In this document: positions 1-64,000 of the stretch, one piece after another
Position numbering within the stretch: the first letter of the stretch is position 1
Layout of the letters: every line of letters starts with the position of its first letter
NCBI RefSeq assembly: GCF_038006205.1
Contig: NZ_JBBOUU010000001.1
Span: forward strand, 2,730,001-2,794,000
DNA: 64,000 nt
From: Solibacillus sp. FSL R7-0668
GTDB taxonomy: Bacteria > Bacillota > Bacilli > Bacillales_A > Planococcaceae
Direction: 5' to 3'
Notes under the pieces: model-generated
Database searches by the model: none
What the model saw: the letters and a program-made list of their open reading frames with translations, nothing else
What the model was told of the DNA's origin: nothing
Position numbers and translations under genes: made by a program

Positions 1-433
1 TTAAATCCCCTTCAAATTTAAAGCCGATTTTTTCATAAATATGAATGGCTTTTTCATTTACAATGTCAACGACTAAATATACTTTGTGTAAATTTAAGAT
101 TTGGAATGCATATTTAACAGCTAAATAAGTGGCGATGCTGGCATAGCCATTTCCTTGCGATTTCGGGTCAACAATAATTTGAAATTCCGCATTGCGGTGT
201 ATTAAATCAATTTCGACTAATTCTACTAACCCAACAATTTGATCAGCGTCCATCAAAATAAAGCGGCGCTCGCTTTGATTATGAATATGTTTTTCAAATA
301 AATCTTGCAACTCCGCAAAGGATTCATATGGCTCTTCAAACCAATAAGACATGATTTTGTTATCATTATTCAGCTGATGTACATATTGTAGGTCTTCTCG
401 TTCTAATGCGCGTAATTTGATATTTGGATTCAT
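1..433 (-). CDS. speG: Spermidine N1-acetyltransferase, cut by the window edge
   Basis: GNAT-fold acetyltransferase that transfers acetyl from acetyl-CoA to spermidine/spermine in the cytoplasm. About 144 residues are visible and the frame is still open at base 1, so the C-terminus lies outside the window. The N-terminal stretch [17 protein letters not shown], the segment [10 protein letters not shown], the segment [11 protein letters not shown] and the later [12 protein letters not shown] closely match E. coli SpeG. The acetyl-CoA loop is present as [10 protein letters not shown]. The ATG at 433 has a GAGGAG ribosome site about 6 nt upstream. It reads away from the following genes and stands alone at this edge. 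The SpeG assignment is strong; only the missing tail is uncertain. Confidence 0.9.
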
Positions 434-548
434 TATTAATGCTCCTCTATTTATATAGATGTTAACTATATCGTCCAATTAAATGAATTATTGATTCATC
501 CTTTTCAATTTAAACCAATCTACAGTTTTGACAAGGGATCTGTCAATA

Positions 549-1610
549 TTATTGCCGCATTAAGCCTTTTTTAAAATAACGCAACCCCGATAATAAAATA
601 GCGATAACCAACACAATCCCTAAATAGCCCATCATTGCATACATCTTAGCGATTAACGTGGTAAAACCAACAAGACTAATAGAAAACGCGACAAGACAGA
701 GTAACATGACGGCAACTTTAAAAGATAAAGTATCTGGCTTCGTGAATCGCACTGCAAGAATATATAATGTTCCAACAGCTGTACTATACACCATCCCAAG
801 TAAGAGAATAGACATTATGATGCCTACTAGTGGATGAATTTGCTGTGCTAGTTGAAGCGTTGGCATGTCTGCACCTGCCACAACATCCATTTTTGCAAAA
901 AGAGCCGCGTTAATGAGGAAGATTAACAACCCTAGTAGGATACCGCCTAATGTACCACCATTTCTGGCAATCTTTCTATTCTTAGTGGTACCCCCCATTA
1001 CAATAAGCATCGCCGCCCCAGCTGCAATATTATATGAGACATACAATATCGCACCCGGCAACCAATGAGATACGGCAGATGGCTGATTTTTCGCCATCGC
1101 ATTTAACTCCCTCACCGAATCGTCCATAGTAAATAAAGAGTAAATTAAAAGAATAAAAATAATTCCCATTAAATAAGGCATTAACGCCGCAATCATTTTA
1201 ATAATATTTTCCGCATTCAGTAAGAGCGTAAATAGGACAGCTAATGTCATGAGCATACTCCCAACAGATGGGGTGATACTGTATATTTGATTAAATGTGG
1301 AGCCCGCACCTGCTAACATCACAATGCCAATTCCGAATAAAACAAATGAGATTAACAGATCAAGGACTGGTCCGAAAAAACGGCCCCCAATATAGTGGAT
1401 TCCTTCCTTATGAGAAGTCGTTTGCAAATCAGAGCCTATTTGAGCAAGGGTCATGCCTAAAATGGCGAAAAGGAATGTCGCGACGATGCAGCCAAATATG
1501 CTCATCACGCCAAAGCTTGTAAAATACTGTAGAATTTCCTGTCCTGAAGCAAAGCCTGCTCCTACTACTAAACTGACAAATGCACCTGCAATTTGGATAC
1601 TCTTTTTCAA
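549..1610 (-). CDS. YkvI family membrane protein (putative transporter)
   Basis: Very hydrophobic protein of 353 residues with about ten predicted membrane helices. It begins with a glycine-rich first helix (GAFVSLVVGAGFASGQEI) of the kind seen at the start of LeuT-fold/APC-type transporters. Overall it resembles the B. subtilis YkvI family, whose substrate is not established. The start is a TTG at 1610 preceded by AAGGTG. The gene is separated from the upstream aldehyde dehydrogenase gene by a hairpin terminator at 1705-1740, so it probably has its own promoter, which I could not pinpoint. The assignment is to the family only; I do not infer a substrate. Confidence 0.75.
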   Translation of the reverse strand: MKKSIQIAGAFVSLVVGAGFASGQEILQYFTSFGVMSIFGCIVATFLFAILGMTLAQIGSDLQTTSHKEGIHYIGGRFFGPVLDLLISFVLFGIGIVMLAGAGSTFNQIYSITPSVGSMLMTLAVLFTLLLNAENIIKMIAALMPYLMGIIFILLIYSLFTMDDSVRELNAMAKNQPSAVSHWLPGAILYVSYNIAAGAAMLIVMGGTTKNRKIARNGGTLGGILLGLLIFLINAALFAKMDVVAGADMPTLQLAQQIHPLVGIIMSILLLGMVYSTAVGTLYILAVRFTKPDTLSFKVAVMLLCLVAFSISLVGFTTLIAKMYAMMGYLGIVLVIAILLSGLRYFKKGLMRQ

Positions 1611-1704
1611 TACGCACCTTCTTTAGCTTACATACTTATACCATTCCTACATTATGTAATGAACCATGAGCTCATGAATTCAAATGACGTAGATAAGCAT
1701 ACTC

Positions 1705-1740
1705 AAAAAAAAGATGACCCCTATCCATCTAGGAATCATC
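1705..1740 (-). terminator. Rho-independent terminator after the aldehyde dehydrogenase gene
   Basis: On the minus strand a GATGA...TCATC hairpin with a CCTA/TAGG inner stem (1713-1740) is followed by a run of eight T. It lies 55 nt past the aldehyde dehydrogenase stop codon. Confidence 0.75.
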
Positions 1741-1794
1741 TCTTATTTACATGAATTCTCTATATTTAATACAAGCCTGCCGTTTGCGTACCGA

Positions 1795-3114
1795 CTAATT
1801 CACTTTATAAATTGCTCGGTTATGCGAAAACATTTTAAAGCCGTGGATGCCATGGAAGCTACCAATTCCAGAATGATTCACACCGCCAAACGGTAATGGT
1901 AAGTGCGTATTATGCATGAAAATCCCGTTAATTGTCACACCACCAGAGGATGTCGATGCTAAAATTTGTTGTTGGAAATTTTCATTATCGCTAAACATGT
2001 ATAATGCAAGTGGCTTTGGATTCGCTTGAATATACTGCAAAACCTCCTCTACATCCGTATAGGTGCGCACAAAGGTTAAAGGACCAAAAATTTCTTCCTC
2101 TGCAATCAGCATCCCTGCTGTCACACCACCAAGTAAAGTAGGCTCAATTAATCGTTTATCATCATCAAATGCACCGCCACTTAAAATAACGGCCCCTTTT
2201 GCAAGCGCATCCTCGAACAAATTTTTAATCCGCTTATAATGTTGTTCATTGACGATTTGCGTGCGCTCTACTGAACGAATTTTGCCATCATCATATAGCA
2301 TCCCAACTGTCATTTGACGGTAAAGCTCTGCAAAAGCAGTGATATCCTCCTTATGCACAAAAATATAATCAGGCGAAATGCAAAATTGTCCGCCCATTAA
2401 AACTTTCCCAAACACTAAATTTTGCGCTGCCTTTACTAAATCATAGCCTTTATCAATAATAGCTGGTGATTTCCCACCTAATTCAAGTGTCACTGCGGCT
2501 AAGTGGTTGGCTGCTTCACGCATGACAATTTTTCCAACCCGTGGACTTCCTGTAAAGAAGAAGTGATCAAATGGTAGCTTTAATAGCTGTTCAGATACAT
2601 CCGCCTCTCCCTGAACAAGCGCTACCTCCTGCTCATCAAACACCGCTTCAATCACTTCTAGTAAAACCTTATTATAGTTTGGATTCAATTCACTTGGCTT
2701 GAGTACGACACAGTTCCCAGCAGCAAGTGCCTCTGCTAGGGGATGAATGGTTACAGACATCGGTGAGTTCCAAGTCCCAAAAATACAAACACGACCACGC
2801 GCTTCATATAAAACATAGGCTTCACCATCTTGTGGGTTTTCAACCAGCTCAGGCTGCATCCATTTGGCTACGTTTTCTATTGCATAATCAATTGCCTGAA
2901 TAACCGAATAAATTTGGTTTTGCGCCGTGGAAGCTGGCGTAACAAAATCAAGACTGGCTGCTTCCACAAAGCAATCCATCCGACTTAAAATCGCTTCTTT
3001 TAAGTCCATTAACTTTTGTGCACGCTGTTCGGCTGTCGTTTTGCGCGCCTCCCATTGATACATCGTTTGCTTATCAAAGATTTCCTGTAACTTCTTTTCT
3101 AATACCTGTACCAT
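1795..3114 (-). CDS. Aldehyde dehydrogenase, class 3 / YwdH type
   Basis: NAD(P)-dependent oxidation of an aldehyde to a carboxylic acid. The protein has 439 residues, shorter than the roughly 490-residue class 1/2 enzymes and typical of the short, class 3-like group. Visible motifs are the catalytic Glu in LELGGKSPA, the catalytic Cys in GGQFCISPDY, the coenzyme-loop segment FTGSPRVGK and the EEEIFGPL segment. I chose the ATG at 3114 because AAGGAG sits 8 nt upstream. A longer reading from a GTG at 3153 would overlap the stop of the MFS gene but lacks that site. It sits 35 nt downstream of the MFS pump gene in the same orientation, so the two are probably co-transcribed. Confidence 0.9.
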   Translation of the reverse strand: MVQVLEKKLQEIFDKQTMYQWEARKTTAEQRAQKLMDLKEAILSRMDCFVEAASLDFVTPASTAQNQIYSVIQAIDYAIENVAKWMQPELVENPQDGEAYVLYEARGRVCIFGTWNSPMSVTIHPLAEALAAGNCVVLKPSELNPNYNKVLLEVIEAVFDEQEVALVQGEADVSEQLLKLPFDHFFFTGSPRVGKIVMREAANHLAAVTLELGGKSPAIIDKGYDLVKAAQNLVFGKVLMGGQFCISPDYIFVHKEDITAFAELYRQMTVGMLYDDGKIRSVERTQIVNEQHYKRIKNLFEDALAKGAVILSGGAFDDDKRLIEPTLLGGVTAGMLIAEEEIFGPLTFVRTYTDVEEVLQYIQANPKPLALYMFSDNENFQQQILASTSSGGVTINGIFMHNTHLPLPFGGVNHSGIGSFHGIHGFKMFSHNRAIYKVN

Positions 3115-3149
3115 ATCATCTACTCCTTCAAGTAATTCATATTTCTGAT

Positions 3150-4592
3150 TCACACAAGTTCTTCATTTAAGTTCTGTTGTTTTACTAATTCTGTTTCTGA
3201 TTCAGCGCGTAAATTACGACGCTGTAGTACAACGATAAATACAACCAATGCAAATAAAACGACGCCTAAACACGTGAATAATAAATAGCTGAATCCTAAA
3301 CTTAAATTTGCATTTCGTAAAAATAACCCTAAAAGGGATGTAGCTAATAATGAACCAATGGCTACAAATAATTGGACTACCCCCATAGCAATACTAATAT
3401 CCTTATTCGGCAAGTTCATTTGAATGCCTGTATGGAAAATCGAAATTAAAACACCACTTGACGTCCCCCAAACTAAACAAATAATTGTAATTGCTAATGC
3501 TGAAATGGACGTCGTAAAGAATGTTAATACAAATATTGTGCCGCCAAAAATCACCATTGCCCCAATTGCCACTAGGCGGAAGTCCTTTAATTTCGCTACA
3601 ATAAAGCCACTTATTGCTGCAAAAATAAATGATGTCACACCACGATACGTCATAAATAACCCTGTTTCAGTCGGTGTAAAGCCATAAATATTTTGTAAGA
3701 ACATCGGTAAGAAATAAATTAGCCCTGTTGCAGCAAACATCACAGCTAATACCGAAAATAAGCAAATGATAAATACACGATACTTAAATAAGTGCAAGGG
3801 CATAATTGGATCCGCACTTTTCTTTTGACTAGTAATGAATAATGTTACTGCCGCTACTAAAGCAAGCACTAGTATAAACATTGTTAGTGACATCCAAGGT
3901 ACTCGCGTGCCACCGACTGTTGTAATCGCTACAAAAATTAAAATTGCGGTACTTAAAATAGTAATTCCTTTATAATCTAAACTTGCATTTCTAGCCTTTG
4001 GAATTTCAGGCATATACTTGATGACGAAGAATAATCCAAGTAATCCAACTGGCGCAATTGAGTAAAATACCCAATGCCATGACATATATTGGACGAAAAT
4101 ACCACCAACAGTAGGCGCTACGATCGCCGTTAATGCATTTAACGCACCATAAAACCCTAAAAATTTCGCGCGATTTTCAATATCAAAAATATCACTAATG
4201 ACGATTAAACCAACGACTGCAGTTGCTGCGCCCCCTAAGCCTTGAACACCACGGAAAATCATTAAGTGATAGATATTTGAAACAAGTAACGGTGTCAGCA
4301 ATTCCGAAACTAAAATGATTAAAATCCCAATAATTAAAAGTCGACGTCGTCCATACATATCACTCAACTTCCCTACAACGGGCGTGACAATTGCTGAAGC
4401 CGCTAAGTTAACCGTAAAGACGAGCGAATAAAATTCAATACCGCCAATATCTTCAATAATTTTTGGCAGTGCAACAGAAAACTCGGAAGAAACCATAAGT
4501 CCTAATTCGATACATAAGAAAATACCAATCATTAATAATACCTTTTGTTTGTACGATAAAGATTCAACTGTTCTAGAAGTTTTAAAAATCAA
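3150..4592 (-). CDS. MFS drug:proton antiporter, 14-helix (DHA2) type
   Basis: Multidrug efflux type transporter of 480 residues in the cytoplasmic membrane, with about 14 hydrophobic segments. The A-loop motif between helices 2 and 3 is clear (GKLSDMYGRRR), and the helix-4 region contains FRGVQGLGGAA, typical of DHA2 pumps. The start is a TTG at 4592 with AGAGGG 8 nt upstream. The aldehyde dehydrogenase gene follows closely and is probably in the same transcript. No regulator gene lies next to it, unlike the second MFS pump in the window. The substrate cannot be read from the sequence. Confidence 0.85.
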   Translation of the reverse strand: MIFKTSRTVESLSYKQKVLLMIGIFLCIELGLMVSSEFSVALPKIIEDIGGIEFYSLVFTVNLAASAIVTPVVGKLSDMYGRRRLLIIGILIILVSELLTPLLVSNIYHLMIFRGVQGLGGAATAVVGLIVISDIFDIENRAKFLGFYGALNALTAIVAPTVGGIFVQYMSWHWVFYSIAPVGLLGLFFVIKYMPEIPKARNASLDYKGITILSTAILIFVAITTVGGTRVPWMSLTMFILVLALVAAVTLFITSQKKSADPIMPLHLFKYRVFIICLFSVLAVMFAATGLIYFLPMFLQNIYGFTPTETGLFMTYRGVTSFIFAAISGFIVAKLKDFRLVAIGAMVIFGGTIFVLTFFTTSISALAITIICLVWGTSSGVLISIFHTGIQMNLPNKDISIAMGVVQLFVAIGSLLATSLLGLFLRNANLSLGFSYLLFTCLGVVLFALVVFIVVLQRRNLRAESETELVKQQNLNEELV

Positions 4593-4645
4593 TCAGATCA
4601 CCCTCTAAATTAGATTTTGTCTTTACTAAAAATGCAAACAAGTAC

Positions 4646-4702
4646 AAAAAAAAAGATTTCTCATGTAAGAAACACAATACGTATTTTACAAATGAGAAAT
4701 CT
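4646..4702 (-). terminator. Terminator of the seven-gene acyl-CoA operon
   Basis: An 11-bp perfect stem (4654-4664 with 4692-4702) plus inner pairing of GTAA with TTAC is followed on the minus strand by about nine T. It lies downstream of the acyl-CoA dehydrogenase gene and the TTTA repeat, and upstream of the MFS gene. Confidence 0.8.
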
Positions 4703-4734
4703 CCCTCAAACTTAGTAACAACCAAATTTACTCT

Positions 4735-4785
<51 letters not shown>

Positions 4786-4813
4786 AATGACGGCTCTTAT
4801 AAAGCTAAACTTA

Positions 4814-5983
4814 TTAATTAGTGCTTAAGATTGTTTCTTTTTCCTGTGCTGTTTCTGTTTGTTCCCAGTTTAATGCAGTAATGGCTTGCTCGTAGTATTG
4901 CTCCATATTACCTAAATAATTTTCATAAAAACGAGCACGCTTTACGAATAAATGACAATCAATCTCCTCCGTAAAGCCAATTCCGCCATGAATTTGGATA
5001 TTGTGGGCGGATGTACGGATGAAGGCTTGTATAGCAAAAATACGAGCACTGCAAATGGCTTCAATTCGATCTTCTGAACTAGTTTCAAGCGCCCAGTTCG
5101 CATAATAGGAAAGAGAGCGAGCTGTTTCTAAATCGAGCTTCATATCCACCAAACGATGCTTAATCGCTTGGAATCGTCCAATCGGGTTGCCAAATTGTTC
5201 ACGAATCGTTGCGTATTCACTTGCCATTTCCACAATATGTTCCAGTGCTCCTACTGCAACAGAAGATAGGGCCGCATTGTAAGACAATAAACCTTCCTGG
5301 ATAATCGACCAGCCTTCACCAATCGCCCCGATACGTTGATTCATCGGTACTTCCACATTTTCAAAGGTTACTTCTGTTAGCTTACGTGTCTCATCAAAGC
5401 CTTTTTGCTCACGTAACGTAATGCCCGAAGATTTTTTATCCATAATAACTAGCGTAATTTCATCATCAATTAGCACAGGTACGATGAAATATTCAGCAAG
5501 CTCGACATCTGGCACTTGTGTCTTCACACCATTGATGACCAAGACATCTCCATTCAAACGAGCGCTCATTTGAATACCTTGTTGCTTGTAGCTCCGACCT
5601 GGCTCTAGCCATGCAATCGTAAAGCTAGCCTCACCATTTGCAACTTGCGGTAAATAGGTTGCCTTTTGCTCGTCTGTACCGAATTGTTCGATGATTGGTA
5701 CGGCAAATGCACTTGTTTCTAAATACAGACCTGGAACAATGGCACGACCCATTTCCTCCATAATCGGCACTAAATCAAGTTTTCCTAGCCCCATACCACC
5801 GTATTTCTCAGGAATATTTAGCTGTGTACAACCTAACTCGTGTAACTCTGATAGTACCGCTTTTACATGTTCGATTTTATTTTCAGTATAATCGCGTGCG
5901 ACTTTCGTTTGCTCCATATCCGTTAAGTATTTTCTAACGTATTCACGAAACATTTCCTGTTCTTGGTTTAATGAAAAATCCAT
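4814..5983 (-). CDS. Acyl-CoA dehydrogenase family protein (subunit A of a likely pair)
   Basis: FAD flavoprotein fold that removes hydrogen across the alpha-beta bond of an acyl-CoA thioester. It has 389 residues: N-terminal helical domain (about 1-115), beta domain containing FTIAWLEPG (about 120-225) and C-terminal helical domain with REQFGNPIGRFQAIKHRL and QIHGGIGFTEE. I see no EGT motif carrying the C-terminal catalytic Glu of medium-chain dehydrogenases. It is the last gene of the operon and follows a second, different dehydrogenase gene by 22 nt. Such adjacent pairs form mixed alpha2beta2 enzymes such as ChsE1-ChsE2 in actinobacteria, and I infer the same here. The substrate is unknown. 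Confidence 0.88.
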   Translation of the reverse strand: MDFSLNQEQEMFREYVRKYLTDMEQTKVARDYTENKIEHVKAVLSELHELGCTQLNIPEKYGGMGLGKLDLVPIMEEMGRAIVPGLYLETSAFAVPIIEQFGTDEQKATYLPQVANGEASFTIAWLEPGRSYKQQGIQMSARLNGDVLVINGVKTQVPDVELAEYFIVPVLIDDEITLVIMDKKSSGITLREQKGFDETRKLTEVTFENVEVPMNQRIGAIGEGWSIIQEGLLSYNAALSSVAVGALEHIVEMASEYATIREQFGNPIGRFQAIKHRLVDMKLDLETARSLSYYANWALETSSEDRIEAICSARIFAIQAFIRTSAHNIQIHGGIGFTEEIDCHLFVKRARFYENYLGNMEQYYEQAITALNWEQTETAQEKETILSTN

Positions 5984-6005
5984 GCTGATTCACCCTCCCT
6001 CTAGA

Positions 6006-7202
6006 TTAGCGTCCTACATCTTTTGGTAAGCCTAATATCCGTTCTGCAATGGTATTCTTTTGAATTTCACTCGTACCGCCGCCAATCGTTTGGCCGAATG
6101 AATATAAATAATTTTTTTGCCAATACGAATTGCCATAAACCGCATCATCTTTCCACAATAAGCCTTGATGTCCCTGTAGAGAAATGGCCTCTGCGAACAA
6201 TTCCTTCGTCACTTCACTCACGAATAATTTATCCATCGACCCTTCAACACCAGGATGGCCTACTTTTAGCTGCTTCGTTAAATTACGGTAATAGTTTAAT
6301 AGCGATCCTCGAGATTTAATATATAAATCAAGCATCCGTTTACGCACATCCGCTTTTTGAATAATCGGTACATCATCTTCTTTCACTGTCTGCGCTAAGC
6401 CTACTAAGCCGTCGAATTGCTGTTCAAGTGAAAATACTTGTGCACCAATACCTGTACGCTCATGCATAAGGAGTGCAATAGTTACACGCCAACCATCATC
6501 TACTTGCCCAATCACTTCACTGTCATAGGCAATAGCATCATTAAAGTACACTTCATTAAAATCATGCTCCCCGTCCATTTGAATAATGGGACGTACCTCT
6601 ACTCCAGGTTGCTTCATGTCGAGCAGGAAGCATGTAATGCCATGATGCTTTTTCTCGCCTTTACTTGTCCGCGCTACTAAAAAGCAGCGATCGCCAAAAT
6701 GTGCATAACTCGTCCAAATTTTCTGACCATTAATTATCCATTTATCTCCGTCCTTTACAGCAGTTGTTTGAACCGCTGCTAAGTCCGAGCCGGCATTTGG
6801 TTCAGAATAGCCTTGGCACCAAACCTCTTCGCCTGATAAAATTTTAGGGATATATTTTTCCTGTTGCTCCGGCGTTCCAATTTGCATTAATGTTGGCCCT
6901 ACCATGTGTAAGCCTACATAATTTACTAATGGTGGTGCCTTCACTCGCACCATTTCTTGATGATAAATAATTTCTTCCATCAGTGTTGCATCACGACCAC
7001 CATGTTTGGCTGGCCAAGCAATTGCTGCCCATCTTCCATCAGAAGGCTTCTTTTGCCAGTCTCGTAAAAATTGACCATATGCTGCTTGCTCCTCTGGCAT
7101 TTTAAATGTGCCATCCAGCCAGCCTTCAGGTAAATTTTCTTCTAGCCAAGTACGTAGCTCCATTCGAAACTGCTCTTCTTGAGCTGTATATGAAAAATCC
7201 AT
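6006..7202 (-). CDS. Acyl-CoA dehydrogenase family protein (subunit B of a likely pair)
   Basis: 398 residues with the full acyl-CoA dehydrogenase fold. Visible segments are GYSEPNAGSDLA and DKWIINGQKIWTSYAHF in the beta domain and SFGQTIGGGTSEIQKNTIAERILGL at the C-terminus split across the flavin-binding region. Where medium-chain dehydrogenases have the catalytic Glu (EGT), this protein reads GGT, so any catalytic base must be elsewhere, as in enzymes that carry it on helix G. It is closest in style to the FadE28/FadE29-type dehydrogenases of steroid catabolism. It sits between the DUF35 gene and the other dehydrogenase gene in one operon. Confidence 0.88.
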   Translation of the reverse strand: MDFSYTAQEEQFRMELRTWLEENLPEGWLDGTFKMPEEQAAYGQFLRDWQKKPSDGRWAAIAWPAKHGGRDATLMEEIIYHQEMVRVKAPPLVNYVGLHMVGPTLMQIGTPEQQEKYIPKILSGEEVWCQGYSEPNAGSDLAAVQTTAVKDGDKWIINGQKIWTSYAHFGDRCFLVARTSKGEKKHHGITCFLLDMKQPGVEVRPIIQMDGEHDFNEVYFNDAIAYDSEVIGQVDDGWRVTIALLMHERTGIGAQVFSLEQQFDGLVGLAQTVKEDDVPIIQKADVRKRMLDLYIKSRGSLLNYYRNLTKQLKVGHPGVEGSMDKLFVSEVTKELFAEAISLQGHQGLLWKDDAVYGNSYWQKNYLYSFGQTIGGGTSEIQKNTIAERILGLPKDVGR

Positions 7203-7229
7203 GTCTACTACCCCCTTATTGATTATTCA

Positions 7230-7667
7230 TTATGCAAGTACCCACTGTGGTACTGCACGATCTTCCGTCACATCTTCCCATACCATATTTACAGCAGACC
7301 CGATTGTGACATTTTCTGCATTGCCATTTAAGATATTGCCGATAATTTTTACTTCCGGAAGATGATCCAACTCAACGACAGCAATAACTAGCGGAATATC
7401 GTTTTGAAAGCCAGGTAAAAACGGGCGATAGGACACAACATAGGAATATACTTTCCCTTGAATAACACTTCCTTGATTTTCCCAAATTACGTCCACGCTT
7501 CCACAGCTTGCACAGCTTGGACCTGGAGGATGATTATAAGCATTACATGTATTGCATTTTTGCAATGCCAGCTCATGACGATCCGCAGCATCCCAATATG
7601 GCGTATTATCTAATGTCTTTAATGGAATTGGTTTTTCATACTTTACTTTTGTCTCTTCGCTCATCAT
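7230..7667 (-). CDS. DUF35 / Zn-ribbon OB-fold protein
   Basis: Small acyl-CoA-associated accessory protein of 145 residues. A rubredoxin-like zinc ribbon with two Cys pairs (CNTCNAYNHPPGPSCASC, about residues 38-55) is followed by an OB-fold region. DUF35 proteins pair with thiolase-like proteins, and in the actinobacterial ChsH2-Ltp2 system the DUF35 domain binds the aldolase. Here the gene lies 8 nt downstream of the thiolase-like gene, which supports the same partnership. In ChsH2 the DUF35 domain is fused to a MaoC-like domain; here the two parts appear as separate genes, with the MaoC-like part at 9327-9773. Confidence 0.88.
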   Translation of the reverse strand: MMSEETKVKYEKPIPLKTLDNTPYWDAADRHELALQKCNTCNAYNHPPGPSCASCGSVDVIWENQGSVIQGKVYSYVVSYRPFLPGFQNDIPLVIAVVELDHLPEVKIIGNILNGNAENVTIGSAVNMVWEDVTEDRAVPQWVLA

Positions 7668-7675
7668 AAAACCTC

Positions 7676-8839
7676 CTATTTACTTAAAACCATTGCACCT
7701 GCAATATCTGGTCCAGCCCAACCTGTACAGATGCCGATTTCACAGTTTTCCACTTGTCGATTTGTACCTGCATATTCATGGCGCACTTGACGAACAATTT
7801 CAAGCACGTTATTCATGCCGTGTGTGTAGCCTTCTGATAGCATTCCACCTGCTGTATTCGTAGGTAGCTTGCCATTTAATCTCAAGTTACCTGCCGCTAC
7901 AAAGTCACCCACTTCTCCTTTTGGTGCTAAGCCATACGCCTCCAATTGACGTAGCACCACCCAGCTAAAGCAATCATAAATCGACGCTACATCAATATCT
8001 TCCGGTGTAATGCCAGCTGCCTTGTAAAGTTCCGGTGCAACATAATCTGACGCCACTTCATCAACATTTTTCCAGTAGTGTGCATGCGATACAGATTGAC
8101 GGGCAGCCATCCCCATAATGTGAACAGGCGTTGATTTACAATCTTTCGCACGCTCTGCTGAAGTCACAATAATCGCATTTGCTTCATCTGACTCTAAGCA
8201 AAAATCATGCTTTGTAAACGGTGAGCTTAAATGTGCCGTTTTCATGTACTCTTCCATTGTTAAAGGCTTGCCATAGAAGAATGCGTTTGGATTGCGCTGT
8301 GCATGCTCATAAAAGCTCGTACAAACATGTCCTAAATGCTCTTGTGTTAAACCGTTTAAATGCATATGTCGTGTCGCAAATAACCCGAACCATTGACCAG
8401 GGCTTCCTGCGCCGTATGGAATAATAAAGCTACCCCCATCAAAAGCGGACTGAAGTAAATCTGTACTCCAACCACCGCCGCCCATCCGCATGCCAGAGCG
8501 TCCGTTCATCGCGCGGTATATTAAGACCGTTTTTGCCTGACCTGTTTCGATTAGGCCAACCGCATCTGCAATTAATAATTCTGTACTACTGCCACCACCA
8601 ATAATTTCCTTCACCACACCGGGACGTACCCCTAAATAGGTTGCCACTTGATGAGGTGTGCAAGAATCATGCTCTGAGTAGCTCATAAATGCATCGATAT
8701 CTTTTGCATCCATACCCGCATCTGCAATGGCTGCACGTGCTGCATCTAATGCTAAATGTAATGGCGTTACCCCTGAATTTTTAGAGCGTTTACTTTCACC
8801 TACGCCAACAATGGCATATTTATTTCGAATTGTACTCAT
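7676..8839 (-). CDS. Thiolase-like protein, Ltp2/SCP2 type, probable aldolase
   Basis: 387-residue thiolase-fold protein. The usual nucleophilic Cys position near residue 85-90 reads GGGSSTELL, with Ser instead of Cys. The C-terminal region reads EIGICTGWAGPDIAG rather than the CGGGG-type end of true thiolases. It is therefore unlikely to be a normal acetyl-CoA acetyltransferase. Lipid-transfer-protein type homologues such as Ltp2 act as retro-aldolases on steroid side-chain acyl-CoAs together with a DUF35 protein, and a DUF35 gene follows by 8 nt. The retro-aldol activity is inference from family and context; the substrate is unknown. Confidence 0.85.
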   Translation of the reverse strand: MSTIRNKYAIVGVGESKRSKNSGVTPLHLALDAARAAIADAGMDAKDIDAFMSYSEHDSCTPHQVATYLGVRPGVVKEIIGGGSSTELLIADAVGLIETGQAKTVLIYRAMNGRSGMRMGGGGWSTDLLQSAFDGGSFIIPYGAGSPGQWFGLFATRHMHLNGLTQEHLGHVCTSFYEHAQRNPNAFFYGKPLTMEEYMKTAHLSSPFTKHDFCLESDEANAIIVTSAERAKDCKSTPVHIMGMAARQSVSHAHYWKNVDEVASDYVAPELYKAAGITPEDIDVASIYDCFSWVVLRQLEAYGLAPKGEVGDFVAAGNLRLNGKLPTNTAGGMLSEGYTHGMNNVLEIVRQVRHEYAGTNRQVENCEIGICTGWAGPDIAGAMVLSK

Positions 8840-8858
8840 CCTCTAACACTCCCTCGAA

Positions 8859-9272
8859 TTAAAATTGTAAAACGGCTTCACCTGAGCCAACGATTTGTCC
8901 TGGTGCTTTTTCTGCGAATAAATCGAATACCGCAATTCGCTTGCCATCTTCTTCATAAAGCTTCTTAATCACACCTTGGCAAGTAATGATATCGTTTGGC
9001 ACGGTCATTGCACCGAAACGCATTTTAAAATCCTTCACCTCAGCGACATCACCTGCCAATTGATTGATATACTCGCCAAGAAATCCCATCACCAGCATGC
9101 CATGTGCTATAACACCCGGTAAGCCGATTTTTTGAGCGAATGCATCATCCGTATGTAACGGGTTAAAATCACCTGATGCACCTGCATATTTTACAAGCTG
9201 AACTTTCGTTACTTTTTCCTTTGTATGTGCTGGCAGCTGTTGTCCCTCTACTAGCTGTTCAAATTGAACCAT
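8859..9272 (-). CDS. MaoC-type enoyl-CoA hydratase, catalytic subunit
   Basis: Single hot-dog-fold (R)-hydratase of 137 residues. The hydratase-2 motif is intact as YAGASGDFNPLHTD, with the catalytic Asp and His, and is followed by GVIAHGMLVMGF. It would hydrate a 2-enoyl-CoA formed by the dehydrogenases encoded downstream. It resembles ChsH1, the catalytic half of a two-part hydratase. Its neighbour at 9327-9773 has the related fold but lacks the His, which suggests a heteromer. The start ATG at 9272 follows AGGGGAAAT on the minus strand. Confidence 0.88.
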   Translation of the reverse strand: MVQFEQLVEGQQLPAHTKEKVTKVQLVKYAGASGDFNPLHTDDAFAQKIGLPGVIAHGMLVMGFLGEYINQLAGDVAEVKDFKMRFGAMTVPNDIITCQGVIKKLYEEDGKRIAVFDLFAEKAPGQIVGSGEAVLQF

Positions 9273-9326
9273 TCGGATTTCCCCTTTCTCTATTGGGCTG
9301 AGGTGAGCTACTCAGCCCGCAAAAAA

Positions 9327-9773
9327 TCATTTCATGACAAGTGAACGATAAATAATATTCGTGCGGCTCGTGACGACGTGATTTCCTGCTTCGTCCGTAA
9401 TTTCTGTGTCGAGCACTAAAAACTCCATTTTGCCGTTTTTGCCGTCACGCTCGTATACATCAGACACCTTTAATTGGCATTTTAGAACGTCACCTGGGCG
9501 AATCGGTCGTGTATAAATAAATTGTTGCTCCCCGTGCAGCATGCGTCGATAATCCAACCCTAAATCGAATTCCTCACCATTATCTGGACTAATTGCAATT
9601 GGGAACGAAGGGGGCGCAATAATGCCACCATGGATAGTTGTCTTTGCGTATTGCTCATCTGTATATAGTGGATTGGCATCACCTATTGCCTGTGCAAATT
9701 GACGAATATGGCGCTGATCCACATGAAATACAAAGGGATTACCTGATTTTCCAACTAAATGTGCTAATTCCAT
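9327..9773 (-). CDS. MaoC-like (dehydratase N-terminal) protein, probably non-catalytic partner
   Basis: 148-residue hot-dog protein of the MaoC_dehydrat_N type. The motif region reads AIGDANPLYTD, so the Asp is kept but the catalytic His is replaced by Tyr. The following segment GGIIAPPSFPIAI is typical of the FAS1-type dehydratase half. It probably pairs with the catalytic hydratase encoded just downstream, as ChsH2 does with ChsH1. It follows the acyl-CoA ligase gene by 5 nt. That it is inactive alone is inference from the missing His. Confidence 0.83.
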   Translation of the reverse strand: MELAHLVGKSGNPFVFHVDQRHIRQFAQAIGDANPLYTDEQYAKTTIHGGIIAPPSFPIAISPDNGEEFDLGLDYRRMLHGEQQFIYTRPIRPGDVLKCQLKVSDVYERDGKNGKMEFLVLDTEITDEAGNHVVTSRTNIIYRSLVMK

Positions 9774-9778
9774 AAATC

Positions 9779-11947
9779 TTATCCTCCTATTGCTTGTATT
9801 TCGGATACTTTTTCGTGTACGACAATCATCGCATCAGCTGCCTTTATCCCTTTTTCATAAACGATTAGCGGGTTAATATCGAGCTCTTTTATCGTATCTT
9901 TGTTGTCGCGCATTAGATTTGATACTTTTAGCAGTACGTCGATGATGGCCTCTTTATCCACAGGTGCTTTTCCACGCGCACCATGTAAAATCGCTTTCCC
10001 TTGCAGCTCTTCTAATAATTCATAGGCATCTTTACGTGATAATGGCGCTACTTTAAACGCGATATCTTTAAACACTTCTACAAAGATTCCACCTAAGCCC
10101 GCCATAATAACCGGACCAAATGTTTCATCATTATGCGCGCCAATAATAATCTCAACACCATGTGGTAGCATCTCTTGTACCGATACACCATTTAACGTCG
10201 CAATCGGATTATACTGTTTCGCATTTGCCATCACTTCTGCGAACGCGATACGTACCTCTTCTTCAGAGCATATATTCAACCGAATTCCATCTGCTTCGGT
10301 TTTGTGTGGAATTTGTGGAGAGTCGATTTTCAACACAACAGGGAAACCAATTTCTTTCGCCATTTCAACTGCTTCTTCGGCTTCCTTTGCAACATAACGC
10401 TTTGTCGTAGGGATACCATAGCGATCTAGTACATCACTTGCTTCGGATTCACTTAAAGTAGCGCCAGGCTTTAATAAATCGGCTATATCGGCTGGTCCAT
10501 AATCGGCTGCAACATCCGATACCTGGTCATTCATCTGTACATAGGCGCTATATTGCACAAGCTTTGCTAAAGCGCGAACAGGATTTAATGTACCGGAAAT
10601 AACGGCTACATCATTTGCAATCAGCGTTTCTGTTGCTTTTGGATATGTCATTCCTTCAAGTGGGAATGGGAAAATACCAATAACCTTATTGCTAGCTTTA
10701 GCAATCGATACAAACTCCTGTAACATGGGCGTATTTTCATCCCAAACGTATGGGAAATCTGTGAAAATAATATTATCTACATTTGGATCATTGACGAGTG
10801 CCTTTAATGGCGCCAAATAAAATTCCGGGTTCGTCACGGAAGCTGCAGCGGTTAAGTCTATCGGATTACTGACACTTGCATATTCTGGTAAGGTTTTGCG
10901 AATTTCGGCTTGTGTTGCTTCGGAAAGCTCGACGATATTTAAGCCGTAGCTTTCACAGCGATCGGCTTCATTGATCCCACGACCTCCTGAGCTCGTAATA
11001 ATGACGGTATTTTTACCAGTAGGCAGCTTTTCTGCATTAAATAATTTTGAAAAGGAAATAATATCCTCAAAATCATCCACTCGAATAATGCCATTTTGTT
11101 TGAAGAAGGCATCATATATTTTGTCCGAACCAGCTAAGGCACCCGTATGAGATGCTGCAGCGCGACTACCAGCATTACTGCGCCCTGTTTTCATCAATAA
11201 AATCGGCTTTTTCTTCGCTAATGCTTGCTTTGCTAAGCGCTTTAATTTCTCTGGCTTTTTTGTCCCTTCTAAATAGCCACTAATGATGCTCGTTTTATCG
11301 TCATGTACCATATACTCAACAAAATCTTCAAAACTAGCATCCATTTCATTACCTGTACTAATGAAATAGTTAAAGCTAATTCCATACTGAGCAGCGGCCA
11401 TATACGTTAACACACCAAATGCGCCACTTTGCGAAACATAGCCTACACCCTTTTTTCCATTCATTGGTACGGTCAAAATGGCTGGTGAAAAGGTTCCAAT
11501 TAAGCCGTTTGAAGTATTCACAAGCCCGACACAGTTCGGTCCAACGAGACGTATGCCATGCTGTTGCGCATATTGTGCTAATTCTTGCTGTAGCTTTTGA
11601 CCTGCTAAACCAGCTTCCGAAAAGCCTGATGCAAAAATAATGGCCGACTTTACTTTCTTTTCAGCACAAGCTACCAACCCTGCCTTGATTTGATTGTAGC
11701 TAACACAAAAAATAACGAGATCAATTTCATGTGGTACTGCTGCTAAGGTTGGATAACTTTTTAGACCTGCAATTTCACTTGCTGATGGATGGATAGGAAT
11801 AATATCTCCTTGGAATTTCCCATCAATTAATGCTTGGATTTGTAAATTTCCGATTTTATACTTGTTTTCTGATGCACCTAATACAGCAATCGACTTTGGG
11901 TTTAACAATGGTTTTAACGATTCATAACCTAGTACTTGTTGAGTCAT
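9779..11947 (-). CDS. ADP-forming acyl-CoA synthetase (acetate-CoA ligase family)
   Basis: Activates a carboxylic acid to its CoA thioester with ATP, giving ADP and phosphate. 722 residues with the order CoA-binding Rossmann domain (VLGASENKYKIGNLQIQALI, about 20-40), succinyl-CoA-ligase-like domains with the phosphohistidine segment ASHTGALAGSD (about 262-272), and a C-terminal ATP-grasp domain (GFPVVLKIDSPQIPHKTEADG). I prefer the ATG at 11947, with GGGGTG 7 nt upstream, over a TTG one codon earlier. It is the first gene of the seven-gene operon and probably supplies the acyl-CoA that the rest degrade. Confidence 0.9.
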   Translation of the reverse strand: MTQQVLGYESLKPLLNPKSIAVLGASENKYKIGNLQIQALIDGKFQGDIIPIHPSASEIAGLKSYPTLAAVPHEIDLVIFCVSYNQIKAGLVACAEKKVKSAIIFASGFSEAGLAGQKLQQELAQYAQQHGIRLVGPNCVGLVNTSNGLIGTFSPAILTVPMNGKKGVGYVSQSGAFGVLTYMAAAQYGISFNYFISTGNEMDASFEDFVEYMVHDDKTSIISGYLEGTKKPEKLKRLAKQALAKKKPILLMKTGRSNAGSRAAASHTGALAGSDKIYDAFFKQNGIIRVDDFEDIISFSKLFNAEKLPTGKNTVIITSSGGRGINEADRCESYGLNIVELSEATQAEIRKTLPEYASVSNPIDLTAAASVTNPEFYLAPLKALVNDPNVDNIIFTDFPYVWDENTPMLQEFVSIAKASNKVIGIFPFPLEGMTYPKATETLIANDVAVISGTLNPVRALAKLVQYSAYVQMNDQVSDVAADYGPADIADLLKPGATLSESEASDVLDRYGIPTTKRYVAKEAEEAVEMAKEIGFPVVLKIDSPQIPHKTEADGIRLNICSEEEVRIAFAEVMANAKQYNPIATLNGVSVQEMLPHGVEIIIGAHNDETFGPVIMAGLGGIFVEVFKDIAFKVAPLSRKDAYELLEELQGKAILHGARGKAPVDKEAIIDVLLKVSNLMRDNKDTIKELDINPLIVYEKGIKAADAMIVVHEKVSEIQAIGG

Positions 11948-11975
11948 CAACGATCACCCCTAGTATTGTTTTTAT

Positions 11976-11990
11976 CAGATGTCACATCTG
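11976..11990. promoter_or_regulatory. Candidate operator upstream of the acyl-CoA operon
   Basis: Perfect inverted repeat CAGATG-TCA-CATCTG, 29 nt upstream of the acyl-CoA ligase start. Its position between the likely promoter and the ribosome site suits a repressor site. The regulator is not identifiable. Confidence 0.4.
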
Positions 11991-12348
11991 TAATATTACT
12001 TTACTTTCTATTTTTGTAATAATAAGAAAATTTAAAATTCTAAATTTATATACTTATAAAGACCTTAATATTTTAAAATAAAATACTTCAGCCCTTGATA
12101 TCACTAAGCTGAAAAATTCTTTAAAAATTTTTATGTACACTTTAACCCCGACAACCATGCAATTTAACCTCGACACCAACACATTGTAAGCGCATTCAAT
12201 AAAAACAGTTTTCACCAAAATAAAAAGGCCTTTCCGAAAGTAACTACAAATTACCTTCAAAAAAGCCATACAATTTAAGATATTGAAATGCTAACACTGG
12301 TCGTTTCAACATAAATACCCGCGCCAAAAATCCTATTGACCTATACAT
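11991..12348. other. Non-coding gap between the acyl-CoA operon and the XRE gene
   Basis: About 360 bp of very AT-rich sequence. I see no convincing gene. A 71-codon reading on the minus strand (12054-12269) has no ribosome site and a composition like random AT-rich DNA. A weak TTCAGC/GCTGAA hairpin at 12087-12113 could end transcription arriving from the XRE gene. Confidence 0.5.
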
Positions 12349-14373
12349 TTAATCAAACTTCTCCATCCACTTTATTAATCGCGTTCTCAATTTGGCAGAT
12401 GGTTTTACTTGGTTCCGTTCGATATTACTAATATAGGAAGCTGACACTTGGAGTTCCTCTGCTACAGTTAAGAGTGTCAGTTTATGCTCCCTCCGAATTT
12501 CAAGTAACCGTTCGCCTATTTTTCGATGCAATGCATTCTTTTTTAAAGCGGTTTCATCCTGTTGCACCGAGTTATTTTTAGCCTTTTTAATTGAGTGGTA
12601 ATGCTCCTTTACAACATCAGACGGTTCAATGACAACAGCGGTATTCAGCCAATATTTTGTCCAGCCTTTACTCAACGCTAGATTTTCGTCCCAATTCACA
12701 TAATGCCATGCCGCTACAATATTATCTGCTGTAAGTTGATCGAGTGCCTTTTCAAATCGTTCACGTGTTCGCATCGGTGAGCGTTCATTTAAAATTTCAC
12801 CACTGGCCTCCAGCAATGTGCTAATTTTATTTAATTGCAAAAAATCCCCTTTAAACGCCTGTGTCCGCCAGCGCCAGCTCAAATATCGGCATAATTGTTT
12901 TTCACAGTTATTTCGGTATGCATGGTATCGAAGCGCCTTAATGGGCAATAAAGCAACCTGCCTTTGTGAGGAGGTTAAATATTTTGCGAAAACTTTATCC
13001 ACTGTGAATGAAATCGTTTTACTACAATTTTCTTTATTCACGACATATTCTTTACCGTCTTTGTGCTTAAACAAAAAAGTCCTTCCTTGTACACCAACTT
13101 GAACCGGTTGATTATTTTTATACATGACCGTTTTTTCAATTGTTAGCCATAAACTTTGAATATTGCTTAACGCCTGTATTACTTGCTCCTTTTGCTTTGC
13201 TTCAAAGCCACCACGCCTGCCCTCTCCGCCTAGCTTTGCCTTTAAGCCGCGCATCATTAAAATATCTGCTAGCTCAATTTCAATAACCTCTTCAGGATGC
13301 TTTGCTCTATGCAAAAACAGGCTGCATAAAATATCAAGGACATCGACATCAATCGTTGATAATTGCTGTACGATAGTATGTGCCTTCATTAAGGAAGCCT
13401 CATTTAAATTCATCCGATTTTTATCTTTTTCTAGCTTTGGAATAATGCGTATATGACCTCTTGTCTTTCCTTTAATGAAATGGTATTTTGGCCAAGAATC
13501 GGGTTCACCTTGCGTAAAATCTCGTCGGTATATCGCTTCTCTCACTGTATGATAAATGACACTATTTAAAACAAATATAAAATTTGGAACTGTTGTCATT
13601 TGTAAAAAATCACGTTCTGCTCGTTTGTTCTCGATCTTTTCAACGACATGCTCAATTCGTAAATAGGTTTGAATATTATTATTTAATTCGTCTATAATTT
13701 TCCGCTGCCATTCTTGAATATATAAATCAATCGCGCGTGCAAACTTATTGATAAATGCCTTATTGCTCGTCAAATTGGACGTTAAAAATTTGAAAAATAA
13801 GTCATTTAGCTGAGGGGCTGTTAATTTTTCTAAACCATTCACCCCGTGCATAATGACGATTTCTTCAAATACTAGGGTTGTCAGCTCGGCTCTACACCAA
13901 CTATAAAAATAATCCCATGTAATTGGATCACTGATAAATGTAGACTTTTGAATAATTCGTTTCGTCTTCTGAAGGGCCTCATCCAATAATTGTTGATTAT
14001 TTAAAATGGAATTATTCGCTTGTTCCTTTTGTGCAACAACATAAAATATGACGGATTTTGCCATCTTTTCGATTGTCCGATTTCTCGCCTGTATGCGAAA
14101 TTTATAAAACAGTTCCTCATTTTGTAAATACGCTTCTTCTGTTAATACGAAGCTTTTGGAAGTAGAAAAAATATCATTTTGATCTAAAGAAATGATAGAC
14201 CCTTCTGACATATGCTGCTCGTATAAAGAATAATAATCATACTGTGTGTCAAGCTCGTCAAAAATAAATAACACGTAAAAATTTTGAATAGTGGTCTTAT
14301 ATTGGTCTATAACTTGCTGCAAATAATCATGTGTACTTTTACTATTAAAGCGTCCAGAATCATTTATCCTCAC
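12349..14373 (-). CDS. Large Rep-like protein with C-terminal XRE helix-turn-helix
   Basis: 674-residue protein of unknown role. Residues about 620-674 form an XRE/Cro helix-turn-helix (LTLLTVAEELQVSASYISNIERN). The central part (about 330-570) contains YLSWRWR, KISTLL and RTRERFEKALDQLTADNIVAAWHY segments, which recall winged-helix domains of plasmid replication initiators. The N-terminal 300 residues are helical and charged with no domain I recognise. There is no partition gene, iteron array or mobilisation gene nearby. The start is a GTG at 14373 with AGGGGG about 9 nt upstream. It could be a domesticated initiator or a regulator; I do not assign a function. Confidence 0.75.
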   Translation of the reverse strand: MRINDSGRFNSKSTHDYLQQVIDQYKTTIQNFYVLFIFDELDTQYDYYSLYEQHMSEGSIISLDQNDIFSTSKSFVLTEEAYLQNEELFYKFRIQARNRTIEKMAKSVIFYVVAQKEQANNSILNNQQLLDEALQKTKRIIQKSTFISDPITWDYFYSWCRAELTTLVFEEIVIMHGVNGLEKLTAPQLNDLFFKFLTSNLTSNKAFINKFARAIDLYIQEWQRKIIDELNNNIQTYLRIEHVVEKIENKRAERDFLQMTTVPNFIFVLNSVIYHTVREAIYRRDFTQGEPDSWPKYHFIKGKTRGHIRIIPKLEKDKNRMNLNEASLMKAHTIVQQLSTIDVDVLDILCSLFLHRAKHPEEVIEIELADILMMRGLKAKLGGEGRRGGFEAKQKEQVIQALSNIQSLWLTIEKTVMYKNNQPVQVGVQGRTFLFKHKDGKEYVVNKENCSKTISFTVDKVFAKYLTSSQRQVALLPIKALRYHAYRNNCEKQLCRYLSWRWRTQAFKGDFLQLNKISTLLEASGEILNERSPMRTRERFEKALDQLTADNIVAAWHYVNWDENLALSKGWTKYWLNTAVVIEPSDVVKEHYHSIKKAKNNSVQQDETALKKNALHRKIGERLLEIRREHKLTLLTVAEELQVSASYISNIERNQVKPSAKLRTRLIKWMEKFD

Positions 14374-14619
14374 AATTTACAACCCCCTAACATTCACAAA
14401 ATCCATACCCCAACTAGAAAATTTTATCATTTTACAGAATATTTTAACATAAATAATCTATTCTTTTGGTGATTTATATGAAATTTAAATAGTTTACTGT
14501 TAGTATTGATTGGAATCTACTTATTTTTCTCGAATTGCCTATCAATGCATATTCTCATATAATTTACAGCAACTGAAGGAAATTTGGGTGTGGGATTAAC
14601 TGCATTAGGAGGAATCGCT

Positions 14620-14787
14620 ATGTTCAAAAAACTAATTAGCAAAAAGAAGCGCCAATTAAAAAAACAAGCAAAGAAAGCAGTATATGAAGCAACAGGTGTT
14701 AAACCAATTAAAATTAAAAAGCCGAAGCCGTTAATCAAAAAGAAACGCAAGCCATCCTTAAAACGGACAATAAAAAAATTGTTTTAG
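14620..14787 (+). CDS. Small highly basic protein, 55 aa
   Basis: Starts at ATG 14620 behind AGGAGG (7-nt spacing) and ends at 14787, immediately before a strong terminator. Close to half of its residues are Lys or Arg (KKKRQLKKQAKKA near the start, KPLIKKKRKP near the end), and there is one central YEATGVKPIKI segment. No signal peptide or membrane segment is evident. The composition suggests binding to nucleic acid or another polyanion, but I recognise no family. A longer reading from 14584 lacks a ribosome site. Confidence 0.7.
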   Translation: MFKKLISKKKRQLKKQAKKAVYEATGVKPIKIKKPKPLIKKKRKPSLKRTIKKLF

Positions 14788-14815
14788 CAGACAACTAATA
14801 AAGTTGTCTGTTTTT
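14788..14815 (+). terminator. Terminator of the small basic protein gene
   Basis: Nine-base-pair perfect stem CAGACAACT/AGTTGTCTG with a 5-nt loop and TTTTT, starting directly after the TAG stop codon. Confidence 0.9.
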
Positions 14816-15044
14816 CTTATTTCATCTCCCTATACAAAGCTGTAGTTGTTCGTTTTATATACTATACTTAATTTCTCTTTTCAAAAATATTATTCATTTC
14901 GAAATATCTCTACATTTATAAGGTTTCATTCATGGGCTACATATTACAAATAACCTCAATACAACACATAAAGAAATATTCGTTCTAGTAATATACTTAT
15001 TTTCCTTTTATAATATAATAATACTATATATTAGGAGGATAAGA

Positions 15045-15655
15045 ATGAAGAAATTACTATCTGTTTTAACGATTTTTGTATTAGTCATCCTTTCAAGCTC
15101 TTTCGCAGAAGCGCATTCTGGCAGAACGGATTCTAAAGGGGTCATAATTGTAGCGACAAATCTATAGCAAAAGGATTATGTACGGGATACCATTACCATA
15201 ATGGTGGCAGTTCGACATCATCAGGCTCTAATAATAATTACAGCCCTGTCACTTCACCCAAACCAACATACACACCACAACCTACACTAACAATGGTTGA
15301 TGTCTATATAAATAATAGTTTGAAAAATTATAATCCAAGTGCCTATATGAAAAAAGGCACAACGTTAGTTCCGATGCGCGCTATTTTTGAGGATTTAGGG
15401 GCAACTGTAGAATACGACAAGAACACTAAAAAAATTACAGCTTACAAAGATTCTAAAATCATTTCACTGACTGTTGGAAACAAAACAGCTTATGTTACAG
15501 AGAATGGGACTGGAAACTCCATAAGCTTATCCCATCCAGCTGAGAGCTATAAAAACACAACTATGGTTCCATTACGCTTTATTGCTGAATCATTAGGCGC
15601 TATTACGGAATGGGATAGCGTGCTTCAACAAGTGAAAATCACAACAACGAAGTAA
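15045..15655 (+). pseudogene. YHYH-domain / copper-amine-oxidase-N-like secreted protein, frameshifted
   Basis: ATG at 15045 behind AGGAGG opens a signal peptide (MKKLLSVLTIFVLVILSSS) and the segment AHSGRTDSKG. The frame then runs into a TAG after 41 codons. One extra G in the GGGG run at 15138-15141 would restore GGHNCSDKS...KGLCTGYHYHNGG, the Cys/His motif of YHYH proteins, and join it in frame to a Ser/Pro-rich linker and a copper-amine-oxidase N-like domain (TTLVPMRAIFEDLGATVEYD and TTMVPLRFIAESLGA) ending at 15655. The protein would be exported and surface-associated. A real mutation, phase variation at the G-run, or a sequencing error would all give this picture. Confidence 0.85.
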
Positions 15656-15666
15656 TTTCAAAATCG

Positions 15667-15701
15667 CTTCAGCTCAAAATTAAAATGGGCTGAAGTTTTT
15701 T
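15667..15701 (+). terminator. Terminator after the YHYH gene
   Basis: Nine-base-pair stem CTTCAGCTC/GGGCTGAAG (one G-T pair) followed by TTTTTT, 12 nt past the stop codon. Confidence 0.88.
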
Positions 15702-15951
15702 GCTTATGTTTAGCTATACTTTAACTCCATAACCTTCCTAGCTCCGAGGTACCAGAAGGATCAATCGTAATTTCGATTTACTCTTCTTAAATTTTTATTG
15801 TTCACTTTTTGAGTACCTTGATTCTTTTATCTCTGCTTTACAGTGTATATTTCCCATTTCTGCATTCAAATAAAAAGCGCCCAAATCCTTTTTAAATCAA
15901 GGTTTTAGACGCTTTTCTAATTAGATTCATGTTGTGCAAAAATCTATATAT
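15702..15951. other. Gap before the tRNA gene, with a probable tRNA terminator
   Basis: No gene seen. A long imperfect hairpin at about 15870-15916 (AAAAGCG...CGCTTTT outer stem, AACCTT/AAGG inner stem) with a T-run on the minus strand is a plausible terminator for tRNA-Arg. Confidence 0.55.
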
Positions 15952-15953
15952 GA

Positions 15954-16027
15954 CGTCCCCAGTAGGATTCGAACCTACGACCGCACGCTTAGAAGGCGTG
16001 TGCTCTATCCAGCTGAGCTATGGAGAC
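15954..16027 (-). tRNA. tRNA-Arg (anticodon UCU)
   Basis: Minus-strand cloverleaf of 74 nt. The acceptor stem GTCTCCA/TGGGGAC has one G-T pair, the D arm contains AGCTCAGCTGG, the anticodon stem CACGC/GCGTG encloses CTTCTAA with anticodon TCT, and the T arm holds GGTTCGAATCC. The CCA end is not encoded. Confidence 0.97.
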
Positions 16028-16168
16028 AACTGCTTTAATAACATAACTGGTATTAAAGACAATTTTTATTATATGTTAGAAACAAACGAAAGTCAACAAT
16101 GTTTTTAGATAAATTACTATTTGAGTAAAATAATATTCCAAAAAACGAAATTATCGCATATGAAGCAC

Positions 16169-16197
16169 AAAGTCTCGTATTCAAAACGGGACTCTTT
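16169..16197 (-). terminator. Probable terminator of the racE-ysnB side transcript
   Basis: AAAGTCTCGT/ACGGGACTCTTT imperfect hairpin 11 nt downstream of the ysnB stop. The T-run on the minus strand is weak. Confidence 0.5.
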
Positions 16198-16207
16198 CTA
16201 TTGCCTC

Positions 16208-16708
16208 TTAACGTTCAATAAACAATTGCTCCATCAAATTATTATTGTCATCATAACAATCCAATGTAAAATGTGTCGTTGAAATCGTTAGTGTGACAAA
16301 AGATTTTTCTTGAATTTGACGAGGCTTCTTTAAGCTACCCGGATTAATAAAAAAAATACCATCAATATATTCCGCACCTAAAATATGTGAATGACCGAAG
16401 CATACAATCGTCGCCCCAAGCTCCTTTGCACGATAGACAAGCTTCATTGGCGAGGATTTCACATCATACAAATGACCGTGTGTGACGTATACACGTTCTC
16501 CATTGACTTGAAACAAAACTTCCTCTAAGTAATTGGGATCGCCATCACAGTTTCCCTTCACACGCTCCATGTTCTGCATCGCTGAATGGGAATACGGTAA
16601 TTCACTATCACCGCAATGAATCATCTTGTCTGCATCTGGATGGTAGCTCTTCACACGCTCAATAATTTCCTCATCACCATGGGTATCACTCATAATTACT
16701 AGCTTCAT
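16208..16708 (-). CDS. ysnB: YsnB / YfcE-type metallophosphoesterase
   Basis: Calcineurin-like phosphoesterase of 166 residues binding two metal ions. The metal motifs are MSDTHGD, HCGDSE, GNCD, THGH and GHSH, in the standard order. The family includes broad phosphodiesterases and its physiological substrate in Bacillus is not established. I chose the ATG at 16708 because homologues begin MKLVIMSDTHG; an ATG at 16720 is too close to the AAAGG site. It lies downstream of rdgB as in B. subtilis and is probably in the rph-rdgB transcript. Confidence 0.9.
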   Translation of the reverse strand: MKLVIMSDTHGDEEIIERVKSYHPDADKMIHCGDSELPYSHSAMQNMERVKGNCDGDPNYLEEVLFQVNGERVYVTHGHLYDVKSSPMKLVYRAKELGATIVCFGHSHILGAEYIDGIFFINPGSLKKPRQIQEKSFVTLTISTTHFTLDCYDDNNNLMEQLFIER

Positions 16709-16781
16709 TCCAGTCCACATCCTTTTTCAGTTTTCAACGTCTTCACCATTCAACTATTATTTCAAAATTATTTGCACGCGC

Positions 16782-17375
16782 CTATTTTAGTAATTCTGCT
16801 AGTTGTAACGCCAATTTGCGGATGGCATTACCACGGTGTGAAATGGCCCCTTTTTCATCAGCAGAAAGCTCAGCCATATGCTTTTCTAAAGCTGGTACAT
16901 AGAAAATCGGGTCATAGCCGAAGCCGTTTGTTCCCTTTTTCTCATGTGCAATGACCCCTTCACATGTACCAAATACCGTTTTCGTTTCCATATTTGGACC
17001 CGCTATGGCTAATGCACAGCAAAAACGAGCTGTACGGGCTGCCTCTGGTACATCCTTCATATTTGCTAATACTTTTACCATATTCGCTTCATCATCATGA
17101 TCGCCTGCGTAACGTGCAGAAAATACGCCAGGCTCGCCGTTTAATGCATCGATTGCCAAGCCACTATCGTCCGCAATGACAATTTTACCAAGCAAGTTTG
17201 ATAACGTTTCCGCCTTTAAAATCGCATTTTCTTCAAAAGTTGTCCCTGTTTCTTCAATTTCTAAATCAGGTGCTACTTCAAACATGGTCACCACTTCATA
17301 ACCAAATGGATGGAATAATGCTTCAAAGTCCTTTGCTTTGCCTTTGTTTTTCGTAGCGATTACGACTTGCTTCAT
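16782..17375 (-). CDS. rdgB: XTP/dITP diphosphatase (HAM1/RdgB)
   Basis: House-cleaning enzyme that hydrolyses XTP, ITP and dITP to monophosphates so that deaminated purines do not enter DNA or RNA. 197 residues. Family signatures are the N-terminal ATKNKGKAKDFE, the metal-binding FEENAILKAE, VIADDSGLAIDALNGEPGVFSARYAG and the C-terminal GFGYDPIF plus ISHRGNA. Its start codon overlaps the rph stop by one base (TAATG), so the two are translationally coupled. B. subtilis ysnA is the orthologue by position. Confidence 0.95.
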   Translation of the reverse strand: MKQVVIATKNKGKAKDFEALFHPFGYEVVTMFEVAPDLEIEETGTTFEENAILKAETLSNLLGKIVIADDSGLAIDALNGEPGVFSARYAGDHDDEANMVKVLANMKDVPEAARTARFCCALAIAGPNMETKTVFGTCEGVIAHEKKGTNGFGYDPIFYVPALEKHMAELSADEKGAISHRGNAIRKLALQLAELLK

Positions 17376-18127
17376 TATGCTTCCACCTTTCCAATCTGTG
17401 CTGCTAAGTCTCCTAGTGCTTCTTTTTGAATGTCGATTAATTGGGCAATGCCTGCTTCTGCTAAATCGAGTAGTTCATTTAAGTCGGCTCTTGAGAATGT
17501 CGCTTCTTCACCTGTACCTTGTAATTCAACAAATTGACCAGCACCTGTCATTACGACATTCATATCAACCTCTGCTGCAGAGTCTTCCAAATAGTTCAAG
17601 TCTAATACCGCACCAATGTCAGCTAATTTACCAACACTTGTCGCCGCTAGATAGTCCGTTACTGGGAATTTGACAAAAGGTTTTTCCGCGCCTAGCTTTG
17701 CAATTGCCTGTGTCATCGCAACAAAAGCCCCTGTAATCGAAGCTGTACGTGTGCCTCCATCCGCTTGAATGACATCACAGTCAATCCATACCGTTTTTTC
17801 TCCAAGTGCCTCTAAATCCACAACAGCACGTAATGCACGTCCAATTAAACGTTGGATTTCCATTGTACGGCCGGTTACTTTACCTGCCGAGGCTTCACGG
17901 CGCGTACGTTGCTCTGTGGCACGTGGTAGCATCGAGTATTCTGCGGTAATCCAGCCTTTTCCTTGTCCACGTAAAAAGCCTGGTACTTTATCTTCAATCG
18001 TCGCTGTACAAATTACCTTTGTATTGCCAACCGTAATTAATACCGAACCTTCTGGGTGCATTAAATAATTATTTTCAATTTGAACTGGACGTAATTGTGT
18101 CACAGCTCGTAAGTCATGTCTTGTCAT
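17375..18127 (-). CDS. rph: Ribonuclease PH
   Basis: Phosphorolytic 3'-5' exoribonuclease that trims tRNA 3' ends using inorganic phosphate. 250 residues, a usual length. Motifs include [68 protein letters not shown] and the C-terminal [14 protein letters not shown]. The ATG at 18127 has GAGGAGG 6 nt upstream; the reading from a TTG at 18142 has no such support. It is followed by rdgB and ysnB. The B. subtilis neighbour gerM is absent between racE and rph. Confidence 0.95.
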
Positions 18128-18209
18128 GTTAGTCCTCCTCAATTTGTTCGCGCACTTATCTTAACATACTTTTTTAGCTGCCTAAAGTGGAAATGCAGTG
18201 CTTATACAG

Positions 18210-18246
18210 AAAAAACCCAAATTAGAGAACACTCTAACTTGAGTTT
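18210..18246 (-). terminator. Terminator of racE
   Basis: Long stem (18213-18227 with 18232-18246, three mismatches) with a 4-nt loop and a T-run on the minus strand, 6 nt past the racE stop codon. It separates racE from rph. Confidence 0.88.
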
Positions 18247-18251
18247 AATCA

Positions 18252-19052
18252 TTATTTTTCAAATGTAATTTTACGAATATCCAGTGTGCCCTGTTCTAGC
18301 CAGCGCTCTGCAATTGAACGGAAAATAGGTACCGAGCCTGACGCATGGAATATATGCTTTGGTGGCTCGCTTTCCATACGCAGTTGTCCCTTAAAGCTTA
18401 GTATGGCCTCAACATCCTTCGCCGTTTCTTCTGCACTCGATAATACGTGCACATTCTGCCCTACCGCTGCTTCGATTTGCTTTTGTAAGATAGGATAATG
18501 CGTACACCCTAAAATTACTGTATCAAAGCGTTCATTTTCAATTGGCTTCAATCCTTTAGAAACAAGATCATATGAGAATTGCCCCTCATACTCACCACTC
18601 TCTACAAGAGGTACAAATGTAGGACAGGCTAACGGAATGACCGTAGCCTTAGTCGAAAGCGATTTAACGGCTTCCTCATACGCACCACTTTTGATCGTAC
18701 CTTCTGTAGCTAGCACAACGATTTCATTGCGCTTTGTTTGCTTAATTGCTGCTCGTGCCCCAGCATTAATAACACCTAGAACAGGGAAAGGCATATGCTT
18801 TTGTAAGCTCTCCAATGCCACTGCTGTCGCTGTATTGCATGCAATAACGAGCATTTTAATATTCATTTTTTCAAGTGCCTTTGCCATTTGCCATGTAAAG
18901 TTTCGCACTTCTTGCTTTGAGCGTGGCCCATATGGACAACGCGCTGTATCACCGATATAATAAATTGTTTCATTCGGTAATAGTTCCATTATTGCTTTTG
19001 CGACAGTTAACCCGCCGACTCCTGAATCAATTACACCAATTGGGGCATTCAC
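18252..19052 (-). CDS. racE: Glutamate racemase
   Basis: Interconverts L- and D-glutamate to supply D-Glu for peptidoglycan. 266 residues. The two catalytic Cys motifs are LVIACNTATAVAL (near residue 73) and ILGCTHYPIL (near residue 184), and the N-terminal PIGVIDSGVGGLTV plus IYYIGDTARCPYG are characteristic. It lies 16 nt downstream of the MarR-type ysmB gene, as in B. subtilis, and ends at a strong terminator. Confidence 0.95.
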   Translation of the reverse strand: MNAPIGVIDSGVGGLTVAKAIMELLPNETIYYIGDTARCPYGPRSKQEVRNFTWQMAKALEKMNIKMLVIACNTATAVALESLQKHMPFPVLGVINAGARAAIKQTKRNEIVVLATEGTIKSGAYEEAVKSLSTKATVIPLACPTFVPLVESGEYEGQFSYDLVSKGLKPIENERFDTVILGCTHYPILQKQIEAAVGQNVHVLSSAEETAKDVEAILSFKGQLRMESEPPKHIFHASGSVPIFRSIAERWLEQGTLDIRKITFEK

Positions 19053-19068
19053 TAGTACCGCCTCTATC

Positions 19069-19521
19069 CTATTTCATTAATAAATGGAGCTTCTGTAAGT
19101 GCTTTAATAATTGCTCAAACTCTTCTGCGTCAAATTCATCGGTAATGTCACGTAAATAATCTTGTCGCTTTACAATTACCTCTTGAATAATGCGTTCACC
19201 CTCTGGTAATAGATGGATGCGCACTACACGACGATCATTTTCGTCACGAATCCGCTGAACAAGCTCATTTTTTTCCATTCGGTCGACTAAATCCGTTGTT
19301 GTCGAAAATGCTAAATACATTTTTGTTGATAAATCACCAATTGTCATATCACCTGATTCTTGCAACCATTGCAACGCAACAAATTGCGGAGGTGTAATAA
19401 TATAATTGCTTAATATTTCGCGGCCCTTTTGCTTAATTAAGTGAGAAATATATCGTAATTCTTTTTCTAAGATTGCTACAGATTCAGAGCTATGTGTGCT
19501 TTGATCTTTCATCGATTCCAT
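19069..19521 (-). CDS. ysmB: MarR family transcriptional regulator (YsmB)
   Basis: Winged-helix DNA-binding regulator of 150 residues. The MarR core is visible as ITPPQFVALQWLQESGDMTIGDLS, the recognition region STTTDLVDRMEKNELVQR and the wing RDENDRRVVRIHLLPEG. It sits between gerE and racE, the same place as B. subtilis ysmB. GGGGAG precedes two possible ATG codons (19521 at 3 nt and 19512 at 12 nt), so the exact start is uncertain. Its targets are not evident. Confidence 0.9.
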   Translation of the reverse strand: MESMKDQSTHSSESVAILEKELRYISHLIKQKGREILSNYIITPPQFVALQWLQESGDMTIGDLSTKMYLAFSTTTDLVDRMEKNELVQRIRDENDRRVVRIHLLPEGERIIQEVIVKRQDYLRDITDEFDAEEFEQLLKHLQKLHLLMK

Positions 19522-19584
19522 TCACTCCCCGAACGTTTCATATCTCTATTTTGATGTTTTTTTCATAAAATAGCAAGTATCCAT

Positions 19585-19806
19585 TCAGTTTATTGACAAT
19601 TCTTGCAACCGCAATAATTCAATAAGTGCCTGCGTTCGACTAGAAACACCTAATTTTTGAATCGTATTAGAAATATGGTTACGTACGGTTTTTTCGCTAA
19701 TGCCTAGTTTATTCGCAATTTCTCGTGTCGAATAGTCTTCAATTAATAACTCAAAAATTTCTCGTTCTCTTTTTGTTAACAGCGAACGATGCTGCGGACG
19801 AGTCAT
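19585..19806 (-). CDS. gerE: Spore coat transcription regulator GerE
   Basis: LuxR-type helix-turn-helix protein of 73 residues consisting only of the DNA-binding domain. The sequence LLTKREREIFELLIEDYSTREIA and the segment GISEKTVRNHISNTIQKLG match B. subtilis GerE (74 residues). GerE acts in the mother cell with sigma-K to switch late coat genes on and off. A sigma-K-like promoter lies at 19837-19865 and GGAGGG precedes the ATG. The coat-like genes at 57-64 kb are natural candidates for its regulon. Confidence 0.95.
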   Translation of the reverse strand: MTRPQHRSLLTKREREIFELLIEDYSTREIANKLGISEKTVRNHISNTIQKLGVSSRTQALIELLRLQELSIN

Positions 19807-19836
19807 TTTTGCAACACCCTCCTATCCTCTTCTTTG

Positions 19837-19865
19837 TACATTATGTCATGTGCGAATTAGAGGTG
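19837..19865 (-). promoter_or_regulatory. Sigma-K-type promoter of gerE
   Basis: Minus strand: CACC, 16 nt, then CATAATGTA. This fits the sigma-K consensus of an AC-containing -35 and CATANNNTA -10. gerE is a known sigma-K gene in B. subtilis. Confidence 0.8.
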
Positions 19866-19876
19866 AGGGCATTTAA

Positions 19877-20320
19877 CTATTTCCCGAGCAATAATTTTTT
19901 CTGTTCTTCTAAAAATGGGACACCTTTACCTGTGGAATAGTTCAATTGTACCAATGTTCCACGCGCTGTGTAGCATATATCACCTTTTTCATTTTTCACC
20001 AAATAATGTAGGTCCATTGAGGAATTACCGATAGATGCTGTTTTTACATAAATCGTCAACGTTTCGTCAAAAAATACTTGATTCAAATAATCACATTGAA
20101 TATCTGCAACAACTAGCATATTTTGGTTGCCAGAATCATTGGAAAAGTCGAATCCCAACGCTTTAAAATATTCTATACGTGCATATTCCAAGTAGGCAAA
20201 CACCTTCGTATTGTTAACATGCCCATACATGTCTGTTTCTGAAAAACGTACCTTTACAGTTGTCGAAAATGAAAATCCTGCTACCCATTCCTGTGGCTCT
20301 TGAATATAAGCTGCTCGCAT
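19877..20320 (-). CDS. ysmA: Acyl-CoA thioesterase, YbgC/FadM hot-dog type (YsmA)
   Basis: 147-residue 4HBT hot-dog enzyme. The catalytic Asp lies in VRFSETDMYGHVNNTKVFAYLE, followed by the family segment YARIEYFKALGF. It would hydrolyse acyl-CoA thioesters in the cytoplasm. The ATG at 20320 has GGGGG 7 nt upstream; an earlier in-frame start at 20347 lacks a ribosome site. Position next to gerE and sdhB matches B. subtilis ysmA. A FadR-like operator with a TATAAT -10 box lies just upstream, so the gene may be part of the fatty-acid regulon. Confidence 0.9.
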   Translation of the reverse strand: MRAAYIQEPQEWVAGFSFSTTVKVRFSETDMYGHVNNTKVFAYLEYARIEYFKALGFDFSNDSGNQNMLVVADIQCDYLNQVFFDETLTIYVKTASIGNSSMDLHYLVKNEKGDICYTARGTLVQLNYSTGKGVPFLEEQKKLLLGK

Positions 20321-20360
20321 ATTATTTCCCCCTTTATAGTTTATCAATCATCATCCCCTG

Positions 20361-20383
20361 ATAATGAATACTCATTCATTATA
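20361..20383 (-). promoter_or_regulatory. FadR-like operator overlapping the ysmA -10 region
   Basis: Minus strand 20378-20361 reads TGAATGAGTATTCATTAT, matching 15 of 18 positions of the B. subtilis FadR box (TGAATGAMTANTCATTCA). A TATAAT -10 box abuts it at 20378-20383. Confidence 0.65.
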
Positions 20384-20478
20384 ACATATTTTATCTTTTT
20401 TCAATAAATACGATTTTTAAAAATAGCTTAAATTAGAAATACTCGACTTCTTCCATTCAGGTATTATCAAATTTCGTC

Positions 20479-20510
20479 AAAAAAGACCCCCACAAATGTG
20501 GAGGCCTTTT
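20479..20510 (-). terminator. Terminator of the sdhCAB operon
   Basis: GC-rich hairpin with a CCACA/TGTGG core extended to AAAAG/CTTTT (20481-20494 with 20497-20510), followed by six T on the minus strand, 13 nt past the sdhB stop. Confidence 0.92.
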
Positions 20511-20522
20511 AAGTTGAGCTGA

Positions 20523-21299
20523 TTAGTCAACCATATGATCAGAACCAAAGAAGTTCTTGAACATTTGAACAGTTGTTGCACGGTTAAGCGCAGCAATTGA
20601 AGTTGTTAACGGAATACCTTTTGGACATGCCGCAACACAGTTTTGTGAGTTACCGCAGTTCGCAAGACCACCGTCTCCCATAATTGCTTCTAAACGCTCG
20701 TCTTTATTCATTGCACCAGTTGGGTGAGTGTTGAATAAACGAACTTGTGATAATGGCGCTGGACCGATGAATGAAGCTTTTTCAGACACGTTTGGACATG
20801 CTTCCATACATACACCACAAGTCATACATTTAGATAATTCGTAAGCCCATTGACGTTTACGCTCTGGCATACGTGGACCTTCACCTAAGTCATAAGTACC
20901 ATCGATTGGAACCCATGCTTTAACTTTCTTAAGTGCGTTAAACATACGTTGACGGTCAACTTGTAAGTCACGAATGACAGGGAAAGTTTTCATTGGCTCT
21001 AAACGAATTGGTTGTGTTAATTTGTCTACTAAAGCTGAACAAGATTGTTGTGGACGTCCGTTGATTACCATTGAACATGCACCACAAACTTCTTCTAGAC
21101 AGTTCATATCCCATGCTACTGGAGTCGTTTTTTGACCGTCAGCAGTTACAGGATATTTTTGAATATGCATTAAAGCAGAAATTACGTTCATACCTGGGCG
21201 GTAAGGAACTTCAAACTTCTCAACGCGTGTAGCACCATTCTCAGAATCTTGACGAACGATTTCTAACTTAACTGTTCTTCCAGTGTTTACTGTTTCCAT
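20523..21299 (-). CDS. sdhB: Succinate dehydrogenase iron-sulfur subunit
   Basis: Carries electrons from the flavin of SdhA to menaquinone in respiratory complex II. 258 residues. The [2Fe-2S] cluster ligands lie in CLEEVCGACSMVINGRPQQSC-type spacing (about residues 59-79), and the [4Fe-4S] and [3Fe-4S] clusters in CMTCGVCMEACP and CGNSQNCVAACPKGIP. It is the last gene of sdhCAB, 17 nt after sdhA, and ends at a strong terminator. Confidence 0.97.
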   Translation of the reverse strand: METVNTGRTVKLEIVRQDSENGATRVEKFEVPYRPGMNVISALMHIQKYPVTADGQKTTPVAWDMNCLEEVCGACSMVINGRPQQSCSALVDKLTQPIRLEPMKTFPVIRDLQVDRQRMFNALKKVKAWVPIDGTYDLGEGPRMPERKRQWAYELSKCMTCGVCMEACPNVSEKASFIGPAPLSQVRLFNTHPTGAMNKDERLEAIMGDGGLANCGNSQNCVAACPKGIPLTTSIAALNRATTVQMFKNFFGSDHMVD

Positions 21300-21316
21300 T
21301 TTTAAGCTCCCCCTTC

Positions 21317-23062
21317 TTACGCAGAGTAGTCGCGTTTACGTGGTGGAATTAACGAAACGTCTACTTCTTGATAAGTAATAATTGGCTCGCCCGTAGCTGG
21401 ATCGAACTTCGCCATAGTTGTTTTTAAGAAGTTCTCATCGTCACGCTCTGGGAACTCTGGTTTGTAGTGTGCACCACGAGACTCGTTACGTAATAATGCA
21501 CCCTTCGTCATAACTTTAGCAAGGTATAACATGTTTTTTAACTGACGAGTGAAGTGAGCACCTTGGTTCGACCATTTTTGTGTGTCGTTGATGTTGATGT
21601 TTTCCCAACGCTCTTGTAACTCAGTTAACTTCGCATATGTTTCCTCTAGTTTAGAGTTCACACGCACTACTGTCATGTTATCAGTCATCCACTCACCAAG
21701 TTCTTTGTGAAGTAGGTAAGCGTTTTCTGTACCATCCATTTTAAGGATAGCTTCCCATTTTTCTTGCTCTTCTTTAACACGACGTGTGTAGATTTCTTCT
21801 GGTAAATCTTCTGCATGCTTCTTAAGACCTTGAATGTACTTAACAGCATTTGGACCAGCAACCATACCACCGTAAATCGCAGATAATAATGAGTTCGCAC
21901 CTAAACGGTTCGCACCGTGTTGTGAGAAGTCACATTCACCAGCAGCGAATAAACCTGGGATTTCAGTCATTTGGTCATAATCTACCCATAAACCACCCAT
22001 AGAGTAGTGAACTGCTGGGAAGATTTTCATAGGTAATTTACGTGGGTCATCCCCTACGAATTTTTCGTAGATTTCGATGATACCACCTAATTTGATGTCT
22101 AATTCATGTGGATCTTTGTGAGATAAGTCTAGGTATACCATGTTCTCACCGTTGATACCTAATTTTTGGTTTACACATACGTCGAAGATTTCACGAGTTG
22201 CGATATCACGAGGTACTAAGTTACCATAAGCTGGGTACTTTTCTTCTAAGAAATACCAAGGCTTACCGTCTTTGTAAGTCCAAATACGACCGCCTTCACC
22301 ACGAGCAGATTCTGACATTAGACGGTTTTTGTCGTCACCAGGAATCGCTGTTGGGTGAATTTGAATCATTTCACCGTTTGAATAAGAAGCACCTTGTTGG
22401 TAAACAATTGATGCTGCTGAACCAGTGTTGATTACAGAGTTTGTCGTTTTACCGAAGATAATACCAGGACCACCTGTTGCCATGATTACAGCATCAGAAC
22501 GGAATGATTTAATTTCTTCAGAACGTAAATCTTGAGCTACGATACCGCGGCAAACGCCATCATCATCCATAACTACACCAAGGAATTCCCAGTGCTCATA
22601 TTTCGTTACTAAACCAGCTACTTCGTGAGAACGAACTTGCTCGTCTAGTGCGTATAGTAATTGTTGACCAGTTGTTGCACCAGAGAATGCTGTACGGTGC
22701 ATTAATGTACCGCCGAAACGACGGAAGTCAAGTAAACCTTCTGGCGTACGGTTGAACATTACACCCATACGGTCCATTAAGTGGATAATGCCAGGAGCAG
22801 CATCACACATACCTTTTACTGGTGGTTGGTTTGCTAAGAAGTCGCCACCATATACTGTATCGTCAAAGTGAATCCATGGAGAATCCCCTTCACCTTTTGT
22901 ATTAACTGCTCCGTTAATTCCGCCTTGTGCACAAACAGAGTGTGAACGTTTAACTGGAACTAACGAGAATAACTCAACTGCAGTACCTTCTTCAGCTGCC
23001 TTAATCGTAGCCATTAAGCCTGCAAGACCGCCACCAACGACGATAACTTTACTCTTTGCCAT
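21317..23062 (-). CDS. sdhA: Succinate dehydrogenase flavoprotein subunit
   Basis: Oxidises succinate to fumarate at a covalently bound FAD. 581 residues. Visible are the FAD-binding VVGGGLAGLMATIKAAEEG at the N-terminus, the His attachment region SHSVCAQGGINGA, GEGDSPWIHFDDT, HRTAFSGATTGQQLL and the late HGANRLGANSLLSAIYGG. The length and motif order match the Bacillus SdhA. It lies between sdhC and sdhB in the complex II operon. Confidence 0.97.
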   Translation of the reverse strand: MAKSKVIVVGGGLAGLMATIKAAEEGTAVELFSLVPVKRSHSVCAQGGINGAVNTKGEGDSPWIHFDDTVYGGDFLANQPPVKGMCDAAPGIIHLMDRMGVMFNRTPEGLLDFRRFGGTLMHRTAFSGATTGQQLLYALDEQVRSHEVAGLVTKYEHWEFLGVVMDDDGVCRGIVAQDLRSEEIKSFRSDAVIMATGGPGIIFGKTTNSVINTGSAASIVYQQGASYSNGEMIQIHPTAIPGDDKNRLMSESARGEGGRIWTYKDGKPWYFLEEKYPAYGNLVPRDIATREIFDVCVNQKLGINGENMVYLDLSHKDPHELDIKLGGIIEIYEKFVGDDPRKLPMKIFPAVHYSMGGLWVDYDQMTEIPGLFAAGECDFSQHGANRLGANSLLSAIYGGMVAGPNAVKYIQGLKKHAEDLPEEIYTRRVKEEQEKWEAILKMDGTENAYLLHKELGEWMTDNMTVVRVNSKLEETYAKLTELQERWENININDTQKWSNQGAHFTRQLKNMLYLAKVMTKGALLRNESRGAHYKPEFPERDDENFLKTTMAKFDPATGEPIITYQEVDVSLIPPRKRDYSA

Positions 23063-23159
23063 GATTATTTCTCACTCCTCAATAAATTGCTTATTACATT
23101 TACTCACATTTTAGTTCGATCCAATCATTATCTTAACTATGTAGAAATCTAATTAAGAA

Positions 23160-23774
23160 TTAAATGAAAGATACGATTGCTGCAACACCCATGATACTTA
23201 AAATTACAAATACTAATAAAGATACATAAGTGAAGATTTGTTGAGATTTTTTAGACTGTGTAATCCCCCAGCTTACGCAGAATGACCATAAGCCGTTCGC
23301 TAAGTGGAATGTTGCTGATACGATACCAACGATGTAGAATGCTAACATTAATGGATTGTCAACGATTTCAGCCATCATGTTGAAGTCAACTTCAGCACCT
23401 AATGCTTTTTGTACACGAGTTTGGAAAATATGCCAAGCAATGAAAATCACTAGGAAAATCCCTGTGAAACGTTGTAAAGCGAACATCCAGTTACGGAATG
23501 TGCTAAAACGCTTCGTGTTGTGTGTAGCAGTGAATGCAATATACACTCCGTAGAATGCGTGGAACATAAGTGGGATATAAATAATAACCCATTCCATTAC
23601 TAACAATAACCAGTGTGGCACTAATTCCATCATGCCAGTAGCGTTATTGTAAGCTTCTTCACCGCCAATTGCAGTGAAGTTCAAACTTAAGTGGAACACC
23701 AAGAATAACCCGACAGGAATTACACCTAGTAACGAGTGTAAGCGGCGCCATAAAAATTCACGATCTTTCGACAA
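23160..23774 (-). CDS. sdhC: Succinate dehydrogenase cytochrome b558 subunit
   Basis: Di-haem membrane anchor that passes electrons to menaquinone. 204 residues with five membrane helices. Candidate haem ligand histidines are in LHSLLG, FLVFHLSLN, LMFHAFYG, AWHIFQT and FHLANGLW. This is the single large anchor type of Bacillus, with no separate SdhD. The start is a TTG at 23774, giving MSKDREFLWRRLHSLL, with a GGGGGG ribosome site about 8 nt upstream. A strong sigma-A-type promoter lies about 110 bp upstream at 23883-23911. Confidence 0.95.
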   Translation of the reverse strand: MSKDREFLWRRLHSLLGVIPVGLFLVFHLSLNFTAIGGEEAYNNATGMMELVPHWLLLVMEWVIIYIPLMFHAFYGVYIAFTATHNTKRFSTFRNWMFALQRFTGIFLVIFIAWHIFQTRVQKALGAEVDFNMMAEIVDNPLMLAFYIVGIVSATFHLANGLWSFCVSWGITQSKKSQQIFTYVSLLVFVILSIMGVAAIVSFI

Positions 23775-23840
23775 AACTGTTACCCCCCTTAGTACTTGAA
23801 ATATACATAAACAACGTCACGAAATTGTTGACACTGTTTG

Positions 23841-23868
23841 TTGACTGCATATTTCATCATGGTACAAT
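23841..23868 (+). promoter_or_regulatory. Possible promoter for yslB
   Basis: Plus strand TTGACT, 16 nt, TACAAT. It lies about 180 bp upstream of yslB, so assignment to that gene is tentative. Confidence 0.4.
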
Positions 23869-23882
23869 ATTATGACATGTCC

Positions 23883-23911
23883 ATTGTACTCTCAACAGAT
23901 ACTAGCGTCAA
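23883..23911 (-). promoter_or_regulatory. Sigma-A-type promoter of sdhCAB
   Basis: Minus strand TTGACG, 17 nt, TACAAT. It faces the sdhC gene across about 110 bp. Confidence 0.75.
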
Positions 23912-24046
23912 GGCAACTAGTGATATTTAGTAATCATTTTAAAGGCGTCTTTAAGCTGTTTTGAGTTGGATATTTTCTACTTATAACCACATTTCTTACT
24001 AAAGAATTAAAATTATAAGAAAATTTATGAAAGAGGGATTATTACT

Positions 24047-24463
24047 ATGGAAGAATTAAAAATGAAAACGATTCCATCTTTTGGCTATGAAATCATTCGG
24101 GATCACTTACTTCATTCCATTTTAGGAAAGCACGAAGACGATGTTCTATATTGGGCAGGAAAAGAACTAGCACGGAAATTTCCATTATTTTCATTAGATG
24201 AACTACCATCATTCTTTACCGAGGCAGGCTGGGGAAGTATTATGTTAGAAAAAGAAACGAAGGATGAAGCCCATTACATATTGATGACACCTGAGCACCA
24301 TTCGTTAAATATCGAGCATCGCTGTTTCCGCTTAGAAGCTGGTTTTTTAGCCGAGCAAAAGCAAAAGCAATTAGGCTATTTAACAGAATGCTATGACGAA
24401 AGAAACGAAAAGAAAAACTATGTGAAATTTACTTTAAAGTGGGATTTAAAGGAATTGGTTTGA
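24047..24463 (+). CDS. yslB: YslB family protein (DUF2507)
   Basis: 138-residue soluble protein of the YslB family, whose biochemical role I do not know. Typical segments are IPSFGYEIIRDHLLHSILGKHEDDVLYWAGKELAR split over the N-terminal third, and the central FRLEAGFLAEQKQ. The fold is thought to be related to small-ligand-binding V4R-like domains; that is family knowledge and is not visible here. It lies between lysC and sdhC as in B. subtilis but points away from sdhC. GAGGG precedes the ATG. Confidence 0.9.
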   Translation: MEELKMKTIPSFGYEIIRDHLLHSILGKHEDDVLYWAGKELARKFPLFSLDELPSFFTEAGWGSIMLEKETKDEAHYILMTPEHHSLNIEHRCFRLEAGFLAEQKQKQLGYLTECYDERNEKKNYVKFTLKWDLKELV

Positions 24464-24465
24464 CA

Positions 24466-24513
24466 TAAAAAATGCCGCTCATGGACTTAGTCAATCCACG
24501 AACGGCATTTTTA
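24466..24513. terminator. Bidirectional terminator between yslB and lysC
   Basis: Arms 24471-24485 and 24495-24509 (AATGCCG/CGGCATT outer stem), with A-run before and T-run after, so it can serve both converging genes. Confidence 0.88.
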
Positions 24514-24514
24514 G

Positions 24515-25747
24515 TTAGGAAGCAGTAATCTCTGATACCGCTAAATTAAATTCATCATGCAGTGCATTCGCCGCGCGTACCATTTCATCCTGTGGCACAA
24601 CAACTGACACCTTAATTTCAGAAGTACTTACCATCTTCACAGGAATATGCTCCTTGCCTAATCGTGCAAACATACGCGCTGCAACACCAGGATTCGATAC
24701 CATCCCCGAACCTACAATAGATACTTTCGCTAAGCCTACTTCAAAATCAGCAAAGCTAAAGCCTAAGGATAATTTACTTGCCTCTAACACGCGTAAGCTT
24801 TCTGCAAACTCTTCCTTTGCAATGGTGAAGGAGATCGTTGGCTTTATACCATCTATCACTGCTTGCACAATAATATCCACATTGATTTCATTTTCTGCTA
24901 ACGTATTGAATACCTCTGCTAATGATGCGGTTTCATAAGAATTATAGCCGATTGTCAAACGAATAATATCCGATTCATACGCAACACCGCGCACAATTAA
25001 GTTTTTTTCCATGTCTACATCTCCTTTAATTAACGTCCCATCCACGTCCTGCTCATTTGAACGAATGACAAGCGGTATTTCAAATTGCTTTGCTAACTCT
25101 ACCGCACGAGGATGTAGGATATGTGCACCTAAATTTGCAAATTCAAGCATTTCATCAAATGAAATTTCCGGTAATTTTCGGGCATGCGCCACGACTTGAG
25201 GATCAGCGGTATAAATACCATCCACATTGGAATAAATCTCTACGCGCTCTGCTTCTAGCGCTACTGCAAGTGCAACTGCTGAAGTTTCCGAGCCACCCTT
25301 TCCAAATGTTGTAATATCCTTCGCCTCCGTTATCCCTTGAAAGCCAGACACAACGACAATTTCACCTCGAGCTAAATGTGCTTGAATACGACACACATCA
25401 ACGTCTTCTACTCGTGCATTTCGATGCGTATCATTCGTTTTAATCCCCGCTTGCCACCCAGAAAGTGATACTGCTTTTCCGCCTAGTTCTTGTATGGCCA
25501 TCGTTAATAACGCACTGGTCATTTGCGCTCCAGTAGCAATTAATACGTCCATTTCACGCTTTGAAGGCTCATCCGTAATATCATGCGCAAACTGCCGTAG
25601 CTCTCGTCGAATCGAAGCCATCGAAGAAACCACAACAACTAAGTGTATGCCTCTTGCCTGCTCCTTTATTACTTTTTTTGCGACATCCCTAATTTTTTCG
25701 GCTGTCGTGATTGCCGGACCACCAAATTTTGCAATAATTGTTTGCAT
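24515..25747 (-). CDS. lysC: LysC-type aspartokinase with altered active-site residues
   Basis: 410-residue protein with the aspartokinase layout: amino-acid kinase domain (1 to about 245) and two C-terminal ACT domains ending in KVSIVGSGMVSNPGVAARMF and VKMVSTSEIKVSVVV. Several catalytic positions differ from the family. The KFGGTS motif reads KFGGPA (residues 7-12), STGEQ reads ATGAQ (71-75, Glu to Ala at 74), and GRGGSDTT reads GKGGSETS (Arg to Lys at 150, Asp to Glu at 154). In E. coli LysC the equivalents of 74 and 150 bind aspartate. The leader is a lysine riboswitch and position matches B. subtilis lysC. Activity is therefore uncertain. Confidence 0.85.
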   Translation of the reverse strand: MQTIIAKFGGPAITTAEKIRDVAKKVIKEQARGIHLVVVVSSMASIRRELRQFAHDITDEPSKREMDVLIATGAQMTSALLTMAIQELGGKAVSLSGWQAGIKTNDTHRNARVEDVDVCRIQAHLARGEIVVVSGFQGITEAKDITTFGKGGSETSAVALAVALEAERVEIYSNVDGIYTADPQVVAHARKLPEISFDEMLEFANLGAHILHPRAVELAKQFEIPLVIRSNEQDVDGTLIKGDVDMEKNLIVRGVAYESDIIRLTIGYNSYETASLAEVFNTLAENEINVDIIVQAVIDGIKPTISFTIAKEEFAESLRVLEASKLSLGFSFADFEVGLAKVSIVGSGMVSNPGVAARMFARLGKEHIPVKMVSTSEIKVSVVVPQDEMVRAANALHDEFNLAVSEITAS

Positions 25748-25786
25748 GCATTTGCACTCCTTTTGTTGTACTATTTTCTATCCATC

Positions 25787-26020
25787 AAAAAAGCGACCTT
25801 CCATGTTCATGGAAAGTCGCCGTCAAGACAAATATAATGAAAATATCTTTTAGGATAGCTCTCCAGAACATCATGCTCTGACAGCCTTACATCTCTTAAA
25901 TGCAAAACCAGCAAAATACGTGACCAATACGCACTTCACTTCGGCAGTCTCCCCTTTCGATTGCTTTCTTTGGAAATGGCCTTCCTCCAGCAATGTACTA
26001 TTGAATACTGCACCTCTATC
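25787..26020 (-). promoter_or_regulatory. Lysine riboswitch (L box) with terminator, upstream of lysC
   Basis: The aptamer spans 26020 to 25854 on the minus strand. It starts GATAGAGGTGC and contains GGGGAGACTGCCGAAG, the TGTAAGGCTGTC segment and the closing GGAGAGCTATC, all hallmark L-box sequences. It is followed by an 11-bp terminator stem (25810-25820 with 25793-25803) and six T. Lysine binding should favour termination before lysC. The arrangement matches the B. subtilis lysC leader. Confidence 0.95.
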
Positions 26021-26058
26021 GTTCGAATATATAGAATTATCAATAGTTTAGCATAGCT

Positions 26059-27849
26059 CTAGTTCGATTTCAATGACGGGTTATGAAAGTGTTGATAAAT
26101 CGCCTCTGCTAGCTTTGGTGGCATACCCGCTTCATGTAATTGTAACTCACTTGCCTCACGTATTTTTTTCACCGAGCCAAAATGTTTCATCAATTGTTGC
26201 TTACGCTTTGGCCCGACACCATCAATTTCATCTAGTACAGATTGAATTGCATTTGTTTGGCGTTGCTGACGTAAAAACGTAATCGCAAATCGGTGTACCT
26301 CATCTTGAATGCGCTGCAATAAATAAAATCCGTCACTAGTACGCTTTAATGGTACGACTTCAGGTGGGTTACCAAATAATAGCTGTGACGTATTATGCTT
26401 GTCGTCCTTTGCAAGACCAGCAATTGGAATTATGAGACCCAGCTCGTCTTCAATCACTTCACGTGCCACTTCCATTTGCCCTTTCCCACCATCGATTACG
26501 ATTAAATCTGGTAACGGCAAATTTTCACGAAGTACGCGCGTATAGCGACGGCGTACGACCTCTGCCATCGCCCCATAATCATCATGCTTTGCGGCTTCAC
26601 GCGTTTTGTATTTACGGTATTCTTTTTTAGCCGGCTTCCCATCTATAAAAACAACCAGCGCTGACACGGGATCCGCTCCGTGCATATGGCTATTATCAAA
26701 CGCTTCAATTCGTAAAGGAATCGAAATATTCATCGCTTCTGCCAATGCTTCACAGGCACCAATTGTTCGCTCTTCTTGACGTTCAATTAGCTGGAATTTT
26801 TCTTGAATGGCTATGCCTGCATTTTTCATTGCTAAATCAACGAGCTCTTTTTTCGAACCTCGTTTCGGAATGATTACCTTTGTATTTAAAAGCTTTTGCA
26901 AAATCGATTCGTCAATTGTATGAGGGACAAAAATTTCTTTCGGCAAAAGATGATTCGAAGGCTCATAAAAACGTCCAACAAAGGTTAGGAACTCCTCTTC
27001 TGGCTCATTGTAAATCGGAAAAACCGATACATCTCGCTCAATTAGCTTCCCTTGGCGCACAAAAAACACTTGCACACACATCCAGCCTTTTTCAACGGCA
27101 TAGCCAAATACATCGCGATTGGTTAAATCGTCCGACACCATTTTTTGCTTTTGCATAATACTCTCAATATGGGTGATCAAGTCACGAAATTCCTTCGCTC
27201 GCTCAAACTCTAAATTTTCCGCCGCCTCAAGCATTTTTTGCTGGAGTTCCTCTTTAATTTCATCGACCCCGCCATTTAAAAACTTGGTAATCGCTTCAAT
27301 CATTTCATCATATATTTGTTTCTCGATATCCTTTACACACGGTGCTAAGCATTGTCCTAAATGATAATACAGACAAACTTGATTGGGCATATGTGTACAC
27401 TTTCGAAGAGGATACAAGCGGTCTAATAGCTTTTTTGTTTCATTCGCTGCATAAGCATTTGGGTAAGGGCCAAAATATTTTGCCTTATCCTTTTTGATTT
27501 TACGCGTTGTAATGAGTCGTGGATGACGTTCGTTTGTAATTTTGATATATGGGTATGTCTTATCATCAGTTAGTTTAATATTATATTTTGGATCATGAAG
27601 CTTAATAAGATTAAGCTCTAAAATGAGTGCCTCTAAATTACTGGACGTAACAATATATTCAAAGTCCTCAATTTCACTTACTAGGCGCGCTGTTTTTCCA
27701 TCATGACTGCCTGTAAAGTACGAGCGCACACGGTTTTTTAGTATCTTTGCCTTGCCCACGTAAATGATTGTGCCTTGGCGGTCCTTCATTAGATAGCAGC
27801 CGGGTTCAGCCGGTAAAATTTCTAATTTTGCTTTAATGATTGCATTCAT
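26059..27849 (-). CDS. uvrC: Excinuclease ABC subunit C
   Basis: Makes both incisions around a DNA lesion in nucleotide excision repair with UvrB. 596 residues. The N-terminal GIY-YIG nuclease is visible ([20 protein letters not shown], about 16-35), then a four-Cys-like region with [21 protein letters not shown], a UVR domain that binds UvrB ([15 protein letters not shown], near 210), the RNase H-like domain with [11 protein letters not shown] and IVIDGGKGQ, and a C-terminal helix-hairpin-helix pair ([17 protein letters not shown]). Located between trxA and lysC as in B. subtilis. Confidence 0.97.
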
Positions 27850-27904
27850 ATTCTCACCTATACACTGTGTCGTTACTATCTAGTGTACCCGATTCAAAGG
27901 CAAG

Positions 27905-27938
27905 AAAAAAGCCGTACACCCTTAAAGGCATACGACTT
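27905..27938 (-). terminator. Terminator of trxA
   Basis: Stem 27909-27923 with 27924-27938 (AAGCCGTA/TACGACTT outer arms) and six T on the minus strand, 12 nt past the trxA stop. Confidence 0.88.
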
Positions 27939-27949
27939 CGTTACGGAAC

Positions 27950-28264
27950 TTATTTATTGTCGTTAATGAAATCGATTAACGCTTCTTTTGGCATGAAGCC
28001 AGCTGTTTTTGCTTTTAATTGGCCATCTACAAATAATAATAATGATGGGATTGACATGATTTGATACTCAGCAGCAGTACCTTGGTTGTTATCTACATCT
28101 ACTTTTACGATTTTTACGTCGTTACCGATTTCTGCATCTAATTCTTCAAGAACTGGAGCGATCATTTTACATGGACCACACCATGCTGCCCAAAAGTCTA
28201 CTAAAACTACACCATTTGAAATTTCTTGTGCGAAAGTTTGATCTGTACCGTGTACAATTGCCAT
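27950..28264 (-). CDS. trxA: Thioredoxin
   Basis: 104-residue cytoplasmic disulfide reductase. The redox motif is FWAAWCGPCKMIAPVLEEL, and the cis-Pro loop reads IMSIPSLLLF. AAGGAGG precedes the ATG. In B. subtilis trxA lies next to etfA; here an M42 peptidase gene in the opposite orientation separates them. Confidence 0.98.
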   Translation of the reverse strand: MAIVHGTDQTFAQEISNGVVLVDFWAAWCGPCKMIAPVLEELDAEIGNDVKIVKVDVDNNQGTAAEYQIMSIPSLLLFVDGQLKAKTAGFMPKEALIDFINDNK

Positions 28265-28489
28265 TTTAAAATAGCCTCCTTAATTCCAATATGCTTGTAG
28301 TATAGCATGATTTGGTAATGAGAAAATAATAAAATGCTCGCGGAAATTGGATTTCATGGCAAATCACCGGAAGCTGTGACAAGCTTTAGCACTCCTTCAT
28401 ACAAATAAACTAAGAACAAACCCACTACTTTTCTTCTATCAAAAAGTAGAGTAAGCTATAGACTAAATACATAACTGGAGGGAATTACA

Positions 28490-29527
28490 GTGATTACAAT
28501 TAATAAAGAACGGGTACTTCAAATCGCGACGGACTTATTACAGCAACATAGTCCTACTGGCTATTGCCATGAAATTATGAATACGATTGAAGCATTTGTT
28601 CATCAAACAGGCTATTCATTTGAACGCACATTAAAGGGCGGAGGAATTATTACGATTCCAGGGGCCAATGAAGGGAAGGTAATCGGACTATCTGCGCACG
28701 TGGATACACTCGGTGCTATGGTACGTTCGATTACTGGTCATGGCACACTAAAATTCACACTTCTTGGTGGTCCGCTCGTTCCAACTTGGGATGGCGAATA
28801 TGTATTTGTTCGTACTAGAGACGGCAGAACATATAGCGGTACAATCCTAAGCACAAGTCCATCAGTACATGTCTTTGAAGATAGTAAATCCAAAAAACGT
28901 GAACCTCAGTTTATGGAAGTGCGTCTCGATGAACGCGTAAAAACAAAGGACGATGTGTTAAAGCTTGGCATCGGCGTTGGAGACTTTATTTTTATTGACC
29001 CGAAAACGACTGTAACAGAAAGTGGCTTTTTGAAATCTCGTTTCATTGATGACAAAGGCAGTGTGGCATGCTTATTAGCGCTACTTGAAATTATGAAGCA
29101 AGAAGCCATCGTGCCAGCGTATCCCGTGAAAATTGTCATTTCTAACTATGAAGAGGTTGGTCATGGTTCATCGTATATTCCTGCTGATATTACGGAATAT
29201 ATTTCTGTTGATATGGGCTGTATCGGTGATGATTTAAGCTGTACAGAATACGATGTTTCGATTTGTGCTAAGGATTCAAGTGGTCCGTATGATTACGAAA
29301 TGACTTCAACATTTATTGAATTGGCACAAGAAAATAACTTGCAATACGCGGTTGATATTTATCCAATGTATGGTTCCGATACAAGCGCTGCATTGCGTGG
29401 TGGTAATAATATTAAAGGTGCCTTAATTGGACCGGGTGTTCATGCTTCACACGGCATGGAACGCACGCATTACGAGGCATTGGAAAACACGATGAAATTA
29501 ATCTATCTTTACATTACAAAAAAATAA
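28490..29527 (+). CDS. M42 family metallo-aminopeptidase
   Basis: 345-residue dinuclear zinc/cobalt peptidase of the glutamyl-aminopeptidase/YsdC family, usually forming large dodecamers in the cytoplasm that trim peptides. Metal and catalytic residues lie in LSAHVDTLGAMV, KSRFIDDKGSVA, NYEEVGHGSS, SVDMGC and HASHGMERTH. The start is GTG at 28490 with GGAGGG 7 nt upstream. It stands alone on the plus strand inside an otherwise minus-strand conserved block, between trxA and etfA, and shares a two-way terminator with etfA. Confidence 0.92.
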   Translation: MITINKERVLQIATDLLQQHSPTGYCHEIMNTIEAFVHQTGYSFERTLKGGGIITIPGANEGKVIGLSAHVDTLGAMVRSITGHGTLKFTLLGGPLVPTWDGEYVFVRTRDGRTYSGTILSTSPSVHVFEDSKSKKREPQFMEVRLDERVKTKDDVLKLGIGVGDFIFIDPKTTVTESGFLKSRFIDDKGSVACLLALLEIMKQEAIVPAYPVKIVISNYEEVGHGSSYIPADITEYISVDMGCIGDDLSCTEYDVSICAKDSSGPYDYEMTSTFIELAQENNLQYAVDIYPMYGSDTSAALRGGNNIKGALIGPGVHASHGMERTHYEALENTMKLIYLYITKK

Positions 29528-29542
29528 TAACACTTCTGGATC

Positions 29543-29586
29543 AAAAAACAGCTTCCACAATTCATTTGAGGAAGCTGTTACTTTTT
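29543..29586. terminator. Bidirectional terminator between the M42 gene and etfA
   Basis: Ten-base-pair perfect stem AACAGCTTCC/GGAAGCTGTT (29547-29556 with 29570-29579), with A6 before and TTTTT just after. The end overlaps the etfA stop codon. Confidence 0.88.
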
Positions 29587-30562
29587 ATGCGTTTACTTTT
29601 AAAGCTTTGAATTCTTCGATTAACATTGGCACAACTTCGAATAAGTCGCCTACGATACCATAGTCCGCTACTTTGAAGATATTCGCCTCTGGGTCTTTGT
29701 TAATCGCTACGATTACTTTAGAATTCGACATACCTGCTAAGTGCTGGATTGCTCCAGAAATACCAGCAGCGATGTAAAGATCAGGTGTTACAACTTTACC
29801 CGTTTGACCGATTTGTAATGAGTAATCACAGTATTCCGCGTCACATGCACCACGAGAAGCACCAACTGCACCACCTAGTAAGTTTGCAAGCTCTTTTAAT
29901 GGCTCAAAGCCTTCCTCTGATTTTACACCACGACCTCCTGCAACCACTACTTTTGCTTCAGATAAGTCTACACCTTCAGTTGATTTACGAACAACTTCTT
30001 TAATGATTGTACGTAAGTTTGTAATATCTACATTCACTGCAGATACATCACCTGAGCGACCTGCATTTTTTTCTAACGGTGCGATATTGTTTGGACGAAT
30101 TGTGGCAAAAATTACACCGTCCTTGATTTTTACTTTTTCAAACGCTTTACCAGAATAAATCGGACGGATGAATACTGTGTCATCACCAGCGCCTTCAATT
30201 TCTGTTACGTCTGAAACTAAACCAGATTGTAAGCGAGACGCGATTTTTGGTGATAAGTCTTTTCCTAATGACGTATGACCAAACACGATTGCTTCTGGTT
30301 TTTCTTGCTCAATAACAGCTAAAATGGCTTGGCTGTAGCCATCAGATGTGTAATTTTTTAAGTGTGGATGCTCCACTGTAACGACACGGCTTGCCCCATA
30401 TGCGATTAGCTCGTTTGCTAGACCTGCTACGGCATCCCCCACTAATAATCCTACTACTTCACCGCCATCAGCGATTTTTGAACCTGCTGCAATTGCTTCG
30501 AATGAAACGTTACGTAAGTTCCCTTCACGAACCTCACCTAACACTAAAACTTTCTTTGACAT
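29585..30562 (-). CDS. etfA: Electron transfer flavoprotein alpha subunit
   Basis: FAD-binding subunit that accepts electrons from acyl-CoA dehydrogenases. 325 residues. The C-terminal FAD domain shows VVAGGRGVKSEEGFEPL, GASRGACDAEY and GQTGKVVTPDLYIAAGISGAIQHL split over the conserved loop. It follows etfB by 88 nt and ends the lcfA-fadR-fadB-etfBA set. It could also accept electrons from the two acyl-CoA dehydrogenases of the 4.8-11.9 kb operon. Confidence 0.97.
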   Translation of the reverse strand: MSKKVLVLGEVREGNLRNVSFEAIAAGSKIADGGEVVGLLVGDAVAGLANELIAYGASRVVTVEHPHLKNYTSDGYSQAILAVIEQEKPEAIVFGHTSLGKDLSPKIASRLQSGLVSDVTEIEGAGDDTVFIRPIYSGKAFEKVKIKDGVIFATIRPNNIAPLEKNAGRSGDVSAVNVDITNLRTIIKEVVRKSTEGVDLSEAKVVVAGGRGVKSEEGFEPLKELANLLGGAVGASRGACDAEYCDYSLQIGQTGKVVTPDLYIAAGISGAIQHLAGMSNSKVIVAINKDPEANIFKVADYGIVGDLFEVVPMLIEEFKALKVNA

Positions 30563-30650
30563 GAATATCCCTCCATTACCATCTTCGTAAAACTTCGATT
30601 AATTTCGTTTTCAATGATTCAATTATGAATTGACATAATTGGTTAAGAAG

Positions 30651-31424
30651 TTAGACAACTTTTGCTTCGTTGTGTAATAGGCTTACTAATTCTTTTACCT
30701 GATCAGAAAGGTCTCCTGATAATACGCGACCCGCTGCTTTTTGTGGTGGTAAATAAATTTCTACTGTTTCTACTTTTACTTCAACATCATCTTCATCGAT
30801 ATCTAAATCATCTAGCTCAAGTTCTGCAAGCGGCTTTTTCTTTGCCTTCATAATCCCTGGTAAAGATGGGTAGCGAGGCTCATTCAACCCTTGTTGAGCT
30901 GTTACTAATAATGGTAAAGAAGTTTCTAATACTTCAGAGTCCCCTTCGATATCACGAACAATTTTCACGTTCGTGCCATCGATTTCTAATGAAGTAATTG
31001 TTGTTACATAGTTAATGCCTAGTAGGTCTGCTAAACGAGGTCCCACTTGACCTGAACCACCATCGATTGCCACGTTACCCGCTAAAATTAAATCTGCTTC
31101 TTTGTCTTTTAAATATTCCGCTAAAATATAAGCTGCTGAATATTGATCTAATTCATCTAAATCGTCTTCTGTATTAATTAACACGGCTTCATCTGCGCCC
31201 ATCGCTAAAGCTGTACGTAATTGCTTTTCAGCATCTTCGCCACCAATTGTGACAACCGTTACTTTACCGCCTAATGCATCACGCTTTTGAATAGCTTCTT
31301 CAATTGCATACTCATCGTATGGGTTAATGATGAACTCAGCACCATCTTCTTGAATTTTACCGCCTGTAACGACGATTTTTTCTTCCGTGTCAAAAGTACG
31401 TTTTACTAATACATAAATATTCAT
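30651..31424 (-). CDS. etfB: Electron transfer flavoprotein beta subunit
   Basis: 257-residue partner of EtfA that binds AMP. Family features are the N-terminal NIYVLVKRTFDTEEKI, INPYDEYAIEEAI, the central ILAGNVAIDGGSGQVGPRLADLLG in two parts and the C-terminal recognition loop PRYPSLPGIMKAKKKP that contacts acyl-CoA dehydrogenases. It lies 46 nt downstream of fadB. Confidence 0.97.
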   Translation of the reverse strand: MNIYVLVKRTFDTEEKIVVTGGKIQEDGAEFIINPYDEYAIEEAIQKRDALGGKVTVVTIGGEDAEKQLRTALAMGADEAVLINTEDDLDELDQYSAAYILAEYLKDKEADLILAGNVAIDGGSGQVGPRLADLLGINYVTTITSLEIDGTNVKIVRDIEGDSEVLETSLPLLVTAQQGLNEPRYPSLPGIMKAKKKPLAELELDDLDIDEDDVEVKVETVEIYLPPQKAAGRVLSGDLSDQVKELVSLLHNEAKVV

Positions 31425-31470
31425 AATCTAGACCTCCTAAAAGCTTTTTAATTTAATCCGTATGAACGGT

Positions 31471-32244
31471 TTATTTACCTGTAAATACTGGCTCACGTTT
31501 ATCGATAAATGCTTGAATGCCTTCTTTTGCATCAGCTGATACAAATACTTCACCAAAGCTATTTGCCTCTGCTGCCACCCCATCGTAAAATGAAGCTGTT
31601 TTTGAATATTGCAGCATTTGAATGGCTGTTTTTAATGCGATTGGTGACTTTTTGGCAATTTTTTTTGCAATCACAAGTGTTTCTGGTAATAAGTCTTCAT
31701 CGGAGAATGCACGGTTTGCTAATCCCCAATTGACTGCTTCTGTACCTGAAATTGGTTCACTTGTAAACATCATTTCCGCCGCTTTAGCTACCCCAACATA
31801 ACGTGGTAAACGCTGTGTACCTGCAAAGCCAGGAATAATGCCTAATGAAAGCTCTGGTAAGCCAAGCTTCGCATTTTCAGTGACGAATCGCATATGACAG
31901 CCCATCGCAAGCTCCAATCCTCCACCTAATGCCGCACCATGAATCGCCGCGATCACCGGTTTTGAAAAGTTTTCGAGTCGTTCGAATACGTCCTGACCAT
32001 TTTTCGCTAATCCAGCGAATTCCTCACCTGACTGTACGCTTGTAAATTCTTTAATGTCAGCACCTGCAGAGAAAAATCGCCCTTCTCCATGAATAACTAC
32101 TACGCGTACTGCTTCATCCTGTTCTACAGCGTCCAGTAATGCATTAACATCTTGGATTAAGCCTTGTGAAAGCGCATTCGCTGGCGGTCTAGAAATTGTC
32201 GCAATGGCTACGTGATCTTCTACTTTCCAACTTAGAAACTCCAT
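31471..32244 (-). CDS. fadB: Enoyl-CoA hydratase
   Basis: Crotonase-fold enzyme of 257 residues that hydrates trans-2-enoyl-CoA in beta-oxidation. The oxyanion-hole segments are [10 protein letters not shown] and [20 protein letters not shown], and the catalytic region [20 protein letters not shown] is intact with the second Glu. Orthologue by position of B. subtilis fadB (ysiB). It follows fadR by 16 nt. Confidence 0.95.
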
Positions 32245-32260
32245 TTCCCCACATCCCCTT

Positions 32261-32842
32261 CTATGCTTTCAATGCGTTAAATAATAATTGCTGAATTTTT
32301 GGAGCTTGTTCCATTAAGTCATAGCGATAATCATTCATTACCCATGTTGTCGTAATTTCGTCAATGGTACCGAATACCATTTGACGCGCAATACGAACAT
32401 CCATCGTTTGATTAAACTCTCCATTTAGCATGCCTTCGATTAGAATTTGATCTAGTAAAATTAAATACTCTTTAAGTATCGCATTAATTTTCAAGCGTAG
32501 TTCTTTATTCGACTGCCTTAACTCTAATTGCGTTACTGTTGCTAAATGGCGATCACTCGATAATACATGGAAATGGTTTTCAATCATTTTGCTTAACTTT
32601 TCTGAAGACGTTTCTCCACTTTTTATTATAACCTGTAAATTCTCTACGAAAATACCCATTTTTTCCTGAAACACAGAAATTAATATATCTTCTTTGTTTT
32701 TAAAATATAAATAGATCGTTCCATCAGCTACACCAGCCTGTTTTGCAATTTTAGATACCTGTGCTTGATGATAGCCATTCTCCGCGATTGCAATGACTGC
32801 AGCATCTACTATTTGCATATACTTGGGTTTATTTCGTTTCAA
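32261..32842 (-). CDS. fadR: TetR-type fatty acid regulator FadR
   Basis: Represses beta-oxidation genes and is released by long-chain acyl-CoA. 193 residues from a TTG start at 32842 that has GGTGGTGA 5 nt upstream, giving [16 protein letters not shown], which matches the 194-residue B. subtilis FadR. A longer reading from 32887 would translate through the operator and is not supported. The helix-turn-helix is [21 protein letters not shown] strong promoter at 32898-32926 and a 40-bp palindrome at 32862-32901 sit directly upstream, which implies autoregulation. Confidence 0.93.
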
Positions 32843-32861
32843 GTTGCTCACCACCAAAAAA

Positions 32862-32901
32862 ATATGAAAACATGAATGACTATTCATTCATGTTTTCATA
32901 T
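32862..32901. promoter_or_regulatory. FadR operator: 18-bp perfect inverted repeat
   Basis: Two perfectly complementary 18-bp arms (32862-32879 and 32884-32901) around a 4-bp spacer. The core TGAATGACTATTCATTCA (32873-32890) matches the published B. subtilis FadR box. It covers the transcription start of the fadR promoter. Confidence 0.92.
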
Positions 32902-32926
32902 TAGTATTTGTTCAACTTTCTGTCAA
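32898..32926 (-). promoter_or_regulatory. Promoter of fadR-fadB-etfBA
   Basis: Minus strand TTGACA, 17 nt, TAATAT. The -10 box overlaps the end of the FadR palindrome. Confidence 0.88.
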
Positions 32927-32940
32927 TAGTTTGCACTCGA

Positions 32941-34632
32941 TTAATTTGCTTCTTGTTCTAGCATTTTTTGTTTTTCTTCTTCTACTAATGTACGGCGTAA
33001 AATTTTCCCTACAGCTGTTTTTGGTAATTCTGTACGGAATTCATAATAGCGCGGGACTTTGTATGCTGCTAAATTTTTACGGCAAAATTCATTTAATTCT
33101 TTATCCGTCACAGTTTTGCCCTCTTTAAGAACGATATAAGCTTTGACCGTTTCCCCACGGTAAGGGTCAGGAATTCCTGCCACAACACATTCCTGAATGG
33201 CCTCATGCTCATATAGGACTTCCTCTACTTCACGTGGATAAATATTGAAGCCACCAGCGATAATCATATCTTTTTTACGGTCTACTACATAGAAATAGCC
33301 TTTTTCATCCATATAGCCTAAGTCACCCGTTAAGAACCAGCCATCATTAAACGTCATCGCCGTATCTTCTGGGCGATTCCAGTAGCCTTTCATTACTTGT
33401 GGCCCTTTAACTGCAATCTCGCCTACTTCACCTGGAGGTAATACCTCTGTTTCACCAGAACGAAGCACGGCAGCCTCTGTATTTGGCCAAGGTAAGCCGA
33501 TCGAACCGTTAATGCGATTTTCCCAAATTGGATTTGCATGTGTTACTGGCGATGTTTCAGTTAATCCATAGCCTTCCACTAAACGACCACCTGTTAATGC
33601 TTCAAACTTTTCTTGCACTTCCAGCGGTAATGGCGCAGAACCGCTCAAACATGCCTTGATGGAAGAAAGATCATATTTCGATAAATCCGGGTGATTTAAT
33701 AGTCCGATATACATGGTCGGTGCCCCGGGGAATAAAGTTGGCTTTTGTTTATCAATTGTTTTTAATGCCTGCTCTACATCAAACTTTGGTAGCAACACCA
33801 TTTTCCCTTGTTGCATGATTGAAAGCACAAGAACGGTCGTCATACCATATACGTGGAAGAATGGTAAAATTCCTAAAATGATTTCTTGACCTTTTTCGCA
33901 TTTATACATCCATGCATCACACATCATCGTATTCGCGATTAAGTTTTTATGCGTTAGCATGACACCTTTTGGAAAGCCTGTTGTTCCTCCTGTATATTGT
34001 AGCAATGCTAAATCATTTTCAAAATCAAAATCTACAGTAAATTCCGTTGCCGTTGCTGACTTCATAATTTCTGTGAACAAATGATTCATACCACTATGCT
34101 CTACTTTTACACTGAAGCCGTATTGTTTTTTCTGAATAAATGGATAGACCAAATTTTTCGGGAACGGTAAATAATCTTTAATGCCTGTCACAATCACGTT
34201 TTCAATATTCGTTTCATTAATAATTTTCATTGTACGTGGATATAAAATATCCATCACTAAAATCACTTTTGCGCCAGAATCAGCCATCTGATATTGCAAC
34301 TCACGCTCGGTGTACAATGGATTTGTTTGAACAACAATCCCTCCAGCGTATAAAACACCATAATAAGCAATTACGGATTGCGGACAGTTCGGTAGCATAA
34401 TTGCGACACGGTCACCCTTCTCCACCCCTAGAGAACGTAAATAATTCGCAAATTTTAATGCCGATTGATACAACTCTTTGTACGTCAGCTCCCTCCCCAT
34501 GAAGTGAATCGCTACTTTTTCTGGTACCTCATTAAAGGCGTCTGTCAAAAATTGGTGTACCGGTATTTGAGGTAAATCAATCATGTGCGGGACTTCCTTA
34601 GGATAACTCGAGAGCCATACTTTTTCTGTCAT
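32941..34632 (-). CDS. lcfA: Long-chain fatty acid-CoA ligase
   Basis: AMP-forming acyl-CoA synthetase of 563 residues that activates long-chain fatty acids. ANL-family motifs are LLQYTGGTTGFPKGVMLTHKN in two parts (A3 motif), GYGLTETSP, WFLTGDLGYMDEKGYFYVVDRKKDMI split over A7-A8, and the catalytic Lys in PKTAVGKILRR. GGGGAG precedes the ATG. A consensus-like promoter lies at 34674-34702, with no FadR box next to it. It heads the fatty-acid set as in B. subtilis. Confidence 0.95.
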   Translation of the reverse strand: MTEKVWLSSYPKEVPHMIDLPQIPVHQFLTDAFNEVPEKVAIHFMGRELTYKELYQSALKFANYLRSLGVEKGDRVAIMLPNCPQSVIAYYGVLYAGGIVVQTNPLYTERELQYQMADSGAKVILVMDILYPRTMKIINETNIENVIVTGIKDYLPFPKNLVYPFIQKKQYGFSVKVEHSGMNHLFTEIMKSATATEFTVDFDFENDLALLQYTGGTTGFPKGVMLTHKNLIANTMMCDAWMYKCEKGQEIILGILPFFHVYGMTTVLVLSIMQQGKMVLLPKFDVEQALKTIDKQKPTLFPGAPTMYIGLLNHPDLSKYDLSSIKACLSGSAPLPLEVQEKFEALTGGRLVEGYGLTETSPVTHANPIWENRINGSIGLPWPNTEAAVLRSGETEVLPPGEVGEIAVKGPQVMKGYWNRPEDTAMTFNDGWFLTGDLGYMDEKGYFYVVDRKKDMIIAGGFNIYPREVEEVLYEHEAIQECVVAGIPDPYRGETVKAYIVLKEGKTVTDKELNEFCRKNLAAYKVPRYYEFRTELPKTAVGKILRRTLVEEEKQKMLEQEAN

Positions 34633-34673
34633 AAAACTTCTCCCCTTTTCTAAAAGCTTTATTTGTTTCCAAT

Positions 34674-34702
34674 AGTATAATTAAAAAAGGAAATTCTTTC
34701 AA
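34674..34702 (-). promoter_or_regulatory. Promoter of lcfA
   Basis: Minus strand TTGAAA, 17 nt, TATACT, about 40 bp upstream of the lcfA start. Confidence 0.75.
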
Positions 34703-35391
34703 ACTATTCAATTTATTTTTTACATTATTTTCTCGTTATTTCAATAATATGCTCGTTTAATATTATGATTTTCATAATAATCTCATACATTAAAAACGAA
34801 TAATTACGTGCAAATTTTTGAAATATACTTTTGTAGAAAAGTAAAAATTTTTATTAATTCAAAATGAGTATTTTCTAATACAAAAATTGGTGATTAGATG
34901 TATTTTTCTACTAAAATTCGTTCTGCTACGCTACGGGGGACGCTTTTCTGGGGGCGTGGCTCCAACTAAATCCTATGTGCCTCATACGGCGGCACATAGG
35001 ATTGGATTTTCCGCACACGCTTAATCCCCTAGAAGTCGCCCCCTCCACTCCGCGTCACTATGTTTTAAAGCATCGATTTAATTTTGTTGCCAAGGTTTTA
35101 AAAAATATTGGCGAATCAAAAGTCATAATTTTAATAAGGTCACCTTTAGCCTAAAAGAAGTTTTCCATTAACACATTCATAGTAGGTAATTTTATTCAAA
35201 GAGCTAAATTTTGAACAAAGTTACCCTATTGAAGCAGTGCCATATTTTATTCAGCAAATATGCGGTCATGCCGTAGCCCGCCAATATGAATGCACACTGT
35301 ACTTAATCCATTTATTGTTGGTAAATTTGCTCAATGTGAGATAATAAAAACAATTAATGATAATTACTTACATTTAGAAAGGGGTATCGTT
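34703..35391. other. Long intergenic region between lcfA and hen1
   Basis: It contains the structured GC-rich repeat at 34921-35062 and AT-rich sequence on both sides. A stop-free stretch at about 35188-35348 reads LFKELNFEQSYPIEAVPYF and continues in protein-like sequence without a start codon, so it may be a gene remnant. No promoter for hen1 could be fixed with confidence. Confidence 0.5.
34921..35062. repeat. Hairpin-forming GC-rich intergenic repeat of Bacillales type
   Basis: Imperfect terminal arms rich in G on one side and C on the other (34933-34955 with 35027-35043) enclose a perfect 13-bp hairpin (34969-34981 with 34991-35003, 9-nt loop). The edges (CTACGGGGGACGCTTTTCTG and TAGAAGTCGCCCCCTCC) resemble dispersed intergenic repeats common in Bacillaceae genomes. 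Its GC content contrasts with the AT-rich flanks. Confidence 0.65.
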
Positions 35392-36681
35392 ATGCAATTA
35401 TCTATTTATACAAAAAATCCGCATGCAAAAGCAATTTCTCATTTACTAGCAAAAAATCCAGCAACTGTTTATGAGCGCCATGTAAAAGGTCATGCGGTTC
35501 GATTTGTTTATCATCAAATGACAGATGACGAATTATACGCGTCCATATTTGTTACGCCGGATTCACTAGCACTTGTGAAAGACAATGAAGCGTTTGATAT
35601 CACCCACTATATTAATGACCGCGAATTTGCTGTAAGTACTATTTTCTTATCACTTATTCGCTCAGCTTTAGGCACAGCGCTTAACGGCAAGCCTAAGGAC
35701 GATTATTTAACCTATGCAAACATGGCGTTTCCATTTACGTTTGAGTTCGGTCCAATTTCTTCGAGCTTAACAGATGAGGAAATTCGTAACTTATGGGAAC
35801 CATTGGGCTATGAAGTAACGATTGATGCCATGACATCTGCTAAACGCGCTCGCTTTTTGACGCTCACAAACAGCATTACATTACAAAAAGCATTACAGCA
35901 ACTATTCATTTTAATTCCTGTCATGGATGACTATAAGCATTATTTTATTGACGAAGCCGAGCGTGAACGACTACAAAAGTATGGTGAGGGCTGGCTAGAA
36001 GCTCATCCAATGCGTGATTTCATTTTTAAAAAAGCATTGCGCTTTAAGCAATTGTTCATGACAAAAAACAATGAGCAAAAAGCTGTAAAGCCATCGTTAA
36101 ATACGCAGCGCTATGAAGCAATTGCACATACGGTTGCCGCTTTAAATCCTAAAACGGTCATCGATATGGGGGCTGGAGAAGGAAAATTATCGATGCTACT
36201 TGCGCAAATGAACACTCTAACCAAGCTGTATAGTGTAGATCCTAGCAATCAGGCACTTGCTAAAATGCAGAAGCGCTTTGCAGATACGCATTTTGCTTCA
36301 GCCCCTATTATTAAGTGGGGCTCCCTCTACTATGAGGATAAAGAGTTTACAGGGGTAGACGTCTTTATTTTATGCGAGGTGATTGAGCATCTTGAGGAGG
36401 AAAGATTACCTCAAATTATGCAGCTAATTACACAAACATATGCACCAAAGCATGTCATTATTACGACGCCAAACGCGGAATACAACGCTGTATATGAGCT
36501 GGAGGAAATGCGCCATGATGACCATCGCTTTGAATGGACACGTCAGCAGTTTGAAACGTGGTGCAAAGAGATAGCACCCCACTATGACTGCCAATTCAAA
36601 GGAATCGGTGATCTGCATGCGCAATACGGTACGCCTACTCAAATGTGTATCATGACAAGGAGAGATTCCCATGCAATTTAA
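35392..36681 (+). CDS. hen1: Bacterial Hen1, RNA 3'-terminal ribose 2'-O-methyltransferase
   Basis: Marks the 2'-OH at the 3' end of cleaved RNA during repair, so that the re-ligated RNA resists renewed cleavage. 429 residues: a bacterial Hen1 N-terminal domain (about 1-240) that stimulates Pnkp ligation, then a SAM methyltransferase domain with VIDMGAGEGKLSMLLA (about 256-271), the metal-binding CEVIEHLEEERL (near 328-339), ITTPNAEYNAVY and HDDHRFEWTRQQFETW. The ATG at 35392 has AAAGGGG 7 nt upstream; an earlier reading from 35290 has no ribosome site. It overlaps pnkp by 11 bp. Confidence 0.95.
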   Translation: MQLSIYTKNPHAKAISHLLAKNPATVYERHVKGHAVRFVYHQMTDDELYASIFVTPDSLALVKDNEAFDITHYINDREFAVSTIFLSLIRSALGTALNGKPKDDYLTYANMAFPFTFEFGPISSSLTDEEIRNLWEPLGYEVTIDAMTSAKRARFLTLTNSITLQKALQQLFILIPVMDDYKHYFIDEAERERLQKYGEGWLEAHPMRDFIFKKALRFKQLFMTKNNEQKAVKPSLNTQRYEAIAHTVAALNPKTVIDMGAGEGKLSMLLAQMNTLTKLYSVDPSNQALAKMQKRFADTHFASAPIIKWGSLYYEDKEFTGVDVFILCEVIEHLEEERLPQIMQLITQTYAPKHVIITTPNAEYNAVYELEEMRHDDHRFEWTRQQFETWCKEIAPHYDCQFKGIGDLHAQYGTPTQMCIMTRRDSHAI

Positions 36682-39250
36682 ACTTCTAGACGGAGCCATC
36701 GTACTTTTAATCGGGCCTTCTAATAGCGGAAAAACAACATTACTGCAATCATTGGTGGCTTCTGGTCAGCTGCTTGAAAGTGAAATTATAAGCTCAGATT
36801 ACTTTCGTCAGCTTGTTGCGGATGTAGATTATATCGATTTTTCAGCTGTAGCAAAGGAAAACGAGGACATTGTTTATGAGGCGTATCAACGCATTTCAGA
36901 GCAAGCATTTAATGCGCTCCATACAATAGTAGAGGCGCGTGCTACATTAAATAAAGTATCGTTTATTGATGCAACCAACTTACGCAGCTTTGAACGCGCT
37001 AAATATTTTGAAATCGCTAAGCGTCATCATGTGCCAGTTCAAGCACTTATTTTAACTACACCAAAAGATCAGCTACTCGCTCGTGACAGTCTGCGTGAAA
37101 ATTCACGAGGACATAAACGCGTGCTGCAGCAATTAAATACGTTGAAATATGAGCTAAAAACAATTAAAAAGGAGCCGTTCGCTAACATTATTACGGTGCA
37201 AGATGAAGAAGTTGAAATAATTCGAAAGCCAAATGAGCTTACTTTAGAAATCGAAAATGGCTTTGATATTATTGGGGATATTCATGGCTGCTACGATGAA
37301 ATGCTTATGCTAGTGAAGGAGCTTGGCTATGAGCAGCAGAACGATGTATACGTTCATCCAGCTGGCCGTCGTTTAATTTCTGTCGGGGACATTATGAGTC
37401 GTGGTCCGAAATCGATTGAAACAATGCAATTTTGGTTAAAGCAAATCGATGCGGGACTAAGCTATATGACCGACAGCAACCACGGATGGAAAATTGCACG
37501 CTGGTTAGGTGGACAAACTCTTGCCCTTAATCACGGGGATGAGCTTATAGAGCAAGAGTTTGCGGAGTATACAAAGGTCCATGGCATAGAGGCTGCGGAA
37601 GAGCTAAAGGGACGTTTGGCGAGCATGCTTTTAAAGGCACCCTCACATTATATTTTAACGAAAGATACGATTACAAAAGCTGTTGTTACACATGCGGGAA
37701 TCAAGGACCATTACATCGGCAAGCAATCGAAAGGTATTTCTGATTTTTGTCGTTATGGAGATATTCAACAAACGGATCGCTCAAGTAAGCCAGTACGTGG
37801 GGATTGGTTCACTCAGCATAAAACGAGCGAACTCATTATTTGGGGACATGATGTTAAAGTGCAACCGTTTAAAGCAAACCGTACCATTAATATTGACCAA
37901 GGTGCTGTATTTGGTGGCAAGCTTACTGCATTCCAATATCCTGAGCAAACATTTGTCTCTGTAAAAGCATCCGAAAACTATGCAGGCACAATAGACAACC
38001 CTATTATAGAGACTAAAAATAAACGCTTTCGTCCACCAAATGTGACGCAATTTAGTAATGGCTTTACGGTTCATACAAGCAAGGATGAGCAAATAACCAT
38101 CCCTAAAGAAAATGCATTAGCAGCGATGGATACTTTTTCACACTATACATTACCTTTAGAGCAGGTGATTTATATCCCACCGACGATGAGTCCAACGCCG
38201 CAGACATCGGCATTAGCAGATTACTTAGAGCATCCTATAGAGGCATTTCATTACTATAAGAAAAATGGGATTACAAAAATGATTGCCGAGAAAAAGCATA
38301 TGGGTAGCCGCGCTGTTATTTTTATTGCAAAAAATAAAGAGGTCGCAAGGGAGCTCATTAATAGTGACAGCCTAGGCTATATTACCACACGTACAGGCCG
38401 GGCCTTCTTTGAGCAAGAGCAGCAGCAACGAATGGTGGCAAAAATCCACGCCGAGCTTCTAGCTAAAAATTATTTCGAGCAATTTAACACAACCTTCGTC
38501 TTAATGGACGCCGAAATATTACCTTGGAATTTAAAGGCGCATCGCTTAATCGATCAACAATATGAAACCGTCGCCGAAAATGCAGTAATGGATCGCCAAA
38601 AGTTAATCGAAAAGCTTAAAATTACCGAGCATGTAGACGTCACAAGCTGGCTAGAGGAATATACACATAAATATAAAAATGCAGTACGCTTTGATGCAGT
38701 CTTTAAAAACTATTGCTGGCCAACGAATGAGCTAGTTGGTATTCAAATTGCACCATTCCATATTCTTGCACATAGCTCTTCAACAAACTTCCATCAGCCT
38801 CATAGCTGGCATATGCAAATGAATGCGCTTTTAGCTGAAAATAGCTCGCTATTTATAGCTACAGAATATCGTTTAATCGAAAGTGAGCAAGATGAACAGG
38901 AGATCATTAATTGGTGGCAGAACATGACGGAGAATGGACATGAGGGTATTGTGATTAAGCCATTCGATTTCCTAGCTCACCATAAAGGGAAATTATTACA
39001 ACCCGCTATTAAAGTACGTGGTCGCGAATATTTACGTATCATCTATGGTATGGATTATACGGATGAAACCATTATGAAAAGGCTTAAACAGCGTAATCCT
39101 TCTCGCAAAATGAAGAACGCTTTACTCGAGTTTAAATTAGGCTTAGAAGGTATTTCACGCTTTGTAGGTTTAGAAAGTAGTACACGTGTTCACGAATGCG
39201 CACTTGCTACATTAGCATTAGAAAGTGATCCAATCGATCCACGTTTATAA
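36671..39250 (+). CDS. pnkp: Polynucleotide kinase-phosphatase-ligase (Pnkp)
   Basis: RNA repair enzyme that heals and seals broken RNA ends. 859 residues with three domains in the family order. The 5'-kinase has GPSNSGKTT at 15-23. The metallophosphatase for 2',3'-cyclic phosphate ends has DIIGDIHGCYDE near 198-209 and GDIMSRGP. The C-terminal adenylyltransferase has the nucleotidyl motif EKKHMGSR near 540-547, with a Lys as the AMP acceptor. AAGGAGA precedes the ATG, which lies inside the end of hen1, so the two are translationally coupled. The cassette has its own orientation within a block conserved on the other strand. Confidence 0.96.
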   Translation: MQFKLLDGAIVLLIGPSNSGKTTLLQSLVASGQLLESEIISSDYFRQLVADVDYIDFSAVAKENEDIVYEAYQRISEQAFNALHTIVEARATLNKVSFIDATNLRSFERAKYFEIAKRHHVPVQALILTTPKDQLLARDSLRENSRGHKRVLQQLNTLKYELKTIKKEPFANIITVQDEEVEIIRKPNELTLEIENGFDIIGDIHGCYDEMLMLVKELGYEQQNDVYVHPAGRRLISVGDIMSRGPKSIETMQFWLKQIDAGLSYMTDSNHGWKIARWLGGQTLALNHGDELIEQEFAEYTKVHGIEAAEELKGRLASMLLKAPSHYILTKDTITKAVVTHAGIKDHYIGKQSKGISDFCRYGDIQQTDRSSKPVRGDWFTQHKTSELIIWGHDVKVQPFKANRTINIDQGAVFGGKLTAFQYPEQTFVSVKASENYAGTIDNPIIETKNKRFRPPNVTQFSNGFTVHTSKDEQITIPKENALAAMDTFSHYTLPLEQVIYIPPTMSPTPQTSALADYLEHPIEAFHYYKKNGITKMIAEKKHMGSRAVIFIAKNKEVARELINSDSLGYITTRTGRAFFEQEQQQRMVAKIHAELLAKNYFEQFNTTFVLMDAEILPWNLKAHRLIDQQYETVAENAVMDRQKLIEKLKITEHVDVTSWLEEYTHKYKNAVRFDAVFKNYCWPTNELVGIQIAPFHILAHSSSTNFHQPHSWHMQMNALLAENSSLFIATEYRLIESEQDEQEIINWWQNMTENGHEGIVIKPFDFLAHHKGKLLQPAIKVRGREYLRIIYGMDYTDETIMKRLKQRNPSRKMKNALLEFKLGLEGISRFVGLESSTRVHECALATLALESDPIDPRL

Positions 39251-39265
39251 ATCGATTGGAATCAA

Positions 39266-39297
39266 CCAAAAACCCCCTGCGAAATTCACAGGGGGTT
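39266..39297 (-). terminator. Terminator on the yshE side
   Basis: AACCCCCTG/CAGGGGGTT nine-base-pair stem (39271-39279 with 39289-39297) with TTTTT on the minus strand. It would end the mutS2-yshE-small ORF transcript. Confidence 0.75.
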
Positions 39298-39326
39298 CAT
39301 AAAATATTCTGTCATTCAACACCGAG

Positions 39327-39367
39327 AAGCAAACAAACGAATACCCCGTTTGTTTGCTTCTTCTTTT
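39327..39367 (+). terminator. Terminator of hen1-pnkp
   Basis: Perfect 13-bp stem AAGCAAACAAACG/CGTTTGTTTGCTT (39327-39339 with 39347-39359) followed by CTTCTTTT on the plus strand. Confidence 0.75.
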
Positions 39368-39446
39368 AGATTGTTGCCATATAATAAATGCCAACTGCTA
39401 AAAACAGCACACATACGACAATTAAAATTTTAGATAACGTTTCCAT
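39366..39446 (-). CDS. Putative 26-aa single-helix membrane protein
   Basis: Small ORF METLSKILIVVCVLFLAVG followed by IYYMATI. The ATG at 39446 has GGAGAC 5 nt upstream, and nearly the whole peptide is one hydrophobic helix. It begins 11 nt after the yshE stop on the same strand and ends before a minus-strand terminator, so it would be the last cistron of the mutS2-yshE transcript. Too short for homology judgement; the ribosome site, hydrophobicity and placement are the evidence. Confidence 0.55.
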   Translation of the reverse strand: METLSKILIVVCVLFLAVGIYYMATI

Positions 39447-39457
39447 CGAATGTCTCC

Positions 39458-39871
39458 TTACGATATGCTTGCACCAATGACAAATGATAATCCTAATGAA
39501 ATTGTAAATGAAATAAACCCGACCGAACGATTGTCTGCAGCAAGTTCTTCATCGACATTGAATTTTGGTGTTAAAAATTCAAACAATAAATAAGCAAAGA
39601 TCAATAAAATAAATCCGTACAGTCCCCAACCAATCATCTCTACAAACGATGTATGTTGCTGGATGGAATATCTAAAAATATTGCAGATGCCGACAATCTT
39701 ACCACCTGTAGCCAATGCCACCGCAACATTTCCATTTTTGATTTCTTCCCAGTTTTTATATTTCGTCACGATTTCAAAGATAATCATTGCCACGAATAAA
39801 CATAAAACGACGACGCTAAAATAGCCGGCCGTTTCAACGAGAGGATGACGCCAAAAGCTTGAAGCTAGCAA
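39458..39871 (-). CDS. yshE: DUF350 family membrane protein YshE
   Basis: 137-residue membrane protein with four predicted helices (DUF350), function unknown. The loop WEEIKNGNVAVALATGGKIVG is the family signature. I chose the TTG at 39871 (MLASSFWRHPLVETAGYFSV) because AAGGGGG lies 9 nt upstream and B. subtilis YshE begins similarly. It lies directly after mutS2 as in B. subtilis. lcfA is the next conserved gene downstream, but the Hen1-Pnkp cassette intervenes. Confidence 0.88.
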   Translation of the reverse strand: MLASSFWRHPLVETAGYFSVVVLCLFVAMIIFEIVTKYKNWEEIKNGNVAVALATGGKIVGICNIFRYSIQQHTSFVEMIGWGLYGFILLIFAYLLFEFLTPKFNVDEELAADNRSVGFISFTISLGLSFVIGASIS

Positions 39872-39941
39872 TCCATTGCACCCCCTTAACAAATTTTGTA
39901 CTTACTCTTAATATGAGCTAATTTTACAAAAGGAGCAACTA

Positions 39942-42305
39942 TTATTTTAGTTCAACGACCGTCACACCAAAGCCACCTTCACCAGCTTCACCATAACGAT
40001 AGGTTTTGACGCGCTTATGATTTTTCAAGAAACTTTGTATCCCTTGACGCAATGCCCCTGTTCCTTTGCCGTGAATAATGGATACGCGTGGATAGTTCGC
40101 TAATAACGCATCATCTAAATATTTTTCTGTGCGAATGAGTGCATCTTCATAGCGTTCTCCGCGTAAATCTAACTCTAGCTTCACATGTGCATTACGATTT
40201 TTTACATTCATGCTCGGACGTTTCACTTGTTCTTTTTCTGGCTTGATGTATTCTAAATCGCTATCAGGTAGCTTCATTTTTAAAATGCCAATTTGAACAA
40301 CCCACTCATCACCCGATTGATCAAGTATCGTTCCTTTTTGACCATAGCTTACTACTTTGACTTCATCACCGATTTGTAGATTTTGTTTACGTTCTCGTGC
40401 TGCGACTGCCTTTTGAAGCACTTTATTTTCTTTCGGTGCTGCTTCGTCTAAACGCTTTTTCGCATCGATTAATTCATGCTCCTTCACATTTGCAGCAGCG
40501 AGTTTTTTCATTTCGCGTAATTCCGTGATGACATGCTCCGCTTCACGCTTTGCTTCCTCTACAATCTTACGCGCTTTTTCTTTGGCCTTTTTCTCTAGAT
40601 TATCTTTCTTTTCATCATAAATGCGTAATCGTTCCTCAAGCTCCGCGCGAATTTGTGCGGCTTCCTCAAGTAATGCATGCGCCTCATCTGCCTCACGTTC
40701 TGAACGTAAGCGACTTTCCTCAAGCGACGCAATCATCGACTCTACTTCATGACGGTCTGTGCCTGTAAATGATTTCGCACGGTCAATAATCGTATTCGTT
40801 AACCCTAAGCGCTTAGAAATTTCAAAGGCATTCGAACGACCCGGTACACCGATTAATAAACGATAGGTTGGACTAAGTGTCTCAATATCAAATTCCACGC
40901 TGGCATTCACTACGAGCGGACGATTATAGCCATATGCCTTTAATTCAGGATAGTGTGTCGTTGCCATCACGCGTGCCCCGCGGTCGACTGCTTCATCTAA
41001 AATCGAAATCGCTAATGCTGCACCTTCTTGTGGGTCTGTGCCCGCACCTAATTCATCAAAGAGCACAAGTGATTTGTCATCAAATTTACTCAAAATATCC
41101 ACGATGTTCACCATATGAGAGGAGAACGTAGATAGCGATTGCTCGATGGACTGTTCATCGCCAATATCCGCAAAAATTTGGTCAAACACTGCTAGCTCTG
41201 AACCATCTAACGCAGGTACAGGCAAACCAGATTGTGCCATTAGTGTACAAAGTCCGACTGTTTTTAAAGTGACCGTTTTACCACCTGTATTTGGACCTGT
41301 AATAACGATTGCCGTGACATCTCGACCAAATTCGATTGTGTTAGCCACTGCTTCCTCAATCGGTAATAATGGATGGCGCGCACGTACTAAGCGTGTGTAA
41401 CCTTCCTTGTTCATTTTTGGCATCGTGCATTTATTTGCTTGGCCATACTTCCCTTTGGCTAAAATCACATCAATTTCACCAAGCAATTGCACTAAGACGA
41501 ATAAATCATGTCCTACTTCCGCAACCTTGGATGTTAAATCTAATAAAATACGCTCAATTTCTGCTTTTTCTTTTACCTTTAGGCGCTGCACTTCATTGTT
41601 CGCTTGAATAACCGATTCAGGCTCGATGAACAATGTTTGCCCAGAAGCGGATTGGTCGTGCACAATCCCACCATAATGAGAGCGGTACTCTTGTTTTACT
41701 GGAATTACAAAACGATCATTTCGAATCGTAATAATGGCATCAGAAAGCATTTTGGTCGCATTTGAACCGCGCGTTAAGCCCTCTAACTTTTGACGTACTT
41801 TTGATTCCTCAGAACGTAATGACTGACGAATTGAACGAAGTGTAGTACTGGCAGAGTCAAGCACTGCTCCGTTATCATCAATACAATCATTAATTTCGTG
41901 CTGTACAGCTGTAAGTACCGGCATTTGCTCTTTTCGCTCGATAAAATGAGGGATTTCGATATCCTTTTCAGCTTCAATATCCTCAATGAAATTACGTAAA
42001 ATGCGGCTCGCACGAATCGTACTGGCAATTTCCATTAATTCCATTGGACTTAGCATGCCACCAATTTGCGAGCGACGTGCATGTGGACGCACATCAAAAA
42101 TACCGCCTAACGGGACATTGCCTTTCACGCGTAAAATGGCTAAGCCTTCATCCATTTCGGCTAATAATTCTATAACTGTTTCAAAATCAGTTTCAGGTAC
42201 CAACTCATCAATGGCCTGCTTCCCGATGGAGTTCGTACAAAATGCCGCGACTTGTTCACGGACCTTATCAAATTCTAGTGTTTTCAACGCTCGCTGTTCG
42301 ATCAT
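39942..42305 (-). CDS. mutS2: Endonuclease MutS2 / RqcU
   Basis: 787-residue MutS-like ATPase with a C-terminal Smr domain. Family roles are suppression of recombination and, in B. subtilis, splitting of collided ribosomes. The Walker A motif is GPNTGGKTVTLK (near 333), then STFSSHMVNIVDIL, LFDELGAGTDPQEGAAL and ATTHYPELKAYG. A long coiled coil (about 510-640) precedes the Smr domain with LDLRGERYEDALIRTEKYLD and IIHGKGTGALRQGI. GGAGGTG lies 6 nt before the ATG at 42305. Confidence 0.96.
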   Translation of the reverse strand: MIEQRALKTLEFDKVREQVAAFCTNSIGKQAIDELVPETDFETVIELLAEMDEGLAILRVKGNVPLGGIFDVRPHARRSQIGGMLSPMELMEIASTIRASRILRNFIEDIEAEKDIEIPHFIERKEQMPVLTAVQHEINDCIDDNGAVLDSASTTLRSIRQSLRSEESKVRQKLEGLTRGSNATKMLSDAIITIRNDRFVIPVKQEYRSHYGGIVHDQSASGQTLFIEPESVIQANNEVQRLKVKEKAEIERILLDLTSKVAEVGHDLFVLVQLLGEIDVILAKGKYGQANKCTMPKMNKEGYTRLVRARHPLLPIEEAVANTIEFGRDVTAIVITGPNTGGKTVTLKTVGLCTLMAQSGLPVPALDGSELAVFDQIFADIGDEQSIEQSLSTFSSHMVNIVDILSKFDDKSLVLFDELGAGTDPQEGAALAISILDEAVDRGARVMATTHYPELKAYGYNRPLVVNASVEFDIETLSPTYRLLIGVPGRSNAFEISKRLGLTNTIIDRAKSFTGTDRHEVESMIASLEESRLRSEREADEAHALLEEAAQIRAELEERLRIYDEKKDNLEKKAKEKARKIVEEAKREAEHVITELREMKKLAAANVKEHELIDAKKRLDEAAPKENKVLQKAVAARERKQNLQIGDEVKVVSYGQKGTILDQSGDEWVVQIGILKMKLPDSDLEYIKPEKEQVKRPSMNVKNRNAHVKLELDLRGERYEDALIRTEKYLDDALLANYPRVSIIHGKGTGALRQGIQSFLKNHKRVKTYRYGEAGEGGFGVTVVELK

Positions 42306-42326
42306 GAAAAACACCTCCTGCTAAAA

Positions 42327-44036
42327 TTATTTATGTTTCGTAATAAAGGCCTCAAATTGTGCTTTTGACCATGTATTCACGATTAAGTCTTTCTTTAACC
42401 AAGCTTTTTGTGCATATTTGACACCAATGTCCATGAAGCGCAGTTGATCGATTGCATGGGCATCGGTATTGATTGCGATTGGTACATTTTTCTCCATCGC
42501 CAACTGCAAATGCTCAATACATAAATCTAAACGGTACGGATTGGCATTTAGCTCTAATATTTTGCCATGCTGTGCCGCCCACTCAATTAATAACGCAACA
42601 TCTGGGTCATAGCCACCGCGCTCGCCAACTATTCGACCTGTTGGATGAGCAATCATATGCACGTAAGGATTTTCGATTGCTGTTTTTAAACGCGCCATAA
42701 TTTTGTCCTGTGATTGGGTGAAGCTCGAATGGATCGACGCAATGACAAAGTCTAAATCTTTCATTACCTCATCATCAAAATCGAGTGTGCCATCCGGTAA
42801 AATATCCATTTCAGTGCCACGATATAAGCGGAAATTTGGGTTTGCCATATTAAAGGCATCAATATCTAGCTTTTGTTGCTGTAGCCGCTCTGGAGTTAAA
42901 CCATTTGCGACCTTTAAATATTGCGAGTGATCGGTAATGACCGCATGCGTATAGCCTTTAGCAATCAATGCTTCACCCATCTCCCCTACCGAATGGGCGC
43001 CATCTGACCACGTTGTATGCATGTGTAAGTCTGATACGATGTCTTCTAGCTGCACAAGATCATCTAGCTCAGCCAAACGGTCTAGCTCCTTACCGCTTTC
43101 ACGGACAGTCGGTGGAATGAACGGTAAATCAAAATGGGCGAAAAACTGCTCCTCGGTTTCAAATGTCCTAATCGAGCCATCCTCTTGCTCGACACCGTAT
43201 TCACTAATTTTTTTGCCCATTGACTTCGCGAGCTGGCGCATACGTACATTATGATCTTTTGAACCAGTGAAGTGATGGAGCGCAGTCGCATACTCCTCAC
43301 GTTTTACTAAACGAAAATCAACGCTTACCGGCTCATCACGATCCAAAATAACCGACACCTTCGTATCTCCCGCTGCAATCGTTTCTAAAATCACCAATTG
43401 CGTTAAAATTGATTCACGTACAACTTCATAGGCTTCTGTTGCGACGATGAAATCAATATCCTTACTCGTTTCTGCCACACGTCGAAAGCTCCCTGCTACC
43501 GAAAATTTTTCAACTTCGGGTAAGCTAGCAAGCAGTTCATTGATTTCTAATACGGCTGGCTCCAATTGCCATATCGGTAAACGTTCCTTACGCGAGCCAA
43601 AGTTTTCAAGCTCTTTTAATATTTTCTCTTCTGTTTTTATCGCAAAGCCTGCTAATTCGCGAACTTTCCCTGCTTCACAAGCCGCTTTTAATGAATCTGC
43701 ATCCACGATATTTAATTCTTGATATAATTTTGCAAGCTTTTTTCCACCTAAGCCAGGTAATTTCATTAATGGAATCAGCCCTTTTGGTACAATGGCTTCT
43801 AACTCCTTTAATGTGGATGATTCGCCTGTCTCCAATAGCTCTAAAATAACGGCGGCTGTTCCTTTCCCAATGCCTTTAATTGCGGTAATATCATCAATTT
43901 CACTTAAGCTCCGTTCATCGGCTTCTAATGCGGCAGCAGCCTTACGATACGCCGATACTTTAAACGGATTTTCTGCCTGTAATTCCATATATAACGCAAT
44001 TTTTTCTAATGTGCGGATAATAATTTTTTTATTCAT
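42327..44036 (-). CDS. polX: DNA polymerase/3'-5' exonuclease PolX
   Basis: Family X polymerase of 569 residues (B. subtilis PolX has 570) that fills short gaps in base excision repair. Helix-hairpin-helix segments are visible (AIKGIGKGTAAVILEL and KLPGLGGKKLAKLY), then the nucleotidyl transfer site with AGSFRRVAETSKDIDFIVAT. A C-terminal PHP domain carries SDLHMHTTWSDG, ITDHSQYL, GTEMDIL and IAHPTGR. The ATG at 44036 follows AGGGGAC at 8 nt; the reading from 44150 overlaps cvpA and lacks support. Confidence 0.95.
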   Translation of the reverse strand: MNKKIIIRTLEKIALYMELQAENPFKVSAYRKAAAALEADERSLSEIDDITAIKGIGKGTAAVILELLETGESSTLKELEAIVPKGLIPLMKLPGLGGKKLAKLYQELNIVDADSLKAACEAGKVRELAGFAIKTEEKILKELENFGSRKERLPIWQLEPAVLEINELLASLPEVEKFSVAGSFRRVAETSKDIDFIVATEAYEVVRESILTQLVILETIAAGDTKVSVILDRDEPVSVDFRLVKREEYATALHHFTGSKDHNVRMRQLAKSMGKKISEYGVEQEDGSIRTFETEEQFFAHFDLPFIPPTVRESGKELDRLAELDDLVQLEDIVSDLHMHTTWSDGAHSVGEMGEALIAKGYTHAVITDHSQYLKVANGLTPERLQQQKLDIDAFNMANPNFRLYRGTEMDILPDGTLDFDDEVMKDLDFVIASIHSSFTQSQDKIMARLKTAIENPYVHMIAHPTGRIVGERGGYDPDVALLIEWAAQHGKILELNANPYRLDLCIEHLQLAMEKNVPIAINTDAHAIDQLRFMDIGVKYAQKAWLKKDLIVNTWSKAQFEAFITKHK

Positions 44037-44125
44037 CAAAAGTCCCCTCTCTAAAGAAAGCTCCTCCCGAAAATCGAGAGAAGCTTTCACATGATGTTCA
44101 ATCTCATGACATTTGCTAGTGAAAC

Positions 44126-44674
44126 CTAGTTCTTGTAAATATACCACCAATTTTGGAACATGCTCGTAATAATTGGTGTATGCTCTAACATGAGGCCTGT
44201 CAGGAACGAGCTATCAATAATCGACTGAATGGACTCTACAGGTAATAAGGCCAGTACATAGAGCCCAATAAATAAAATAATATACGCTTCGACCAAGCAT
44301 AATACAGCACCTAATAAATAGTTTAACGAATTTACTACAGGTAAATACGTTAAAAAGTCAAACATCGAGCCTAAAATTTGAAGTGCGATTTTCACAATAA
44401 AGAAGATAAGTGCAAATGCAAATACGCGGTAAAATGTTCGATCGACATCTAATGAATCTAGCACGAGCGTCATAGTCGAGCCTTCGGTAAAACCTGGATA
44501 TGGAATCCATAGGACAAACTTATCGGCGAGCGGTTTATAGTAAATAATCGCCACGACTAGCGCAATTATAAAGCTGCCGATATGGATTAATTGGACGATA
44601 AGACCACGCTTGGCTCCTATAATTAAACTAATAAAAAAGACTGCAAGAATAAATAAATCTAACATGTATGTCAA
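44126..44674 (-). CDS. cvpA: CvpA family membrane protein
   Basis: 182-residue inner-membrane protein with four hydrophobic segments. The N-terminal [20 protein letters not shown] with the Arg-Gly loop is the CvpA signature. Known for a role in colicin V production in E. coli; the role in Firmicutes is unclear. It overlaps zapA by 4 bp (ATGA), so the two are translationally coupled. B. subtilis yshB by position. Confidence 0.9.
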
Positions 44675-44931
44675 CCCTTCAACTGTTTCAATTGTTCTTC
44701 TAATTTTTCATATTGCTCTTTTAATGTTAAATAATCATTAACAGAATTTACAGCCGTTAATACTGCTAGCTTCGCGCTATCTAATGACGGGTTCAACCCA
44801 TTGATTTCACGCATTTTGTCATCAACGATTGAAGCGACTAATCTCATATGGCCTGTTGACTCTGTTCCTACCATTTTATATGTATGCCCATAGATTTCTA
44901 CAGATATACGATTCTTTTCTTGCTCAGCCAA
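44671..44931 (-). CDS. zapA: Cell division protein ZapA
   Basis: 86-residue FtsZ-ring stabiliser. The N-terminal beta region is [14 protein letters not shown] and is followed by [15 protein letters not shown] and a C-terminal coiled coil ([18 protein letters not shown]). This is the first gene of the zapA-cvpA-polX-mutS2-yshE run, divergent from rnhC as in B. subtilis. AGGGGTT lies shortly before the start. Confidence 0.93.
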
Positions 44932-45180
44932 AATAACCCCTCCAAAAAGAATAAACAGTTATCAATACCACTACTGGATTGCTCGCATATGTTACACGTC
45001 CGATTCCTGTTCTATATTAATCATGCCATTTTCATATTGTACATCATATCATTTCCAATTTGATTATCGCAACCGAATGCCTATATTGTATAGGGGAATA
45101 TACAAAACAATTTGTTATTTTCACATTTTTTTCAATTCGAGCTATACTTATTTTAACTGATGAATTTGAAAGGACTTACT

Positions 45181-46116
45181 ATGACAAATATTGTATTGCA
45201 ATTATCGGCTGACATTCAGCAAAAAATTAAGGAATATTACCACGCTTCATTAATCGAACGCCATGCCCCAGGGGTTATTTTTGCTGCGAAATTAGCAGAT
45301 ACCGCTATTACCGCCTATAAATCGGGAAAAGTAATGTTTCAAGGGGCAGGCGCTGAACGTGAAGCAACACGTTGGTCTAATACTGCTACACTTATCAAGC
45401 CAAAAAACACTTCTTCAAAGGGTGACAAACTCCCAGCTAATTTTGATAGGTTGTCTGTTATCGGCTCTGACGAAACAGGGACAGGCGATTATTTTGGTCC
45501 TGTAACGGTAGCAGCTGTTTATGTACCGGCTGAAAAAATTGCCCTTGTCCAAGAGCTCGGCGTCAAAGATTCCAAGCAATTAACGGATGACTATATGCGT
45601 AAAATAGCACCTGACTTAATGCAGGTTTGCACGCATAGTATTTTAACGATGCGCAATGATAAATATAATGAAATTCAAGCGCGCGGCTACTCACAGGGTA
45701 AAATTAAGGCCCTTTTACACAATCAGGCATTAAAGCATGTGTTAAAGAAAATGGAGCCTGAAAAACCAAACTATATACTCATCGACCAATTTGCCGAGCG
45801 CAGTATTTATTACAACCATATTAAAAATGAAAATGAAATCATTCGTGACCATGTCTTATTTTCGACAAAGGCCGAAAACCTACATGTCGCTGTCGCTACC
45901 GCATCAATATTAGCCCGCTATGCTTTTTTAAAGGAAATGGATCGTCTCGCTGAAATGGTTGGCTACCCATTGCAAAAAGGAGCAAGCAGCAAAGTGGATG
46001 CAATGGCTGCAAAAATTTGGCTGAAGCACGGAGAAGAAACATTAAAATCCATGACAAAATGGCATTTCGCAAATACGGAAAAAGCACGAAAAATCCTGCA
46101 AAAAAAGAAGGGATGA
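45181..46116 (+). CDS. rnhC: Ribonuclease HIII
   Basis: Cleaves RNA in RNA-DNA hybrids. 311 residues: an N-terminal TBP-like substrate-binding domain (about 1-85, with RWSNTATLIKPK near its end) and an RNase HII-type catalytic domain with the DEDE metal residues in VIGSDETGTGDYFGPV, GVKDSKQL, YILIDQFAE and the later conserved region. The ATG at 45181 follows AAAGGA at 6 nt; a reading from 45160 has no ribosome site. Divergent from zapA, as in B. subtilis. Confidence 0.95.
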   Translation: MTNIVLQLSADIQQKIKEYYHASLIERHAPGVIFAAKLADTAITAYKSGKVMFQGAGAEREATRWSNTATLIKPKNTSSKGDKLPANFDRLSVIGSDETGTGDYFGPVTVAAVYVPAEKIALVQELGVKDSKQLTDDYMRKIAPDLMQVCTHSILTMRNDKYNEIQARGYSQGKIKALLHNQALKHVLKKMEPEKPNYILIDQFAERSIYYNHIKNENEIIRDHVLFSTKAENLHVAVATASILARYAFLKEMDRLAEMVGYPLQKGASSKVDAMAAKIWLKHGEETLKSMTKWHFANTEKARKILQKKKG

Positions 46117-46155
46117 AGCATCGCCTAACCGCGCTTCATCTCTTCTTTGTTATTT
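46105..46155 (+). terminator. Terminator of rnhC
   Basis: AAGAAG-GATGAAGC/GCTTCATC-CTTCTT stem that includes the stop codon, followed by a T-rich tail. Confidence 0.75.
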
Positions 46156-46521
46156 TTCTGTAATGGCGAAGTAATTTCCCTCATCATCCGAGAAATTAAA
46201 TACTTTACCAAAGGGCATATTGACCAACTCACCAACTGTAATGCCCTTTGCTTTAAAATCTTCATACAATGCCTCTAAATTATTGGCATAAAACATTAAA
46301 GAAGGCGTACCTAAATTTAATTCTGGTGACATTTTTTGTATTTTCTTTTTGTCGTGTAATACAATGCTCGTCTGCACTTCTTCTGTTGGCGCAATTGTCA
46401 GGATACGCATCCCATTGTCTACATCTGAAATTACTTGAAAGCCTAACTTTTCTGTCCAAAATACTTTCGCTTGCTCTTGGTCATTGACATAAAGCATGAC
46501 TTGTCCTAATTGCTGAATCAT
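46150..46521 (-). CDS. VOC (glyoxalase/bleomycin resistance) family protein
   Basis: 123-residue vicinal-oxygen-chelate fold protein with paired beta-alpha-beta-beta-beta units (GQVMLYVNDQEQAKVFWTEK and LMFYANNLEALYEDFKAKG). The C-terminal MPFGKVFNFSDDEGNYFAI is typical. The enzyme activity, if any, cannot be told. I chose the ATG at 46521 because AAGGAG lies about 8 nt before it; upstream in-frame starts are too close to or before that site. Confidence 0.85.
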   Translation of the reverse strand: MIQQLGQVMLYVNDQEQAKVFWTEKLGFQVISDVDNGMRILTIAPTEEVQTSIVLHDKKKIQKMSPELNLGTPSLMFYANNLEALYEDFKAKGITVGELVNMPFGKVFNFSDDEGNYFAITEK

Positions 46522-46574
46522 GTCCATCACTCCTTCACATTTCACCTTTATACTATACCCAATTTTACCGCAAG

Positions 46575-46610
46575 AAAAAACGATAGAGTTGCATATACTC
46601 TACCGTTTTT
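46575..46610. terminator. Bidirectional terminator downstream of the second MFS pump gene
   Basis: AAAACGATAGAGT/ACTCTACCGTTTT stem with A-run and T-run on either side, 7 nt past the MFS stop codon. Confidence 0.85.
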
Positions 46611-46616
46611 CATTAC

Positions 46617-48143
46617 TTATTTATCCTGTGGTTTTGCACCCATAAAATCATCACGTTGTGTAATGTCCACACGCTTAATGAACAATGCTAAAATTAAGGC
46701 GACAACTGTAATACCTGCTGCTACGAAGAATGAGTACGTAATCCCATCAAGCAATGCCTGTTGCATTACTTGCCCTTGAATTAGCTCTAATTGCTCTGCT
46801 GTTGGCTGTGCCGCATTTGGATCTGCATTTGCCTTCATATCAGCAACAATTTCCGCTGCTCGTGTATTCGTATGGGAGTTAAAAATCGTCACTAATACTG
46901 CTGTACCAATTGCCCCAGCCACTTGTTGAGCTGTGTTATTCATTGCCGTACCATGGGGATTTAAACGGTTCGGTAATGCGTTTAATCCATTCGTCATAAT
47001 TGGCATCATGACCATTGAAATTCCTAACATACGAATCGTGTACATCGTAATAATAAAGGTATATGTCGAATCTGTTTCTAAGTATCCTAAACCAACTGTT
47101 GAAATCGTAGCGATGATTAAACCAGTAACCGCTAGAATACGCGGTCCAAATTTATCGAACAACTTTCCTGTAATTGGTGACATAATCCCCATCACAATTG
47201 CACCTGGTAGCATCATTAATCCCGCTTCAAATGGCTCAATGCCACGTACGTTTTGAACGTAGGCTGGTGTTAAAATCATCCCAGAGAACATCGCAATCGA
47301 TAATACCATCGACACGACAGATGCAAGTGCATAAGCAGGATAGGTGAAAATACGTAAATCAAGTAAAGGTTCCTCTAATCGGAATTGGCGCGTAACAAAC
47401 CAAGCGATACTAATAGCTCCTACCAGTATCGTACCCCAAACTTCAACAGCACCCCAACCTGCTGAACTTGCTGTACTAAAGCCATATAATAGCCCGCCAA
47501 ATCCAATTGTCGATAAGACTACGGAAAATAAATCAATTTTTGCAGGACGATTTGGCAGTACATCCTCTGCCTTCCAAATTGCTAATAATAAAGCAATAAT
47601 CGCGATTGGTAAAATCATTTTGAACAATACGCTCCAGTCGTAGTGTTCAACAATCCAACCTGATAAAGTCGGTCCTATTGCTGGCGCTAATACCATAACA
47701 AGACCGAAAATCCCCATTGCTGTTCCTCGTTTTTCAACTGGGAAACTAATTAACATCACATTCATTAAAATGGGAGACATTGTTGCTGCCCCTGCTGCTT
47801 GAATCATACGACCCGCTAATAACAATTCAAATGATGGTGCAAATGCGGCTAACGCTGTACCAATAACGAAAATTGTCATTGAAATAATAAATAATGGACG
47901 CGTTTTAAATTTAGTAATTAAATAAGCCGATGCTGGTACAAGTATCCCACTTACTAACATATAGCCCGTTGCTAGCCATTGTACGGTGGAGTAATCCTCA
48001 ATATCAAATGCCACCATTATCGATGGAAGTGCGACGTTTAATAATGTGTTATTTAAAAACGCTACGAATGCCCCCACAAATAATACCGCGATCATTAAAT
48101 AAGGAGGTTTTTTAAAGATTTTGACGTCTTGCGTGTTATTCAT
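46617..48143 (-). CDS. MFS multidrug transporter, DHA2 (LmrB/EmrB) type
   Basis: About 508 residues with 14 membrane helices. Signatures are the N-terminal FVGAFVAFLNNTLLNVALPSI, the helix-4 segment AGRMIQAAGAATMSPIL and antiporter motif C (GLVMVLAPAIGPTLSG). The C-terminal extension is short. GAGGGG lies 9 nt before ATG 48143 and 3 nt before ATG 48149, so I prefer the former. A promoter at 48199-48227 drives it. The divergent TetR-type gene is the likely regulator. Confidence 0.9.
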   Translation of the reverse strand: MNNTQDVKIFKKPPYLMIAVLFVGAFVAFLNNTLLNVALPSIMVAFDIEDYSTVQWLATGYMLVSGILVPASAYLITKFKTRPLFIISMTIFVIGTALAAFAPSFELLLAGRMIQAAGAATMSPILMNVMLISFPVEKRGTAMGIFGLVMVLAPAIGPTLSGWIVEHYDWSVLFKMILPIAIIALLLAIWKAEDVLPNRPAKIDLFSVVLSTIGFGGLLYGFSTASSAGWGAVEVWGTILVGAISIAWFVTRQFRLEEPLLDLRIFTYPAYALASVVSMVLSIAMFSGMILTPAYVQNVRGIEPFEAGLMMLPGAIVMGIMSPITGKLFDKFGPRILAVTGLIIATISTVGLGYLETDSTYTFIITMYTIRMLGISMVMMPIMTNGLNALPNRLNPHGTAMNNTAQQVAGAIGTAVLVTIFNSHTNTRAAEIVADMKANADPNAAQPTAEQLELIQGQVMQQALLDGITYSFFVAAGITVVALILALFIKRVDITQRDDFMGAKPQDK

Positions 48144-48198
48144 ACTCATAAACCCCTCTTTTTCTTCTAAAATTAATTTATATTTTTATACTCGAATT

Positions 48199-48227
48199 AT
48201 TTTATACTCACAGTCCAAAAATATCAA
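48199..48227 (-). promoter_or_regulatory. Promoter of the MFS gene
   Basis: Minus strand TTGATA, 17 nt, TAAAAT. Two direct copies of TTTATACTC nearby are possible regulator half-sites. Confidence 0.6.
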
Positions 48228-48310
48228 CAATTTTATACCGCAAGTCCATTTTATTGCTATCCTATAATTTAGCACGTAAAATAACGGTAGAAAAAATTCG
48301 GAGGCTTACG

Positions 48311-49219
48311 ATGAATCAACGAAAAAGACAAGTACTCGATTCCGCTTTACAATTATTTATTGAAAAAGGATTTCACAATACGTCCATTCAAGATATTTTA
48401 AATCACGCACTCATTTCTAAAGGAACATTTTATAATTATTTTTCTTCCAAAAATGAATGCTTCATCGCCATTTTAGAGCAGGTACGCTATGAAGCCAGTT
48501 TACGACGACACGAACTATTACATGGAAATGATCCGTCTGATGAAAATGTATTAATTGAACAAATTTTTATTCTCATGCAATTGAACAAAAAGCAAAATTT
48601 AGTATCCATTTTTGAAGGCATTTTTCAATCCAATGATACCGAACTTCGTGATACGCTAATGCGTTATCGTTTTTTAGAAATCGAATGGCTATCGAATCGA
48701 CTTATTGATATTTTTGGTGAGCACACGAGACCCTATACACTCGAATTATCGATTATCTTTTTTGGGATTGTGCAACATTTATCTATGACTTATCACACAC
48801 TGTATGGCGTTGCCGTTGACTTAAAGAAAACCGTCATCGTCGCCTTTCGTGATATTAAAGCGATTTTACCGGAAATGATACAGACAAACGATATTTTCAT
48901 CGCATCCAACTCACTACAATTGATTGAGGAAAATACGTATTATCAGTCAGTTACAAAGGAAATGGTGATTGAAAAACTCACGGGCTTCCAAGCAGAGTTA
49001 GCTTATGACGATGACCATGAAAAGGGAAGTCAATTCACGCAAAGTCTAACGGAAGAAATACAAAGAAAAACTTTGCGCAATGCAGTGATTGAAGCTTTAT
49101 TAAAACCATTCCGCGAAGCCTTTTCGAATACGTTACACGAAGCAGAGGCAATTGAGCTTGCTAACATGATCTGGTTTTTTGTTAAAAATACACAAGATGC
49201 CGAACAACAATCCAAATAA
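48311..49219 (+). CDS. TetR family regulator, probable repressor of the divergent MFS pump
   Basis: 302 residues, long for a TetR protein (usually about 200), with an N-terminal helix-turn-helix (RQVLDSALQLFIEKGFHNTS and ILNHALISKGTFYNYFSSK). The ligand-binding part extends over an extra 100 residues of mainly helical sequence with no motif I recognise. GGAGG lies 6 nt before the ATG at 48311. Divergent placement from the efflux gene, with 167 bp between them, is the classic repressor-pump layout; regulation of that pump is inference. Confidence 0.88.
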   Translation: MNQRKRQVLDSALQLFIEKGFHNTSIQDILNHALISKGTFYNYFSSKNECFIAILEQVRYEASLRRHELLHGNDPSDENVLIEQIFILMQLNKKQNLVSIFEGIFQSNDTELRDTLMRYRFLEIEWLSNRLIDIFGEHTRPYTLELSIIFFGIVQHLSMTYHTLYGVAVDLKKTVIVAFRDIKAILPEMIQTNDIFIASNSLQLIEENTYYQSVTKEMVIEKLTGFQAELAYDDDHEKGSQFTQSLTEEIQRKTLRNAVIEALLKPFREAFSNTLHEAEAIELANMIWFFVKNTQDAEQQSK

Positions 49220-49251
49220 TCAACAATTAAACTTATATGAAAATAAGCATG

Positions 49252-49306
49252 AAAAAACATCCACCGCCCAAATAACCCATTTAAGCAGTGAATGTTTTTT
49301 GTTATT
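49252..49306. terminator. Bidirectional terminator between the TetR gene and dbpA
   Basis: Arms 49252-49267 and 49285-49300 (AAAAAACAT/ATGTTTTTT outer stem, mismatches inside) serve both converging genes. Confidence 0.82.
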
Positions 49307-50744
49307 AGCTTTTGGCAATATGCACCTTTAAGCGCTTGCCTTTTATCGGTGTATCTTTCATTGCTTTTAACACGAGATTCCCCTTTCCGTTTAAAATTTC
49401 AATAAACGTCGAGGCATCTAAAATGGTAATAATGCCAATATCCGCTGCGTTGATGCCAGGGATTTTACATAATGTACCGACAAAATCAACCGCACGCAGC
49501 TTTTTCTTTTTCCCACCGTTAAAATAAAGCTTCGTAATATTGGCATCGACTTTCTCATTTTTTTGTTTTTTCTTTTGAGGGCGAGCCTGCATTTTTTTAT
49601 CGAACGCATCTGTCTTAGCCTCGACTTCCTCATGCGTTGGCAACGCTGCTGTCGGAATTTTATAGCCGATATACTCCTCAATACCTGCTAAAAAGTCGTA
49701 TTCAAAAGGTGTTACAAACGAAACAGCCTTACCTTCTTTACCGGCACGACCTGTACGCCCTGTACGGTGAACATAGACCTCTTTTTCCATTGGTAAATCA
49801 AAGTTAACGACTAATGAAATATTATCAATATCAATGCCGCGTGCTGCCACATCAGTCGCCACTAAATAGCGGAAATCACCACGTTTATAATCATTCATGA
49901 CCATTAAACGTGTTGCTTGCTCCATGCCGCCATGCAACTGATCGACACTGTACTCACGGTCATATAAATAATCATAGACTTCGTCGACACGTGCTTTCGT
50001 ACGACAGAAAATAATGCATGTATCTGGATTTTCAATAACTGCGACTTTTTCAAGTGCGGCTAGTTTTTCTTCTTCTGGCACCTCAATTACCGCATGCTCG
50101 ATTTTTGGTGCTTGCTGCTCTGAGTGCACTTCAATATCAAGTGCATTGTTTAAATGACGACCCGCTAGTGACTTAATTTCATCAGGGACTGTGGCAGAAA
50201 AGAGCATCGTGACATGGGGCTCTGTAATATATGAAAGAATCGCCTCTACCTGCTCAATAAAGCCCATATTTAACATTTCATCTGCTTCATCTAAAATTAC
50301 ATAGCGAATTTTTTCTAATTTCAATGTGCCCTTTTCAATATGATCAAGTACACGTCCAGGCGTCCCAACCGCAATATGTGTTTTTTGCTTCAGCTCTTCC
50401 TGCTGATAACGAAACGGCTGCTTACCATAAAGCGCGGCTGCTTTTATACGTTTGTAGCGCCCGATATTGGTAAATTCCTCTTTCACCTGTACGGCTAGTT
50501 CGCGCGTTGGTGTTAATACTAATGCTTGCGGTTTGTTCTCTAGCCAGTCAATATTTTCGCAGATTGGAATCGCAAAAGCCGCTGTTTTCCCACTGCCGGT
50601 TTGTGCCTTCACGATTAAGTCCTCATTATTTAGTGCATGTGGTAATACTTTTTGCTGCACTTCTGAAGGCGTATAATAGTCTAAATCACGTAACGCCTTT
50701 GTGATTTCTTGTGATAAATTGTATTGATTAAAGTCATTTGACAT
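49305..50744 (-). CDS. dbpA: DEAD-box RNA helicase DbpA (YxiN type)
   Basis: ATP-dependent RNA helicase of 479 residues that acts in 50S ribosome assembly through 23S rRNA hairpin 92. Helicase motifs run in order: Q motif near 25, [12 protein letters not shown] (motif I), PTRELAVQV (Ia), [14 protein letters not shown] (II), SATVP (III), [11 protein letters not shown] (V) and [10 protein letters not shown] (VI). The C-terminal DbpA RNA-binding domain (about 404-479, [20 protein letters not shown]) gives the rRNA specificity. B. subtilis DbpA has the same length. Confidence 0.95.
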
Positions 50745-50763
50745 TTGCTTTCCTCATTTTCTG

Positions 50764-51657
50764 TTAATGGATTATTGCTGGATCTACGATTGCGATGAAT
50801 TTCCGCGTAGCTTGTGATAATGGTACTGTTTTTAAATGTACAACACCAATACTACGCTTAGGAATTGCTTGTTGTAGTTCAATTTCATGCAAAATCCCGC
50901 GTTCTAAGTACTCAATCGAAAATTCCTTCGTCACACAGGCAATGCCTAAATTGATTTTTGCGAACTCTAATACTAAATCATGGGAACCGAGCTCGAACTC
51001 AGGTGAGATGGCATAGCCTTGCTCCTTTAAGTACCTTTCTACATAGTTGCGAGAATTGGCCTTTTTCTCTAAAAAGATCAGCGGCAATTTCATGAGCATA
51101 TCGAAGCTAATTGGCTTTTTCGTTAAGTTTTTATATTTTTGCCCGCATACAAATATATCATGAACTTCCTTGCAGGGGATTACTTGTAGATGGACATCTT
51201 CCACTGGTAAATTACAAATTCCTAAATCGGCCTCTCCCGCTTTGATAAAGGCCAAAATTTCACTCGTTGTTCCATTTAGTACTTTTAATTTAATTCCCGG
51301 ATAACGAATGTGAAATGCCTCTAAATAAGGCAGTAAAAAATGGCGTGAAATGGTATCGCCGACTCCAATTCGCAATTGCCCTGTTTGCAAATTTTTAAAT
51401 TCAGCAATTTTTTGTTCTCCTGCATCAAGTATCCCTAAGGCAGAATTTACATATTCATGTAATAATTCGCCCTCATTTGTTAGCGTAACTCCTTTAGGTG
51501 TACGATTAAACAGCAATGTTTCGAGCTCTTTTTCTAGCTTTGATATCGTTTGGCTAACTGCTGGCTGCGTCATGTATAGCTCTTTTGCCGCTTTGGAGAA
51601 GCTTTTATTGCGACTCACTGCATTAAATATTCGATATGCCTCTAACTTCACTATCAT
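50764..51657 (-). CDS. LysR family transcriptional regulator
   Basis: 297 residues. The N-terminal winged helix-turn-helix is FSKAAKELYMTQPAVSQTISKLEKE, and the effector-binding domain spans about 90-297 (LRIGVGDTISRHFLLPYLEAF). The ATG at 51657 lies 125 bp from the divergent start of the CofE-like gene, the usual layout for a LysR protein and its target. The effector cannot be predicted. It resembles the CysL/YwfK-type subgroup in length and layout only. Confidence 0.92.
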   Translation of the reverse strand: MIVKLEAYRIFNAVSRNKSFSKAAKELYMTQPAVSQTISKLEKELETLLFNRTPKGVTLTNEGELLHEYVNSALGILDAGEQKIAEFKNLQTGQLRIGVGDTISRHFLLPYLEAFHIRYPGIKLKVLNGTTSEILAFIKAGEADLGICNLPVEDVHLQVIPCKEVHDIFVCGQKYKNLTKKPISFDMLMKLPLIFLEKKANSRNYVERYLKEQGYAISPEFELGSHDLVLEFAKINLGIACVTKEFSIEYLERGILHEIELQQAIPKRSIGVVHLKTVPLSQATRKFIAIVDPAIIH

Positions 51658-51781
51658 ATAACCACCACTTATATCTGTTATTAGAAATATTAATTTTACT
51701 TATATCACATCATTGCGTTATAGTAAACATCGTGAGTAAAAATGAATCAATATATTGTTTACATATAAGGGAGAGATTATT

Positions 51782-52972
51782 TTGGAACGATTAGTAGGAA
51801 CAGTTGTACGAGGTCTTCGTGGCCCAATCATTAATGAAGGGGACGATATCGTACAAATCGTCGTAGATACAGCTTTAAACGCTGCAAAAGTAGAAGGTTA
51901 TTCTATTGAAGACCGCGACATCGTTACTGTAACAGAATCAGTTGTAGCGCGTGCACAAGGGAATTATGCCAAAATTACCGATATTGCGACGGACGTACAA
52001 GCAAAATTCGGTGATGATACTGTTGGGGTAATTTTCCCAATCCTTTCACGTAACCGTTTCTCAAACATTTTAAAAGGGATTGCCAAAGGATCAAAAAAAA
52101 TCGTTCTTATGTTAAGCTACCCTTCTGATGAAGTAGGTAATCACTTAGTAACATTAGACGAATTAGATGAAAAAGGCATCAACCCTTGGACAGATGTATT
52201 AACGGAAGCTGAATTCCGTGGTCACTTCGGTTACAACAAGCATACTTTCACAGGTGTGGACTATCTCGAATACTACAAAGAAATCATCGAAGAGCAAGGC
52301 GCTGAAGTCGAAGTGATCTTCTCAAACAATGCAAAAACGATTTTAAACTATACGAAGAGCGTACTTACATGCGATATCCACTCTCGCTTCCGTACAAAAC
52401 GCTTACTAAAAGCTGCTGGTGCTGAAAAAGTTTATGGTTTAGATAATATTCTAGCTGAATCTGTAAATGGCTCAGGCTTCAACTCAAACTACGGCTTATT
52501 AGGCTCAAACAAATCGACAGAAGATGCAGTTAAATTATTCCCAGATAACTGTCAACCAATCGTAGACGACATTCAAGCAAAAATTTTAGCAGCTTCTGGT
52601 AAATTAGTAGAAGTTATGATTTACGGTGACGGTGCATTTAAGGATCCAGTTGGTCAAATTTGGGAGCTTGCAGACCCAGTTGTATCACCTGCTTACACAC
52701 CAGGTCTTGCCGGTACACCAAACGAAATTAAATTAAAGTATTTAGCAGATAATGATTTTGCTGAATTAAAAGGCGAAGAGTTAAAAGCAGCAATTAAAGA
52801 TTATATTAATAACAAAGAAGAAGATTTAACTGGTCAAATGGCGGCTCAAGGAACTACACCTCGTAAGCTTACAGACTTAATTGGTTCATTATCTGACTTA
52901 ACTTCTGGTTCTGGTGACAAAGGTACTCCAATGATTTACATCCAAGGTTACTTCGATAACTATACAAAATAA
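51782..52972 (+). CDS. CofE-like (coenzyme F420-0:L-glutamate ligase family) protein
   Basis: 396-residue protein. The N-terminal region VGTVVRGLRGPIINEGDDI, DRDIVTVTESVVARAQGNYA and the segment IFPILSRNRFSNILKGIA fit the CofE/FbiB gamma-glutamyl ligase fold. The central part carries GFNSNYGLLGSNKSTEDAVKLF split around a Gly-rich region. F420 synthesis is not known in Bacillales and no other F420 gene is in the window, so the true substrate is open. The start is a TTG at 51782 with GGGAGA 8 nt upstream. A divergent LysR gene is the likely regulator and a strong terminator follows. Confidence 0.8.
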   Translation: MERLVGTVVRGLRGPIINEGDDIVQIVVDTALNAAKVEGYSIEDRDIVTVTESVVARAQGNYAKITDIATDVQAKFGDDTVGVIFPILSRNRFSNILKGIAKGSKKIVLMLSYPSDEVGNHLVTLDELDEKGINPWTDVLTEAEFRGHFGYNKHTFTGVDYLEYYKEIIEEQGAEVEVIFSNNAKTILNYTKSVLTCDIHSRFRTKRLLKAAGAEKVYGLDNILAESVNGSGFNSNYGLLGSNKSTEDAVKLFPDNCQPIVDDIQAKILAASGKLVEVMIYGDGAFKDPVGQIWELADPVVSPAYTPGLAGTPNEIKLKYLADNDFAELKGEELKAAIKDYINNKEEDLTGQMAAQGTTPRKLTDLIGSLSDLTSGSGDKGTPMIYIQGYFDNYTK

Positions 52973-52979
52973 TTTCCTC

Positions 52980-53011
52980 AACTAGGTGTTTATGCAAGCA
53001 CCTAGTTTTTT
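52980..53011 (+). terminator. Terminator of the CofE-like gene
   Basis: AACTAGGTG/CACCTAGTT nine-base-pair stem followed by TTTTT, 7 nt past the stop codon. Confidence 0.92.
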
Positions 53012-53115
53012 GTTGTCTCCCCTTATTTTCCCCTTGCATGCTGTGCCTAGCCTACATTTTTATTTTGTCGATGAATACTTATAGTGATATGGACAAAAGA
53101 AGGGAGAAAGTGAAT

Positions 53116-53517
53116 TTGAATCCATTTAATGATCGCTATAATGAGTCTACGCCTATTGATTGGGACCAGCAGCAAAGATTTTTCCCACCTGGACCACCAA
53201 GTACACCAAGTATGCCTGGATATCCTGGGATGCCTGGAATGCCTGGAATGCCTGGCGGTGGACAAAACGCTCAACCAATGGGGCCTCCGCCTCAATTCGT
53301 TCCAACATCAACGAATTGGCAACAAGGTCCACCAAGAAGTATGCGTAGCTGTTTATATCGCAATACTTATGTTTGGTTAAATAATCGAGATGATTTTTGG
53401 TATTTCCCAACATTCGTCTCTCGAAATATGATTCTCGGTTTCAGATGGCGACACCGATTTGGCTGGGTTTTCCAACCACTCAACCCAAATAGCATTCGTT
53501 CATTCCAATGCTTTTAA
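53116..53517 (+). CDS. Met-Pro-Gly-rich protein of unknown function
   Basis: 133 residues from a TTG at 53116 (MNPFNDRYNESTPIDWD) with AAGGGAG 9 nt upstream; a GTG two codons earlier is possible. The centre is a low-complexity PGYPGMPGMPGMPGGG tract flanked by Pro-rich segments. The C-terminal 55 residues are compact and aromatic, with RSCLYRNTYVWL, FWYFPTFVSRN, FRWRHRFGWVF and a final QCF. It has no signal peptide or membrane helix. The layout, a collagen-like tract plus a small aromatic Cys-bearing domain, recalls spore-surface proteins, but I recognise no named family. Confidence 0.65.
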   Translation: MNPFNDRYNESTPIDWDQQQRFFPPGPPSTPSMPGYPGMPGMPGMPGGGQNAQPMGPPPQFVPTSTNWQQGPPRSMRSCLYRNTYVWLNNRDDFWYFPTFVSRNMILGFRWRHRFGWVFQPLNPNSIRSFQCF

Positions 53518-53539
53518 TCTAGAATGTAGTCCTTTTTTC

Positions 53540-53582
53540 AAGCTGAAGGCAAAGTCATCTATTACTTTGCTTTTGGCTTTTG
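53540..53582 (+). terminator. Probable terminator after the Met-Pro-Gly-rich gene
   Basis: GCAAAG/CTTTGC stem (53549-53554 with 53565-53570) extended by AAGC/GCTT arms and followed by a T-rich tail. Confidence 0.55.
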
Positions 53583-53796
53583 TTTGTTCAAAAGGAGAAA
53601 TAATGCCCCAAGCAATAGTTATTGAGTTAAATACCGGTAAATGAAACAATTGTAATTAAACTGTAATGAATGCGTATCGCCCTAGTTATAGCAACAGGTT
53701 CGCGCCTTATCAAAATGCACTACCAACATTTCCCTCCAAGAATCATGTATTTCTCATGATAAAGTCGTTAGTGTACTAAACTTGGAGGTAATTATT

Positions 53797-54723
53797 ATGA
53801 AAAAACGTTTCGTCACAACTGTTGCATTAGCGATTGGGATTAGTTCATTTTCTACGATGCCCGTAATCAGTGAACCAGCTCCTGTTCATGCTGCAAATAT
53901 CCAAAATAATGATCAAGCTGTTGCGAATAAAGCCAATCAGTTAATCAATACAGCAAAAAGTTTAATAGGAAAAGCAACTTACAGCAATACCGTATATAAA
54001 CCTACTGCACCCTATCAATTTTCATGTGCCACTTTCTTAATGTATGTTTTCGAGAAAAATGGCGTTGATTTAGCAACCTATAATGAAAACTATATGATGC
54101 AACAAGGAAGCTATGTACCACGTAGCCAGCTTCAAAAAGGGGATTTACTCTTCTTTAAAAGCAAAAAAACAGGAACAGACCCCGATCATGTTGGAATGTA
54201 CATCGGGAATAATAAAATTATCCATATGGCCGACTCCAAACAAAACATTGTTATTTCGGATTTAAATAGTAAGCCATACTATAAAGATAATTATGTCACA
54301 GCTCGTCGTGTACTACCGACATTAATGAGTGCAAACCCTGCAACAACTGGCGATAAAATTGTTGCAAAAGCATACGCTACGAAAGACCAAGCGAAAATGG
54401 GTTCAGTCAACAGTGATGCTTCATTACGATTTACTTCAGGCGGTTTTATTGAATATACATACCGTAAAAATGGTGTGTTACTGAAAACAAAATCAATTAG
54501 CGAGCAAATGAAGCTAGGGACAGCAGTTTCTAAAGCAAACTTAAAAAAAGGGGATTTAGTATTCTTCAATAGTACGAAGGGATCTAAAAAGCCAACACAA
54601 GTTGCAATTTATGCGGGTGACCACCGCTTAATCATCCCTACGAGTAAGGGCGTCATTACACGTGTATTACTAGTAGATTATTATAAGGATCATTATATTA
54701 CCGCTAGACGCGTAACGAAATAA
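53797..54723 (+). CDS. Secreted NlpC/P60 protein with one active and one degenerate domain
   Basis: 308 residues. A signal peptide (about 1-32, ending PAPVHA) is followed by two NlpC/P60 repeats. The first (about 50-175) has the Cys in QFSCATFLMY, the His in DPDHVGMYIGN and a third residue in KIIHMADS, so it should be a peptidoglycan endopeptidase. The second (about 200-308) aligns with the same spacing but has Ser for the Cys (FTSGGFIEY), Gln for the His (PTQVAIYAGD) and Ile/Pro at the third site, so it is probably inactive and may bind wall. GGAGG lies 8 nt before the ATG at 53797. Confidence 0.9.
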   Translation: MKKRFVTTVALAIGISSFSTMPVISEPAPVHAANIQNNDQAVANKANQLINTAKSLIGKATYSNTVYKPTAPYQFSCATFLMYVFEKNGVDLATYNENYMMQQGSYVPRSQLQKGDLLFFKSKKTGTDPDHVGMYIGNNKIIHMADSKQNIVISDLNSKPYYKDNYVTARRVLPTLMSANPATTGDKIVAKAYATKDQAKMGSVNSDASLRFTSGGFIEYTYRKNGVLLKTKSISEQMKLGTAVSKANLKKGDLVFFNSTKGSKKPTQVAIYAGDHRLIIPTSKGVITRVLLVDYYKDHYITARRVTK

Positions 54724-54736
54724 TCCAATTGAAAAT

Positions 54737-54780
54737 AGCTCTATCAGCTGTATTATAGACAGCGATAGAGCTGTTTTTTT
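54737..54780 (+). terminator. Strong terminator after the NlpC/P60 gene
   Basis: Long stem with AGCTCTATC/GATAGAGCT outer and GCTGT/ACAGC inner pairs, followed by TTTTTTT. Confidence 0.92.
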
Positions 54781-56170
54781 ATGATTCCTTCCTTTTTAAT
54801 TGCTCAGCGAATTGAATCATCGCGCGACTCGACATCGGGCCTTTAATGAGCAATAGGGATTTCCTATCTAACTGTTGCTTTAACAGCTCATAAACGCCTT
54901 GAGTATCCTTATACATATAGACGTTTGCTGTTGTCCCGTCTTCTATTGCTTGTTTGGCAATATACTCCGCTTTTGACCCAATGGTAATTAACGTGTGAAT
55001 CGGATAAGTTGCGACTAAGCTACCTAAATCCATATGATATTTTTTTTCGAATTGACCCAATCTTTTAATATCCCCTAATACTAAATAACGCTTCTTCCCT
55101 TTTCCGATCGAATCTAACACTTTTAATGCGGCTTCTAGCGAGGTAGGGTTATTGGTCCACGTATCATCGATAATCGTGCTTCCGCCAACTCCCTCTGAAA
55201 ATTGCAAATGCCTTTCCATTTGTTCAAAGGTTCTCAATCGTAAAATAGCCTTTTGTACAGACAAACCAAGCTCATGAATGACAGCAAGCACCGCTAGCAC
55301 ATTATATACTTGATGCTCCCCGTAGCCAGGTATATACGCCTGATACGTTTTATGATTAATGTGAACCTGAAATTTCATGCCTTTTGCTGCAAATTGAACG
55401 GCTGTGGCATAAATATCTGCTTTATTTTTGATGCCGAATGTAAATACTTTATTCGGATATGTTGATAAAGGAATTTTTTTTGTATTTTCATCATCACTAT
55501 TAATGATTAATGTTCCACCCGCGCGTATTCCATCGAGTATTTCAGATTTTGCTTTAATGTAGCCCTCTAAATTTTTACAGCCATCTAAATGATGTACACC
55601 AATGTTTGTAATGACACCAATTGTTGGCTGGTAAACCTGACATTGATAGCTGATATTTCCCGTATTCCCTAAGCCCAATTCAAATACCGCTGCTTTTGTA
55701 TTATCATCAATCCCTAATAGATACGGTAAGGATTGACGCGGTTCATTTTTACTGCTTACGGATGTTTGAACATTCATGTCAGTACTTAATATATGTTTAA
55801 GTATTTCTTTCGTAGTCGTCTTTCCACAAGTGCCTGTAATGGCCACAACAGGAAGATCAAACAAATTCCGATAATATGTGCAAAATGCAAAGTATGCTTG
55901 TAAAATATTCCGAACATATATAATCGTTATAGAAGTAGCTGCTCGATTTTGCAGTTTTTCCGTTGCATCACAAACAATTAATAGATGCTTTATTTTATTC
56001 AATTCTTTCCAATTCACTTCATCACTTTTGCGGACAAATAGCATTGTATTCGGTGCGATTAATTGCTGTGGATCATAGTTCATCACCTGTTTCACATACC
56101 AATCTTCCGCACCGTGTACTAATTGCCCTCCTAGCAATTGCCGAATCGTTTTTACATGTAAAGCTCGGAT
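54779..56170 (-). CDS. MurF-like ligase A, probable non-canonical ATC start
   Basis: Mur ligase family protein (ATP-dependent amide bond formation), 463 residues if started at 56170. Motifs: P-loop VAITGTCGKTTTKEILKHIL, ELGLGNTGNI, TNIGVHHLDGCKNLEGYIKAKSE in two parts, GEHQVYNVLAVLAV and DDTWTNNPTSLEAAL, where MurF has a DDAYNANPxS-like motif. No ATG, GTG or TTG lies between the in-frame upstream stop and Leu at 56137. The codons before 56137 (RALHVKTIRQLLGG) align with the start of the paralogue at 58148-59524, and ATC at 56170 falls 7 nt after GGGGGG. The alternative is a truncated form from TTG 56137. Substrate unknown. Confidence 0.82.
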   Translation of the reverse strand: MRALHVKTIRQLLGGQLVHGAEDWYVKQVMNYDPQQLIAPNTMLFVRKSDEVNWKELNKIKHLLIVCDATEKLQNRAATSITIIYVRNILQAYFAFCTYYRNLFDLPVVAITGTCGKTTTKEILKHILSTDMNVQTSVSSKNEPRQSLPYLLGIDDNTKAAVFELGLGNTGNISYQCQVYQPTIGVITNIGVHHLDGCKNLEGYIKAKSEILDGIRAGGTLIINSDDENTKKIPLSTYPNKVFTFGIKNKADIYATAVQFAAKGMKFQVHINHKTYQAYIPGYGEHQVYNVLAVLAVIHELGLSVQKAILRLRTFEQMERHLQFSEGVGGSTIIDDTWTNNPTSLEAALKVLDSIGKGKKRYLVLGDIKRLGQFEKKYHMDLGSLVATYPIHTLITIGSKAEYIAKQAIEDGTTANVYMYKDTQGVYELLKQQLDRKSLLLIKGPMSSRAMIQFAEQLKRKES

Positions 56171-56203
56171 AAAATCGCCCCCCTTTAATTAGGTTATGAA
56201 AGT

Positions 56204-57493
56204 TTATCCCTCTTCATTGGGTAATCTATACATTCGTTTATAGTCCATGATTGTGTTGTACATCGCTGGATCTTCAAGTTTTATAAATAGTGACACATCT
56301 GGTGCATAATTCCCTTCAATAACCCATATCTGCCCATAATCGGTTACTGCTATATCAAAGCCAATGATCCTTCTTTCTGCTGATTGGTCAAGCAAATAGG
56401 ATGCGGCTAAGCAAATAGCATCAATCCGACTTTCGAGTTGCCGATGAAACTTTGGATGTATAGTGGAATGTCGTAGTGCTTGTTGCCAAGTCAAAATCGC
56501 TTGAGCAGCATTTGTCACAAAAAAATGAGGACCAGCAACTTTTACTAATTTTCCTGTAATACGCCAATCCTTTGCTGTTTTTTGCGTCATAACTCTGATA
56601 TCAGAAAATCGATTATCGATTGTTGCCAATGCAATACCACGTTGAATAATATAGAAATCTTCCATTGGAGCCATTTCACAAATATGTGCATATACTTGCT
56701 TGATACCCGCTATCACCCATTTTTGTCTTCCTTTATGAATTTCATAATGACACATTCTTCTTTTGTGAATTTTAATAATCCCTTTTCCTTGTTGCCCATT
56801 ACATGGCTTTAAAAACACAAGTGGATAGTCATTCAAATAGGAATAAAACGTTGCCATCGTCAGTAAATCTGTTTTGGGCATGACATGTGCAAGGCTTTGA
56901 TATTGATTCCATTTGCTAATAGAAAAATGGAGAAATGAATCGGTAATGGCGATATCCCCCACAATATTAAATAGCACCTCAATCACAATGGATTCACAAT
57001 GAGGATAAAATAGTCCCAACTGCTCAGCCGCTATGAGCGCAATGTTTTGTATTTGAACCTGATGCTTATAATAAGCTACTATTTCAATATTACTACTCAT
57101 TTGTCTGGATGAATGCGTAACATGCCAGCATCCATTGCGCCTTTGTACAGTAATAAAACGGCGATAGCTTCTTTTAGTGAGAAGTGTCGAATGAGAGTGC
57201 AATTGCATGATAAAATTTCGTTCACCAATAATTTGTTGAATAGATTCATAAAGATCTGCTTCTAAAACCTCAACAGTAGCAACATTCGTTTTTATCTGAT
57301 ACGTTTCTTGATTTTTTGTCACAGTTATAAAATCCAAGCCCAGAATTGGTTTTAAAAAGATTTGCTTTGCCTCTTTCAACATTGTATTCAAAGCGGTTTT
57401 TGAAAAACGTTCATTCGAAACTAAATACGGTTGCAAATGCTCATGTTGTTCAAGTATTTGATTTTGTACGATTCTCCCCCTAATCGCATGCAT
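56204..57493 (-). CDS. YheC/YheD family ATP-grasp protein
   Basis: 429 residues. Residues about 200-425 form a YheC/YheD ATP-grasp domain (YPLVFLKPCNGQQGKGIIKI, YIIQRGIALATIDNRFSDIRVM and RIIGFDIAVTDYGQIWVIEGNYAPD in segments). B. subtilis YheC and YheD are endospore coat-associated, but their chemistry is not known to me. The N-terminal 200 residues have no clear family. The ATG at 57493 has GGGGGAG 5 nt upstream. The MurF-like ligase A gene lies 33 bp downstream on the same strand, so an ATP-grasp plus Mur pair is probably co-expressed. Confidence 0.85.
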   Translation of the reverse strand: MHAIRGRIVQNQILEQHEHLQPYLVSNERFSKTALNTMLKEAKQIFLKPILGLDFITVTKNQETYQIKTNVATVEVLEADLYESIQQIIGERNFIMQLHSHSTLLTKRSYRRFITVQRRNGCWHVTHSSRQMSSNIEIVAYYKHQVQIQNIALIAAEQLGLFYPHCESIVIEVLFNIVGDIAITDSFLHFSISKWNQYQSLAHVMPKTDLLTMATFYSYLNDYPLVFLKPCNGQQGKGIIKIHKRRMCHYEIHKGRQKWVIAGIKQVYAHICEMAPMEDFYIIQRGIALATIDNRFSDIRVMTQKTAKDWRITGKLVKVAGPHFFVTNAAQAILTWQQALRHSTIHPKFHRQLESRIDAICLAASYLLDQSAERRIIGFDIAVTDYGQIWVIEGNYAPDVSLFIKLEDPAMYNTIMDYKRMYRLPNEEG

Positions 57494-57518
57494 AATAGCT
57501 CCCCCGATACATTGTATA

Positions 57519-57550
57519 AAAGCCCCCTCAATTGATCATTGAAGGGACTG
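57519..57550 (-). terminator. Possible terminator or attenuator between the Cys-rich gene and the YheC/YheD gene
   Basis: CCCTCAAT/ATTGAAGGG-type stem around TGATCA followed by CTTTTAT on the minus strand. The tail is weak, so read-through into the YheC/YheD gene is likely. Confidence 0.5.
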
Positions 57551-57569
57551 CATTCGCATTAATGCACCG

Positions 57570-58007
57570 CTAACTTTGACAGCCTAAAGCAACAATCGAT
57601 CCTTGTGCAACGGGTACAGCCCCCCCTTGATTAAAGAATCCTTTAATGACAAAGCTTTGAACTAAGTCATGATTAGCAGATGCTACTTGATCTCTAAATA
57701 CCGCTTCAAATGGGTATTCTGTCACTCCAATAAGCCCTGTACCGTGAACCGTTACAACACAGTTCTGCCCCTCTTTTTTACATGTTACATCTGTAATTTC
57801 ATTTGCTGTAAATAAAAAATTAAAATGATTTGGTGTTTCAGTGTCTTCAAATCGTAATGATAGCGTAGAAGCACTTAGCGTTGTAATACATACATTGGCA
57901 AGGTACGTTAAATTTCCACGAATATTTCCATTAACACCATCAAACTTAACATTGACGCATTTTGCAAAAGCATCGACACGTACACCACACGGACAAACTC
58001 CTCCCAT
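57570..58007 (-). CDS. Small Cys-containing protein of unknown function, probable spore-surface protein
   Basis: 145 residues with seven Cys, beginning MGGVCPCGVRVDAFAKCVNV and ending in GSIVALGCQS. The middle is rich in beta-forming residues (NLTYLANVCITTLSAS, NCVVTVHGTGLIGVTEY). There is no signal peptide or membrane helix. The GGGGGGG ribosome site lies close before the ATG. It sits between a MurF-like gene and a YheC/YheD gene, in a cluster with a CotY/CotZ-like protein. A Cys-rich, beta-rich small protein in such a place suggests a cross-linked coat component or the acceptor of the ligases; both are inference. Confidence 0.7.
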   Translation of the reverse strand: MGGVCPCGVRVDAFAKCVNVKFDGVNGNIRGNLTYLANVCITTLSASTLSLRFEDTETPNHFNFLFTANEITDVTCKKEGQNCVVTVHGTGLIGVTEYPFEAVFRDQVASANHDLVQSFVIKGFFNQGGAVPVAQGSIVALGCQS

Positions 58008-58147
58008 AGGTTCCCCCCCTTTCTCGTAAGATTAATACACTATATTCATATAACATTAACGATACTTGTGTATTTGCCATTGATAGCTTTATCGCCTAGA
58101 TATATGTCCCGTATAAATTTTTTTCAATTAAGCCTCCGATCATGTGC

Positions 58148-59524
58148 TTATGTTTTTTTCTTCAATTTTGTCGCTAAGTCAAACATTGTTTTGCTATACA
58201 TATCCCCTTTTATTAAAATTATCGTATTGGAATCAATGCGATTTTTTAATAGTTCATAGGCTAATACACTATTATTAAAACAATATACTTGCGCCTGTAT
58301 CCCTAATGCTAGTGCATGATTAGCAATGATTTTGGCATGCTCCCCAACCGTTATGAGTACATCCACGCCCTTGTCTAGTACAATTTCTGCTGCCTTTTTA
58401 TGAATAAATGTCCCCCATGGGCCGACATCCGTAATGGTTCCGATAATGGCAATCCTTTTTTTTGTACCGGCAAGTTCATTTAATACAATTAAGGCTGCTT
58501 CAAGTGATGTGGTTGTAATGCTCCACGTATCATCCAGTAGGAGCACACCGTTCATCCCTTCGAATAATTGAAGCTGTTTATTCAACGGACGAAACGTTTG
58601 TAGCTGTTCTGCTGCTTGAGGTATCGTTAAACCCATTTCAACTACTGCCACAATAGCAGCTAACGCATTCATTACTTGATGTTTTCCAAAGCCTGTGACG
58701 CCTATTTTATGGTACTCTCCCTTATGAACGATGACAAACTCCATACCCGTTGTACTGTAGCGAATATTAGTCGCTATATAATCAGCAGAATTTTTCGTAC
58801 CAATTTTTATGAGTCGCCCTTTGAATTTTTCGAAATCTATTTTACTTGTATTTGGATCATCAGCATTAATGATCAACACACCATTCGCATCTACTATTTC
58901 TAACATTTCTGCCTTTGCGTCGATATAGCCCTCCAATGTTTTACAGTAATTTAAATGGTGTTCACCAATATTCGTAATAATGCCTATCGTTGGCTTGAAG
59001 TACTTTCCAGCCCTTCGTAAATCTCCCGGTGCCCCTACAGCCGTTTCAAAGACGGCTGCCTCCGTATCACTTTCAATGCTTAATAAATAATGAAAAAAGG
59101 CGGTCCTTGAGTTCGTGCTAAGTTGTGTTGCCGTCACTTTTTTATAACGCATTAAAATATGTTTAATCATTTCCTTCGTTGTTGTTTTACCTGCTGTTCC
59201 TGTAATAGCCACAACCGGTAACTGAAACTGCCCGCGATAAAAATTAATAAATTTCCATAATGCTTCCTCTGTATGCTGTACATGAATGATTGCCACTTCA
59301 CTTGGTAGCTCTTGTGTGCGATAATGCGATTCTGTCACAAGTACAAGTGGATAATAAGGCGCTAATTTTGCCCAATTCATAATATGTTTTTCAATAAATA
59401 ACACCGTATTGCGCTGTTTTACCTGTTTTAATCGATAAGCCCCAAAATGAATAGCAATGGATGGTCCATGTATGTGTGTGCCATTAATAATGGTACATAA
59501 TGTTTCAACAGAAATTGGTTTCAT
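58148..59524 (-). CDS. MurF-like ligase B
   Basis: 458-residue Mur ligase family protein, clearly a paralogue of the protein at 54779-56170. Motifs: VAITGTAGKTTTKEMIKHIL, ETAVGAPGDLRR, TNIGEHHLNYCKTLEGYIDAK in two parts, GKHQVMNALAAIVAV and DDTWSITTTSLEAAL, where the Asn-Pro of MurF is lost. The N-terminal 90 residues match the UDP-MurNAc-peptide domain of MurF only loosely. A sigma-K-like promoter lies at 59548-59577. The cell-wall MurF gene should be elsewhere in the genome, so I infer a different acceptor. Confidence 0.85.
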   Translation of the reverse strand: MKPISVETLCTIINGTHIHGPSIAIHFGAYRLKQVKQRNTVLFIEKHIMNWAKLAPYYPLVLVTESHYRTQELPSEVAIIHVQHTEEALWKFINFYRGQFQLPVVAITGTAGKTTTKEMIKHILMRYKKVTATQLSTNSRTAFFHYLLSIESDTEAAVFETAVGAPGDLRRAGKYFKPTIGIITNIGEHHLNYCKTLEGYIDAKAEMLEIVDANGVLIINADDPNTSKIDFEKFKGRLIKIGTKNSADYIATNIRYSTTGMEFVIVHKGEYHKIGVTGFGKHQVMNALAAIVAVVEMGLTIPQAAEQLQTFRPLNKQLQLFEGMNGVLLLDDTWSITTTSLEAALIVLNELAGTKKRIAIIGTITDVGPWGTFIHKKAAEIVLDKGVDVLITVGEHAKIIANHALALGIQAQVYCFNNSVLAYELLKNRIDSNTIILIKGDMYSKTMFDLATKLKKKT

Positions 59525-59547
59525 CCTACGTTCCCCCCCTTCACTCT

Positions 59548-59577
59548 TAGCATATGTACGATGAATTTTTGGAGGTA
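59548..59577 (-). promoter_or_regulatory. Sigma-K-like promoter of MurF-like ligase B
   Basis: Minus strand TACC, 17 nt, CATATGCTA (CATANNNTA), 24 nt upstream of the ATG. The -35 element overlaps the ribosome site of the divergent small ORF. Confidence 0.55.
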
Positions 59578-59582
59578 GATAT

Positions 59583-59675
59583 TTGAATTACATAGGATGG
59601 ATAACCAGACAAAAAAGATCTACAACCATACATTTAAGAGTAGGTATATTCAACAATTCGAATGGAGGTGAATGA
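59583..59675 (+). CDS. Putative 30-aa small ORF ahead of the ATP-grasp gene
   Basis: TTG at 59583 with GGAGG 7 nt upstream. The peptide starts MNYIGWITRQKRSTTIHLRV and ends IFNNSNGGE. Its TGA stop (59673-59675) lies one base before the ATG of the ATP-grasp gene, and the last codons contain that gene's GGAGGTG ribosome site. This is the arrangement expected for translational coupling or a leader peptide. There is no homology evidence. Confidence 0.5.
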   Translation: MNYIGWITRQKRSTTIHLRVGIFNNSNGGE

Positions 59676-59676
59676 C

Positions 59677-60882
59677 ATGAAGACGATTATTTTTATTGGC
59701 ACTAATAAATCTGGCTCAAGCAGGGAGGCAACAAAAGCAGCTGAAAAGCTAGGTTATTTTACAGTGCTATTGACTAATAATGAAAGACAATTTGAACAAC
59801 GTGAACAATACGTAGATATCCATAAAATGATTTTTGTGGATACTTCAAATATGGAGGCAATGAAAGCTGAAATTATGAAACTTCAAAGCATCGGATTAGA
59901 TATTAAAACGATTATTAGCTTTGTGGATCCCTATGTACATGTAGCTTCTATGCTTTGTGATATATTTTGTCAAAATCTCACCTCTTCAAAAGCAATTGAA
60001 ATGATGGAGGATAAAGAGGCGACACGCAAGCTTTTACAAAACACATTATACTCCCCACAATTTACAGTGATTGCACCAAGCGAAAAACCATCTGGCAAAT
60101 TAACCTTTCCTATTATTATAAAATCTCCTAAATCAACGGGCTCAAAGGACGTATTATTAGCAAAGGACATCAAGGAATTCAATAAGCATCTTGCAGCACT
60201 TCAATATAAATATCCGAGTGAATCCATTATTTCAGAAGAATACTTAAAAGGAGAACAATATTTAGTAGAAGTCATTGTACAAGAACATCACCCCCATATT
60301 ATCGCCGTTATGAGACAAGACATTACAAAAGGAAAACGCTTCATCATTACTGGCTATCAGCTTTTCGCCAACATACCGTCCAATTTAGTAACAGGCCTTG
60401 AAACACTATGCCAATCCATTGTAGACATATTCGATATAAAAACAGGCGCTTTTCATTTAGAATTGCGACTTACGGGCAATGGCTGGAAGCTGATTGAAAT
60501 CAATCCCCGTATATCAGGTGGGGCAATGAATCGAATGATTGAGGCTGCATTTGGATACAATTTAGTAGAGCAAACATTAAAACTCTTTCTCGGAGACAAA
60601 GCTGATTTCACACCTAAACACTACCATTTTGTCTACACGAAATATTTAATTGTTCACAAAAAAGGAAGATTAGAAAAAGTAACAGGCAAGCTACGTGCCT
60701 TAAAATCCCCTGGCATATTCGATGTCTATATCAAACCAAAAAAAGGCACAATCCTCATCCCGCCTTTATCTATGGGACATCGATATGCCTACATCATTGC
60801 ACAAGGCAGTTCTATTAGTGAGGCGGTATCACGTGCTAATCGAGCAGCTCACGAAATAAAATTCCACATGAAAAGTATATAA
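59677..60882 (+). CDS. ATP-grasp protein, L-amino-acid ligase type
   Basis: 401 residues: N-terminal pre-ATP-grasp region (IIFIGTNKSGSSREATKAAE), ATP-grasp core (TFPIIIKSPKSTGSKDVLLA, ISEEYLKGEQYLVEV, KLIEINPRISGGAMNRMIEA) and a C-terminal domain. The INPR motif and the layout fit enzymes such as BacD/YwfE that join amino acids through acyl-phosphates. The ATG at 59677 follows GGAGGTG. It is the only plus-strand gene of the Mur/ATP-grasp cluster. Dipeptide or amino-acid ligation is a family-level guess; the substrate is unknown. Confidence 0.82.
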   Translation: MKTIIFIGTNKSGSSREATKAAEKLGYFTVLLTNNERQFEQREQYVDIHKMIFVDTSNMEAMKAEIMKLQSIGLDIKTIISFVDPYVHVASMLCDIFCQNLTSSKAIEMMEDKEATRKLLQNTLYSPQFTVIAPSEKPSGKLTFPIIIKSPKSTGSKDVLLAKDIKEFNKHLAALQYKYPSESIISEEYLKGEQYLVEVIVQEHHPHIIAVMRQDITKGKRFIITGYQLFANIPSNLVTGLETLCQSIVDIFDIKTGAFHLELRLTGNGWKLIEINPRISGGAMNRMIEAAFGYNLVEQTLKLFLGDKADFTPKHYHFVYTKYLIVHKKGRLEKVTGKLRALKSPGIFDVYIKPKKGTILIPPLSMGHRYAYIIAQGSSISEAVSRANRAAHEIKFHMKSI

Positions 60883-60884
60883 GT

Positions 60885-60925
60885 AAAAGGCTTTACGAAA
60901 AGAGAACACTTCCGTAAAGCCTTTT
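60885..60925. terminator. Bidirectional terminator between the two converging ATP-grasp genes
   Basis: Perfect 13-bp stem AAAAGGCTTTACG/CGTAAAGCCTTTT (60885-60897 with 60913-60925) active in both directions. Confidence 0.9.
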
Positions 60926-60935
60926 ATTGTGTAAT

Positions 60936-63188
60936 CTATGCTTTAAATTGGTTATCTAAAAATTGGATTGTTTCAAACATATTGGTTTTACTTGCACCCT
61001 TCACTAAAATCGTATCGCCTCTTCTTACCAAGCCTTTTAGAAACAAATGCAATTGGTCCTTGTTAATAAAATGGTGAATGTTCTTTGCCGGTATCCCACT
61101 CTTTTGCGCGGCTATTCCGATTTCCTCTGTCCGGAATCCGTACGTAATTAATTGATCTATTTTTTTATCCCCAATATAGGCACCAAGCTTGCGGTATTCT
61201 TCTTCTCGTAAGTCCCCTAATTCACGCATTTGCCCGATAATCGCAACTGTTCGCCCTTTAGCAATCTCACCTAATACATCCAGTGCAGCACGAACGCCTT
61301 GGGGATGAGAATGTACCGTGTCATCAATTAATACAATATCATTGCGGCAATGGTAAAGCGTTAATCGTCGCGGTGGCTTTTTGAATACTAAGCCTGCCTG
61401 AATCTCCTCGGCTGAAAAGCCTAATTGATCTGCTACTGCAATCGCATTTAATGCATTATATACATGGTGCTCCCCTAAAATCGGAATAAACATCGCCATT
61501 TCCTTGTTTCCTAGCTGGATGTGGAAAGTCATGCCATCATCCTTATAGGACACATCATAGGCCATATAGTCTGCCTGTTTATGAATACCAACTGTTTTAA
61601 TTTGTCCTTTAAACGCATCCGTTAAGAGCCATTTCGAATTATCATCGTCTTCATTTACTATGAGTAATCCTTGCTGGTCCATCCCTTGTATGAGCTCGGA
61701 TTTGGCTTTTGCCACGCCTTTAATATCCCCATCAAAATTTCCTACATGCGCTAATCCGATATTTGTTACTACGCTAATATTCGGCTGAATAATTTCACAA
61801 TGACTGGCGATAACACCCGGATAAGCCATGCCGTATTCTAGTACAACCGCCTTATGGGATTCGTTAATAAGCTCCTTATGCTTTTTCGTATGCTCCGTCG
61901 TATTCCAATAATCCTTTGATTCAAAAATAGACCATTTTTTAGATAAGATGGAGGCAATGAATGCCTTGGTCGTTGTTTTTCCTGCACTTCCTGTAATCGC
62001 AATGATTGGTTTTTCATTTGTTTCCCCTGTACTTTCAGTCATTGGTGCTATTGGCTTTTCAGTTGTTTTAATCTCTACACGCTCTGTAACGGGAGAAATG
62101 GGTTGTTTTGCTGGAGTACGGTTTATGGCAGCTTGAATTTGCGCTGTTATTTCCTGCTGATGATGGGCTAAATAATGCGCATATTGAATGGTATGTTTGA
62201 CTACGTCTAGTTCCAAGTAAAAGGCAGGGGGACATCCCGGTCGCCAATTTACTTCATAAATCCAAAGCTTGCCGTTTTCATCTAAGCCGACATCAATGCC
62301 GATTTCATCAATGACCTCCTGAAATTTAACCATTTGAATATCATCTAAATGGCGTGCCAAAGACAAGCCAAAATGCTCTAGCATCCGCTTAATATTAAAT
62401 GCTTCATCAGGAAATTGTAATTGTAAAAAGGGTTCTAAGTAATTTGTAAAACCACCATTATTAATATTTGGAATAATCGAACCTTGGGGCGCAACACGAG
62501 GATAGACGGTCGTAATGATCCATTCCCCTTGACCATTTTTTTGAACATGAATTCGAAAATCAAATACTTGCCCGCTTTTCAAGGTGGATTGAATATAGGG
62601 CTGTAAAATAAACGTTTCTACGGCTAAATGCTGTTGTAAAAATAGGTCGAGCTGTTCCTTAGTGAATCGTTCCTTCCCTGTATCCTTTTGTACTTCATAA
62701 CCATTTGCTAGCTTTGAAATAAAGTAGATTCCCTTCCCCTTACGACCTTCCACTGGTTTAAAAACAACCTTTTTATAAATTTGAATATGCTGATAAAATT
62801 GTGCTTCATTTTTTACACTTATTGTAGGAATGAGGTAGCTCGCAAACTCCTTCCCTTCTTGCAAGCGTTTAGTAATATTCAATTTATTGCCGATTGAATT
62901 TGTCGTGAAGGGGATTTCTTTGCGTAATAGCCTTAAAATATTTTTGGAGATGGCTAATTTTTCTGGACTTCCTGCGTTATAAATCACATCAGGAAAGGGA
63001 ACCGTTTTTTCCTGCCAAACCCCTTCTTCTAAAACTTTTGCTTGAATTGTTCGTGTCGTAAAATTAACCGCTCTCGGAGTAAAATAATAAAATTGCATTC
63101 CTTCAGCCTTAGCAACTGCTGCAAAGGCGTATGATTTCAACACGGTTTCGGGATCTTTCCGATGATGCAACATGCCAATTATTGTCAC
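60936..63188 (-). CDS. YheC/YheD ATP-grasp and MurF-like ligase fusion protein
   Basis: 750 residues with two catalytic modules. Residues about 1-345 are a YheC/YheD-type ATP-grasp (IPFTTNSIGNKLNITKRLQ, KKVVFKPVEGRKGKGIYFI, VFDFRIHVQ, EIGIDVGLDENGKLWIYEVN). A Thr/Pro-rich linker (about 365-395) follows. Residues about 395-750 are a Mur ligase (IIAITGSAGKTTTKAFIA, VTNIGLAHVGNFDGDIKGVAKAK in two parts, GEHHVYNALNAIAVAD, DDTVHSHPQGVRAAL). ATP-grasp followed by Mur ligase is the order in cyanophycin synthetase. Start GTG 63188, GGAG 9 nt upstream. It follows the CotY/CotZ-like gene by 24 nt. Confidence 0.88.
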   Translation of the reverse strand: MTIIGMLHHRKDPETVLKSYAFAAVAKAEGMQFYYFTPRAVNFTTRTIQAKVLEEGVWQEKTVPFPDVIYNAGSPEKLAISKNILRLLRKEIPFTTNSIGNKLNITKRLQEGKEFASYLIPTISVKNEAQFYQHIQIYKKVVFKPVEGRKGKGIYFISKLANGYEVQKDTGKERFTKEQLDLFLQQHLAVETFILQPYIQSTLKSGQVFDFRIHVQKNGQGEWIITTVYPRVAPQGSIIPNINNGGFTNYLEPFLQLQFPDEAFNIKRMLEHFGLSLARHLDDIQMVKFQEVIDEIGIDVGLDENGKLWIYEVNWRPGCPPAFYLELDVVKHTIQYAHYLAHHQQEITAQIQAAINRTPAKQPISPVTERVEIKTTEKPIAPMTESTGETNEKPIIAITGSAGKTTTKAFIASILSKKWSIFESKDYWNTTEHTKKHKELINESHKAVVLEYGMAYPGVIASHCEIIQPNISVVTNIGLAHVGNFDGDIKGVAKAKSELIQGMDQQGLLIVNEDDDNSKWLLTDAFKGQIKTVGIHKQADYMAYDVSYKDDGMTFHIQLGNKEMAMFIPILGEHHVYNALNAIAVADQLGFSAEEIQAGLVFKKPPRRLTLYHCRNDIVLIDDTVHSHPQGVRAALDVLGEIAKGRTVAIIGQMRELGDLREEEYRKLGAYIGDKKIDQLITYGFRTEEIGIAAQKSGIPAKNIHHFINKDQLHLFLKGLVRRGDTILVKGASKTNMFETIQFLDNQFKA

Positions 63189-63212
63189 AAATTTACACTC
63201 CTTTTTATCCTT

Positions 63213-63638
63213 CTACCATTTCGATTCAATATAATACTTTTTACTTAACAGTGCTGGCTCTAAAAGTTGGATTGCCAGCATGGAACTAAAATCCAGAGTT
63301 ATCTGTGTATCCGTTTTTTCTAGCCGAATAACATCCTTTATGGCATTTGTAGGCTGCTCCTCTAGATCAAATGCGTCTAAAAGCGTTAATATCACGCGGG
63401 ATGCTTCTATTGCCTCTAAGCGAAAGAAGCTTGTTGCTGTATGCTTTTTTGGATTTATCGTTGTGTACAATCTACATTCCTTTGTCGTAAAGCAAAATGG
63501 TATAGTATCGCTCCCTACAAGCTTTTCAAAAAAATGACCGTAATACTTTGACCAAGAATTCGCGAGCAAGTCTTGCATTTGTTTTAAATCGTTTAGTGCT
63601 CCATATAATACAGGTTGCTTATGATTTTCATTATTCAC
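63213..63638 (-). CDS. CotY/CotZ-like spore coat protein lacking most cysteines
   Basis: 141 residues. The arrangement GSDTIPFCF, then TSFFRLEAIEASRVILTLLDAFDLE in two parts, then DTQITLDFSSMLAIQLLEP parallels the CotY/CotZ/ExsY pattern (DTIPF, FFRVE, ATL-LL-A-D, then a VDLSCFCAIQCL-like end). The clustered Cys of that end are replaced by Ser, Leu and other residues; only two Cys remain (CF and EC). Start GTG 63638 with GGGGGAGAGG upstream. A sigma-K-like promoter lies at 63713-63742. The family call rests on pattern recognition and needs a profile search. Confidence 0.65.
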   Translation of the reverse strand: MNNENHKQPVLYGALNDLKQMQDLLANSWSKYYGHFFEKLVGSDTIPFCFTTKECRLYTTINPKKHTATSFFRLEAIEASRVILTLLDAFDLEEQPTNAIKDVIRLEKTDTQITLDFSSMLAIQLLEPALLSKKYYIESKW

Positions 63639-63712
63639 AAAACCTCTCCCCCTTCTTTTGTCGCGTATCTAGTCACTTTTGCAAATAGCCCTTCTTACAA
63701 AGTGCTTCCTTA

Positions 63713-63742
63713 TACGATATGACTGTGTGTGAATGATTGGTG
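63713..63742 (-). promoter_or_regulatory. Sigma-K-like promoter of the coat-like and fusion-ligase genes
   Basis: Minus strand CACC, 17 nt, CATATCGTA (CATANNNTA), about 75 nt upstream of the GTG at 63638. Confidence 0.6.
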
Positions 63743-63954
63743 ATAGGTTATGCCTAATTATTGCAATTTCAATTTTGTTTTTCTCGCTTTCTACGTTTCG
63801 TGGCTGTGCCTGTAGATTTTAAATAAACCCCAACTGACCACTACTGTTTTATGTTTATTGGCACTTTTAGCCGTGTCAAATTTTTGATAAGGTATCAATA
63901 ATCGCGAAACAACAATTAATCAGCTGAACGACAACATCTTGGAGGGCTTATTTT
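63743..63954. other. Upstream region of the edge gene
   Basis: No gene seen. A short inverted repeat TTGATA-AGG-TATCAA at 63884-63898 lies about 57 bp upstream of the last gene start and may be a regulatory site. Confidence 0.35.
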
Positions 63955-64000
63955 ATGGCAAAAACATCAACGCTCACGAAATCATCTAGTAAAACTTTCG
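63955..64000 (+). CDS. Start of an unidentified gene, cut by the window edge
   Basis: ATG at 63955 behind GGAGG (9-nt spacing) opens MAKTSTLTKSSSKTF and runs off the window. Too short to identify. The Ser/Thr/Lys-rich start gives no clear hint of function. Confidence 0.55.
   Translation, partial: MAKTSTLTKSSSKTF

Follow-up and report, generated by a model that had tools for sequence, protein, structure and literature searches.

A Sporulation-Linked Cluster of Mur Ligases and ATP-Grasp Enzymes in Solibacillus and Its Relatives: A Candidate Amide-Ligase Pathway

Introduction

The described systems closest to the locus considered here include cyanophycin synthetase (CphA1) and the YheC/YheD proteins of Bacillus subtilis. 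In CphA1, the G (ATP-grasp) and M (Mur) domains act alternately on one chain (PMC9262961). In B. subtilis, YheD surrounds the spore as a shell, with no function assigned to it as of 2021 (PMC7911427). Expression of yheC/yheD is under sigma-E/SpoIIID control (PMC517825).

The present locus belongs to Solibacillus sp. FSL R7-0668, which has a genome of 4.2 Mb. It lies within a window of 64,000 nucleotides (C1:2730001-2794000), which is the whole stretch of DNA that was analyzed. Six peptide-bond-forming modules occur in the cluster, two of them in a single fused protein. Three are Mur ligases, two are ATP-grasps of the YheC/D type, and one is an ATP-grasp of the L-amino-acid-ligase kind (Pfam). 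Other members are a CotZ-like protein, a Cys-rich protein termed P145, and an adjoining NlpC/P60 hydrolase. Every ORF was found at the coordinates reported below in a check of the window's open reading frames. To our knowledge, no amide polymer made without ribosomes has been established as a part of the endospore coat.

Like CphA1, the fused protein is a single chain in which an ATP-grasp domain precedes a Mur domain and, by analogy, it presumably shares a two-site amide ligation through acyl-phosphates. It differs from CphA1 in having YheCD in place of the G domain, a Mur module that is nearer to MurF, and a link to spores. Cyanophycin synthesis proper was considered and rejected, with the fusion scoring 57.5 bits against a cut-off of 850 on the NCBIfam cyanophycin model, and the best cyanophycinase match in the host genome reaching 32.2 bits (cut-off 126.6). 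Since both the curated score and the cyanophycinase test fail, the fusion is not claimed as a member of the CphA family. With YheC/YheD of B. subtilis, the cluster shares the PF14398 family, putative mother-cell-type promoters, and a spore link; it differs in that its YheCD modules are associated, by fusion or by clustering, with Mur ligases and with an L-amino-acid ligase.

The cluster is a novel arrangement of known enzyme superfamilies. Its novelty is not absolute, since an account of amidoligases by Iyer et al. in 2009 may mention YheCD neighborhoods. No title among those listed in the open-licence PMC literature refers to a YheCD-Mur fusion or cluster, and the terms Yhe, spore, Mur, and cyanophycin are absent from a paper on graspetides (PMC8939145).

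Mur Ligases of the Cluster and the Host MurF

Three MurF-like modules had been proposed in a sequence-only reading of this DNA, and all three possess Mur_ligase_M and Mur_ligase_C domains (Pfam). They comprise MurF1 (54779..56170, minus strand), which has a degenerate N-domain, MurF2 (58148..59524, minus strand), and the C-terminal half of the fusion (60936..63188, minus strand). As for the start of MurF1, there is no ATG, GTG, or TTG at 56170, and the first common in-frame start is at 56137; the gene likely begins with ATC at 56170, where a good ribosome-binding site can be seen by eye.

None of the three is the genome's only MurF. A canonical host MurF is encoded elsewhere (C1:3615799-3617163) and scores 424.6 bits on the curated MurF model (TIGR01143, NCBIfam; cut-off 288.6), whereas MurF1 (261.2 bits), MurF2 (240.8 bits), and the fusion Mur module (257.1 bits) all fall below that cut-off. 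The strongest match in the search for the host MurF, at C1:818317, is a MurE. Identity of the cluster modules to the host MurF is 21–29%.

The modules share with MurF the central and C-terminal ligase domains, the P-loop, and the metal and ATP residues. For instance, a P-loop for ATP, a metal-site Glu/His, and a ribose-site Asp are conserved in alignments of the cluster modules. MurF1 relatives also maintain the motifs GTCGKTT, SSxNEPR, and DDTWTNNPTS. In MurF2, Lys-Gln occupies the position of an Arg found in the other Mur modules, so its activity is less sure than theirs. The modules differ from MurF in lacking the N-domain and GNxNN motifs. The host MurF retains SxDTR...NGHxF in its N-domain, along with GNFNN. 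The former motifs, which presumably serve the UDP-substrate, are absent from MurF1 and MurF2 in the alignment with the host MurF, even though both keep a region of N-domain size, and the fusion is without the entire N-domain. GNxNN is swapped for the subfamily motifs NEPR, NSRT, and YWNTTEHT. A role separate from the vegetative cell wall, as previously suggested for the locus, is supported by the separate canonical MurF and by the loss of the UDP-substrate motifs from the cluster's Mur modules.

In a tree of 43 rows, MurF1 and MurF2 are sister paralogues (support 99/100). The best PDB relatives of both are MurF or MurF-containing proteins, with E-values of 3e-46 (MurF) versus 2e-6 (CphA) for MurF1, and 7e-40 versus 1e-12 for MurF2. 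The fusion Mur module is likewise nearer to MurF (9e-41) than to CphA (9e-8). In the same tree, it falls in a clade (96/88) of short Mur ligases lacking the N-domain, apart from vegetative MurF; this clade unites sequences of the order with others found elsewhere in the phylum, in different classes, and the fusions in reverse order are among them.

The Fusion Protein and Coupling of YheCD with Mur Modules

The N-terminal half of the fusion is a YheCD ATP-grasp (aa 1–355, about 63188–62124) and its C-terminal half is a Mur module without an N-domain (aa 391–750, about 62018–60939). Both the fusion (205.1 bits) and the YheC/D-type ATP-grasp Yhe1 (56204..57493, minus strand; 170.9 bits) exceed the PF14398 cut-off of 26.8 (Pfam). 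Alignments show conservation of the ATP-grasp metal residues D, E, and N in the YheCD modules, and of the GFD...EGN region in Yhe1. A second, partial YheCD match (32.8 bits) is located in the N-terminal half of Yhe1. The host genome yields three YheCD matches in total, in two proteins, all of them within the cluster.

The AlphaFold model of the fusion is poor (pLDDT 65.7, pTM 0.48), and domain geometry is therefore not claimed. Among the 50 fold matches listed, CphA1 (7lgn) aligned over 933 columns (E 6.9e-12), compared with 452 for the next longest, and is the sole match whose length must span both halves. Given the poor model, together with an rmsd of 25.4 and a TM-score of 0.25, this match supports domain order only.

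Coupling of the two modules takes several forms. In the window, YheCD precedes Mur in one chain, while the reverse order, Mur-YheCD, is observed in single chains of 801 aa in the same family (L074) and 797 aa in another class (L208) (Pfam). Unfused YheCD and Mur genes occur as neighbors that overlap by four bases (L111, L112, L119), adjoin (L149), are separated by a small gap (L161), or are arranged such that a stop is directly followed by a start (L207). L159 is the same contig as L207 and was counted once, as were L158 and G249. Fusion in opposite orders in separate branches argues that the YheCD and Mur activities would serve the same substrate.

L-Amino-Acid Ligase, Coat-Type Protein, and Other Neighbors

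The third ATP-grasp module of the cluster, LAL (59677..60882, plus strand), carries LAL_C2 and ATP-grasp_4 domains and is therefore an ATP-grasp of the L-amino-acid-ligase type. Three ATP-grasp modules are thus present, as the sequence-only reading had it, but this one is not a YheCD. LAL scores 65.1 bits on PF18603 (cut-off 29.4, Pfam), and no other match to that family exists in the host genome. An alternative start at 59662 appears in the ORF listing beside 59677. Its nearest PDB entry is the L-amino acid ligase BL00235 (3vot, 2e-23), with 4wd3 and BacD also related. LAL resembles these enzymes in having the ATP-grasp and an above-threshold LAL_C2, but differs in its position among coat genes and in being accompanied by a second paralogue in some clusters. 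This paralogue lies upstream of CotZ in 10 of 34 clusters.

A small protein encoded at 63213..63638 (minus strand) had been described as CotY/CotZ-like. Its own score on PF10612 (Spore-coat_CotZ) is 21.4 bits, below the cut-off of 24, but 14 of 16 aligned homologues, including the window's, match PF10612 at E ≤ 0.01 (best 1.9e-11). A core of TIP and T..FR is conserved.

The Cys-rich protein noticed in the same reading is indeed present. P145 (57570..58007, minus strand; 145 aa) is predicted to be all-beta, with an AF2 model of pLDDT 86.7. It matched no family in Pfam or NCBIfam, and nothing in the PDB at E ≤ 0.001 in a fold search. A search of 12 homologues against Pfam gave scattered hits (E 0.02–0.09) to one homologue each and with no agreement. 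An identity as an endospore-appendage (Ena) protein, considered on account of the Cys pattern, was set aside after the same fold search.

Contrary to an earlier claim that no other peptidoglycan gene is present, an NlpC/P60 gene (53797..54723, plus strand; PF00877, 120.6 bits) adjoins the cluster and is convergent with MurF1. Its product has a signal-peptide-like N-terminus, as judged by eye, and would be compatible with a peptidoglycan role as well. A protein of the F420_ligase (CofE-like) type at 51785..52972 (PF01996), located 1.8 kb from MurF1, was considered as a seventh ligase and set aside because it is labelled in just 4 of 40 loci (L039–L042).

Conservation and Distribution

A recurrent gene order was found in 34 loci (L039–L072, two of which stop at a contig end): CotZ, fusion, LAL (opposite orientation), MurF2, [P145, Yhe1], MurF1, and NlpC (opposite orientation). 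The outer flanks vary from locus to locus. CotZ occurs in 30 of these loci, the fusion in 33, LAL and MurF2 in all 34, MurF1 in 33, and NlpC in 32, while P145 and Yhe1 occupy the identical 15 loci. A second set consists of the best 80 loci from 128 relatives, some truncated by contig ends, and includes CotZ in 58, a one-chain fusion in 75, LAL in 77, MurF2 in 71, P145 in 31, Yhe1 in 36, MurF1 in 59, and NlpC in 69. Linkage of P145 and Yhe1 is incomplete in this set, with 1 and 6 exceptions, respectively. Genera represented among these best 80 include Lysinibacillus, Solibacillus, Psychrobacillus, Sporosarcina, Metasolibacillus, Lederbergia, Neobacillus, Peribacillus, Heyndrickxia, Domibacillus, Jeotgalibacillus, and Calidifontibacillus, plus one Clostridia MAG.

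Because the loci were picked mostly for having the fusion, synteny counts are not independent evidence of co-occurrence; that evidence comes from separate module searches of 261 genomes of the order. These searches detected the fusion (both halves) in 79 genomes, MurF1 in 82, MurF2 in 81, and LAL in 102, and all 79 fusion carriers passed the thresholds for the fusion, MurF1, MurF2, and LAL. The modules therefore do occur together in relatives. One carrier, G135, has nothing closer to MurF1 than a 43% paralogue, leaving MurF1 proper in 78 of 79. Likewise, the fusion exists as one long frame in 78 of 79 (33 in L039–L071, 44 others, and a 731-aa frame in G228); in G249 it is broken, with a longest frame of 508 aa, and MurF2 is broken too. 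Fusion frames were checked individually, and the open-frame value from the genome search can cross a stop, as in G303.

Passing matches without the fusion are few for MurF1 (G141, at a contig end, and the weak, paralogue-like G066 and G206) and MurF2 (G141, G066). LAL occurs without the fusion in 23 genomes, 21 of which have a partial fusion match. Four examples of LAL without the fusion (L075–L078) show the order YheCD-CotZ-LAL, which looks like an older core of the cluster. In a phylum-wide sample of 398 genomes, 34 had a match at E ≤ 1e-55, in most listed places to the Mur half only. The module set is beyond chance, since it is syntenic across genera and co-occurs genome-wide.

Promoters and the Link to Sporulation

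Sigma-E/K-type -10 boxes precede several genes of the cluster. On the minus strand these are CATAACCTA at 56190..56198 (MurF1), CATATGCTA at 59548..59556 (MurF2), and CATATCGTA at 63713..63721 (upstream of the CotZ/fusion pair). The last pair has a second box, CATAACCTA, at 63744-63752. A GerE-like sequence, ACCCAA, lies 24 nt upstream of the MurF1 box CATAACCTA.

A test of the -10 box only, with control genes, was adopted after strict two-box patterns gave few sites. The pattern CATANNNTA was scored in 200 upstream bases plus 60 into the ORF, in 24 genomes hand-picked from the 34. It is enriched at CotZ (15/22), the second LAL (6/8), MurF2 (16/24), and MurF1 (13/23), compared with 12 of 143 control genes (shuffled expectation 19.3). 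In the same 24 genomes it is not above chance at LAL (4/24), P145 (2/11), Yhe1 (0/11), or the fusion (1/24), nor is it enriched at NlpC (5/23 versus 4.0 in shuffled sequence). Across all 34 genomes, the box was found at CotZ in 22/30, MurF2 in 24/34, MurF1 in 18/33, and controls in 13/208. A GerE-like box 17–27 bases upstream of the -10 box was observed at MurF2 (11/24) and MurF1 (8/23), and at 0 of 143 controls.

Sigma-K-like promoters had been proposed earlier. Mother-cell-type -10 boxes are enriched at CotZ, MurF2, and MurF1, but the strict two-box sigma-K pattern is rare (0–15% for the majority of genes and 40% for the second LAL, with 10 genes examined). The strict two-box sigma-E pattern gave no site in cluster genes. 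CotZ promoters in loci of the Lysinibacillus type have an ATATT-like element that, by eye, is closer to sigma-E, and control by either sigma-E or sigma-K is therefore possible.

The link to spores that had been suspected is evident in the distribution of SpoIVA. This gene was found in 197 of 261 genomes at E ≤ 0.001 (192 over the curated cut-off), among them every one of the 79 fusion carriers and of the 24 genomes with a partial match; none of the 64 SpoIVA-less genomes of the order has the fusion. The association (Fisher 2.4e-12) is indicative only, as the genomes are related and kinship was ignored. Among 16 same-genus genomes, the fusion is missing at E ≤ 1e-60 in 10, all of which have SpoIVA, so it is dispensable for sporulation and the cluster is accessory.

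A Proposed Pathway and Its Alternatives

The locus is interpreted here as a mother-cell amide-ligase pathway of sporulation, apart from peptidoglycan and similar to cyanophycin synthetase, that would equip the spore coat with an isopeptide chain (probability roughly 0.55). The proposal builds on the parts themselves, their conserved ATP and metal residues, their co-inheritance and restriction to sporulators, the -10 boxes, and the finding that YheCD and Mur are coupled repeatedly, all of which are seen in the sequences. Speaking against it are the closer PDB similarity of all three Mur modules to MurF than to CphA, the SpoIVA-bearing genomes that do without the fusion, the scarcity of strict two-box promoter sites, the genes with no enriched -10 box, the Lys-Gln of MurF2, and the NlpC/P60 neighbor.

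In such a pathway, two sites, one of the ATP-grasp and one of the Mur kind, would take turns on the same growing substrate. LAL may link free amino acids into a block of two. Within the fusion, the YheCD half would add an amino acid to a carboxylate via an acyl-phosphate, and the Mur half, without a UDP-binding domain, may attach the next or a side-chain residue. The fusion would thereby switch between two ligations through acyl-phosphates, with something other than a UDP-sugar as the carrier. MurF1, MurF2, and, where present, Yhe1 could contribute further residues with differing specificities. The resulting isopeptide oligomer or polymer might be deposited on, or joined to, proteins of the coat, for example P145 or the CotZ-like one, with the NlpC/P60 hydrolase possibly serving in its trimming or turnover. 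A bolder version, offered tentatively and with the odds somewhat against it, is that the repeated fusion of YheCD with an N-domain-less Mur is the spore formers' own cyanophycin-synthetase-like polymerase, for which MurF1, MurF2, and LAL act as partners in building a non-ribosomal isopeptide layer at the spore surface.

Some of the same features could be explained by protein tailing, whereby the ligases add amino acids to a coat protein (P145 or the CotZ-like protein), either at its C-terminus or on its side chains, in the manner of tubulin-tyrosine ligase (TTL), with no free polymer. Both YheCD proteins show weak similarity to TTL (fusion, E 0.0014; Yhe1, 7e-4) and to the MptN type (7e-6 and 6e-4, respectively), and candidate acceptors are close at hand: P145 shares its 15 of 34 clusters with Yhe1, and the CotZ-like gene, with its -10 box, is directly upstream of the fusion. 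Tailing is nevertheless unlikely. No substrates of Mur ligases are known to us beyond small molecules, UDP-peptides, and polyamides; P145 and Yhe1 are not linked in 7 of 80 loci; and the C-termini of CotZ-like proteins are just moderately conserved.

Two further readings are more doubtful still. Mother cells could release a small diffusible peptide as a protectant, signal, or antimicrobial, since LAL-type enzymes, to which 3vot, 4wd3, and BacD are related, typically produce dipeptides; yet none of ten proteins scanned with Pfam is a transporter or resistance protein, and the core includes a gene that appears to belong to a coat-protein family. An altered stem peptide of the cortex or germ-cell wall, made by the MurF-like ligases and trimmed by NlpC/P60 during sporulation, is about as improbable, if not slightly more so. 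The N-domain-sized region and MurF-like PDB relatives of MurF1 and MurF2, and the NlpC/P60 gene kept beside MurF1, are in line with it, but the N-domain motifs, the fusion's N-domain, and GNxNN are gone, no cluster module reaches the MurF cut-off that the host MurF passes, and the NlpC gene shows no -10 box enrichment.

If the preferred amide-ligase pathway is right, the spore surface would have an extra chemical layer and a new family of polyamide synthetases would be at hand. The isopeptide-polymerase version, if true, would hint at a role for the YheC/YheD coat proteins. The cluster offers an enzymatic hypothesis, a fusion enzyme that can be assayed, and several Lysinibacillus and Solibacillus carriers.

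Comparable arrays occur in another class, where YheCD genes lie by a COOH-NH2 ligase (L220, L221, L223). These resemble the present cluster in placing several amide-ligase families side by side. For example, the YheCD-like ORFs of L220 adjoin a member of the PF14395 amide-ligase family. They differ in that the ligase is of the PF14395 type (Pfam, L220 examined) and that a MurF-like gene is situated nearby in the other orientation.

Start codon and domain architecture

By eye, the start region of the MurF-like ligase gene MurF1 (56137–56185, minus strand) contains an ATC preceded by a strong ribosome-binding site. This codon is the apparent start in both the window and its near relatives (L040–L043), while ATG occupies the position in other genera, again by eye. 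The ATC is a candidate non-canonical start codon. The N-terminal half of the YheC/D-type ATP-grasp protein Yhe1 (56204–57493, minus strand) has a second, partial YheCD match, perhaps originating by internal duplication.

Flanking genes and related loci

Adjoining the cluster on its NlpC/P60 side is a further amide-ligase family, a CofE-like F420_ligase (PF01996; 51785–52972, plus strand), a label found at only 4 of 40 loci in the neighbourhood comparison. Close to the NlpC/P60 gene, a 159-aa protein with a GMPGMPGMPG tract (53038–53517, plus strand) matched no family and has relatives in L042 and L043.

In Sporosarcina thermotolerans (L158), the frames of the YheCD–Mur fusion, MurF2, Yhe1 and NlpC/P60 are all in pieces, through either decay or sequencing errors. 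Four genomes of the same order (G117, G057, G135 and G233) carry an extra MurF1/MurF2-like paralogue (41–47%) outside the cluster.

Loci from genomes of another class (L220, L221 and L223) each hold four or five YheCD-like ORFs in a run, accompanied by a ~510-aa protein, which in L220 belongs to PF14395. A MurF-like gene lies close by, oriented the opposite way. In L212 (neighbourhood 3924–11199), a short Mur ligase has a polysaccharide deacetylase and three proteins of the DUF3880/glycosyltransferase-LysM type as neighbours, possibly another envelope-modification setting.
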